A DNA stretch of 33,768 nucleotides, from IMG/VR virus record IMGVR_UViG_3300046000_008886, positions 1-33,768 of that record. One strand, 5' to 3'. Numbering within the stretch: position 1 is the first letter of the stretch; the number at the start of each line of letters is the position of its first letter. Made by a program: the position numbers and the translations under genes. Shown here one piece after another: positions 1-33,768 of the stretch. Below the pieces are notes generated by a model. The model was not told the origin of the DNA. It was given only the letters and a program-made list of their open reading frames with translations, and made no database searches. This stretch comes from a virus.

Positions 1-41
1 CGAGCTGTCAACCACCTCTGTCTTTCCAGTGTCAATCACTT

Positions 42-60
42 ACCTATTAGCCTCATAGGT
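42..60 (-). other. Inverted repeat / hairpin at the left edge of the tRNA array
   Basis: ACCTAT and ATAGGT form a perfect 6-bp stem around a 7-nt loop (GAGGCTA on the minus strand). The size suits a tRNA arm, but the loop has no T33, so it is not an ordinary anticodon loop. The element it belongs to may be cut by the window edge. No tRNA could be assigned in positions 1-84. Confidence 0.4.
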
Positions 61-84
61 CAATCCTCTTATGATCGATTTTGT

Positions 85-155
85 GGAGCTACACGGTAAT
101 GCTCCGTGTTCTATGATTTGCAAAACCATTGTAATTGCTTTTATACGATAGCCCC
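85..155 (-). tRNA. tRNA-Ala(TGC) with non-canonical T-loop
   Basis: The acceptor stem is GGGGCTA/TAGCTCC and the discriminator is A. The anticodon arm is ATGGT-TTTGCAA-ATCAT with anticodon TGC. The T-stem CACGG/CCGTG is perfect, but the loop is AGCATTA instead of TTCRANN. The D-arm GTAT...TTAC has the loop AAAAGCA, so positions 18-19 read AG rather than GG. Everything except the elbow is orthodox. No CCA is encoded. Confidence 0.88.
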
Positions 156-161
156 GATTGT

Positions 162-232
162 ACTGCCACGGAGAATCGAACTCCGATTTTATGGATGAAA
201 ACCATAGGTCCTGACCGTTAGACGATGGCAGC
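162..232 (-). tRNA. tRNA-Glu(TTC)
   Basis: The acceptor is GCTGCCA/TGGCAGT. The T-stem CGGAG/CTCCG carries the canonical loop TTCGATT. The anticodon arm TATGG-TTTTCAT-CCATA gives TTC, and the D-loop contains GG. No CCA is encoded. This is a normal tRNA directly next to the aberrant tRNA-Ala, a useful internal control. Confidence 0.95.
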
Positions 233-411
233 AAGTAAAATACTCATTATCGGATACTATTATTCACCGAGCACTGTATACTGTTTTCACGCTTTAATTT
301 AGTCCTTTAGATTCTCCAGTGTTGTGTGGTCGGAGGCTTTACGCTAAAATCCAATCGGCAGGTCTCTTCTGCAGTTATCTTGTGTATTCCCTATACAAGG
401 AGTATTTTAGA
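233..411 (-). other. Unassigned structured spacer between tRNA-Glu and tRNA-Gly
   Basis: This 179-nt stretch holds no ORF. It contains a hairpin (CTTGT...ACAAG, about 384-404), a 4-bp stem with a 7-nt loop (GCAG/CTGC, about 359-373), and the sequence AGCGTAA (minus strand, about 339-345), identical to the odd T-loop of tRNA-Met and tRNA-Val. The flanking bases do not make a good T-stem. A degenerate or non-standard tRNA is possible; I could not build a cloverleaf. Confidence 0.3.
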
Positions 412-482
412 GCGACTAGACAGAATCGAACTGTCATCTTCTGGTTGGAAGCCAAAAGTAATAACCATTATACGATAGTCGC
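412..482 (-). tRNA. tRNA-Gly(TCC)
   Basis: The acceptor is GCGACTA/TAGTCGC and the discriminator is T, normal for bacterial tRNA-Gly. The anticodon arm is TTTGG-CTTCCAA-CCAGA. The T-arm is GACAG-TTCGATT-CTGTC. The D-loop contains the canonical GG. All features are canonical. Confidence 0.95.
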
Positions 483-503
483 AGTTTGAGGTTGAGTTCC
501 TCT

Positions 504-564
504 GTGTTGTGCACGGGAAAATTCTAATGCAATTCATCTCATTCCTTTCTCACGGGAACAACAC
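504..564 (-). other. 61-nt element closed by a perfect 7-bp stem (tRNA-like spacer)
   Basis: GTGTTGT and ACAACAC form a flush 7-bp stem like an acceptor stem. Only 47 nt lie inside, and I see no T-arm or anticodon arm with a 7-nt loop. An 8-nt direct repeat (CACGGGAA) lies just inside both ends. A 4-bp hairpin (488-502) follows it on the minus strand. It lies between tRNA-Gly and tRNA-Thr with almost no spacer. Function unknown. Confidence 0.4.
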
Positions 565-569
565 TTTGA

Positions 570-642
570 GGTTCTTGTCAGGATCGAACTGACTCTATTC
601 AGCGTTACAAATGCTGTGCACCACCACTTATGCGTAAGAACC
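570..642 (-). tRNA. tRNA-Thr(TGT)
   Basis: The acceptor is GGTTCTT/AAGAACC. The anticodon arm CAGCA-TTTGTAA-CGCTG gives TGT, with one A-C mismatch next to the loop. The T-arm GTCAG-TTCGATC-CTGAC is canonical and the D-loop contains GG. Confidence 0.92.
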
Positions 643-648
643 AAATAA

Positions 649-716
649 ATTAGAGTCGGTTTTCGTATCCGTTCTGCAGGTTAGCCCCTGCTGCTTTACT
701 ATAAGCTAACTCTAAT
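649..716 (-). other. tRNA-like RNA without a standard anticodon loop
   Basis: The acceptor ATTAGAG/CTCTAAT is perfect. A D-like arm GCTT...AAGC follows. The middle arm is GCAGG/CCTGC with a 6-nt loop GGCTAA that has no T33. The T-arm loop reads TACGAAA, one base from canonical, on a stem with mismatches at its ends. The total is 68 nt. It looks like a tRNA remnant or a tRNA-like RNA that does not decode. Confidence 0.45.
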
Positions 717-723
717 TCTTAGT

Positions 724-796
724 TGTAGGCGACTAGTACTCCAGTCCTTCTGTCCAATTAAGGAACTCATATCCGGTAACCCGGTCCTACTATTGT
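724..796 (-). other. Unassigned structured spacer before tRNA-Leu(TAG)
   Basis: The segment is tRNA-sized. It contains a GTAGG/CCTAC pairing near its ends, a CCGG-GTTA-CCGG hairpin, a TCCTT...AAGGA pairing, and a GACTG/TAGTC stem with a 6-nt loop. The arms are spaced roughly as in a cloverleaf, but I could not define a convincing anticodon loop. Confidence 0.3.
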
Positions 797-875
797 ACCC
801 AAGGAGAGACTCGAACTCTCAAGCTTACGCCACGGCTTCTAAGACCGCTGTGTCTACCAATTCCACCACTCGGGC
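797..875 (-). tRNA. tRNA-Leu(TAG)
   Basis: This is a class II tRNA. The acceptor GCCCGAG/CTTGGGT has GU pairs. The anticodon loop CTTAGAA gives TAG. A long variable arm precedes the T-arm GAGAG-TTCGAGT-CTCTC. The D-arm (GTGGTGGAATTGG) is typical of bacterial tRNA-Leu. Confidence 0.94.
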
Positions 876-975
876 AATTTACCGCATGTGCGGTCACTTA
901 TCAATCGGTAGCTCCCTCTCGATGTCCATTGATTGGTGTAAAATCGTTGGTAGAGGGTCGAACCTTAAATATCTT
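876..975 (-). other. Spacer with nested inverted repeats
   Basis: There is no gene here. ACCGCA/TGCGGT (890-903) makes a tight hairpin. ATCAAT pairs with ATTGAT around 902-935. CCCTCT (about 913-918) pairs with AGAGGG (about 951-956). The arrangement is RNA-like but matches no cloverleaf I could draw. Confidence 0.3.
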
Positions 976-977
976 TC

Positions 978-997
978 TTATACTTAAATATACGAAC
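978..997 (-). promoter_or_regulatory. GTTCGTATATT-type promoter-like motif upstream of a tRNA group
   Basis: On the minus strand the block reads GTTCGTATATTT followed by a TATAA-like box. It is nearly identical to the copies at 1276-1295 and 4365-4384. It lies upstream of the tRNA-Leu/Thr/Gly/Glu/Ala group, so it may start their transcript. Promoter function is inferred from recurrence only. Confidence 0.55.
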
Positions 998-1039
998 TAT
1001 ATTTCTAATATCCAAGCTTTTTTTAATTTATTTTTAATC

Positions 1040-1111
1040 TTAATTGTCATCATTTATTTTAATTCCGAAGAACACAAAGACTATCGCTACACATATAAAA
1101 CTTGCTATCAT
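1040..1111 (-). CDS. Possible 23-aa membrane micropeptide
   Basis: An ATG-initiated frame of 23 codons encodes a strongly hydrophobic stretch (IASFICVAIVFVFF) followed by a charged tail GIKINDDN, as in a single-pass membrane peptide. It lies between tRNA-Cys and the promoter-like motif at 978-997. The leader is A-rich. It resembles no family I know. Its shortness means chance is a real alternative. Confidence 0.3.
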   Translation of the reverse strand: MIASFICVAIVFVFFGIKINDDN

Positions 1112-1130
1112 AGTTAATTTACTTTTTTGA

Positions 1131-1201
1131 GGTCCTCCAGAGAATCGAACTCTGAATCTCACATTTTGCAGACATGAAGCTTAACCATCAGCCTGAGGAC
1201 C
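1131..1201 (-). tRNA. tRNA-Cys(GCA)
   Basis: The acceptor GGTCCTC/GAGGACC is perfect. The anticodon arm CATGT-CTGCAAA-ATGTG gives GCA. The T-arm is CAGAG-TTCGATT-CTCTG and the D-loop contains GG. Fully canonical. Confidence 0.95.
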
Positions 1202-1205
1202 ATTT

Positions 1206-1265
1206 TCACCTAGCCTGACCTGCCAGACAGTACGTGTCGTCGATCGTGCGTTACGTAGTAGGTGA
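1206..1265 (-). other. 60-nt element closed by a perfect 7-bp stem (tRNA-like)
   Basis: TCACCTA pairs with TAGGTGA. Immediately before the 3' strand, GTCTG-GCAGGT-CAGGC forms a T-arm-like hairpin with a 6-nt loop. Only 30 nt remain for the other arms, and no anticodon loop with T33 and a purine at 37 is visible. It lies directly downstream of the promoter-like motif at 1276-1295 and upstream of tRNA-Cys. Confidence 0.4.
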
Positions 1266-1275
1266 TGTTTCTTTC

Positions 1276-1295
1276 TTATACTTAAATATACGAAC
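1276..1295 (-). promoter_or_regulatory. GTTCGTATATT-type promoter-like motif upstream of tRNA-Cys
   Basis: This is the same 20-nt block as at 978-997. It lies between the stop of the HNH gene (1323) and the 60-nt tRNA-like element, the expected place for a new transcription start. Confidence 0.55.
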
Positions 1296-1322
1296 TTTAT
1301 TCTATTCTAGCAACTTTTTTTA

Positions 1323-1829
1323 CTAGAAAAATAAAAATGTTTCCCATTCTTTTGGAATATACTCCAATTGCTTCATCAGCATTAAGTAGTGAGGTCTTTT
1401 TGGTTCAGGTATTTCTTTTCCATATTCCTCAAGAGTTAAATCTGCTTTAGCCCCATTACAGCTTCTACATGCTGTTACTAAATTATCCCAAGCATTTGCT
1501 CCACCTTTTGATTGTGGAATAACGTGGTCAAGTGTTAGTGACTTTATATGGCTGTTACCGCAATAAACACATTCATAATTATCTCTTCGATAAACATTCT
1601 CTCTTGTTAGAGGAACTTTTTGAATGTTTTGTTTTACGTATTTAAACACTCTTATGATTGAAGGTTTAAATATTTCTAGTTGTGGATTTACTAATCCGAA
1701 TGTTTCTGGATGTTCAGCTATTATTTCTGCATTACCCTTATATGAAATCACGAAAGCTCTTTCTGTAGAGATAATGCTTCTTGCCATAAAGCTTGAATCG
1801 ATTACCAGTGTTCTTTGGTACTTACTCAT
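1323..1829 (-). CDS. HNH endonuclease family protein
   Basis: The 168-aa protein has a complete HNH core at residues about 90-135: CVYCG (zinc pair one), LDHVIPQSKGG (catalytic His), and WDNLVTACRSCN (Asn, zinc pair two). The N-terminal 85 residues are those seen in free-standing HNH proteins of bacteria and phages. Genes of this type may be mobile endonucleases, though no target scar is visible. It interrupts the tRNA array, with tRNA-Trp just upstream and a promoter-like motif just downstream. Nuclease activity is known for the family; the biological role here is unknown. Confidence 0.85.
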   Translation of the reverse strand: MSKYQRTLVIDSSFMARSIISTERAFVISYKGNAEIIAEHPETFGLVNPQLEIFKPSIIRVFKYVKQNIQKVPLTRENVYRRDNYECVYCGNSHIKSLTLDHVIPQSKGGANAWDNLVTACRSCNGAKADLTLEEYGKEIPEPKRPHYLMLMKQLEYIPKEWETFLFF

Positions 1830-1863
1830 GATTTTAATTTTTAATGAAACAATTTATTTTAGC

Positions 1864-1933
1864 ACGCCAGGAGGGAGTCGAACCCTCATCGTCGGTTTTG
1901 GAGACCGGTATGCTACCATTGCACCACTGACGC
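1864..1933 (-). tRNA. tRNA-Trp(CCA)
   Basis: The acceptor is GCGTCAG/CTGGCGT. The anticodon loop CTCCAAA gives CCA, on a stem with a mismatch at the outer pair. The T-arm GAGGG-TTCGACT-CCCTC is canonical. Confidence 0.92.
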
Positions 1934-2027
1934 ATTTGCAGAGTATCGCTTACTCTACCAAAGTTGATCAGACTTCTTTAATAGCTCTTTTGAAATAATC
2001 ATCTGTCTATCCATGCGATTTTTTTGT
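1934..2027 (-). other. Unassigned structured spacer with a T-arm-like hairpin
   Basis: AGAGTA and TACTCT (1940-1956) form a 6-bp stem with the loop AGCGA. Upstream on the minus strand, GAAGT-CTGATCA-ACTTT is a 5-bp stem with a 7-nt loop reading GAT at the anticodon position but with C at 37. These could be the T and anticodon arms of a further odd tRNA. I found no matching acceptor stem. Confidence 0.3.
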
Positions 2028-2098
2028 ACCCCATCCAGGAATCGAACCTAGAATTAATCTTTAGAAGAGATTTGTTATATCCGTTTAACTAATAGGGC
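2028..2098 (-). tRNA. tRNA-Arg(TCT)
   Basis: The acceptor GCCCTAT/ATGGGGT has GU pairs. The anticodon arm AATCT-CTTCTAA-AGATT gives TCT. The T-arm is CTAGG-TTCGATT-CCTGG and the D-loop contains GG. Confidence 0.93.
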
Positions 2099-2104
2099 AG
2101 TTGA

Positions 2105-2175
2105 GGTCTTAAAAGGGATCGAACCTTTGTTCTATCGTTCGTAGCGATAAGTTTTTCCAATTAAACTATAAGACC
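2105..2175 (-). tRNA. tRNA-Arg(ACG)
   Basis: The acceptor is GGTCTTA/TAAGACC. The anticodon arm TATCG-CTACGAA-CGATA gives ACG, which needs A34-to-inosine editing to read CGN. The T-arm is AAAGG-TTCGATC-CCTTT. Confidence 0.93.
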
Positions 2176-2181
2176 AGTTGT

Positions 2182-2259
2182 ACTCCGAAAGGGAGTCGAA
2201 CCCTCACGCATAAGCGTCACCGTTTAAAGATGATGTGTCTACCGTTCCACCACCGGAGT
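2182..2259 (-). tRNA. tRNA-Leu(TAA)
   Basis: This is a class II tRNA. The acceptor is ACTCCGG/TCGGAGT. The anticodon arm TCATC-TTTAAAC-GGTGA gives TAA. The variable arm has a stem ACGC..GCGT. The T-arm is GAGGG-TTCGACT-CCCTT. Confidence 0.92.
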
Positions 2260-2264
2260 ATAAA

Positions 2265-2283
2265 GCCAATCCCGTAGATTGGC
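2265..2283 (-). other. Perfect 7-bp hairpin in the tRNA array
   Basis: GCCAATC and GATTGGC pair perfectly around a 5-nt loop. No T-run follows on the minus strand, so it is not a typical terminator. It may be a processing or structural element between tRNA-His and tRNA-Leu(TAA). The rest of 2284-2354 also holds a CTCCC/GGGAG hairpin and no gene. Confidence 0.45.
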
Positions 2284-2355
2284 AGCTCAACTTTAGGCAT
2301 CGAGTTTGCAAGAACTAGTCTCTGGCCAGGTCAATCTCCCTTTGGGAGTTGTCGG

Positions 2356-2426
2356 GTGTAAGGACGGTACCGCCCCGTCTTCTCAAGATCCACAGTCTTG
2401 CACTTCACTAAAAAGCTTCGAACACC
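2356..2426 (-). tRNA. tRNA-His(GTG) with non-canonical T-loop
   Basis: The anticodon arm CAAGA-CTGTGGA-TCTTG gives GTG. The acceptor GTGTTCG/CTTACAC has two mismatches, and an extra 5' G (2426) opposite a C discriminator (2355) fits the G-1:C73 identity pair of tRNA-His. The T-stem GACGG/CCGTC is perfect, with loop GGCGGTA. The D-arm GCTT-TTTAGTG-AAGT has AG where GG is usual. Confidence 0.82.
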
Positions 2427-2435
2427 ATATAAAAA

Positions 2436-2511
2436 CTAAATAGAGATTCTCGATAGGTGATGAGATGGGCTAACCAACCTCCACATGGGTACTTATCCCC
2501 ATTCTATTTAG
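2436..2511 (-). other. 76-nt element closed by a perfect 8-bp stem (tRNA-like)
   Basis: CTAAATAG and CTATTTAG enclose 60 nt. Inside, ATGGG-GATAAGTA-CCCAT is placed exactly like a D-arm. The remaining sequence gives a short GGTT-GGTT-AGCC hairpin and TCTC/GAGA pairing. There is no 7-nt anticodon loop with T33. It lies between tRNA-Met and tRNA-His. Confidence 0.4.
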
Positions 2512-2518
2512 CTTTAGT

Positions 2519-2585
2519 ACCAATTCCAGGTTACGCTCCTGGCTGAAAATACTTATGAGATATTTTCGATCCTAGATCAATTGGT
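2519..2585 (-). tRNA. tRNA-Met(CAT) with non-canonical T-loop and short D-arm
   Basis: The acceptor ACCAATT/AATTGGT is perfect and the discriminator is A. The anticodon arm AATAT-CTCATAA-GTATT gives CAT (elongator Met, or Ile if C34 becomes lysidine). The T-stem CCAGG/CCTGG carries the loop AGCGTAA. The D region is only 14 nt (GATCTAGGATCGAA), so the whole tRNA is 67 nt. Confidence 0.85.
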
Positions 2586-2726
2586 AGTTTGATAAGAACC
2601 CGGATAACTTATCGTTGTGCTTATAATTTTAAAGTGTCTTACCACAGGGCTCCGAATGCACATTCTACTCCTGTACTCCTTAGGTACGTTGTGAGGACGG
2701 GGACCAGGTTTTTAAAAAAGTAATAC
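2586..2726 (-). other. Unassigned structured spacer
   Basis: GATAAG/CTTATC (2591-2613) is a hairpin with an 11-nt loop. GTAC-TCCTTAG-GTAC (2673-2687) is a stem with a 7-nt loop. No ORF and no complete cloverleaf were found. Confidence 0.3.
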
Positions 2727-2783
2727 GGGGATTCGATGGTAAGCCTATCCTACGTTACATATCCCCTACACCTATCTTACCAT
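2727..2783 (-). other. Possible H-type pseudoknot RNA in the tRNA array
   Basis: Two perfect stems interleave. ATGGTAAG (2736-2743) pairs with CTTACCAT (2776-2783, 8 bp), and GGGGAT (2727-2732) pairs with ATCCCC (2761-2766, 6 bp). Because each stem encloses one strand of the other, they must form either a pseudoknot or two alternative hairpins. There is no ORF and no tRNA arm pattern. Confidence 0.45.
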
Positions 2784-2823
2784 AGCAAGGCTGTCTTTTG
2801 TAACTCTGCATTATTACTTTTGC

Positions 2824-2908
2824 GGAGAGCAGAATACTCGAAATCCATCCATTTTACAGAACCACTCGCTTAGCAGGCGGTGACAATACCCTGATTGTTT
2901 TACTCTCC
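2824..2908 (-). tRNA. tRNA-Ser(GCT)
   Basis: This is a class II tRNA. The acceptor is GGAGAGT/GCTCTCC and the discriminator is G, as expected for Ser. The anticodon loop CTGCTAA gives GCT on a short stem (three good pairs). The T-loop TTCGAGT is canonical. A long variable region is present. Confidence 0.88.
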
Positions 2909-2916
2909 ATTTTTGT

Positions 2917-2987
2917 ACTCCTACAAGGAATTGAACCTTGATCTCATCCTTATCAGAGATGTGTGCTAACCATTCTACTATAGGAGC
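2917..2987 (-). tRNA. tRNA-Ile(GAT)
   Basis: The acceptor is GCTCCTA/TAGGAGT. The anticodon arm CATCT-CTGATAA-GGATG gives GAT. The T-arm CAAGG-TTCAATT-CCTTG is canonical and the D-loop contains GG. Confidence 0.94.
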
Positions 2988-2993
2988 AGTAGC

Positions 2994-3062
2994 GCCCGTA
3001 GCTGGAATCGAACCAACCTTGTTAATTACTTGTACTATGCTGTTACCCTTTTGCACCTAACT
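2994..3062 (-). pseudogene. Degenerate tRNA with canonical T-arm
   Basis: The T-arm GTTGG-TTCGATT-CCAGC and a following GC-rich strand (TACGGGC) look like a normal tRNA 3' half. No partner for that acceptor strand occurs upstream. At the anticodon position ATAGT-ACAAGTA-ATTAA has C33 and a mismatch. It is probably a decayed tRNA, or one whose 5' half is altered beyond recognition. The 5' end is approximate. Confidence 0.4.
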
Positions 3063-3212
3063 AGTATTTAGTGTGTAAAACCATATTACCATCATTAACC
3101 CACTCGATGTGTTCTCTGCGTATCCACAGCACATCTATACGAACATTTTAAACTACTGCCTGACTCTTTTCGAACGTATGAAGCTCGTATCATTCAATCT
3201 CAGTAATTTTGC
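3063..3212 (-). other. Spacer with a strong stem-loop (3106-3135)
   Basis: GATGTG/CACATC encloses CTGTG-GATA-CGCAG, a two-step hairpin of 30 nt with a 4-nt internal bulge. The rest shows no ORF, tRNA or repeat that I can assign. Confidence 0.35.
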
Positions 3213-3286
3213 TGATCTGACAGGACTCGAACCTGCTATCCTAGGTTTAACAAACCTCCGCTATATACCTCTTAAGCTTCAGATCA
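3213..3286 (-). tRNA. tRNA-Asn(GTT)
   Basis: The acceptor TGATCTG/CAGATCA is perfect. The anticodon loop TTGTTAA gives GTT. The T-arm GCAGG-TTCGAGT-CCTGT is canonical. Confidence 0.92.
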
Positions 3287-3293
3287 ATTTTGA

Positions 3294-3365
3294 GCCACAT
3301 AACAGGGATCGAACCTGTCTGCTAAATCTTGTCAAATACTCTCATCCTGTCGACCTTTCAGAGGC
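3294..3365 (-). pseudogene. Degenerate tRNA, possibly Val(GAC)
   Basis: The T-arm ACAGG-TTCGATC-CCTGT is canonical. An anticodon-like loop TTGACAA (T33, GAC, A37) lies at the right distance, but its stem has two mismatches. The best acceptor pairing (GCCTCTG/ATGTGGC) has only four of seven pairs. I read this as a decaying tRNA. Confidence 0.45.
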
Positions 3366-3469
3366 ATATTCTATTTAACCCTTTATGATTTTCCGCCCTA
3401 CGTCTAAGACAGTCCATGCATATCTGATTAAAAGATCCAGTCGTCACCATTGACTACGGACTTGTTTGT
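3366..3469 (-). other. Spacer with D-arm and anticodon-arm-like hairpins but no T-arm
   Basis: AGTC-AATGGTGAC-GACT resembles a D-arm with GG in the loop, and ATCT-TTTAATC-AGAT follows it. Flanking AGTCC/GGACT could close a short structure without a T-arm. No complete tRNA can be supported. Confidence 0.3.
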
Positions 3470-3541
3470 GGACCCTGCAGGAATCGAACCTACTCCTCTA
3501 GTTCTTCAGACTAGCGTACGCACCAGCTATACCAAAGGTCC
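3470..3541 (-). tRNA. tRNA-Phe(GAA)
   Basis: The acceptor is GGACCTT/AGGGTCC. The anticodon arm CTAGT-CTGAAGA-ACTAG gives GAA. The T-arm is GTAGG-TTCGATT-CCTGC and the D-loop contains GG. Confidence 0.95.
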
Positions 3542-3555
3542 AAGGTTAATACAGT

Positions 3556-3635
3556 GGGAAATTGTGGAATCGAACCACACCTTCTTACAGAACGATTTTA
3601 CAGACCGCTTACATCACCAGATGCTGAAACTTCCC
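3556..3635 (-). tRNA. tRNA-Tyr(GTA)
   Basis: This is a class II tRNA. The acceptor is GGGAAGT/ATTTCCC and the discriminator is A. The anticodon arm GCGGT-CTGTAAA-ATCGT gives GTA. The T-arm is TGTGG-TTCGATT-CCACA. Confidence 0.94.
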
Positions 3636-3639
3636 GATT

Positions 3640-3668
3640 ACACTTTCCATAGTTGGCTGTTTAAGTGT
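3640..3668 (-). other. Hairpin between tRNA-Tyr and the next tRNA
   Basis: ACACTT and AAGTGT pair (6 bp) around a 17-nt loop that itself can form CCA-ACTA-TGG. No T-run follows. It may help separate or process the flanking tRNAs. Confidence 0.35.
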
Positions 3669-3682
3669 GAAACCCTGTTCGC

Positions 3683-3754
3683 TCATTAACGGGACTTGAA
3701 CCCTACCTTCCGGGCTTTTCAAGGCCCAGTGTGCATCCGGTACACTTTTAATGA
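3683..3754 (-). tRNA. tRNA with 8-nt anticodon loop (TGA if read as Ser)
   Basis: The acceptor TCATTAA/TTAATGA is perfect. The D-arm GTGT-ACCGGATGC-ACAC contains GG and the T-loop TTCAAGT is canonical, on a stem with only three good pairs. The anticodon arm is TGGGC-CTTGAAAA-GCCCG: five pairs but an 8-nt loop. The anticodon could be TGA or, displaced by one, GAA. The variable loop is short, unlike a true tRNA-Ser, and a normal tRNA-Ser(TGA) exists at 4234. Confidence 0.65.
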
Positions 3755-3856
3755 AACTGCTACTTATTGTCCTCGGCAAAAGATGCTGTTCGCAGTATGG
3801 CTATGAACTTATATACGGAATTGCCGTACCGTATAAACTATCATCCCCATTTTTGT
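3755..3856 (-). other. Unassigned spacer with inverted repeats
   Basis: TATACGG (3812-3818) pairs with CCGTATA (3829-3835, 7 bp, 10-nt loop). ACTGC and GCAGT (about 3756-3796) pair at longer range. No gene or complete cloverleaf was found. Confidence 0.35.
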
Positions 3857-3926
3857 ACCTCGTGATGGTTACGCTCCACCGCCCTTTGCATGTAAAACAA
3901 ATACGCTCCTATTACGCCAACGAGGC
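3857..3926 (-). tRNA. tRNA-Val(TAC) with non-canonical T-loop
   Basis: The acceptor is GCCTCGT/ACGAGGT and the discriminator is A. The anticodon arm TTTGT-TTTACAT-GCAAA gives TAC. The T-stem GGTGG/CCATC has loop AGCGTAA. The D region (GCGTAATAGGAGC) pairs poorly. Confidence 0.87.
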
Positions 3927-3930
3927 AAAT

Positions 3931-3973
3931 CTAATTCTACGCTTCGAGTTCTTCGCGGTCTTCTATGAATTAG
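3931..3973 (-). other. 43-nt element closed by a perfect 7-bp stem
   Basis: CTAATTC and GAATTAG enclose 29 nt, in which CGC and GCG form a weak inner stem. It lies directly between tRNA-Val and tRNA-Lys. It resembles the other acceptor-like closed elements at 504, 1206 and 2436. Confidence 0.35.
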
Positions 3974-3990
3974 TAACAGTCACTTCTCGT

Positions 3991-4060
3991 ACCCCTCCTA
4001 GGTACTGGCCCTAGTTCCCGATATTAAAAGTATCGTGCTTCACCTTAAAGCTTGAAGGGC
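3991..4060 (-). tRNA. tRNA-Lys(TTT) with non-canonical T-loop
   Basis: The acceptor is GCCCTTC/GAGGGGT. The anticodon arm CGATA-CTTTTAA-TATCG gives TTT. The T-stem CTAGG/CCTAG is perfect and the loop is GCCAGTA. The D-arm GCTT-TAAGGTG-AAGC keeps GG, unlike the other odd tRNAs, which matches C (not G) at position 55. Confidence 0.88.
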
Positions 4061-4067
4061 AATTTGT

Positions 4068-4137
4068 CTAATAGGCAGGATTCGAACCTGCGTACTCCTC
4101 AGTCCAAGTGAGGCATGTGACCTAGCTTCGCTACTAG
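4068..4137 (-). tRNA. tRNA-Pro(TGG)
   Basis: The acceptor is CTAGTAG/CTATTAG. The anticodon arm CCTCA-CTTGGAC-TGAGG gives TGG. The T-arm is GCAGG-TTCGAAT-CCTGC. Canonical. Confidence 0.95.
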
Positions 4138-4150
4138 CAATTTAATTTGT

Positions 4151-4220
4151 TGCCCATGAAGGTAACGCTCCTTCTCCGCATGTGTCAAAGACATGTGTAC
4201 TACTTTTATACGAACGGGCA
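4151..4220 (-). tRNA. tRNA-Gln(TTG) with non-canonical T-loop
   Basis: The acceptor is TGCCCGT/ATGGGCA and the discriminator is A. The anticodon arm CATGT-CTTTGAC-ACATG gives TTG. The T-stem GAAGG/CCTTC has loop AGCGTTA. The D-arm GTAT-AAAAGTA-GTAC has AG in place of GG and closely resembles that of tRNA-Ala. Confidence 0.9.
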
Positions 4221-4233
4221 AATTGTCTGCAGA

Positions 4234-4320
4234 AGAGAGGATGGGATTCGAACCCATGGACCTTTTAAGGGATCTCTAGTTTTCAAGACTAGCGCAATAG
4301 GCCAACTCTGCCACCTCTCC
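4234..4320 (-). tRNA. tRNA-Ser(TGA)
   Basis: This is a class II tRNA. The acceptor is GGAGAGG/CCTCTCT. The anticodon arm CTAGT-CTTGAAA-ACTAG gives TGA. A long variable arm (GATCCCTTAAAAGGTC) is present. The T-arm is ATGGG-TTCGAAT-CCCAT. It is the first tRNA downstream of the promoter-like motif at 4365-4384. Confidence 0.95.
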
Positions 4321-4364
4321 GTTTAATTTTATCCAATATGTCAATGAACTCTTATTCTTATTTC

Positions 4365-4384
4365 TTATACCTAAATATACGATC
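4365..4384 (-). promoter_or_regulatory. Promoter-like motif upstream of the main tRNA array
   Basis: On the minus strand it reads GATCGTATATTTA followed by a TATAA-like box, one of the near-identical blocks at 978 and 1276. It lies between a terminator (4425-4456) and tRNA-Ser(TGA), so it probably drives the long tRNA transcript. Confidence 0.6.
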
Positions 4385-4424
4385 TTTATTTCTTTCTAGC
4401 AACTTTTTTTTAATTTATTTTAAT

Positions 4425-4456
4425 AAAAAACCCGAATCTTTTTTTTGATCCGGGTT
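4425..4456 (-). terminator. Rho-independent-type terminator
   Basis: On the minus strand AACCCGGATC pairs with GATTCGGGTT (10 bp with one GU) around an 8-A loop, followed by a run of six T. It lies at the end of the small transcription unit 4490-4662 and just before the tRNA promoter-like motif. Confidence 0.85.
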
Positions 4457-4489
4457 CTTATTAGAATTTATATGTATAATTTAATTATA

Positions 4490-4630
4490 TCATATCCCGG
4501 TTTTGGTTGTTTTCGGTTCGTTATTATACGTAAAGCCAACAATAATAACTCCACATAACGAATCCGACCATTGGCTAATGGCTCTTTCCGCTATCATATT
4601 TAGTTGATGTATGTTTTGTTGTGCTTTCAT
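4490..4630 (-). CDS. Small orphan protein, 46 aa
   Basis: An ATG frame of 46 codons ending in TGA lies directly between a promoter-like motif (4643-4662, 13 nt upstream) and a strong terminator (4425-4456), which argues for a real one-gene unit. The product begins MKAQQNIHQLNM and has a short hydrophobic segment (LCGVIIVGF, residues 25-33) before a lysine- and threonine-rich tail. No family recognised. The unit could also encode a non-coding RNA of about 200 nt. Confidence 0.5.
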   Translation of the reverse strand: MKAQQNIHQLNMIAERAISQWSDSLCGVIIVGFTYNNEPKTTKTGI

Positions 4631-4642
4631 TTTACTTTCTTT

Positions 4643-4662
4643 CTATATATAAATATACGAAC
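4643..4662 (-). promoter_or_regulatory. Promoter-like motif upstream of the 46-aa gene
   Basis: The minus strand reads GTTCGTATATTTATATATAG, matching the shared motif exactly over GTTCGTATATTTA. The start codon follows after a 12-nt leader. Confidence 0.6.
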
Positions 4663-4692
4663 TTTTTCTTTCCAAACCAACTATAAGTTGAT

Positions 4693-4884
4693 TTATTTTT
4701 TATCTACTTTATTTTTTATTCTTCCAATCAGTCCTGATTTCAAATTCTTGAAAGCAACTTTCATTGCTGCATTATCATCTGCAAGAATTGCATCTCCTAA
4801 ATCAGTCATTAATTGATCTACTGATTTTTCTTCTTTAAGAGTTACTGCCTCTTTTATAATCTTAACTAATTCTGATTTTTTCAT
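4693..4884 (-). CDS. Small hypothetical protein, 63 aa
   Basis: The protein is short, charged and predicted helical (MKKSELVKIIKEAV..., ending in a basic tail RIKNKVDKK), with no cysteine and no membrane segment. It has its own promoter-like motif immediately upstream (4896-4914) and an A-rich leader. Size and composition would suit a small nucleic-acid- or protein-binding phage factor, but no family is recognised and no function is claimed. Confidence 0.75.
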   Translation of the reverse strand: MKKSELVKIIKEAVTLKEEKSVDQLMTDLGDAILADDNAAMKVAFKNLKSGLIGRIKNKVDKK

Positions 4885-4895
4885 TGTTGTTATTA

Positions 4896-4914
4896 TTTAA
4901 TATAAATATACGAG
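4896..4914 (-). promoter_or_regulatory. Promoter-like motif upstream of the 63-aa gene
   Basis: CTCGTATATTTATATTAAA on the minus strand is a variant of the GTTCGTATATT motif. The start codon lies about 12 nt downstream. Confidence 0.5.
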
Positions 4915-4929
4915 AATTTATTTTATGAC

Positions 4930-5270
4930 TACCGTTCTTTTTTGTTAATTTATCCTTTTAATATTTGTTTTGAACCTTGTTCTTTTGTAATCTTTGCCTC
5001 TAGTTTATCTAGTCTAGAATCTATTGTTGAGTAAACCTCATCTACTAATTGATTTACTCGATCAACTTCTTGATCAACTCTACGATTTATTACTTGATCG
5101 TTTGATGAGATCCATTCTTGATGTCTTGAGAATAATTGATCAATCTCTTTTAATTTTCCTACTGTCTTAAACGCTACCACAACTACCCATACAAAGGCAA
5201 CTGCACCAACACCTAAAGCAAACGCTAAAATTTGTTCCATAGTTTTGTTTTTTAAATTCAAAGAACGGTA
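4930..5270 (-). repeat. 11-bp inverted repeat flanking the 96-aa membrane protein gene
   Basis: TACCGTTCTTT (4930-4940) and AAAGAACGGTA (5260-5270) are perfect inverted copies on either side of the gene, both outside the coding sequence. In an mRNA they could pair the 5' and 3' untranslated regions. As DNA they could be a small cassette boundary or a paired protein site. Confidence 0.5.
4950..5240 (-). CDS. Single-pass membrane protein with coiled coil, 96 aa
   Basis: The ATG at 5240 is preferred over a TTG at 5261. The protein starts with a hydrophobic helix (LAFALGVGAVAFVWVVVVAF, residues about 5-24), followed by a charged coiled-coil region rich in Q, D, R and V (residues about 28-85). 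It is likely anchored in the inner membrane with a cytoplasmic or periplasmic coil. No family recognised. An 11-bp inverted repeat flanks the gene (4930-4940 and 5260-5270). Confidence 0.75.
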   Translation of the reverse strand: MEQILAFALGVGAVAFVWVVVVAFKTVGKLKEIDQLFSRHQEWISSNDQVINRRVDQEVDRVNQLVDEVYSTIDSRLDKLEAKITKEQGSKQILKG

Positions 5271-5284
5271 ATCTTAAAATTTGT

Positions 5285-5364
5285 AGTCAGGGCCGGACTC
5301 GAACCGGAGAAGCAACCTATATTTAAAGGATTCGGGACCAATCCCTCATTACGCCCACCTGACT
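5285..5364 (-). tRNA. tRNA-like RNA with canonical T-arm, anticodon undetermined
   Basis: The acceptor AGTCAGG/CCTGACT is perfect and the T-loop TTCGAGT sits on CCGG/CCGG. Between them, GGATT-GGTCCCG-AATCC is a perfect 5-bp stem with a 7-nt loop but G at position 33. An alternative AATC/GGTT stem has an 11-nt loop. The D region is short and the variable region long. No normal anticodon can be read. Confidence 0.55.
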
Positions 5365-5378
5365 GTTTTGCAATTGTG

Positions 5379-5519
5379 GTTGATTAGACCTCCGAAATAT
5401 GTTGCCTTCCGAGCCTATTTTCCGTAACGGCGAAAATAGATTTCAAAACCCGCTCTTGCCTCACGCCCAAGAGTATGTCGATGCCTTTCTAGCTAGGCAT
5501 AGCTGTCTGAGTAATCAAC
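5379..5519 (-). ncRNA. Putative structured RNA, about 141 nt
   Basis: The closing stem GTTGATTA/TAATCAAC is perfect (8 bp). Inside, three hairpins follow one another: ATGCCT/AGGCAT with an 8-nt loop, CTCTTG/CAAGAG with a 9-nt loop, and CTATTTTC/GAAAATAG with a 9-nt loop. A possible CTC/GAG pairing lies at the 3' side. There is no convincing ORF. Two tRNA-like genes flank it. It fits no RNA family that I can name. Confidence 0.5.
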
Positions 5520-5526
5520 TCATTGG

Positions 5527-5596
5527 AATTAGTAAGGGGGTCGAACCCTTATCCGAGCGGCTTTCGCTACCCATGTTACCATTACACCAACTAATT
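5527..5596 (-). tRNA. tRNA-like RNA lacking a normal anticodon loop
   Basis: The acceptor AATTAGT/ACTAATT is perfect. The D-arm GTGT-AATGGTA-ACAT contains GG, and the T-arm AAGGG-TTCGACC-CCCTT is canonical. The 17 nt at the anticodon arm cannot form 5 pairs with a 7-nt loop. They form AGCG-AAAGC-CGCT or a hairpin ending in GAAA. T33 is absent. The overall length is normal. Confidence 0.6.
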
Positions 5597-5597
5597 C

Positions 5598-5804
5598 TTT
5601 TTTACCAATCTGGGTCTTTCGGGGTTTCTGATTAATGATTTGCTTGTACTCTAGATTACTATAAACCCTTTTTCATCTGTTTAGCACTACCATTAATTAA
5701 CAGCAAGCATTGGTAAATTTAAAACATTCCAGCCACATTGGGAGAGCCGCAGTTCCCACGTTGTTTAAAGACTTTATTGGCGGACCTATCTACTGGGAGG
5801 TGTT
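5598..5804 (-). other. Intergenic region with inverted repeats, no gene seen
   Basis: ACGTGGGA and TCCCAATGT (about 5733-5763) form a 9-pair bulged hairpin around a 10-nt loop. TACCA/TGGTA (about 5688-5715) form a second. No ORF or tRNA was recognised in this 207-nt stretch downstream of the lipoprotein gene. Confidence 0.35.
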
Positions 5805-5945
5805 TTATTTTTGTACTGTATCAGCTTTTACGCTATCTACTTGAACTGCTGTTGAATCTACTGTTACTTTCTCAACAGTTACTACTTTATTACAACTTAC
5901 TGTTACTAAAGCCATAATGGCTAATGCTAAAAATACTTTTTTCAT
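5805..5945 (-). CDS. Small phage-encoded lipoprotein, 46 aa
   Basis: The frame begins MKKVFLALAIMALVTVSC, a complete lipoprotein signal: two lysines, a hydrophobic core, and a lipobox ending VSC with N at +2. After cleavage and lipidation a 29-residue peptide (from Cys18) rich in V, T, D and K would remain on the membrane. A promoter-like motif lies just upstream. Phage lipoproteins of this kind can act in superinfection exclusion (for example Llp of phage T5). That role is only a possibility here. Confidence 0.8.
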   Translation of the reverse strand: MKKVFLALAIMALVTVSCNKVVTVEKVTVDSTAVQVDSVKADTVQK

Positions 5946-5959
5946 TTTTGTTTGTTTAT

Positions 5960-5982
5960 TTATTATAATTTAATATACGAAC
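5960..5982 (-). promoter_or_regulatory. Promoter-like motif upstream of the lipoprotein gene
   Basis: The minus strand reads GTTCGTATATTAAATTATAA, followed by an A/T-rich leader of about 15 nt and the ATG. It follows the stop of the upstream gene at 5990. Confidence 0.6.
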
Positions 5983-5989
5983 TTTTCTT

Positions 5990-6253
5990 TTAATCCCAAA
6001 CTTCTTCATAAGTTTTTTCAAAAATATCTGGTTTACATGGATAAAATTCTCCTTGTACTCCTTTTATGATGAAATCACCTACAGAGGCTTTCATTTTACC
6101 TTCTAGTGTGTCTATCAATATTCCATCCTCTACAGCCTCAAAAACATCATTACCAAGTCCTGCAAAGTTTTGAAGTGCCATTAGAGTTCGTAGTTCTACA
6201 TCTCTTAGTTGAACAGCTTCAACGGTAACTGGTTTCTTTCTGTAGAATCCCAT
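5990..6253 (-). CDS. Conserved phage protein of unknown function, 87 aa
   Basis: The start is placed at the ATG giving MGFYRKKPVTVEAVQL, because the upstream TTG would overlap the preceding gene while this ATG follows its stop (TAA-T-ATG), which suggests coupling. The opening FYRKKPV-VEAVQ is characteristic of a small protein found in many unrelated phages and prophages. The rest is a compact acidic domain (GDFIIKGVQGEFYPCKPDIFEKTYE). The function of that family is not known to me. Confidence 0.8.
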   Translation of the reverse strand: MGFYRKKPVTVEAVQLRDVELRTLMALQNFAGLGNDVFEAVEDGILIDTLEGKMKASVGDFIIKGVQGEFYPCKPDIFEKTYEEVWD

Positions 6254-6254
6254 A

Positions 6255-6602
6255 TTAGAACGTAACTGAGTAGATTTCTTTGATGATAGTAGTACTTGGA
6301 TCAAAGTCGTTATTCAATTGCTTAGCAACAGTCAATTCCAATGATGTTCCGTTTTTAACCTCTACCCATAATTCTTTTACAAATGTTGTAGATATTATTT
6401 TATTGTCTTCACTTCTCTCTACTGTAAATACAGCTACTTTTACTTGTTTTACCATGTTATTTTGATTTATTGTTACTGTTGATAGTCCTAAATTATTTGG
6501 ATAAGTAAATGTTCCACTTCTTCCGTCAAGGTGTGTTACATTTCCATACGTTCCTGAATATCCGCTTAGGATTGCTGTTGATAATGTTGTTGTTTCGTTC
6601 AT
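6255..6602 (-). CDS. Hypothetical protein, 115 aa
   Basis: The protein is rich in Thr, Ser, Asn and beta-branched residues, with no membrane segment or cysteine, and is likely mainly beta sheet. An internal Met at about residue 50 (MVKQVKVAVFTVERS) would be an alternative start. It lies between two short genes in the same direction with 2- to 5-nt gaps, so it is probably co-transcribed. No family recognised. Confidence 0.7.
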   Translation of the reverse strand: MNETTTLSTAILSGYSGTYGNVTHLDGRSGTFTYPNNLGLSTVTINQNNMVKQVKVAVFTVERSEDNKIISTTFVKELWVEVKNGTSLELTVAKQLNNDFDPSTTIIKEIYSVTF

Positions 6603-6606
6603 AATT

Positions 6607-6882
6607 TTAAGCGTTATGTTCTGTTAATGCTTCTGTTCCTTTACTGTCATATCTCCCTTTGACTTTTTCTTTAGCTTCTAAGTATAAGTTTTCATCTACT
6701 TTTGTGTTATGAATCATAGCATCTTCATTTGGGAAAGGATATAGATCGACTTCTCTCATAAGCATTTCAATTACTCTTTCGTTTGGAGTTTCCCATTTCC
6801 AATCCCCATAAAACATTGCCTTAGCAAATAGTTTTACGATGGTTTCTAATTTTTGCTCTCTTGTCATACTTTCTTCGTTCAT
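6607..6882 (-). CDS. Hypothetical protein, 91 aa
   Basis: The protein is charged, soluble and predicted helical (MTREQKLETIVKLFAKAMFYGDW...), with several Glu/Lys stretches and no cysteine. Spacing of a few bases to both neighbours suggests one operon with the GIY-YIG gene upstream. No domain recognised. Confidence 0.7.
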   Translation of the reverse strand: MNEESMTREQKLETIVKLFAKAMFYGDWKWETPNERVIEMLMREVDLYPFPNEDAMIHNTKVDENLYLEAKEKVKGRYDSKGTEALTEHNA

Positions 6883-6885
6883 AAT

Positions 6886-7572
6886 TTATATTTTGTTTAC
6901 TTTATACCCTTTTAAATTTCCTCTTGAAATAGTCTGTTGATGTTTAGAGGCTAGCCGTATTCCGTTAGGTGTTACTCCGTACTTCTTTGCTATACTCTCT
7001 GCTCCAATACTCTGCATTATTATATTTCCGACTGGATCTATTAGTTGAAATTCACTGTAGTATCCATTCTCTAGTTTTCTCTGTGTTACTTTTTTATGCT
7101 GATCTTCTTTTTCCTCTTTTGTTTTTAGAGATAATCCTCTTTTAACAGCACTTTTATGATTTTCTATATTAGAAAGTAATGTTATTCTTTGCCTATCTTG
7201 TCGAGCTTTAACTTCCTCTGGGTGATCTGCTAAATACTGTTTGTAACTTTTTGATGCTTTCTGTCTTACTTTCTGTCTTTCTTCTTCTGAGAAGTATCTA
7301 ATAGTATACCCTCCCTCTCCTCCTGGAGCTATATTGTAACATTTTGGGTCGGTTAGATTTTCCTTTATAATTTTCTTCTCCCAGGTATTAACTTCTTCTT
7401 CTGTCGAACAGATAACTATGACTTCTTTTTCAAAATTAACTCTTCCATATTTTTCTATGGCCTGCTTCAAAATTATTCCAGAACCTAAATATTTATCGTC
7501 TATCTCTCCTTTATGCTTTCCTATATAATACTTTCCGTTAATGAGATTTGTTGTAATGTAAATATAATGCAT
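6886..7572 (-). CDS. GIY-YIG endonuclease, probably a free-standing homing endonuclease
   Basis: In this 228-aa protein the N-terminal 90 residues form a GIY-YIG nuclease domain: YIY at residues 3-5, YYIG at about 15-18, a GSG/K segment near 31-38, a glutamate-rich region, and the family ending YNIAPGGEGG. A basic linker follows, then a C-terminal helix-turn-helix-like segment (AKKYGVTPNGIRLASK, about 190-205) typical of phage Seg/Mob-type endonucleases. Known members nick or cut DNA and spread themselves between phage genomes. An 11-bp hairpin containing the late motif covers its translation start. Confidence 0.88.
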   Translation of the reverse strand: MHYIYITTNLINGKYYIGKHKGEIDDKYLGSGIILKQAIEKYGRVNFEKEVIVICSTEEEVNTWEKKIIKENLTDPKCYNIAPGGEGGYTIRYFSEEERQKVRQKASKSYKQYLADHPEEVKARQDRQRITLLSNIENHKSAVKRGLSLKTKEEKEDQHKKVTQRKLENGYYSEFQLIDPVGNIIMQSIGAESIAKKYGVTPNGIRLASKHQQTISRGNLKGYKVNKI

Positions 7573-7609
7573 GGTAGTTCCTTTATTATAAATAGTTCGG
7601 AACTACCAT
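7570..7609 (-). promoter_or_regulatory. Hairpin overlapping the start codon of the GIY-YIG gene, with late-type motif in its loop
   Basis: ATGGTAGTTCC (7599-7609 read on minus) pairs with GGAACTACCAT (7571-7581), an 11-bp perfect stem whose last bases are part of the ATG start codon. The loop contains TATTTATAATAAA, the motif seen before late genes. Read-through mRNA would hide the start; mRNA begun inside the loop would not. Confidence 0.65.
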
Positions 7610-7625
7610 TCCATTAGGTACTACT

Positions 7626-8465
7626 CTATTTCTTTTCTTCTAGAAAGTCTTTTTCAATCTGCAAGGCATGAGCTTTAGCTACTTCCCAACTCACTAATCC
7701 TGTTTCGTCTTCATATTGTACTGGATCTGCAACTCCTAATTTAATAAAAGCTAAAACTCTTTCTACACTTGAAGCTGATTTATAATCACTATTTCCTGAG
7801 GGATATGGTTTGTAGGAGGTGTTAGTTCTTGAATAGACTTCATTAAAATCTAATCCTAATTCTCTACATAGTGTTTCTCCGTCTTGTAAGATAGTAAATT
7901 TATCCCCTTCTAAATATGGAGTAAAGAATCCTACACGTTCTGAGTCCCAGTTTCCAATTCTAAAAGCTAAGTCATCAGCATCTCTGAATTCCTGTCTACA
8001 GTCCGGGTAAATTTCGTGATCTCCAGAATGGATTCCTAAAGCAATATCACAATTTTCTTTTGTCCTATTTGCAACTGATAAAGCTACTGCTTGAGTAATT
8101 GAAGCAAATATTTTGTTCCTATTAGGTACAACTGTTGCTTTTTGGTTGTCTTCTGCATAGTGACCTTCTGGTACATCTTCACCTCCTGTTACTAAAGCTG
8201 AATCTAATAGGTCTGCTAATCCGTTTAATTGGATTTGACGATACTTAATAGGATTAGGTAAAGTATCGAGTGAGAACATCTCTTGAATTCCATTAATGTA
8301 ATCTACCAATGCTTGAGCTCTCTCTAACTCTACTCTGTGTTTTTGACCATAGTCAAATGAAATAGCTGTTACACTATCATACTCTTTTAGACATCTAAGT
8401 AATAATGTACTTGAGTCCATCCCGCCGCTAAGGCTAACAACTACATGTCGTTTTGTTTTTTTCAT
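7626..8465 (-). CDS. queC: QueC-like 7-cyano-7-deazaguanine synthase lacking the zinc cysteines
   Basis: QueC converts 7-carboxy-7-deazaguanine to preQ0 with ATP and ammonia. The 279-aa product has the PP-loop SLSGGMDSS (residues 11-19), FDYGQKH, VPNRNKIF and YPDCRQEF signatures of the family. In bacterial QueC four C-terminal cysteines bind zinc. Here the matching segment (about 216-235, TSYKPYPSGNSDYKSASS) has none. Phages use preQ0-type bases to modify their DNA against restriction, so this gene may serve DNA modification. No folE, queD, queE or dpdA is in the window. Confidence 0.9.
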   Translation of the reverse strand: MKKTKRHVVVSLSGGMDSSTLLLRCLKEYDSVTAISFDYGQKHRVELERAQALVDYINGIQEMFSLDTLPNPIKYRQIQLNGLADLLDSALVTGGEDVPEGHYAEDNQKATVVPNRNKIFASITQAVALSVANRTKENCDIALGIHSGDHEIYPDCRQEFRDADDLAFRIGNWDSERVGFFTPYLEGDKFTILQDGETLCRELGLDFNEVYSRTNTSYKPYPSGNSDYKSASSVERVLAFIKLGVADPVQYEDETGLVSWEVAKAHALQIEKDFLEEKK

Positions 8466-8467
8466 AC

Positions 8468-8791
8468 TTAAACTCTTTTACTTTTAAAATAGTCATTTAA
8501 GAAAGCTTTTCTATAAAGCATTACCTTTCCTCTATAGGTTCTAGTTTCTACTAGTCTTGTTTCTACCGGTTCTTTAGTTCGACTAGCTGTACTATATACA
8601 GCTGCTCCTAAACTTGCTCCCGCTGCATGTCCTAAAAAATCAAATAAGGACATCATTTCTGGTTTTTCTTCCATTTGATAAATTTTAATTGGGGTTTCGT
8701 CTACACTGTTAACTATTCTCAGTACATCTACTTTACTGAAGATTGTACTAGGTGAAAATTTAACTCCGTGTAATACTAATTTCTTTTCCAT
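8468..8791 (-). CDS. Hypothetical protein, 107 aa
   Basis: It has a beta-rich first half, a small glycine/alanine-rich segment (GHAAGASLGAAVYS, about 54-67), and a basic C-terminus ending KSKRV. It ends just before queC (2-nt gap) and starts inside the end of the upstream gene (16-nt overlap), which indicates co-translation. No domain recognised. Confidence 0.7.
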   Translation of the reverse strand: MEKKLVLHGVKFSPSTIFSKVDVLRIVNSVDETPIKIYQMEEKPEMMSLFDFLGHAAGASLGAAVYSTASRTKEPVETRLVETRTYRGKVMLYRKAFLNDYFKSKRV

Positions 8792-8928
8792 AACTGTATT
8801 TTTGTTTTAATTACTGATTTAATATGAGAAAAATATACTCCTGCTGCAAGGATAAATGCAGGTATAGTTAGAATACTTGGATGATTCTCCCCACAAGTAC
8901 CTATTGCGTGACTTATTACTTCTCCCAT
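8776..8928 (-). CDS. Small membrane protein, 50 aa
   Basis: The start is set at the ATG giving MGEVISHAIGTCGENHPS, five bases after the preceding stop, rather than at an in-frame TTG inside that gene. One hydrophobic segment (ILTIPAFILAAGVYF) is followed by a basic tail (KSVIKTKIQLWKRN), so it is likely a single-pass inner-membrane protein with a cytoplasmic C-terminus. Size and charge pattern would suit a lysis or superinfection accessory factor, but nothing confirms this. Confidence 0.65.
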   Translation of the reverse strand: MGEVISHAIGTCGENHPSILTIPAFILAAGVYFSHIKSVIKTKIQLWKRN

Positions 8929-8933
8929 TTTGT

Positions 8934-9242
8934 CTACTCTATTGTTGTCATTGTTTGCATTTTTAACTGCACTTCTTCCCAAGCCTTTATGTATTCTCTT
9001 ATTGATCCGAAGTGTTTCTTTTCTGTTGTACCTAACAACTCTTTTGAAATAACCTTCAATGCATAATTAAAAGAGGAGGGATAACAAACTGTTCTTAAAT
9101 AGTCCGTATCCTTTTTCCCCTTTATCACTCTTTCAAAGACTGTATAACCTCCTGTCTGTGATTTTGTAATAAAAAATGGTTCCATAATAGGGTCTTCTAT
9201 TACTACATCCGATACTGATATTGTTTTTGGATTTCTTAACAT
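8934..9242 (-). CDS. Hypothetical protein, 102 aa
   Basis: This soluble protein has the conserved-looking core GGYTVFERVIKGKKDTDYLR followed by YALKVISKELLG and a C-terminal helix (FGSIREYIKAWEEVQLKM). The pattern resembles small conserved proteins in other phages, but I cannot name the family. It lies between the thioredoxin gene and the small membrane protein gene in a tight series. Confidence 0.7.
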   Translation of the reverse strand: MLRNPKTISVSDVVIEDPIMEPFFITKSQTGGYTVFERVIKGKKDTDYLRTVCYPSSFNYALKVISKELLGTTEKKHFGSIREYIKAWEEVQLKMQTMTTIE

Positions 9243-9256
9243 AACATTTTCTGTTT

Positions 9257-9523
9257 TTAGTTTAAAATAAATTCTTTTAATATTTCCCCAGACATTCTTC
9301 CTGACTGTTCTTTTACTTTGACTCCTTCTTCAAGTAATACTGTGTGTGGAATTCCTTTTACTCCGTACTCCCCTGATAGGTTCTTCGAATCTTTATCAAC
9401 ATTTACCTCTACAAATTCAATCTGATCACTCTCTAGGTCTTGTTTTACTTTTTCAAAAATTGGTGCGTAGGCCAAACAAGGTTGACACCAATCTGCATAA
9501 AATTTGATTACTGTCTTTTTCAT
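9257..9523 (-). CDS. Thioredoxin / glutaredoxin-like protein
   Basis: In this 88-aa protein the redox motif WCQPC lies at residues 12-16 (canonical WCGPC), and the cis-proline IPHT at about 57-60, both in the thioredoxin fold order. It is shorter than bacterial thioredoxin (about 105 aa), as is common in phages. The probable partner is the class II ribonucleotide reductase encoded upstream, whose C-terminal cysteines need an external reductant. Its start codon overlaps the stop of the upstream 49-aa gene (TAATG), so the two are translationally coupled. Confidence 0.9.
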   Translation of the reverse strand: MKKTVIKFYADWCQPCLAYAPIFEKVKQDLESDQIEFVEVNVDKDSKNLSGEYGVKGIPHTVLLEEGVKVKEQSGRMSGEILKEFILN

Positions 9524-9672
9524 TATACTCCTTTTGTTTTATAATAGTCTGCTTTACTAAATTTTCCTCCTGGTTGCTCTTTTGTAATTTCCTGTGATAC
9601 CCTTTTACTCTTTAGAGTTGGTAACCAAGCCATTAATTGTTCGTAGTTTGTTTTTGCTGAATTCTTTGACAT
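9523..9672 (-). CDS. Small hypothetical protein, 49 aa
   Basis: The frame MSKNSAKTNYEQLMAWLP... to TKGV is followed by a TAA that overlaps the thioredoxin ATG. A promoter-like motif (9689-9706) lies 17 nt upstream. The protein is basic and hydrophilic with a short amphipathic helix (YEQLMAWLPTL). No family recognised. The coupling to thioredoxin suggests the gene is real. Confidence 0.6.
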   Translation of the reverse strand: MSKNSAKTNYEQLMAWLPTLKSKRVSQEITKEQPGGKFSKADYYKTKGV

Positions 9673-9688
9673 AAATTTGATTTTTGAT

Positions 9689-9706
9689 TATTATTTAATA
9701 TATGAA
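9689..9706 (-). promoter_or_regulatory. Promoter-like motif upstream of the 49-aa/thioredoxin pair
   Basis: The minus strand reads GTTCATATATTAAATAAT, a one-base variant of the shared motif. It overlaps the last codons of the upstream 67-aa gene. Confidence 0.5.
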
Positions 9707-9894
9707 CTTTCTTTCAAATATCCTAACATTATTTGATTTATTATTCGATTTTCTACTGTAAGATAGTCGTGTACCTTTAGTAGGTATTTAAATTGTTCCA
9801 TTTGAAAATCCTTAGAATCGTTTACACAAGTCTCTTCCCACTTGTCTGTGAGTTCGTAAATTATTTTTTTAAATTTAAAACAGTACTTATCCAT
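9691..9894 (-). CDS. Hypothetical protein, 67 aa
   Basis: This small basic helical protein (MDKYCFKFKKIIYELTDKWEE...) contains two cysteines and no membrane segment. It follows a terminator (9908-9936) and a TTATATTAAAG block, so it may start its own transcript. No family recognised. Confidence 0.65.
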   Translation of the reverse strand: MDKYCFKFKKIIYELTDKWEETCVNDSKDFQMEQFKYLLKVHDYLTVENRIINQIMLGYLKESSYIK

Positions 9895-9907
9895 ACTTTA
9901 ATATAAG

Positions 9908-9936
9908 AAAAAAGAGCTGATTTACCAACTCTTTTT
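9908..9936 (-). terminator. Rho-independent-type terminator
   Basis: On the minus strand AAAAAGAGTTG pairs with CAGCTCTTTTT (11 bp, one GU) around GTAAAT, with six T at the 3' end of the stem. It lies 5 nt past the stop of the nuclease gene at 9941. Confidence 0.85.
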
Positions 9937-9940
9937 AACT

Positions 9941-10396
9941 TTATTCTTCTATTATTTCTGCTCGATTTCCATCTACAGCAATTTCGTGCCACTTGACTCT
10001 TCCGTCAAGTATTGCTTGTTTAATATTTTTCTGTTTTCCCATCAAGAATGCATTTCCTGATTTTACTTCTATAAAATGCACTTCACACTTAGTCTTACTA
10101 TCTGTGTGAGTGAATCCTACATAATCAATTGGCATCCCTAAGAATACTACATCTTCAGGCGGGACTGGAAATTTTGTCATAAAGGGAACAAAATGCTCAA
10201 TTGTTTTACCCCAATTTACTGCTGACGATCTAAATGTAGAGTCTTTCTTTACTTTTGCTTTCTCAATTATATGAGAAGCATCTTTCTCCTCTAACTCAAG
10301 TTCTAGTCTATTAATCTCACTTTTAAGATAATTAATACTTTTAATTCCTAGAAATGCTATAAGAAGATTTGCGATTACTAATATTGCTGTTACCAT
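9941..10396 (-). CDS. Membrane-anchored Holliday-junction-resolvase-related endonuclease
   Basis: The 151-aa protein begins with a transmembrane helix (residues about 2-22), then a short coiled coil (about 25-50, NRLELELEEKDASHIIEKAK), then a nuclease core resembling the family of endonucleases related to archaeal Holliday junction resolvases. PIDYVGF supplies an acidic residue and HFIEVKSG the E-x-K of the PD-(D/E)xK fold. The membrane anchor is typical of that bacterial family. The role in the phage is unknown; DNA repair or degradation are options. It overlaps the upstream 42-aa gene by 7 nt. Confidence 0.8.
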   Translation of the reverse strand: MVTAILVIANLLIAFLGIKSINYLKSEINRLELELEEKDASHIIEKAKVKKDSTFRSSAVNWGKTIEHFVPFMTKFPVPPEDVVFLGMPIDYVGFTHTDSKTKCEVHFIEVKSGNAFLMGKQKNIKQAILDGRVKWHEIAVDGNRAEIIEE

Positions 10397-10518
10397 AATT
10401 TATTACCTTCTAACAACTTTTTCTCCTGGCTTTTTGTCGGCTCAGGAGATTCAGGTTGCTTTTTCGTTGTTTCTTTTATGAATAATTGGTAGATCCAATC
10501 TGTTCCTAGTGGTACCAT
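10390..10518 (-). CDS. Small hypothetical protein, 42 aa
   Basis: The frame MVPLGTDWIYQLFIKETTKK... ends in LW and TAA within the ATGGTAA overlap with the nuclease gene. It starts 4 nt after the nrdJ stop. The second half is rich in Lys, Pro and Glu. Tight packing on both sides suggests a real, co-translated gene. No family recognised. Confidence 0.55.
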   Translation of the reverse strand: MVPLGTDWIYQLFIKETTKKQPESPEPTKSQEKKLLEGNKLW

Positions 10519-10522
10519 AGTA

Positions 10523-12385
10523 TTAACGTACTTCACAAGCTCCGCCACCACATGCAACTGAGTCTGTTAGGGTTGTTTCGTCTGAATATTCAACTACCTG
10601 TGTAAGGTCGATTGAGTGTAATTTTTCAGCCAATGCTTCAAACTCCTCTTTTGTACAATCCGTAAATGGTGCTTGAATATATGTTCCTCCATCATAGGGT
10701 AAAACTGATAATCCATTGTAGAATGAGCGGTTCTCCCACATCCATTCACCTGCCTGATCCCATTCTTCAGCTTTTAGGCTTATTGTTGCAGAGACGTTGT
10801 GAGTGTTTGAGCCACCCCTATGTCCAGGCTTTATCCACTCCTGTGATACTTTTTTAACTCTCTCTAATAAATCGAAAGGGCTTTCAGTTCTCAGTATAGC
10901 TCCTTGTGGTGCTTTTTGTGGTACAGATATTACTGCTGTATCGTGAGGTCTGAAGAACTCATCTTCTACTAATTCAGGATGATTTTCTGCTAAGTATTTG
11001 TAGATTGATTCATTCTTACCAACTCTAATACGTCTGATGTAATAATCATTATGCCAAGCATGAATTCCTGATGAAGTTCCTAGTGTTAGAGAAGTTGTTC
11101 CAGCTGGCTTAACTGTTGTTGTTCTAGCTGATTTATTTATTCCAATTAGTTTTGCAACTCTTTCGTTTTCTTCTTTCACAACTTTAGCCGATTCCTTCAT
11201 GTTGTATTTCATTACAACTCCAGATCCAATTCCTGTCATAGATACTCCAATCAAAGCATCTTTCTCAGTTGTTCTTTTCCATACATCTCTTAAATAATGA
11301 AAGTCTGTATACCCTGCTTGAAGAGTTCCAATAAATGCTGCAGCTCTTACTCTATTGTTTAAATCCTCTTGAGATTCAATATCAGATACATTTACCTCAC
11401 AGAGGTTACAAAATTGATTTGGACGTAGGGCGATTTCGCAACAAGGATTAGTTCCCCAATCTTTATCGTTAGTAAAATAGAATCCTGGCTCTCCTGCTCC
11501 TGATGCTTCTACTCTTTTCCATAGATCCATAAAGAAATCTTTTGTGATTTTATGTCTCAATAAAGTTGCAGAGTTATTTGCTCTACCTCTTTGTGGATTG
11601 TTCTCCCACCATGGACCTGATTTACAAGCAATCATTTCTTCATCATCTGCTGAGAATAATGAAATTAATGCTGCTCTTCTAATTCCTCCTGCTAGAACTG
11701 CATCTGCAATGTGGCAAACCATATCATGCACTTCGATTGTTGTTAATCTTTCTCCGTTTTCTTTTGCTTCCAGTATGCTTAGGAGTTTATGAATACAATC
11801 TTTAAGCGGTTGTGGTCCTGGTGCTTTTCCGCCTGATGTTACAAGCTGTGCTCCTTTGTGTCTAATATCTGAAAAGTCAAATTCAGGTGTTGAAACACTT
11901 CCTCCTGTGTAGGATTTAAATACTACTTTGATTGCATCAGCCCAACCCTCAATTGAATCTCCGATTAAGAATCTTCTCTTTCTATTAGTACTTGGTTTTC
12001 TAATCTCAGGTAGTTTTTCAACGTGGTGTTTTTGTACTGAGTATCCTACTCCGGTTCCTCCTAGTAAAAGGAACATTGCTTCTGAGAATGCATCGATGCT
12101 GTCGATTGGTAGGTACGCACAGTTGTAAATTCTATTTGGGGAAATCTCCACAGGTTTTCCTGCGAATTGCATCGATCTCATCGATGGTAATATTTTTTTC
12201 GTTAAAACATATTCAGAATATATTTTCTCTATTTCCTCTTTTAAAGCGGGAAACTTCTTAATATGCATGTCCTTGTTTCGGGTAACTAATTCATTCCAGC
12301 TCTCTCTTCTGTTATGTTCTGGTGTGAATTTTGCATACTTCATGTAAACTGTTAGGTCGGATAAAATCTTTTGTGATGCGTCCAT
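10523..12385 (-). CDS. nrdJ: Adenosylcobalamin-dependent (class II) ribonucleotide reductase
   Basis: The enzyme reduces ribonucleotides to deoxyribonucleotides for phage DNA synthesis, using vitamin B12 coenzyme. The 620-aa length and the opening LTVYMKYAKF and GGTGVGYSV segments match the monomeric ribonucleoside-triphosphate reductase type. NPCCEIALRPNQFCNLCEVN (about 313-332) holds active-site cysteines and the loop. The C-terminal CGGGAC (about 612-617) is the redox shuttle pair for thioredoxin. B12 must come from the host. Two in-frame TAG codons lie just before the start. Confidence 0.95.
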   Translation of the reverse strand: MDASQKILSDLTVYMKYAKFTPEHNRRESWNELVTRNKDMHIKKFPALKEEIEKIYSEYVLTKKILPSMRSMQFAGKPVEISPNRIYNCAYLPIDSIDAFSEAMFLLLGGTGVGYSVQKHHVEKLPEIRKPSTNRKRRFLIGDSIEGWADAIKVVFKSYTGGSVSTPEFDFSDIRHKGAQLVTSGGKAPGPQPLKDCIHKLLSILEAKENGERLTTIEVHDMVCHIADAVLAGGIRRAALISLFSADDEEMIACKSGPWWENNPQRGRANNSATLLRHKITKDFFMDLWKRVEASGAGEPGFYFTNDKDWGTNPCCEIALRPNQFCNLCEVNVSDIESQEDLNNRVRAAAFIGTLQAGYTDFHYLRDVWKRTTEKDALIGVSMTGIGSGVVMKYNMKESAKVVKEENERVAKLIGINKSARTTTVKPAGTTSLTLGTSSGIHAWHNDYYIRRIRVGKNESIYKYLAENHPELVEDEFFRPHDTAVISVPQKAPQGAILRTESPFDLLERVKKVSQEWIKPGHRGGSNTHNVSATISLKAEEWDQAGEWMWENRSFYNGLSVLPYDGGTYIQAPFTDCTKEEFEALAEKLHSIDLTQVVEYSDETTLTDSVACGGGACEVR

Positions 12386-12556
12386 AATTTTCTACTAGTA
12401 ATTCTCTTTAATTGTTTTTATATAATACTCTTTAATTTTCATATAACCTCTTTTTTTACTGCTTTAAGGGGTTTTTCCCCTTTAAACCTCGTGTTTCCCT
12501 AAGTTTTTCTCATTCTGCTGCTTTTTGTTAGTTAAGACTGTAGAAATAAATAGGCT
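12386..12556 (-). other. Leader region of nrdJ with hairpin
   Basis: TTTAAAGGGG and CCCCTTAAA (12463-12486) form a hairpin with an A5 loop and a one-base bulge. No T-run follows on the minus strand, so its role as a terminator of the helicase unit is doubtful. A 15-codon frame (12395-12442, starting MKIKEYY) ends in TAG TAG, in frame with nrdJ. No other gene seen. Confidence 0.45.
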
Positions 12557-13909
12557 CTAAAAAGGAACTTGGCTTTCTAGTTCAAAAAATTTGTTAGCAA
12601 TATCTTTATAACTTCCTCTAGGTTTATCGCCTGATTCATCTATTAACATGTTTCCTAGAATCTCAATATGTCCGTTATTTGTATCTACTTTTGCATCCCA
12701 AGTCATTCCATCCATTCCGTATCTGTTTTTCATAACGTGAATTCTTCCTGTTCCTAAAACTTTATCTTCTTTCATTCTCGAAAGAGATAGGCAAATATCT
12801 GCAACCATCATCTTGTCATAAGAGCCTGCTGCTTTATCTCCTTCAATTACTGAATCCTTAGCACCCATTCTGTTAACTTGAGATGGTGTTAGAATAGGTA
12901 TTTGAAGTTCCTTAGCTAATCCTTTTGCTGCAATAAATACATCATCTATTTCATCTTTTCTCTCTGTGAAACGAGATTTTGAAGGTGCTTTTAAGTAATC
13001 AACATAATCAATAACAATCATATCTGGTTTATGATCCATATCTATACATTTTTGAATGTGAGACTTAATTGTATTGATTGAAGCTCCTTTTGGTGGATAT
13101 TCTTTTACGATTAATTTTCCTTTCAACTTACCTACAATCTTTTCAACTTCTCCTCTATGTTTATTTACTTCTTCAATTCCATGTCCGGTGAAGTAGCAGT
13201 CAAAACGTTTTCCTACATAGTCTTCTCCTAATTCTAGAGTATAGAAATTTACATTGAATCCCATTAGTACGGCATGTGCTGCTGCTGCAACCATAGTCCA
13301 AGACTTTCCTCCTCCAGGATTTCCAAACATAATAATTAAATCACCAGGTCCCCAACCTCCTCCTATGGTTTCATTCATAATAGGCCAAGGAGTTGGAATA
13401 GTTGGTCTGTAGTTTTCTCTATATCTGCTTTCTACATCCTTATTGTATTCATGGCCCATATTCTTATCCATACCAGCTCTCATAGCTCTTTCAATCAATC
13501 CTCTAATTCCATCAAAGTCTCCTTGATTTAAAAGGTCTGCTGAGTTTAATAGTGCTGCTTTAAGCTCTTGATTTTTTGCGAAAGTGGTGAACTCTTCTAC
13601 AACGTATGCTAGATCTTCTTGAGTTGCTTCGTAACAGTTTCTTAATTCTGCTTTTACTGCTACCTGTAAAATATCATTCTCTACTTTTTGCAATTCGATT
13701 TTTAATGCCTCTAATGAAATTGTAGTATGATACTTATCATAGTACTTAATAGTAGTCTCTAGAATCCATTTATGGGCATCTGAATCAAAATAATCTGGCT
13801 GTAGTAAATCTCTTGTGTTAAGCAGGAATTTTTTGTCTGTCAATAATGCTCCCAATACTTTTAATTGGAATCCTTTCCCGTAGGACGATAATTTTGCTAA
13901 TGATGTCAT
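12557..13909 (-). CDS. Replicative DNA helicase, DnaB/T4 gp41 type
   Basis: It unwinds duplex DNA at the fork as a hexamer. In 450 aa the N-terminal 150 residues are helical, as in the primase-binding domain. A RecA-fold core follows with Walker A GNPGGGKSW (about 196-204), an arginine/glutamate strand YTLELGED, Walker B MIVIDYVDYL (about 286-295), and motif H3-like TPSQVNR. It lies in a replication block with exonuclease, recombinase and SSB, as in T4-like phages. Confidence 0.93.
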   Translation of the reverse strand: MTSLAKLSSYGKGFQLKVLGALLTDKKFLLNTRDLLQPDYFDSDAHKWILETTIKYYDKYHTTISLEALKIELQKVENDILQVAVKAELRNCYEATQEDLAYVVEEFTTFAKNQELKAALLNSADLLNQGDFDGIRGLIERAMRAGMDKNMGHEYNKDVESRYRENYRPTIPTPWPIMNETIGGGWGPGDLIIMFGNPGGGKSWTMVAAAAHAVLMGFNVNFYTLELGEDYVGKRFDCYFTGHGIEEVNKHRGEVEKIVGKLKGKLIVKEYPPKGASINTIKSHIQKCIDMDHKPDMIVIDYVDYLKAPSKSRFTERKDEIDDVFIAAKGLAKELQIPILTPSQVNRMGAKDSVIEGDKAAGSYDKMMVADICLSLSRMKEDKVLGTGRIHVMKNRYGMDGMTWDAKVDTNNGHIEILGNMLIDESGDKPRGSYKDIANKFFELESQVPF

Positions 13910-13929
13910 GTAACTTATTTTATTATAAC

Positions 13930-14961
13930 TTATTTTTTATATGTCGAAAGCGGTCTAAAAATTTCCAACCAGCCTTCAACGTTTTTGTTTAGAGCTTCGA
14001 TTTGATCTGCCTCTAACATTTTTAAGAAAGTAGCTACCTGTAAAGAAGGTATTGTCTCTCTTATCTTATCTAATATATGAACTATTTCGTAATCTCCCAA
14101 CCTTGGCTCTAAAAGATTCATTAGTTCCCAATTAGTTTTTACTTTTTCCCAATCGTAAATAATACTTGCAAAGACTTTCTTTGGTTTCTTTTCCTGCAAC
14201 TTCTGTTCACAAATATCGTAAATATCCTGTAGCTGGACAGATGGGTTATTTATTAATTCTGGAAATTCCTTTAGTAGTGTTTTTGGACCAAGAGATTTTA
14301 TTCCTGTCAGGTTATCTGAATTATCACCCAGTAGTGCTTTCATGATTAGGTAATTCTCAGGAATCATACCTATTTCTTCCTGTACCTCTTTTTTTCCGTA
14401 GGTTTTTTTCTTGATAGGAGAATAAACTTCTATATTTTCATCTACTATCTGTAAAAAATCCTTATCAGAAGAAACAATTGTTACTTTTTTTCCATTAGCT
14501 CCAAATTTTTGAGCTAGATACGAAATTGTATCATCTGCTTCTATCTTATCAATAGAGATTAAAGTTAGAGGTAAGCATTGTAGGTATTCAACCAATCGTC
14601 CCATTTGCATTGTCATGCTCTGGAATTCATCATCTTTATCGTCGAATATTTCCCAATTGGTAATCCTCTTAATGTTCCTATTTGCTTTGTATTCAGGATC
14701 AATACTCTTTCTACTTGAAGAAGAAGCTTGTCCGTCAAATACGCAAATGATTCTAGTAGGGTCAATTGTTCTATTTAGGAACCCTAATGATCTAAGGAAG
14801 CCAACAAGACCACCGGTGTGGTGCCCTTGCGGATTCATAGACTGTAGCATTGCAAAAGACCTTATAAAGGTATTCATACTATCTACAATTAAAACATGGT
14901 CGTTTAGTTTCCTGTCTGGTTTTTTTTCGATTTTATTTAGGATGTCTAAATAACTACTCAT
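13930..14961 (-). CDS. 5'-3' exonuclease (T4 RNase H / FEN family)
   Basis: It removes RNA primers and 5' flaps on the lagging strand. In 343 aa metal-binding acidic residues are visible in order: IVDSMNTF (about 25-32), CVFDGQ (about 78-83), IEADDTI (about 140-146), and SSDKDFLQ (about 163-170). The helix-hairpin-helix part GDNSDNLTGIKSLGPKT (about 213-229) follows. The RKSIDPEYKANR segment is the usual basic arch. The start codon lies inside the end of the recombinase gene (8-nt overlap), indicating coupling. Confidence 0.93.
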   Translation of the reverse strand: MSSYLDILNKIEKKPDRKLNDHVLIVDSMNTFIRSFAMLQSMNPQGHHTGGLVGFLRSLGFLNRTIDPTRIICVFDGQASSSSRKSIDPEYKANRNIKRITNWEIFDDKDDEFQSMTMQMGRLVEYLQCLPLTLISIDKIEADDTISYLAQKFGANGKKVTIVSSDKDFLQIVDENIEVYSPIKKKTYGKKEVQEEIGMIPENYLIMKALLGDNSDNLTGIKSLGPKTLLKEFPELINNPSVQLQDIYDICEQKLQEKKPKKVFASIIYDWEKVKTNWELMNLLEPRLGDYEIVHILDKIRETIPSLQVATFLKMLEADQIEALNKNVEGWLEIFRPLSTYKK

Positions 14962-16033
14962 CGAGCATTTCCATATCAGTTCTTACATCTTCTCCTACTT
15001 CGGCTTCGATTGTTACTGTAAAGTCTGTTGACCCTAAAGTGTTAGCCCAAGATCCTTTATGAGTATCCTTGTAGTTATCAATTGCTTTCTTATCGTCTGC
15101 AATAAATCCATGACTTGTCATAATGATTGCTCCTCTAGATTGAATTCCATCAATATGGTTTTTCTCTATCTGAACTTTAGTTCTTTTAGCAAATTCAAAC
15201 TCCTTACCTTTTGTAACAGCTTTGATTTTACTTGTTCCTGAGTTTGTTATATTTCCAAAGGTAATAATAACTGTTGAGTCATACCACATTGTTTTTCCCC
15301 CTTTATTCTCCAAGCGAGGTTGTCCCATTGGATGTTCAGGTTTTGCAGTCCAAACTTTATTTACAGCCACTAAAGTATTTGTATACTTGCTTGCTTCTTT
15401 TCTTGATAACATAATCTTTTGATTTACGTTATTTCCAAACTGAGTTGACATTGCTCCTGCATTCCATTCATTATTATTCTTATTTGATCTAACTGACAGT
15501 TCGCATGGTACTGATCCAACTGAATCCCAGAAGAAACATAAATCGTAAGGAAGATTTCCTTTCTTTTGTTCGTCGATTAAGTCTAGGATGTAAACTGCTA
15601 CGTCTTCTATAGTGTTTAGAGTTCCTCTATCAGCATATAAGAAAAATCCTTTATAGTCAGTTATTTCTCCAGTTTCTTCATCTACAACTTCTTCAACTTG
15701 AAGACCCATCATTTGAGCATGAGGCCATGACCATTTCATCTCAGTAATAATGAATACCGGAAGAACTTGTCTCTTTTGAGCTTCTACTGCTGCTTCTAAT
15801 AGTAAGGTTGTTTTTCCAGTATCAGAATGTCCTCTTAAGAGGGTAATATGTCCCATAGGAATTCCTTTGAGAGATGTTACCTCAGTAAAGGCATCTGAAA
15901 CTTTTAACCAGTCTTGGCTCTTAAACTTTACTGAAGTATTTGAGAACCCTTTGTTTTTCTTAAAGTTGTCCAAACTAAAACCGCCTTTGATTATATCGCT
16001 AGCGGTTTTTGTTGTTGTTTTTTTAATTGCCAT
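14954..16033 (-). CDS. uvsX: UvsX/RecA-like recombinase
   Basis: It promotes strand exchange for recombination-dependent replication and repair. In 359 aa Walker A RGHSDTGKTTL lies at about 68-78, with Walker B-like DLCFFWDSVGS at about 164-174 and a DNA-loop region with ANTLGS near the C-terminus. The N-terminal 40 residues are basic and low-complexity. It starts 4 nt after the SSB gene stop, matching the functional pairing of UvsX with gp32. Confidence 0.92.
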   Translation of the reverse strand: MAIKKTTTKTASDIIKGGFSLDNFKKNKGFSNTSVKFKSQDWLKVSDAFTEVTSLKGIPMGHITLLRGHSDTGKTTLLLEAAVEAQKRQVLPVFIITEMKWSWPHAQMMGLQVEEVVDEETGEITDYKGFFLYADRGTLNTIEDVAVYILDLIDEQKKGNLPYDLCFFWDSVGSVPCELSVRSNKNNNEWNAGAMSTQFGNNVNQKIMLSRKEASKYTNTLVAVNKVWTAKPEHPMGQPRLENKGGKTMWYDSTVIITFGNITNSGTSKIKAVTKGKEFEFAKRTKVQIEKNHIDGIQSRGAIIMTSHGFIADDKKAIDNYKDTHKGSWANTLGSTDFTVTIEAEVGEDVRTDMEMLDE

Positions 16034-16036
16034 TTC

Positions 16037-16873
16037 TTAGTTAAATAAATCGTCAAATTTATTTACAGTGCTTTTGTTACCCTCTACAGCAGTCTCCAAA
16101 GTGAAGTCTGTTTTATTACTTCCTAAAGCTTTGTCTAAGTCAGTTGGAGCTGTAGTAACTGGTGCAATTGATTCAGCTGGAATGTTTGCTGGTGTTGCAA
16201 TTTCTTCTCCTGGGTTAAGATACTCTTGTAATTTTTTCTTAATGTATTCGTAGTCGTACTGAGTTTGTACTTCTAAAGCATTTGGTTGATCCTTCAACCA
16301 AGAGTTTACTTTACTATCATCATCTGATAATACTGTTTGTTTTGGTTTGATACGAACCGTGGTAGTTGGAAATTGACCTGGTCCTGCTGCTGGTGTATTT
16401 TCTACAACCATATCCCATCCGCTCATTACGTCTGTAAAATCTCCAATGTCTTCATCCTCTGCTAAAGCCAATAATGCTTTATAGATATTTACTCCGAATG
16501 ACCAAAGACGAACTCCTTTTTCTTCTTCTCCTCTTACTACAACAGGAGCAAAGAATCTTGATTTAGGAGATAATTTTCCTGATAATGACCAGTTGTCTTT
16601 GTCAGATGTTTTTCTTAATTCTTTTACGAATTCTTCGATTGGATCTTGTTTTCCGTAGTTTGAAAGGGATACCATAGGGAACTTTCCTATGTTGTAATGT
16701 AGTTTAACCTCTGTGAAAGGGTCTGCAGCGTTGAAGGCTGAAGGGACAATTCTAATGGTTGATTTTCCGTTTGCCGGTCTCCAATAAATCTTATCGAAAT
16801 CGACCTTCTCTCTGTCCTGGTTTCCACCACTGTTTAAACTTTCTAATTTTTGTCTAATCGCTTTTAAATCCAT
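16037..16873 (-). CDS. 32: Single-stranded DNA-binding protein, T4 gp32-like
   Basis: It coats single-stranded DNA during replication and recombination. In 278 aa the N-terminal LxxLxS-type arm (AIRQKLESLNSGG) is the cooperativity domain in gp32. KIYWRPANGKSTIRIVPS starts the OB-fold, and the acidic C-terminus (TVNKFDDLFN) is the protein-interaction tail. The cysteines that bind zinc in T4 gp32 are absent. The leader is A/T-rich with TTAAA repeats, and a pseudoknotted terminator lies about 90 nt upstream. Confidence 0.88.
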   Translation of the reverse strand: MDLKAIRQKLESLNSGGNQDREKVDFDKIYWRPANGKSTIRIVPSAFNAADPFTEVKLHYNIGKFPMVSLSNYGKQDPIEEFVKELRKTSDKDNWSLSGKLSPKSRFFAPVVVRGEEEKGVRLWSFGVNIYKALLALAEDEDIGDFTDVMSGWDMVVENTPAAGPGQFPTTTVRIKPKQTVLSDDDSKVNSWLKDQPNALEVQTQYDYEYIKKKLQEYLNPGEEIATPANIPAESIAPVTTAPTDLDKALGSNKTDFTLETAVEGNKSTVNKFDDLFN

Positions 16874-16906
16874 GATAACTTTTTTTTTAATTTAACTTTA
16901 TTTTAC

Positions 16907-16927
16907 TTTATTATAATATACGAAACC
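16907..16927 (-). promoter_or_regulatory. Promoter-like motif upstream of the SSB gene
   Basis: The minus strand reads GGTTTCGTATATTATAATAAA, a close variant of the shared motif. It is followed by an unstructured leader of about 35 nt consisting almost only of A and T. Confidence 0.6.
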
Positions 16928-16957
16928 TTTTTTAATTTTCCAACCCTCTTTTTGCAT

Positions 16958-17014
16958 AAAAAAAGGAGAAATTAAAACAAACCCTCTGCGACAAGGTATT
17001 ATTTTAAAATCTCC
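16958..17014 (-). terminator. Terminator upstream of the SSB promoter, with pseudoknot potential
   Basis: On the minus strand GGAGATTTTAAAA pairs with TTTTAATTTCTCC (5 + 6 bp around a 2x2 internal loop), followed by seven T. Its 24-nt loop contains GTCGCAG, which is exactly complementary to CTGCGAC 20 nt upstream (17034-17040). It ends the unit holding the 151-aa gene and polymerase. Confidence 0.75.
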
Positions 17015-17079
17015 GTAATGTTTTTATAGAGTGGTCGCAGTACTCTTATTTAATATAAATAGCTTGTTTTTAGGTAAAC

Positions 17080-17535
17080 CTACACTTCCAGAATACGAAA
17101 AAGTTTAGTATTTACTCTTTTTAGTTCATTTCCTTTTGTTAATAGTATACAGTTTTGATAGTCGTTCCATTCCACTCTGAAGTTTGTATCTAATACTCCT
17201 CCGTTTAGAGATTCGATTAGACGATTTAGTGAATTGATTGTGTATAAGGTGTTTGATTCTTTTTTTCTATGCACTAAGATAGTGTTTTCTAAGAAATTAG
17301 AAACGTTTCCAAATTCTACGTTATAAGTACAAATATACTCATCTTGACTCTTTGAATAAAGAACGAAGATTTTATTATAAATGATCTTGTATTTTGTCTG
17401 TATTGTGCTTAGTATCTCGTCCAGTTGCTGTTCTGATGAGAAAGTGCAAAATAGTTTGTTTGACATGTCTGCGTGATTGTAATTATATTCGATGTCATAA
17501 TCGAACATGGTTGGCGCTACATTATTTTGTATCAT
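17080..17535 (-). CDS. Hypothetical protein, 151 aa
   Basis: This soluble protein, rich in Asn, Tyr and Lys, has a mixed alpha/beta pattern (TFSSEQQLDEILSTIQTKYKIIYNKIFVLYSK) and no membrane segment. It lies between the polymerase and SSB genes, so a replication role is possible but unsupported. A TATTTATAAATG block overlaps its start. No family recognised. Confidence 0.7.
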   Translation of the reverse strand: MIQNNVAPTMFDYDIEYNYNHADMSNKLFCTFSSEQQLDEILSTIQTKYKIIYNKIFVLYSKSQDEYICTYNVEFGNVSNFLENTILVHRKKESNTLYTINSLNRLIESLNGGVLDTNFRVEWNDYQNCILLTKGNELKRVNTKLFRILEV

Positions 17536-17554
17536 TTATAAATATGTTTTTATT

Positions 17555-18883
17555 TTATAAAACTAAGTTAGTACTGTATTTGAATTTTATAGGGTACTTT
17601 CCTCCCTGATTCATTATTTTTTCTAAAGATTCTAATGTTTCTTTTCCGTCTTCCTTATCAAAATCGAAGACAAAGGCGTCGTAAGTATATAGTGCTAATT
17701 TACTTTTCTTGTCTTGAAGAAACATTAACACATCTTTTAATATAAGAATATTTCTTGAAGTTTCCAAGCTTTGCATCATATAGTTCATAAGCTTCTGCGG
17801 ATGCATGTCTGGAAGATCTTGTGTAAATCTTTTTCCTGAGATTGGATCCTCTACATATCCTTGTTCTTTAAATTGTTTCCAAAGTGTTGCAATGTACTTT
17901 TCTATTTTATCAAATACCTCAAGGAATGCATACTCCGGTGGAATCTTTCCATAAATGGCATGGAAGTTGATTTGCTTTGCTTTTGCATATTCATCTTCAG
18001 CTATTTCATCCTTTCCAAAATAAAGTCTAGCCAATTGAACGTGAGCTGATTCATCTGTTAATTCATATCCGATTTGCTCGCATAATAACCTCAAGTGATA
18101 TCCATCAAAATCCATCTCTACGAAAACATCATTCTGAGGAATAATTGCTTTCCTAAACTCAGGTGCTTTTGGTATTGCTGCAAAATTTACAGAATTAAAA
18201 GCATTTGTTGGTCTAGAAGTTGTATTATAAAGATTATACGAAGTATAAATAATATTATTATCAATACTGTAAACAGGATTGTTTGGTTTAAATAATGCTA
18301 AGAAGGATTCATGGGTTATTCTCAATCCAGCTCTCTCAATCATAAAAAAAACAGACGTTGCAGTTTTATTATAAAAGTCAAAACCATTTGGTATTGCGTA
18401 CTGTAATATGCAATCTAAAGCTTTGTAATTCTCTTCACATTTTTCAAATAACTTTGATATTGGAATTATAGCATTTATTTCTTTAAAATCATAGAAACGA
18501 TTGTAATACCAATTGCAAGTTGAGTTGGATCTTGGAAGTTCAAGCCTAGTATAAGAAGTCATTGAGTAAAGTAAAGAAAGATCTATAACTGACGGTAGTA
18601 TGAAGTGGTACATCAATTCTTTCTTATCAAATGTATAAAGTGTACTGTACTCTTTTAAAATGTCAGAGACACAGTTTTTTGATACATTTAATCCTTCATC
18701 ATGACTTATTGGAATAATATACCCTTCATGGTGATTCAAAGGTCTTAGGTAAACTGCTACCGTAGTAGTAAGAAGCGGGTGGTAGTTGTCGTTTGAAGAA
18801 ATAACCTCTACAAAACCTCCTTTCCTACCTAAGTTTTTGAGCAATTGGATTTGCTCTTCTGTTTCTATTATATAGAATGCCAT
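17555..18883 (-). CDS. Short divergent family A DNA polymerase
   Basis: The C-terminal half carries polymerase motifs in order: motif A EMDFDGYHLRLL (about 256-267, catalytic Asp kept), motif B KAKQINFHAIYG (about 301-312, K and Y kept), and motif C YTYDAFVFDF (about 399-408), where the usual HDE reads YDA. TSRPTNAFNSVNFAAIP is the family region before motif A. The first 200 residues resemble a degenerate 3'-5' exonuclease domain (TFDKKEL, DLSLLYS) without the first DxE motif. At 442 aa it is shorter than T7 polymerase (704 aa) or PolA. It is probably the replicative polymerase or a repair relative. Confidence 0.8.
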   Translation of the reverse strand: MAFYIIETEEQIQLLKNLGRKGGFVEVISSNDNYHPLLTTTVAVYLRPLNHHEGYIIPISHDEGLNVSKNCVSDILKEYSTLYTFDKKELMYHFILPSVIDLSLLYSMTSYTRLELPRSNSTCNWYYNRFYDFKEINAIIPISKLFEKCEENYKALDCILQYAIPNGFDFYNKTATSVFFMIERAGLRITHESFLALFKPNNPVYSIDNNIIYTSYNLYNTTSRPTNAFNSVNFAAIPKAPEFRKAIIPQNDVFVEMDFDGYHLRLLCEQIGYELTDESAHVQLARLYFGKDEIAEDEYAKAKQINFHAIYGKIPPEYAFLEVFDKIEKYIATLWKQFKEQGYVEDPISGKRFTQDLPDMHPQKLMNYMMQSLETSRNILILKDVLMFLQDKKSKLALYTYDAFVFDFDKEDGKETLESLEKIMNQGGKYPIKFKYSTNLVL

Positions 18884-18891
18884 AACCTTTT

Positions 18892-18908
18892 TTTATAATA
18901 TACGAAAA
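18892..18908 (-). promoter_or_regulatory. Promoter-like motif upstream of the polymerase gene
   Basis: The minus strand reads TTTTCGTATATTATAAA, sharing CGTATATT with the other copies. It directly abuts the T-run of the terminator at 18905-18929, and the ATG follows about 10 nt downstream. Confidence 0.55.
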
Positions 18909-18929
18909 AAGCCTGCATAAGCAAGCTTT
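18905..18929 (-). terminator. Rho-independent-type terminator
   Basis: AAAGCTTGC and GCAGGCTTT (9 bp, one GU) enclose TTAT on the minus strand, with six T at the end. It closes the unit of the 133-aa gene and meets the next promoter-like motif. Confidence 0.88.
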
Positions 18930-18955
18930 CTTGGTTTTTTATTTTCTATAATAGT

Positions 18956-19357
18956 CTATTCATTTGAAGAGAACATTGCTGTGTCTGGTTTTATATTAGC
19001 TGCTTTTTCCACATATCCAAAATCTTTTAAGAAGAATCCTTTGCTATCTACTTCCCCTAGGTGATCCTGAATGTCTTGTGCTATCTCTCTGTCTGAAGGA
19101 TTTTCAAAATAACTGTTTATTACATCCCAGTCTTCCCCGTGAAAATCGTTTACTAGGTAGTATGGCATTTCTTCTCCCTCCATGCCCATATCTGCATCAT
19201 AGCTACTGCCTCCTGCTGGTTCGTATACTAACTTAATTCTATTTTCATCATCTTCATATACTACTGTTTCTTTATACCCGTTATTCTCTTTTAATAACTT
19301 TGAATTAGTAGTTAATTTGTTTTCTACTAAGAATTTTTTTAAATTAAAATTATCCAT
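18956..19357 (-). CDS. Hypothetical acidic protein, 133 aa
   Basis: The opening MDNFNLKKFLVENKLT resembles short N-terminal segments of many small proteins in T4-like marine phages. The rest is strongly acidic (DDENRIKLVYEPAGG, MGMEGEEMPYYLV, FHGEDWDVINSYFEN). A late-type motif (19369-19383) precedes the gene, so it may be made with the structural proteins. Function unknown. Confidence 0.7.
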   Translation of the reverse strand: MDNFNLKKFLVENKLTTNSKLLKENNGYKETVVYEDDENRIKLVYEPAGGSSYDADMGMEGEEMPYYLVNDFHGEDWDVINSYFENPSDREIAQDIQDHLGEVDSKGFFLKDFGYVEKAANIKPDTAMFSSNE

Positions 19358-19368
19358 TTTGGTTTTTT

Positions 19369-19383
19369 AGTTATAAATAGTTT
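19369..19383 (-). promoter_or_regulatory. Late-type motif upstream of the 133-aa gene
   Basis: The minus strand reads ACTATTTATAACTA, matching the TATTTATAA core found before tail genes. The start codon lies about 12 nt downstream. Confidence 0.45.
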
Positions 19384-20043
19384 CTATTTTCTTAAATCGA
19401 AATTTGCTTTTCGATCATTTTCTAATTGTGTATTTGCATCTAATTCTGTAAAAGTTTGAGATGTAAGGTCTTGCTGTTGTACAATTACTGGCTCCTCTAC
19501 TAAGTATTTATAGTCTGTTACAAAGGTTGAAATTCCCGGCATAGTTTTTTCCAATGCTTGGATTGTTTTCTTATTCTTAGATTCTGCTCCTTCAAATGGA
19601 TAATTTCCAAACATTTTATCTTCTGCTGGACCTTTTATAATCCAGTCTACTTCATTAAAAGTTCTATTTGGGACAGTTAACTTTGTCTGGTTGTAAGTTA
19701 CTTTATCTGTCTCAGCAATTTTATTATTATTCAAATCTTGTACAAAGTACCTTTTTGCTATCCCGGCCTCTTTTTCAGAGTTAGTTGGCTTTTTTTTAAA
19801 GAATCCTGCTACTACTGTACCTAGTAATCCGATACCTAATGCGAGTAGCATTGCGTTTCTATCTCCGTGATTTGAAACCTTTTCCAGCTCAACTCCGTTA
19901 TCCGTAGGCTTTGTTCCTGAAAAGAATTGTTTCTTATAAGTTTCAAAGTACATTCCACTGTAGTACTCAGTAGTTCCTTTTATTATGAACTCTGATCCTT
20001 TAGTTGATTTTGCTTTTTTATATTTTGACTTTGGTAAATACAT
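19384..20043 (-). CDS. Putative virion or baseplate-associated protein with one membrane segment, 219 aa
   Basis: The basic N-terminus (MYLPKSKYKKAKSTKGSEF) is followed by a hydrophobic stretch (AMLLALGIGLLGTVVAGFF, about 63-81) and a soluble C-terminal part rich in Thr and Asn. It lies directly downstream of the baseplate hub gene and is probably co-transcribed with it. I cannot name the family; proteins of this layout occur near baseplate genes in T4-like phages. Confidence 0.6.
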   Translation of the reverse strand: MYLPKSKYKKAKSTKGSEFIIKGTTEYYSGMYFETYKKQFFSGTKPTDNGVELEKVSNHGDRNAMLLALGIGLLGTVVAGFFKKKPTNSEKEAGIAKRYFVQDLNNNKIAETDKVTYNQTKLTVPNRTFNEVDWIIKGPAEDKMFGNYPFEGAESKNKKTIQALEKTMPGISTFVTDYKYLVEEPVIVQQQDLTSQTFTELDANTQLENDRKANFDLRK

Positions 20044-20051
20044 GTATATTG

Positions 20052-22859
20052 TTATGTGTAAGCTGTATTATTTTTTTGAATTGTCTCCCAATACTTATCG
20101 AACTTTTGCTGCCTATCTGCTAATCCATTTGTTCCTCCATTTACTCTTTTAGTAACCGATTTCACATTACTTGGTGATGTTCCTGCTGCTGCAAGACTGG
20201 ATATACCTCTTGATAAATACTTCCACCAGTAGCAGGCTGAATCTGCTGCAAAGTAGTTTGTCTGTAGAGTTTCTGGACTAGTCATTATATCTACTTTTGA
20301 ATTTATTTTCTTTAAGTAGTCCTGGTATTTTTGGTAATTAGCTCTACCGGTAATCTGTATATAACCTCTTCCTTTAAACTTAACTCCGTCTCCTAATCTG
20401 GTATTTCCAAGATCTTTCCTAAACTCATAGGCTGCTCCTGAAGCAAATTCTTTCTTCCAAGCAAAACCTCCTGACTCATGAGAGCATTGTGCAAGAAAAT
20501 GAGCTCTTTCTACTGGGGATGTTATGCCGTATCTTTTCATAGCATCTATAAGTTCTTTTGGCGGTGTTACAGATGGTTTATTATTACCAGCTCCTGCAGG
20601 TCCAGCTATACCTGCTGCTTCATTTACTACCTGTCTCGATGTCTTACCTGGCTGTCCTGCTGCTGCAACTTCAATATCACTTGGTGATTCAATTATGTAA
20701 AATTGAGTTGTGACTGATGTTTCCCATCTATTGTTCGTACCTACACTGTGTTCAAGGCCTGTTATTAGGTATCCAAATTTATCTTGATACTTACTAGGAA
20801 GTACTCCTCCTGCTATTTTAAAAGCTTGTCCTATTATAAATCCACCGATTCCGTCTGTCTTGAAAGAAAGTTCTACAGGAACAAGTCCCGGTATTGGCTG
20901 TTTATTTTGAGTTCTAAATTTCTTTACTACATTAGTAACTGTCCATTCTGCATGCATAGTTTTAATAGCCTCCATATCCTCCTTCTTATATCCATCATTG
21001 GAACTAAAGTCGTCAAAGGCGGATACTACGTCTAAAAGCCATAGCCGTACTCTTTCCTGTGTATCATCTTCTATCTCTACTTTAGTCTGTTCCTCTTTTG
21101 ATGATATGTCTTTTGTTACTCTCATTCTATCAACAACTCCAGGATTCCACTTTAAAATATTCTCTACGTTTTCATGAGTATTTTGTGCACTTCCTTGTGC
21201 TGCGATAGATATTTGAGATCCTATCTCGTTTGAAATTTTACTGCTGATGCTTACATCTGTAAAAACACTTCCAATACCTGCTAGAGTAAATGTTGGTGCT
21301 TCTGCTGAATCTGGAGGTGTATTGTTTCTGTCTACTAGTACCCAGCTTCCTCCTTCTAGTTGATCATCAAAGGACAATCCCAAGTCGTTTACTCCTCCCA
21401 AAGCTGTATTTATGCCTTCGACTATAGTTTCCACTATATCGTGCATACTTTTATCGAGTTTTCCATCCTTATCTAAAGCTCCGTCAAGAACAGTTTTTAG
21501 GTATTCAAGTGATACGTATATGTTTAAAACATCTTCCGGTGTTCCGCCTGCAATAGCTGCTATACCGTTATCGTGTAAATGTTTTACCTCTAAGGTTTCC
21601 TCGCTAGTGCCGAAAAACCTATGGTGTGTTGTCAATTTAGCCGGGAAAGGTAGTACGCAGACAGTTGGATCTATCGAAAAGTGTTCTGGGCTTGTAAGGA
21701 GTTTACCTGAATACTCATAGTCAATGTTAAACCTAACAATCGATCTGTCTGGTGATTTTTTAGGCTTTGTTCTATCTATTGGAGCTATACAGTTATTAAA
21801 TAGGTCAAAAAAGGTACGTAGGGGTATCCAGTGCATTCCTGCTTCTGTATCGATCCATCCTTCATCTAACTGTACATCATTATAGTATCCTGTAAAATCC
21901 TCAAGGTCTTCTAAAAAAGCTCCACATTCTTCTACTACATCTGCTTTTGTAAAAACATAATCTGTCTTTTTACACAGTTTTTGTATTACATAGTGGTATA
22001 TACTTTTTAATTGTTCTTTTCCTTCTTCTGATTTAGAATCTTCAAATTTACTATTATCCTGTACTCTTAGCCGTGGATCAAACCGAAATTGCATTGATTC
22101 TAAAATTTCTCCTGTTGAAATAATACTTACACTACATTCATATCCTCCGTTTGAACTATATGTCCAAGAGAAGTTTTGTACGTAACCAATCATTGCTTCG
22201 TAATTATTACATGTAGTCTCTCTTAGTGTAGCAATATCTCCTAGTATTTGCTTCATTGAAACACCATGCTGGAAGAAATGGTTTCCAATTGTCTCAATAT
22301 CTTTGTTAAGTACTCCGTCATTGTCTATATACATGGAATGGCCCCATTCAAGTAGTACTGAAAATCCTGGTCTTAGGTAGATTTTTTCCATTATTTCAAA
22401 ATCCTCTAAAGTCCAGACAGAAAATTTAACATCTGCTTCTCTAAGTGTTCCGTAGGTGTTTTTTGACTTAACAGTCATAGATGTTATTCCTGGCATAGGT
22501 CTTATCCCTGTACTTTCCTTTCTATTATTATAGGCTGCATTTTCGTTATAACCTCCTGTAGTATCAATTCCCTCTCTTAAACCTCTATCAGGTCTAAGAA
22601 CTCCTCCCATAAGTATGTTATACCCTGCTAACTCATTACTTCCTCTAACATCTTTGGGATCTGTTCCTGTAATTATTGAAGCTACTTCATCATCTGATAA
22701 TGTATTTACTGAGGATTGTAATTTTATCCAGCCTGTTTTGGCATTCATATAAAGTAAATCCTCAGGTGTTCTACCTGTTTGTTTCTCTATAACTGCCTTC
22801 CTCTTTTCTAATTGAATAGCGACCGATTTATTAACTGGTGCTCCGTGATTGCTTGCCAT
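20052..22859 (-). CDS. Baseplate hub protein fused to a GH19-like cell-wall hydrolase
   Basis: In this 935-aa protein the first roughly 730 residues look like a large baseplate hub protein (VKFSVWTLEDFEIMEKIYLRPGFSVLLEWG and FSWTYSSNGGYECSVSI segments). After a Gly/Ala/Pro linker, residues about 765-935 form a chitinase-like family 19 hydrolase or lysozyme domain (AHFLAQCSHESGGF with catalytic Glu, FKGRGYIQITGRANYQKY, CYWWKYL). Domains of this type cut peptidoglycan. This matches the role of T4 gp5/gp27 in piercing the cell wall during injection. Confidence 0.85.
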   Translation of the reverse strand: MASNHGAPVNKSVAIQLEKRKAVIEKQTGRTPEDLLYMNAKTGWIKLQSSVNTLSDDEVASIITGTDPKDVRGSNELAGYNILMGGVLRPDRGLREGIDTTGGYNENAAYNNRKESTGIRPMPGITSMTVKSKNTYGTLREADVKFSVWTLEDFEIMEKIYLRPGFSVLLEWGHSMYIDNDGVLNKDIETIGNHFFQHGVSMKQILGDIATLRETTCNNYEAMIGYVQNFSWTYSSNGGYECSVSIISTGEILESMQFRFDPRLRVQDNSKFEDSKSEEGKEQLKSIYHYVIQKLCKKTDYVFTKADVVEECGAFLEDLEDFTGYYNDVQLDEGWIDTEAGMHWIPLRTFFDLFNNCIAPIDRTKPKKSPDRSIVRFNIDYEYSGKLLTSPEHFSIDPTVCVLPFPAKLTTHHRFFGTSEETLEVKHLHDNGIAAIAGGTPEDVLNIYVSLEYLKTVLDGALDKDGKLDKSMHDIVETIVEGINTALGGVNDLGLSFDDQLEGGSWVLVDRNNTPPDSAEAPTFTLAGIGSVFTDVSISSKISNEIGSQISIAAQGSAQNTHENVENILKWNPGVVDRMRVTKDISSKEEQTKVEIEDDTQERVRLWLLDVVSAFDDFSSNDGYKKEDMEAIKTMHAEWTVTNVVKKFRTQNKQPIPGLVPVELSFKTDGIGGFIIGQAFKIAGGVLPSKYQDKFGYLITGLEHSVGTNNRWETSVTTQFYIIESPSDIEVAAAGQPGKTSRQVVNEAAGIAGPAGAGNNKPSVTPPKELIDAMKRYGITSPVERAHFLAQCSHESGGFAWKKEFASGAAYEFRKDLGNTRLGDGVKFKGRGYIQITGRANYQKYQDYLKKINSKVDIMTSPETLQTNYFAADSACYWWKYLSRGISSLAAAGTSPSNVKSVTKRVNGGTNGLADRQQKFDKYWETIQKNNTAYT

Positions 22860-23164
22860 TACCTTGATTTATTTACACTTCTATATAGCTGTATTATGCT
22901 TTCTTTATTTGCCGGTATTCTTAACTGCACTCCTGGTTCTACAATTAGTGATGCTCTTTCTGAATTATTTGCCATTGCTATAATCCACCATAGAGAATAG
23001 TCGCTATAGAACTGTTGTGCTAAAGTATCGTATCTATCACCTCCTGTAGAGATCACGTAGTAGTCCTGATCAGATAAGGGGATATCCGGGTATATAGGGT
23101 TGTTTATGTACTCTACTCCATCAGAAGTTTTAGAATGTTGTATATCTCTATATCTATTTGCCAT
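22859..23164 (-). CDS. Baseplate protein with LysM-like domain (T4 gp53-like)
   Basis: In this 101-aa protein YDTLAQQFYSDYSLWWIIAMANN followed by VEPGVQLRIP (about 46-86) is a LysM-like pattern, as in T4 baseplate wedge protein gp53 and tail X proteins. Here LysM serves protein contacts or peptidoglycan binding at the tail tip. The stop overlaps the hub gene start by one base (shared A/T of the junction), indicating coupling in the baseplate operon. Confidence 0.82.
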   Translation of the reverse strand: MANRYRDIQHSKTSDGVEYINNPIYPDIPLSDQDYYVISTGGDRYDTLAQQFYSDYSLWWIIAMANNSERASLIVEPGVQLRIPANKESIIQLYRSVNKSR

Positions 23165-23174
23165 TTCTTTATAT

Positions 23175-25571
23175 TTAGATTCCTCCTCCTGTTTCTCTTC
23201 CTAGAAGAGTTCCTGTTTCTGACACTTTATATGCATCTACAGGCCCTACTATTCTCCTTACCTTAGCTTGATTTGAATTATAAGCTTTTGCTTCTGCTGC
23301 TTTTGTTGCCTGTGCTTGGCTTGCTCTTGCAATTGCTGCAGCTTGTTTATCTGCCGCTGCTTTATCTGCGATTGCAGATGTTATTGGTGCTTTTTCAAAA
23401 TCACCTTCTCCGTCTGTAAAAAATGGAGCTGATCCATTTAATGGTTTTGGACTAGTAAAATAATGATGTAGACCTGTTTGTGGTGCAAAATCGTGAATTG
23501 GTTTAAATGACACACTACAGTTTAGTAGCATTGGTAATTCTTGCATATCATCATCTTGTACACTTCCTGCTCCTCCGTCTGGGTTACCCATTGCTATTTC
23601 CCAAGGAGCGCTACTATCTAATGTAAATTTAACTGATGTTATCACACCTGGTATTTGAGCAAAGTACGAACCAATTGTTAATCTAGCAAGCGTTCCTCTC
23701 ATTAATCCAGATGTTCCATATGTTGGTGCTGTTGAGGAAGCTAAGTACACCATTTTTCGGTATAAAGGTCTCATCTCAGATCTACTTGCTGCTGCTATTT
23801 TAAAAGAAACGTTTATATCTCTATCAAATCCGCCATAGGTATAAAAGTTTTCTGCTCTACCTACGTATTTACGGCTCTCCCAGTTTGCAGTATACCCATC
23901 ATCTATACTATCTATAAAAGCTCTAAAATATATAAACTTAGATCCTTCTGGTGTTATTATTTCAAAGTAAAATTTTGCAAAGTCTCTAGCTTCTGCCACT
24001 CCTTCTAGCATTGTGTCGCTTAAGTCTTGCGCATTTAGTCTATCCACCGTTAGTCGATCTACGGCCATGTAGCTGGTTTTGGTTCTAGCTTTTCCTTGAT
24101 TACCTAATCCAACTCTCTGCTCCTTGTGTACTGTTCTGGAGTTGTAATCATAGCTATATGAGGATAGGCTTCCTACTCTAAAATCTACAATTTCTGTGGA
24201 AGGTCCGGGAGTTACATCTTTTTCACTTACTTCAGAAATAGGTACTGGGTCAGCAAACGGCTGATAGGAAGCCTGGTAGTCTTGTGCAAATCCTGTTGGT
24301 CTAAAAGATCCTGTTATTTCTTTTGTATATACCTTTTTCCCTCCTAATACATTTCCGATTACTTTTTCTGTACTGTTTCCTGTATATGTACTTTCTGGTG
24401 TGTATTTCTGGTTTCCGCTTAAACCGTTATCTGCTAAAGTAGTGCCTACTTTAGTTAGTTCTATAGGATCTCCATTTACGTCTGACTTAGTTGTATCTTT
24501 AGTAAGTGCTATTTTTGAACGATACTTTTTTTCTTCTGTAAAATCGTTTTTTGTTTTAAATTGACTTCCTAAAGGAATAGTTGTAGATCCTGATACTGTA
24601 TTGGAAAGGCTGTTTAAATATCCCGGTGTTTCCGTTGTCTGCCTTATACCTGTCGCTATAGGTGCTCCAACTTGTGAGTTCCTTATTGCATCTTCGGCTG
24701 TTGTTCCTGTAGTTGTGTTTTCATAATTAAATAGCGGAGTTCCTCCAAGTACTGCGGGTGCTCCTGCTTCTAGAATTGCTATTGTACCAATCTGACTATC
24801 ACCTGCTTTTGATTGCTGTAGCTTTGTTTTAACAAGAGGATCTTTTGGGCTTACTGAACCAGAGTCTATTGGAATTATTTTACCTAACTTTGCATATTCT
24901 TTTGCAATCTTATACTGGTCTACTGGAAGTGTTCTGTTTTTTACCTCGTCATAGTCTTTTAACTCCTTACCGCTATACACCTTCGTGTCGTACCCATACT
25001 CTGCTGAGATATTCGTATCTAGGGTAAAAACACCGTCTTTTTCAGTTCCAAAATTTGTTTCTTTAGCCACTCCTTCGATAGGTTTCCCTTGAAGTGCTAG
25101 AGGTGCTCCCTCAATTCCTCCTGCTCCAAAAAATTGAGCAAAACCAGAAGCTGTATTTCCTCCTGAGGGCTGTAAATATGTGTCGGTTCTAAATCCTTTT
25201 AGAAAATGTGTACCTGTTCCATTTACTGGAACTTGTGCTAGGGTTGAACCTATAATTTTTACAGTAGTAACTAATGTGTTTCCTAATTGTCCTAAAACTG
25301 CTCCGGCTAGAGATTTTCCTCCTTGTTGTGCTTTTTTAATTCTCTGACCTACTCCTATCTGTTGAAGTTCGGCTTCATGTAAAAGGTATTTTATTCCAGG
25401 CTTATCAATAAGCATTTGAGCAATACGGGAAGTATCATCCAAACGTCTTTCAACCTCTAATCCTATTTGGCTTCCCGGAGCTTGTCCGATGTTACTAGTG
25501 ATGTAGGGTTTATCGCTTCCATAACGAAGACTTTTAAGGTCTGTTTGGAGATTTATTAATCCGTTTGCCAT
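23175..25571 (-). CDS. Baseplate/tail-tube initiator structural protein, 798 aa
   Basis: The long, low-complexity first half (Thr, Gly and Ser rich) is followed by a folded region: FAKFYFEIITPEGSKFIYFRAFIDSIDDGYTANW..., GRAENFYTYGGFDRDINVSFKIAAASRSEM, and QELPMLLNCSVSFKPIHDF (about 545-740). This tube-like beta pattern is typical of proteins that cap the baseplate and start the tail tube (T4 gp48/gp54 type), though I cannot name the exact homologue. The C-terminal 60 residues are Ala-rich. It is transcribed with the hub and tape measure genes. Confidence 0.75.
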   Translation of the reverse strand: MANGLINLQTDLKSLRYGSDKPYITSNIGQAPGSQIGLEVERRLDDTSRIAQMLIDKPGIKYLLHEAELQQIGVGQRIKKAQQGGKSLAGAVLGQLGNTLVTTVKIIGSTLAQVPVNGTGTHFLKGFRTDTYLQPSGGNTASGFAQFFGAGGIEGAPLALQGKPIEGVAKETNFGTEKDGVFTLDTNISAEYGYDTKVYSGKELKDYDEVKNRTLPVDQYKIAKEYAKLGKIIPIDSGSVSPKDPLVKTKLQQSKAGDSQIGTIAILEAGAPAVLGGTPLFNYENTTTGTTAEDAIRNSQVGAPIATGIRQTTETPGYLNSLSNTVSGSTTIPLGSQFKTKNDFTEEKKYRSKIALTKDTTKSDVNGDPIELTKVGTTLADNGLSGNQKYTPESTYTGNSTEKVIGNVLGGKKVYTKEITGSFRPTGFAQDYQASYQPFADPVPISEVSEKDVTPGPSTEIVDFRVGSLSSYSYDYNSRTVHKEQRVGLGNQGKARTKTSYMAVDRLTVDRLNAQDLSDTMLEGVAEARDFAKFYFEIITPEGSKFIYFRAFIDSIDDGYTANWESRKYVGRAENFYTYGGFDRDINVSFKIAAASRSEMRPLYRKMVYLASSTAPTYGTSGLMRGTLARLTIGSYFAQIPGVITSVKFTLDSSAPWEIAMGNPDGGAGSVQDDDMQELPMLLNCSVSFKPIHDFAPQTGLHHYFTSPKPLNGSAPFFTDGEGDFEKAPITSAIADKAAADKQAAAIARASQAQATKAAEAKAYNSNQAKVRRIVGPVDAYKVSETGTLLGRETGGGI

Positions 25572-25579
25572 AATTTATA

Positions 25580-25789
25580 CTATCCTGGAGGGTTATCAAG
25601 GTATCTAGACGGGGTTACTCCGTCAAGATCTAATTCCGATGGTGCTGGAAATCCTCCTGCTAAATTTGGATTGTTATTAATTGATGATTGGTAGTGTAGG
25701 GTTGAGTTTGGATTAGCACTTGGTATTTGTGATGGTGTTGCTCCGTCTAACCCTAAGTTAGATGTTGGTAATAAATCTAATAGTCCCAT
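25580..25789 (-). CDS. Small virion-associated protein with duplicated LDG-TPS motif, 69 aa
   Basis: GLDGATPSQ (about 13-21) and DLDGVTPSR (about 53-61) are two copies of one short motif in an otherwise Pro/Asn/Ser-rich, probably extended chain. It lies between the tape measure gene and the 798-aa gene with its own late-type motif. A role as a linker in the tail is possible. No family named. Confidence 0.7.
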   Translation of the reverse strand: MGLLDLLPTSNLGLDGATPSQIPSANPNSTLHYQSSINNNPNLAGGFPAPSELDLDGVTPSRYLDNPPG

Positions 25790-25806
25790 ATTATTTGTGT
25801 TTTATT

Positions 25807-25821
25807 TTATTATAAATAGTT
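25807..25821 (-). promoter_or_regulatory. Late-type motif upstream of the baseplate operon
   Basis: The minus strand reads AACTATTTATAATAAA. It lies 18-30 nt upstream of the 69-aa gene, in the gap after the tape measure gene, and could start the transcript for the baseplate genes down to 19384. Confidence 0.6.
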
Positions 25822-25824
25822 TGT

Positions 25825-28704
25825 TTATGCCGATTTGTAACTTCCTAGAACTTGTGCTCTACCTACTTTATTTGAATCCATGTAAACATTACCTCCTGCT
25901 CTAACTGCTGAGATTAAATCGTCTAATTTCTTCTCTACTGCTGCAAGGGATCCTTCCTCTCCTTTTCCTTTAGCTTCTCCCGCTGATTTACTTTCTCCTG
26001 CTCCAAATATTGTAGCTACTCCTCCAACTACTGCTGCTAGCCCTGTTACAGCTATTAATGCCGGTATTGCCATTGGTCCTGCAATTGCTATTGCTGCAAG
26101 TCCTGCTGCTATTCCAAATAAGGCTGGCCCTAAAAGTAGCATTGGTAATATCTTTTCCATGGTCATTGCTCCCATAAGTGTTACGAACCCATCTGCTGCT
26201 GACTGTATTAGTGTTCCTATTCCTTCAAAAGTAGATTTAATTGCTTTTCCAAAAGATTCAATAAGTGGTGATAGTAGTGATAGTGCGTAAGTAAAGGGTA
26301 TTAATGCAACTCCAAACAAAGCTAAAATCCCGATTCCTTCTAATGCTCCTGCTCCGGCTGCGCCTAATGCTTTTAATCCTGAGGCTAAGCCTTTTAGTCC
26401 TACTCCTGCCGGTACTCCTACCGCTGCTATTGTAAGTAAGAAGGGTATAGATGCTACGGCTACTAGCATAGCAGGTCCTGCTAAAGCTAAGTTACCTATG
26501 CCCTGTATTACGCCCTTACCCCCCATTGATTTTAATCCGGCTGCAAGATCCTGTAAACCTTTTTTAACTCCACCTTTTGCTGGTTTTGATACTTCTTCTC
26601 CACCTCCCACTACTTTCTCTGCTAAGCTATCCACTTTACCTCCAGCAAGCTCTTCTGCTTTTTCTGATGCTTTATCCCCCAGTTTTTCAGTTATACTTCC
26701 TCCTGTATCTGCTACTTTTTCCTGTACCTTATCTGCAAGGCCTTCTCCAAAGGCTTCTTTAAGTGCTCCAAATTTGTCTTTTAGTCCTCCAAAGAAGTCT
26801 GAAACTCCTTTCATGTTTAAGTTTTTAACAAAGTCTAAAGTCCCCTTTGCTAATGATCCCATGGACTTTGCACTATCCAATAAACCTCCTCCTATTTTCA
26901 TTACTGCAAAACCTCCCATTAGTAGGTATGGCACAAATGGCACGCTTAGTACATCTCCTACAATATCTAGAATAGGTGCTAATGCTCCTGAGATTTTCTC
27001 CAATGCTTTGGCAAAATTCTCTTGCATTGCAACTCTTTTCATCTCCTCTGCATTTACTCCTGCTGCTGCTGATGCTTGCTTCTCGGTCATTCCTGCCTCA
27101 AGTGCTTTATTATAAGCCATTTTTGCTAACTGATCTTTAGTCATTCCTAAAGCTTTGGCATAAGATTCTTGCTGTATCCTATTCATCTTACCGAATTCAG
27201 CAATGTCAGATGAATTTTTAAATAGTTCTTTAGAGACTCCTTCTAAGTCATTGTTTAGAGCAAGCTCTCTAGCTTTTTCTAAGTTAAGATCTTTCCCTGT
27301 CAATAACTCTGCTTCTAATTCATTTGAAATAGATGATTGAAAGTCTGTTAATGATGCTGCAATATCATCCACATCCCGTAGAGATAGTCCAAGTCTTGTA
27401 GCGGCTGCTGCTGCTTTTGTTAATGCTTCTGGATTATTTCCTAGTGAAAGCTTTATTGAGTCTGTTGTGTTTGCAACCTCTCTTAGTACTACTCCTTGAC
27501 TTACTGCTGCTCTATTTGCTCCATTAAATGCAGATGTTGTAGCTACTACACTTTTTACTAAACCATCTACTTCTCTTCCTGTAGTTTGAGACATGGTTGC
27601 CAATCCTCCAGCTTCATCTGCTGTAAGTCCCATTGTAGTCTTTAATGCTGCGGCTTGTCCTACTACTTTACTTGAGAAAATATTTTGAGCATTCATACCG
27701 GTTTGTACGGTAAGTGCGTTTATTGTTTCTAGGTAATCAACTGCTGAGGCATAATTAGCTCCCCAGGAAGCGGCTGCTACTGCGTTCTGTCCTGTAAGAT
27801 GTGCAGTATCTGCTGATGCTTTATTGATTTTGAGATAGGTGGTAAATATAGAAGTAAGTATTACAGCTGGGTCTGTTAATGCCTGTCCTAGGTGTTTACC
27901 TGTTTCTGATGCAATCATTCCAAAAGTTTTCCACCTACTTGCTACTTTTCCTGTTGCCTCTGCATCTGCTTTTAGCTTTCTTTCTACATCCTCAAATGCT
28001 TTTGCTGCTGCATCTCCAAGTCCTGGTATGGTTCCTAGAGTCTTTACTAATGCTCCAGCAATTCCCATAGAGGCTTGTAGCTTAAGTAGCATTTCTTTAT
28101 CCTTCTTCCTTTCTTGTGTCTGTAGCTGCAGTTCCCTAGTATTTAACTTAGAAATTGCAAGTTGCTGGCCTAGGTTACTTAGTGAAGCAAATTCTTCTTC
28201 TGCTCTTTGGTCTATATAGTTTAAATTATCTTTAAGTATTGATAATCTTCTTTCGTCTATTTTTTGTCCCTGTGCTAGTTTTTTGGTCTCTTCATCAATA
28301 GATTTTTGTATATCCTGTTGAAGCGATGTGTAGTAGACATAGCCATCTACCCTCTGCTTTGTAGCTGTTGATATTGACTTTTCTAACCCTAATTGTAATA
28401 CGCTCGCTTTTGATATAAGATCATTATTTTTTCGTATCTGAATTTTAGTTGACTGTAAATCCTGTAATCCGGATTTTTGACTTAGGATTGATTTATTAAT
28501 ATCTTTATTGGCCTTTAAAATATCTTGCTCAAACGTACTTTGTCTAGTTCTAATACCTAAAACTTCTTTTAAAGATTCCACCAAAGAGCTAGACATGTCA
28601 TACCCATCAGACTGAAGTTTATTCCTCTTTCTTAAAATTTCATTCTCTTCTTCTAAGACTTTATTAAGTTCCTGCTGTTTTTTTAAATCGTCTGCGGTAG
28701 CCAT
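25825..28704 (-). CDS. Tape measure protein
   Basis: This 959-aa protein sets tail length and is ejected during infection. The N-terminal 210 residues are charged coiled coil. A central Ala/Gly/Ser-rich helical region follows (KTLGTIPGLGDAAAKAFEDVE, TADEAGGLATMSQ). Residues about 560-880 contain several hydrophobic segments (FVPYLLMGGFAVMKIGG, LALAGPAMLVAVASIPFLLTI, IPFTYALSLLSPLI), typical of tape measures that span the inner membrane. Position between chaperone-like genes and the baseplate genes agrees. Confidence 0.9.
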   Translation of the reverse strand: MATADDLKKQQELNKVLEEENEILRKRNKLQSDGYDMSSSLVESLKEVLGIRTRQSTFEQDILKANKDINKSILSQKSGLQDLQSTKIQIRKNNDLISKASVLQLGLEKSISTATKQRVDGYVYYTSLQQDIQKSIDEETKKLAQGQKIDERRLSILKDNLNYIDQRAEEEFASLSNLGQQLAISKLNTRELQLQTQERKKDKEMLLKLQASMGIAGALVKTLGTIPGLGDAAAKAFEDVERKLKADAEATGKVASRWKTFGMIASETGKHLGQALTDPAVILTSIFTTYLKINKASADTAHLTGQNAVAAASWGANYASAVDYLETINALTVQTGMNAQNIFSSKVVGQAAALKTTMGLTADEAGGLATMSQTTGREVDGLVKSVVATTSAFNGANRAAVSQGVVLREVANTTDSIKLSLGNNPEALTKAAAAATRLGLSLRDVDDIAASLTDFQSSISNELEAELLTGKDLNLEKARELALNNDLEGVSKELFKNSSDIAEFGKMNRIQQESYAKALGMTKDQLAKMAYNKALEAGMTEKQASAAAGVNAEEMKRVAMQENFAKALEKISGALAPILDIVGDVLSVPFVPYLLMGGFAVMKIGGGLLDSAKSMGSLAKGTLDFVKNLNMKGVSDFFGGLKDKFGALKEAFGEGLADKVQEKVADTGGSITEKLGDKASEKAEELAGGKVDSLAEKVVGGGEEVSKPAKGGVKKGLQDLAAGLKSMGGKGVIQGIGNLALAGPAMLVAVASIPFLLTIAAVGVPAGVGLKGLASGLKALGAAGAGALEGIGILALFGVALIPFTYALSLLSPLIESFGKAIKSTFEGIGTLIQSAADGFVTLMGAMTMEKILPMLLLGPALFGIAAGLAAIAIAGPMAIPALIAVTGLAAVVGGVATIFGAGESKSAGEAKGKGEEGSLAAVEKKLDDLISAVRAGGNVYMDSNKVGRAQVLGSYKSA

Positions 28705-28716
28705 TTAGTTTAGGTA

Positions 28717-28732
28717 TTTTTATATAAATAGG
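28717..28732 (-). promoter_or_regulatory. Late-type motif upstream of the tape measure gene
   Basis: The minus strand reads CCTATTTATATAAAAA, directly after a 10-bp hairpin (28734-28758) that overlaps the end of the upstream gene. The ATG follows after about 12 nt. Confidence 0.55.
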
Positions 28733-28733
28733 C

Positions 28734-28758
28734 AAAGCTTCTATTATCTAGAAGCTTT
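28734..28758 (-). other. 10-bp hairpin over the stop codon of the 98-aa gene
   Basis: AAAGCTTCTA and TAGAAGCTTT pair perfectly around 5 nt that include the TAA stop. Only three T follow before GCC, so termination would be weak. It may instead block ribosomes or stabilise the mRNA 3' end. Confidence 0.5.
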
Positions 28759-29040
28759 TGTGCTATAATCAGGTGCTTTGATGTGTCCATTTTGTAGGAT
28801 ATTTCCTTGCCCTGATTGTTTTTGATGTGCTTTGTTTTCGTTTTCAAAATACTCAATCATACTTCTATGTATAAATTTTCTTAACCATATAGGAAATTCA
28901 TATACTGTATCAAAAGCATAACCTCCTTTTCCGTGAAAAACTATATCGTGGAGTTGATTGAAGAGCCCTGCTCTATACTCCGGCGTCAGGCCAAAGAAAT
29001 GTAACCCCAATAGGAATATCAACCCCTCCATCTGGCCCAT
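28744..29040 (-). CDS. Tail assembly chaperone-like protein, 98 aa (second of an overlapping pair)
   Basis: The segment HDIVFHGKGGYAFDTVYEFPIWLRKFIHRSMIEYF resembles a small protein found before the tape measure gene in T4-like marine phages, with the pattern PIWLR-F. The first 68 nt overlap the upstream gene in another frame, as in the paired chaperone genes of many tails. It may start at its own ATG (29040) or be made by frameshift. Expected role: holding the tape measure before tube assembly (inference). Confidence 0.65.
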   Translation of the reverse strand: MGQMEGLIFLLGLHFFGLTPEYRAGLFNQLHDIVFHGKGGYAFDTVYEFPIWLRKFIHRSMIEYFENENKAHQKQSGQGNILQNGHIKAPDYSTKASR

Positions 29041-29713
29041 CTTCCGGGAAGAATCTTAAATCAACATCTGGCTGAATTTTATTTACATACTCTCTTAAGG
29101 CTCTTGAATCTCTAGCAAGTAAGAAGTTGTCAACAAAATCTCTAATTGTTTTAGGTTCTGGACTTCCTTCTACTGATGTAATCATTCTTTTTAACCTTGT
29201 TGTAAGTTCTGCTGAAGAGTCTTTATATATTTTTTTCAAACCTTTTATTTCTTGCTCTATTGCTTTTTCATCTCCGTGAGTTAAGATCTTAAAGGTAATA
29301 TTTGTATTTGTAGAAGGAGTAGTAAATGCAAATTCATTCTTTCCTTTCTCCAATAAGGAGTAGTCAATATCTTTATTTTTTATTTCTGAAAGATCTACTA
29401 TTTCTTTTTGTCCTTTATATTCAAATTCGTAATCCTTTCCGTATCCTAAAATACGAGAAGCAATTAATATTGCATTTTTGTCTCCTACTAATAGATCTCC
29501 GTAGTTGATTGAAGTTACGATAAGCGATTGTAGTAGTTTATCAATAACCACTCCTTGTTGAATGTAATTTTGATTAGTTAGGATATCTTCTTCACGAGCT
29601 GTCATGTATTTCATCTCGATTCTACCTTCTGCTAGTGCAGAATCTTTTGAGTAAAGTAATCCTTTTGACGGTAGTTCCACCATTTCGGTAGGAAATTTTT
29701 GCTTTTGTTCCAT
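28973..29713 (-). CDS. Baseplate hub assembly / tail chaperone protein (T4 gp26-like)
   Basis: In this 246-aa protein the opening FPTEMVELPSKGLLYSKDSALAEGRIEMKYMTAREEDILT is the well-known start of T4-like gp26 baseplate hub assembly proteins, with PSKG.LY and MTA-EED-L motifs. Soluble, acidic and helical. Position: after the tube genes and before the tape measure, overlapping the 98-aa gene. A late-type motif precedes it. Function is inferred from family and position. Confidence 0.82.
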   Translation of the reverse strand: MEQKQKFPTEMVELPSKGLLYSKDSALAEGRIEMKYMTAREEDILTNQNYIQQGVVIDKLLQSLIVTSINYGDLLVGDKNAILIASRILGYGKDYEFEYKGQKEIVDLSEIKNKDIDYSLLEKGKNEFAFTTPSTNTNITFKILTHGDEKAIEQEIKGLKKIYKDSSAELTTRLKRMITSVEGSPEPKTIRDFVDNFLLARDSRALREYVNKIQPDVDLRFFPEDGPDGGVDIPIGVTFLWPDAGV

Positions 29714-29739
29714 AAATTTTATTTGTTAGTAACTTTTTC

Positions 29740-29757
29740 TATATATAAATATATGAA
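29740..29757 (-). promoter_or_regulatory. Late-type motif upstream of the gp26-like gene
   Basis: The minus strand reads TCATATATTTATATATAG, intermediate between the two motif classes (TATATT plus TATTTATA). The ATG follows about 27 nt downstream. Confidence 0.5.
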
Positions 29758-29782
29758 GAAAACTTTTTTAAAACAACAAAGC

Positions 29783-30424
29783 CTACTCCCCTTTTCGAAT
29801 TAACCATCCTCTTAAAAATTTTCCTGGTGTTTTTGAGTTTAGTAATCTCTTTTGTAGGGTTGTCCACTTTATTCCTGTTGCCTTTGCTAAATCTGGGTAG
29901 CTTGTTTTTGTTATAACTTCCCCTGTTTCAAATTGAACTGTGTAAGGTCCTCCTGACCATTGCTTTCCTCCTCGTAGTCTTTCTGAAGTTTTTTTTGATA
30001 GGGATGCTCTACCTTCATCTGTCATGTCCGATTTCATCCCTTTAAATACTCTTGTAGAATTGTTTGTATTCCCTTTTAGTGCAATTGCTATTTTTTCTTT
30101 ATGAGAAATAGATTTACCACTTTGCCATAGCTCTTGTAAAATTCTCCTTGCTTCTCCATACTCTTCTTTTGTAAGTGTTCTCTTACCGTCAAAAGAAATT
30201 CTATGAAAAGCCCATAGCATTTTCTTACTATAAATCGAATGCCCTTTCCAATATTCTGCTAATATTTTATGAACTGTATAGTGTTCTTCAGGTGTCAGTA
30301 GTGCTGTTGTTGACTTCTTATTAAAGCTTTTAGGAATAATATGATGTGCCTCATAATAAGTCCCTTTACCTTTTTCTCTACCTTCTTGTAATACTTGTCT
30401 AATAATCTTAAAATACTGTTCCAT
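29783..30424 (-). CDS. HNH homing endonuclease inserted between tail genes
   Basis: In this 213-aa protein YYEAHHIIPKSF (about 23-34) and LTPEEHYTVHKIL (about 43-55) are the HNH core of phage Mob-type homing endonucleases. The middle is basic. The C-terminal part (ETGEVITKTSYPDLAKATGIKWTTLQKRL, about 167-195) is a DNA-binding repeat plus helix-turn-helix. It separates the tube gene from the gp26-like gene, a typical intergenic insertion. A 10-bp hairpin with the late motif in it precedes the gene. Confidence 0.87.
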   Translation of the reverse strand: MEQYFKIIRQVLQEGREKGKGTYYEAHHIIPKSFNKKSTTALLTPEEHYTVHKILAEYWKGHSIYSKKMLWAFHRISFDGKRTLTKEEYGEARRILQELWQSGKSISHKEKIAIALKGNTNNSTRVFKGMKSDMTDEGRASLSKKTSERLRGGKQWSGGPYTVQFETGEVITKTSYPDLAKATGIKWTTLQKRLLNSKTPGKFLRGWLIRKGE

Positions 30425-30458
30425 AAAAAATGCCTATTTACTTTATTATAAATAGGCA
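30425..30458 (-). terminator. Hairpin with T-run and embedded late motif before the HNH gene
   Basis: On the minus strand TGCCTATTTA pairs with TAAATAGGCA (10 bp, 8-nt loop), followed by six T and then the ATG. TATTTATAATAAA spans the 5' strand and the loop. It can act as terminator of the tube transcript, as a block on translation of the HNH gene, or as a late promoter. Confidence 0.65.
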
Positions 30459-30492
30459 TAAGTTTTAAAAAGTAGTAGTTAATTACACAACA

Positions 30493-30981
30493 TCAATAAT
30501 TTAGGACGCAGTAATCCATTGCTACTTCTATTCCTATCTCTACTATTCCGTCAGCAGATGTCCAGTCAAATTGTCCAAAATCTCCTTTTGTTAAGAAAGC
30601 TCCTTTTATGATCCATTCCCCTACGATATCTCCTACAGGACCTAGAATATTTAAAGTTAAATCTTTCTTATAGAAATCTGAATATCCAGCTCTACCTGTT
30701 ACTGATTCGTACCCTAATCTAGCCCATTCCATTACTGCTTGAGCTCCAGAAGGTGTAATTGGTGAATACAAGGTCATAGACATATTTTCCCAGTTTCTTT
30801 TCCCTCTTAGTTTTCTATAAGAGTTAATATGATCTAATTTGATCTCTGAATCTGAAAAGGTAGGTGCTTTCACGTTTTTAATCATGAAGGCTGGGATATT
30901 ATCTATATACATTACGAACCTGTGTTGAACCATTGGTTCGAAGGCTCTGAACATTATCTCATTAGGGTCCAATACGGCCAT
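30493..30981 (-). CDS. 19: Tail tube protein (T4 gp19-like)
   Basis: The 162-aa length equals that of T4 gp19 (163). The opening MFRAFEPMVQHRFVMYIDNIPAFMIKNVKAPTFS, the middle GKRNWENMSMTLYSPITPSGAQAVMEW, and the ending FDWTSADGIVEIGIEVAMDYCVLNY are typical of contractile-tail tube proteins. Monomers stack as hexameric rings inside the sheath. A late-type motif (31009-31023) precedes it and the sheath gene lies directly upstream. Confidence 0.93.
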   Translation of the reverse strand: MAVLDPNEIMFRAFEPMVQHRFVMYIDNIPAFMIKNVKAPTFSDSEIKLDHINSYRKLRGKRNWENMSMTLYSPITPSGAQAVMEWARLGYESVTGRAGYSDFYKKDLTLNILGPVGDIVGEWIIKGAFLTKGDFGQFDWTSADGIVEIGIEVAMDYCVLNY

Positions 30982-31008
30982 GTCTGTTTATTTTTTAATT
31001 GTTATTTT

Positions 31009-31023
31009 TTTATTATAAATATA
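31009..31023 (-). promoter_or_regulatory. Late-type motif upstream of the tube gene
   Basis: The minus strand reads TATATTTATAATAAA, between the sheath stop and the tube start, with a leader of about 27 nt. Confidence 0.6.
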
Positions 31024-31036
31024 CTACATTAGTAAA

Positions 31037-32791
31037 TTATGCAAAAGTAGCTCCAGTTGGTTCAATTGTAAAGTCTAATACTACAAATTCAATTGTTTTA
31101 GCTGGTTGAATGAATATTTGTCCTATCAATTGATTTCTATCTACAACATCTGCTGTGTTGTTTGTATCGTCCATTACAACTCTGTAAGCATAAAGACCTT
31201 GTCTCTGTACTACTGATTCTAAGTAAGGATTTACTGTCGCTAAGAACTTATTTCTAGTTGCTATAGTATTCTGTTCGAATACTAAGTTTCTTGCTTGGTC
31301 ACCAATAAACTTCTTAAGTTCTATAAGCAAACGTCTTACATTTACTCTATCCAAAGCTGATGCTTTAGTTTGTAAAGTTTTTTGTCCGAATACTGATATA
31401 CCTGATCCTGGGAATGTAGCGATTGGATTAACTTTTGCTGAGTAAAGAGTATCTCTATCACCTTTAGTTAATTTTCTTTCTGCTTGAATTACTCCTCCGA
31501 TTCCTCCTCTTACTAAACCTGCTGGTGCAAACCATGGTGCTGATGAAGCATCTGTGAATGCATATACTCCTGGAATTACTGTTCCGGCTGGAGTCCATTC
31601 GTTTCTTCCTGTAGCAGATTTAATTTGTAACCAAGGCCAGTAAGTTGCTGCGTAAGAACTGTTTAATGTAGCTGCTTGTGCTGTTACGGCGGATACTAGC
31701 GATCCTGTTGAAACCAAGTCGACTACTGCGATACAGTCTCCCCTTGATTCTGCTAAAGAGATAAAAGCACTTACTGTTGAGGTAAATGTACTATTATTGT
31801 AAAGTAATCCTGGTGTAGATATGATGTTAAATTGGTACTCGTCTTTATTTGCAAGAAGTGAAAGTGCTACTGTATAATTTGCTGCTACAACTCCCTGTGA
31901 AGCACCGTTTCCGCTAATTGCAGAGAAGAATGTTGCTCCAGCTGCTACTGCTCCTGATGCATTATAAAATGAACCTGAGCTAGTTATTGGAAGTGATCCT
32001 GAGTACGAAACTCCTGCTCCATCTCTATTAACTGTTACTCCATCATTTGATAGGTAGTAGTTTGTCGGAAGATTAACTGCAGATACTCTAATATAGTTTG
32101 AAGAGTTTGGATATTCACCTACTGGATAGTTATACGATGTTGAACCATCTGTTACTACTGTTACATACTGGTTACCTATTACTTTCTCAATATAGTTATC
32201 TGAATTTGGATCAAGGTTTACGTTAAATGTTTCAAGGATTGTCTTATTACTTGTATTATCATCTCCCTGTCTTATTAGTACTGAGAATGTTCCTAATGCG
32301 TCATTTACGTTAGCAATCTCCCATCTTACGTTATCTGCAGATCCAGATACTAAAGATCCGTCTGTATTAACTGCACTTCCTGTAGTTGAGAACTGTCCTG
32401 GTGCGTTATTATATAATACTCCTTTTCCTAAAGTTGTTAAAGAGAAAGGTTCCACAGATGCTTTAGCTGATGATGATATAAATGTAGTAGTTGCACCTAA
32501 ATAAGTTCCGGATACGATTCTAGTTACTAAAGCTGTTTGTCCACCATTTTGGAAATAGTTCTTAACTGCTACTGAAGTTAGAAATTCATACTGTTTGTTA
32601 GAAGCTGATAAAAACGTTTCACCGAACTTTCTTACGTAGTCACTATACGATGTAACGATAAGAGGCTGGTTATCCGGCCCTTTTACTGTTGGTCCAACAA
32701 AAGCTGCTCCTGCCTGGATTGGTGCTGGTGTGATATAAGAGATGTCGTTTTCTCTTGTATATACTCCTGGAGAGATAATTGATTCTGCCAT
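31037..32791 (-). CDS. 18: Tail sheath protein (T4 gp18-like)
   Basis: The 584-aa length is near T4 gp18 (659). The start MAESIISPGVYTRENDISYITPAPIQAGAAFVGPTVKGP is the signature sheath N-terminus. The C-terminal domain (VNPIATFPGSGISVFGQKTLQTKASALDRVNVRRLLIELKKFIGDQARNLVFEQN...) and the ending TIEFVVLDFTIEPTGATF form the conserved contraction core. The variable middle (about 130-330) is Ser/Thr/Gly-rich and exposed. It forms the contractile outer tail. Confidence 0.96.
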   Translation of the reverse strand: MAESIISPGVYTRENDISYITPAPIQAGAAFVGPTVKGPDNQPLIVTSYSDYVRKFGETFLSASNKQYEFLTSVAVKNYFQNGGQTALVTRIVSGTYLGATTTFISSSAKASVEPFSLTTLGKGVLYNNAPGQFSTTGSAVNTDGSLVSGSADNVRWEIANVNDALGTFSVLIRQGDDNTSNKTILETFNVNLDPNSDNYIEKVIGNQYVTVVTDGSTSYNYPVGEYPNSSNYIRVSAVNLPTNYYLSNDGVTVNRDGAGVSYSGSLPITSSGSFYNASGAVAAGATFFSAISGNGASQGVVAANYTVALSLLANKDEYQFNIISTPGLLYNNSTFTSTVSAFISLAESRGDCIAVVDLVSTGSLVSAVTAQAATLNSSYAATYWPWLQIKSATGRNEWTPAGTVIPGVYAFTDASSAPWFAPAGLVRGGIGGVIQAERKLTKGDRDTLYSAKVNPIATFPGSGISVFGQKTLQTKASALDRVNVRRLLIELKKFIGDQARNLVFEQNTIATRNKFLATVNPYLESVVQRQGLYAYRVVMDDTNNTADVVDRNQLIGQIFIQPAKTIEFVVLDFTIEPTGATFA

Positions 32792-32815
32792 GTTTTATAA
32801 ATTTGTTTTTTAATT

Positions 32816-32829
32816 TATTATAAATATCA
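32816..32829 (-). promoter_or_regulatory. Late-type motif upstream of the sheath gene
   Basis: The minus strand reads GATATTTATAATAA, 25-38 nt upstream of the ATG. It shares TATTTATAATAA with the tube, baseplate and endonuclease copies. Confidence 0.6.
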
Positions 32830-32879
32830 TCTGGTTTTGGTAAACCATCCTATAGTGTTGTTATCTGTATTCTGTAATA

Positions 32880-32910
32880 AATAGGAAAGGAGAGTCGAAA
32901 CCCCTTTCTA
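32880..32910 (-). other. Imperfect hairpin after the 83-aa gene, with a T-arm-like loop
   Basis: AATAG-AAAGG and CCTTTCCTATT pair around a loop that includes GGTTTCGACTC, reminiscent of a tRNA T-arm, though no other tRNA arm is nearby. No T-run follows. It may mark the 3' end of the upstream mRNA. Confidence 0.4.
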
Positions 32911-33162
32911 TTATGTAAGTGGAATAAACTCTCCGTTATCAATATCCAGAGTACCTTTTCCGTAACTACTTTCTAGAAACTCTGCTAAAGTTTTTTCCTC
33001 CTCCTGCAGTGTATTTAGTATCTGCTCTGCTTCAGTTCTTCTGTGTTTAATTCTTATTTTTTGTAATTCAATCTGACCTAGTTCTGTTATAACTGCTTGA
33101 TTGTTTTGCTGTAACTGCTTCACTTGATTAATAATCTCCTGAGGTATTTTTACTCTTTCCAT
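32911..33162 (-). CDS. Small coiled-coil protein, 83 aa
   Basis: MERVKIPQEIINQVKQLQQNNQAVITELGQIELQKI continues into a long amphipathic helix (to about residue 62) rich in Gln, Glu and Leu, then a short ending YGKGTLDIDNGEFIPL. Proteins with this shape (helical, about 80 aa, ending in G-x-G-x-L/I-D/N) are common near structural genes of marine T4-like phages. Function unknown; a scaffold or chaperone-like role is possible. Confidence 0.75.
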   Translation of the reverse strand: MERVKIPQEIINQVKQLQQNNQAVITELGQIELQKIRIKHRRTEAEQILNTLQEEEKTLAEFLESSYGKGTLDIDNGEFIPLT

Positions 33163-33170
33163 TGTTTCTA

Positions 33171-33560
33171 TTATATGAATAATGTTATGATTTTAAGTAG
33201 GATGGCTACTACTGCTCCAGCATACCCACCGTATCTACAATCTTCCAAAGAGAAGGGAGCATCTTTTTTAACAGATAAATACCATTCTCTTAAGTAATTT
33301 CCACTAAATGCTAATCCGTACCCTACAAAACACATTACTAAAGGTGATGTATTCCAAAATGTTCCCATAAAATAGAAATTAGTTTCTGTAATTCCTGTGA
33401 ATAGTACTAATAGTATCATAATAGGAATCATAATTAGAATGCTATTATTAAAATGTTTGTTCCAATTTTCTTTATAGTATTTAGCTGTAAAGAATAATGG
33501 GATGTCAGTTAATGGTAATGTTACCATTCTTTTAAAGTCTTGATAAATTGTTGTTTTCAT
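33171..33560 (-). CDS. Multi-pass membrane protein, 129 aa
   Basis: Hydrophobic segments lie at about residues 40-58 (ILIMIPIMILLVLFTGI), 66-85 (WNTSPLVMCFVGYGLAFSG) and 111-129 (YAGAVVAILLKIITLFI). The N-terminal 35 residues and the middle loop are charged, consistent with three membrane passes. It is placed 8 nt upstream of the 83-aa gene. No family recognised. It is not an obvious holin, and the lysis context is missing. Confidence 0.7.
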   Translation of the reverse strand: MKTTIYQDFKRMVTLPLTDIPLFFTAKYYKENWNKHFNNSILIMIPIMILLVLFTGITETNFYFMGTFWNTSPLVMCFVGYGLAFSGNYLREWYLSVKKDAPFSLEDCRYGGYAGAVVAILLKIITLFI

Positions 33561-33590
33561 AATTGTTTAATTGATTTAATATAGTGATTT

Positions 33591-33767
33591 TTATATATTT
33601 TTTAAAGTATTTGTTTTATAGTTTAATGTGTTTTGTTCATCTGAATTAAAATTTGTTCCTAAAAATGTGTGTGAACCATTTTCTACAATATCCCATATTT
33701 CATACTGTTTCCAACCTGTATTTACAGCATAATTCCACAATACATCCACTGAATACTTATCACTTCT
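33591..33767 (-). CDS. 3' end of a gene running off the window
   Basis: An open frame of 58 codons continues to the window edge and ends in TAA. Visible end: RSDKYSVDVLWNYAVNTG..., WDIVENGSHTFLGTNF, ending TLKNI. It is soluble, Asn- and Thr-rich and probably beta. The upstream part, including the start, lies outside the window, so no product can be assigned. Confidence 0.6.
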   Translation of the reverse strand, partial: RSDKYSVDVLWNYAVNTGWKQYEIWDIVENGSHTFLGTNFNSDEQNTLNYKTNTLKNI

Positions 33768-33768
33768 T

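Follow-up and report, generated by a model that had tools for sequence, protein, structure and literature searches.

In phage T4, the homing endonuclease genes I-TevI, I-TevII and I-TevIII are controlled by a hairpin combined with a late promoter (PMC2988022, PMC3014915). The same control is described for segB and for mobE of phage Aeh1; a first-pass annotation of the DNA treated here had named I-TevI and mobE as precedents, in agreement with the sources. I-TevI is a GIY-YIG enzyme, encoded in the td intron. In its read-through RNA a hairpin hides the initiation region (PMC2988022), including the Shine-Dalgarno sequence, and a T4-type late promoter, which overlaps the 5' arm, is positioned so that late RNA is without the 5' strand. 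The expected hairpin forms in the I-TevI upstream sequence, and its late promoter is an inexact TATAAATA. T4 segB and Aeh1 mobE are free-standing and belong to enterobacterial or Aeromonas phages; the Shine-Dalgarno sequence is masked and mobE is of the HNH type (PMC2988022, PMC3014915). In T4 genes e and soc the late promoter also lies inside the region for the 5' strand of the masking structure (gene e, PMC3014915), but these genes belong to the phage proper and do not encode selfish nucleases. Flavobacterium does not use Shine-Dalgarno sequences. There, initiation responds to structure at the start and to A at positions -3 and -6 (PMC6847099).

The window, i.e. the whole stretch of DNA analysed, is a virus record of 33,768 bases. 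The tail sheath shares 68% identity with its counterpart in Flavobacterium phage immuto (NC_055915), a myovirus whose gp20 and gp23 are T4-like. The phage is Immutovirus-like and T4-related, and the window covers a fragment of it. A dense tRNA gene array (14 by ARAGORN) occupies 84-5596 and contains a conserved HNH gene, 1323-1829, without a late motif. The locus under study comprises the following features.

6607..6882, minus strand: gene after the endonuclease, abutting the endonuclease stop codon
6886..7572, minus strand: free-standing GIY-YIG homing endonuclease, 228 aa (PF01541, phrog_314)
7571..7581, minus strand: 3' arm of the hairpin, GGAACTACCAT, taking in start codon bases 1-2
7582..7594, minus strand: late-promoter-like motif TATTTATAATAAA, in the hairpin loop
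7599..7609, minus strand: 5' arm of the hairpin, ATGGTAGTTCC; only read-through RNA would contain it
7626..8465, minus strand: queC (PF06508, E 2e-35), upstream gene; read-through RNA would come from here

Identity of the gene as GIY-YIG, proposed in the first-pass annotation, is confirmed by PF01541 (27.9 bits, curated cut-off 22.6) and by phrog_314 (E 6e-35). PDB sequence searches with this endonuclease and with the second one of the window, described below, gave no meaningful match. The gene comes after queC, as the last in a series of genes for replication and metabolism. In relatives without the endonuclease the queC stop abuts the next gene, as the endonuclease stop does in the window. 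Such a vacant site, queC stop and then directly the next gene (TAAAATTATG...), is present in L075, L077-L080, L085-L087 and others. By this comparison the GIY-YIG gene is an optional insert, vacant in many relatives.

The gene start lies in a perfect inverted repeat, 11/11 complementary, with arms at 7571-7581 and 7599-7609 and a 17 nt loop. The minus-strand ATG is at 7572-7570; the 3' arm ends at 7571 and thus covers A (7572) and T (7571). TATTTATAATAAA, at 7594-7582, is inside the loop. The 11-bp hairpin, the inclusion of the first two start codon bases in the stem and the late motif within the loop had all been reported from the letters of the sequence, and all are real. The accompanying proposal, that a read-through transcript folds and hides the start, agrees with the predictions in silico. 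Read-through RNA of the start folds at -22 kcal/mol (z = -4.1; equally stable shuffles 0/200). Opening of the start region is predicted to cost 14.8 kcal/mol in read-through RNA vs 0.7 in the predicted late RNA. With the part upstream of the motif shuffled, 14.8 kcal/mol was reached by 0/1000 shuffles (mean 3.8, maximum 12.4). No Shine-Dalgarno sequence is found upstream of the GIY-YIG gene; masked instead are the start codon and A-3/A-6. The predicted late leader is the 9-nt GGAACUACC, with A at -3 and -6 both present. The stem is invariant in both other copies of the gene (L001, L002), and the loop differs by one change; with three copies only and an invariant stem, there is no covariation at this site.

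The arrangement resembles that of I-TevI in the hairpin and in a putative promoter placed so that late RNA, from its predicted start, would be without the 5' strand. The window gene differs from I-TevI in being free-standing, without Shine-Dalgarno sequence, with the start codon itself in the stem and TATTTATA in the loop. The scheme itself is known. New here are the non-T4 late motif, the lack of a Shine-Dalgarno sequence and a start codon that is itself masked.

Of the 14 occurrences of TATTTATA in the window (5.05 +/- 2 expected), 13 are on the coding strand and one is on the opposite strand. Most are located 14-32 nt upstream of a gene, among them those for sheath, tube, hub and tape measure. 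In relatives, too, the motif precedes tail genes and is strand-biased. The consensus over 199 sites is (A/C)TATTTATA(A/T)(T/A)AAA. No partner hexamer is present upstream of the motif across the 199 sites, as for the T4-type late promoter. The T4 form TATAAATA is not the form here; the sense motif is TATTTATA(A/T)(T/A)AAA. By position the motif behaves like a late promoter, and its use as one is the probable reading. With T4-like spacing assumed, the predicted 5' end of late RNA falls near 7581, where the 3' arm begins. Coding-strand TATTTATA is absent between the motif at 17054, which belongs to a solo leader described below, and 7594, and the genes upstream of the GIY-YIG gene therefore look like a non-late unit. 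The motif at 17535-17544 stops 1 nt short of the first ATG in ORF 17080-17535, whose true start is therefore probably a later ATG, at codon 10. A 10-bp perfect hairpin at 28734-28758 immediately precedes the tape-measure gene's late motif and occupies a terminator-like position after the hub gene.

A second homing endonuclease gene of the window also begins at a hairpin.

29783..30424, minus strand: second homing endonuclease gene (phrog_655)
30430..30459, minus strand: second hairpin, ATGCCTATTTA / TAAATAGGCAT; 5' arm overlaps the late motif; six T follow

HNH profiles fall within other members of phrog_655. The second hairpin is kept in more than 20 contigs; over 13 distinct sequences, 143/143 base-pair cells pair, with 2 compensatory double changes. 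In the more distant L052 and L053 a different hairpin is present at this position. In the region 29700-30500 the gene sits inside the tail-tube terminator. Phage immuto has the terminator AAGCCTGATGAAAATCAGGCTTTGTTGTTTT after its tube gene; in the window just the 3' half of an immuto-type tube terminator remains, downstream of the second endonuclease. For this reason the second hairpin, which with its T run has the form of an intrinsic terminator (GC hairpin and T run), probably also replaces the tube terminator. The tube gene is a late gene, and the gate at the second endonuclease may thus provide insulation rather than timing.

Start masking was compared over about 1.7 Mb, made up of the window, phage immuto and 14 related virus records. 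The related records were chosen via queC or endonuclease searches. Homing endonucleases were labelled by PF01541 and phrog_655, blind to hairpins. Genes with a motif at most 45 nt from the start were scored by the excess of the start-opening energy in read-through RNA over that in late RNA, the latter being assumed to begin 6 nt after the motif. The median masking change is 6.8 kcal/mol for 21 homing endonucleases vs 1.5 for 291 others (P = 3e-9), and the nine highest of the 312 late-motif genes are all homing endonucleases. After clustering of proteins at 60%, 13 endonuclease and 178 other clusters remain (P = 1e-4); this level was used because 30% identity leaves just 3 endonuclease clusters (P = 6e-4). 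A masking change of at least 12 kcal/mol is reached by 4/13 endonuclease clusters vs 1/178 others. That lone cluster and several high-scoring others match HNH endonuclease profiles. HNH_3 and NUMOD4 profiles have almost no matches in the relatives, so that the labels partly missed HNH endonucleases and the test is conservative. Of the 13 endonuclease clusters with a motif close by, roughly half have little or no gate. The start-masking arrangement recurs at other homing endonucleases with unrelated stems: GGTAGTTCC in the window gene, GCCTATTTA in the second gene, TTAGCC...ATGGCTAA in G001 and G008, and CCATTGGGTAC in G003. This comparison supports the putative gating by read-through and late RNA. 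Long hairpins are also found at GIY-YIG genes of other phages (L018:4911-5040, L031:4911-5040); these carry the T4-type ATAAATA in the loop, and that of L018 has AGGAGG also in its 3' arm.

In the reading considered probable, the hairpin serves as a time gate on a selfish homing endonuclease gene, which stays silent in read-through RNA and is switched on late from the promoter in the loop. Read-through RNA from the replication and metabolism genes, queC included, would carry both arms. The stem would lock the start codon and the preceding bases, and the endonuclease would not be made from this RNA. Late in infection, RNA polymerase would start at the TATTTATA promoter in the loop. Late RNA from about 7581 would be without the 5' arm, its start region open behind a 9-nt leader. 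An open start with the A residues at -3 and -6 that Flavobacterium prefers would then allow the endonuclease to be made late.

A repeat of this length is not rare by itself: for perfect 11-bp repeats with a loop of 4-60 nt the expectation is 0.83 per shuffled window. Length is therefore no proof, and a long inverted repeat could arise by accident in an AT-rich phage. Such an accident is nevertheless highly improbable: only two such hairpins exist in the 33.8-kb window, exactly at the two homing endonuclease starts, and in each of them the late motif lies in or over the loop; to this are added the enrichment over other late genes and the covariation at the second site. An intrinsic terminator of queC RNA, after which the loop promoter merely restarts transcription (insulation, not timing), suits the second endonuclease, where T6 follows the hairpin and the terminator of the immuto tail tube is replaced. 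At the GIY-YIG gene this explanation is quite unlikely, as the T run is absent after 7571 and the sequence goes on GCATTATATT; a terminator was rejected there and retained for the second gene.

The inverted repeat might also be a DNA operator, with two GGTAGTTCC half-sites flanking the promoter; a protein bound there, either the endonuclease or some other, would repress the promoter. Of the three copies of GGTAGTTCC in the window, two form part of the GIY-YIG repeat; an additional imperfect copy, GTAGTACC, lies just upstream of the repeat, and autorepression of I-TevI at its own late promoter is documented (PMC2988022). An operator is judged unlikely, however. Stems at the same place in the group's other homing endonucleases are unrelated, which suits structure better than a shared operator; the sequence is absent from the queC/next-gene junctions inspected in relatives without the insert; and the 3' arm extends into the start codon. 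The late gate stands as the preferred reading of the GIY-YIG hairpin. It would extend a control scheme of T4-like phages of Enterobacteria and Aeromonas to hosts without Shine-Dalgarno use and to a different late promoter. Such an extension suggests that selfish nucleases acquire late gates repeatedly and would be made when many genome copies are available to cut and repair. The late-promoter motif is testable in a poorly studied phage genus.

Other homing endonucleases of these phages are preceded by a second kind of element, here termed class B leader. It is about 105-115 nt long and lies directly after the late motif. The 7-nt loop of a 5' hairpin pairs with the loop of a second hairpin within an outer stem; the outer stem is followed by T6-T8 and then by ATG. 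Two sequence groups are distinguished. In B1 (17 leaders) 408/408 cells are paired and 50 cells are changed on both sides; in B2 (33 leaders) 96.6% are paired and 96 cells are changed on both sides. Shuffled and slid controls gave far lower values. In the 1.7 Mb, covariance models detect 6 copies of B2 and 11 of B1. Examples are L169:8914-9018, L226:4791-4896, L225:7586-7699 and L177:14101-14214, with about 45 others. Rfam 15 gave no gathering-level match to class B leaders other than tRNA, and none credible at E<=5; in the window as a whole the Rfam scan gave nothing but tRNAs and chance matches. The Pistol ribozyme has a similar order of hairpin, loop pairing and outer stem; it has no Rfam support here and is not claimed. 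No description of the class B leader was found in open-licence papers. At many endonuclease genes there is thus a strongly covarying leader RNA without match in the RNA library searched (Rfam).

Readable genes downstream of class B leaders encode GIY-YIG, phrog_655 HNH, endonuclease VII-like and phrog_559 proteins. Exceptional in this respect are a few reading frames that are truncated or cut, together with two leaders that stand alone as solo copies, one in the window and one in L293.

16948..17061, minus strand: solo class B2 leader without endonuclease gene (120.5 bits, model R1)
16037..16873, minus strand: ssb gene (phrog_1192/224, single strand DNA binding protein), following the solo leader

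A 19-codon frame follows the solo leader. L293 has the same solo arrangement before ssb; immuto has no such leader at ssb. At a guess, class B is a late leader that might control termination or initiation via loop-loop pairing. One leader serves endonucleases of unrelated folds and may therefore be a modular riboregulator of mobile genes, able to stay behind and be used again, as at ssb. The chances are about even that two portable RNA devices, the start hairpin and the leader, both placed at a shared late promoter, serve Immutovirus-like phages as gates for their homing endonucleases. One contig, 3300032607_001425 (L222-L227), a phage fragment of 102 kb, is very rich in endonucleases and has 11 GIY-YIG or phrog_655 matches, and several of its endonucleases have class B leaders.
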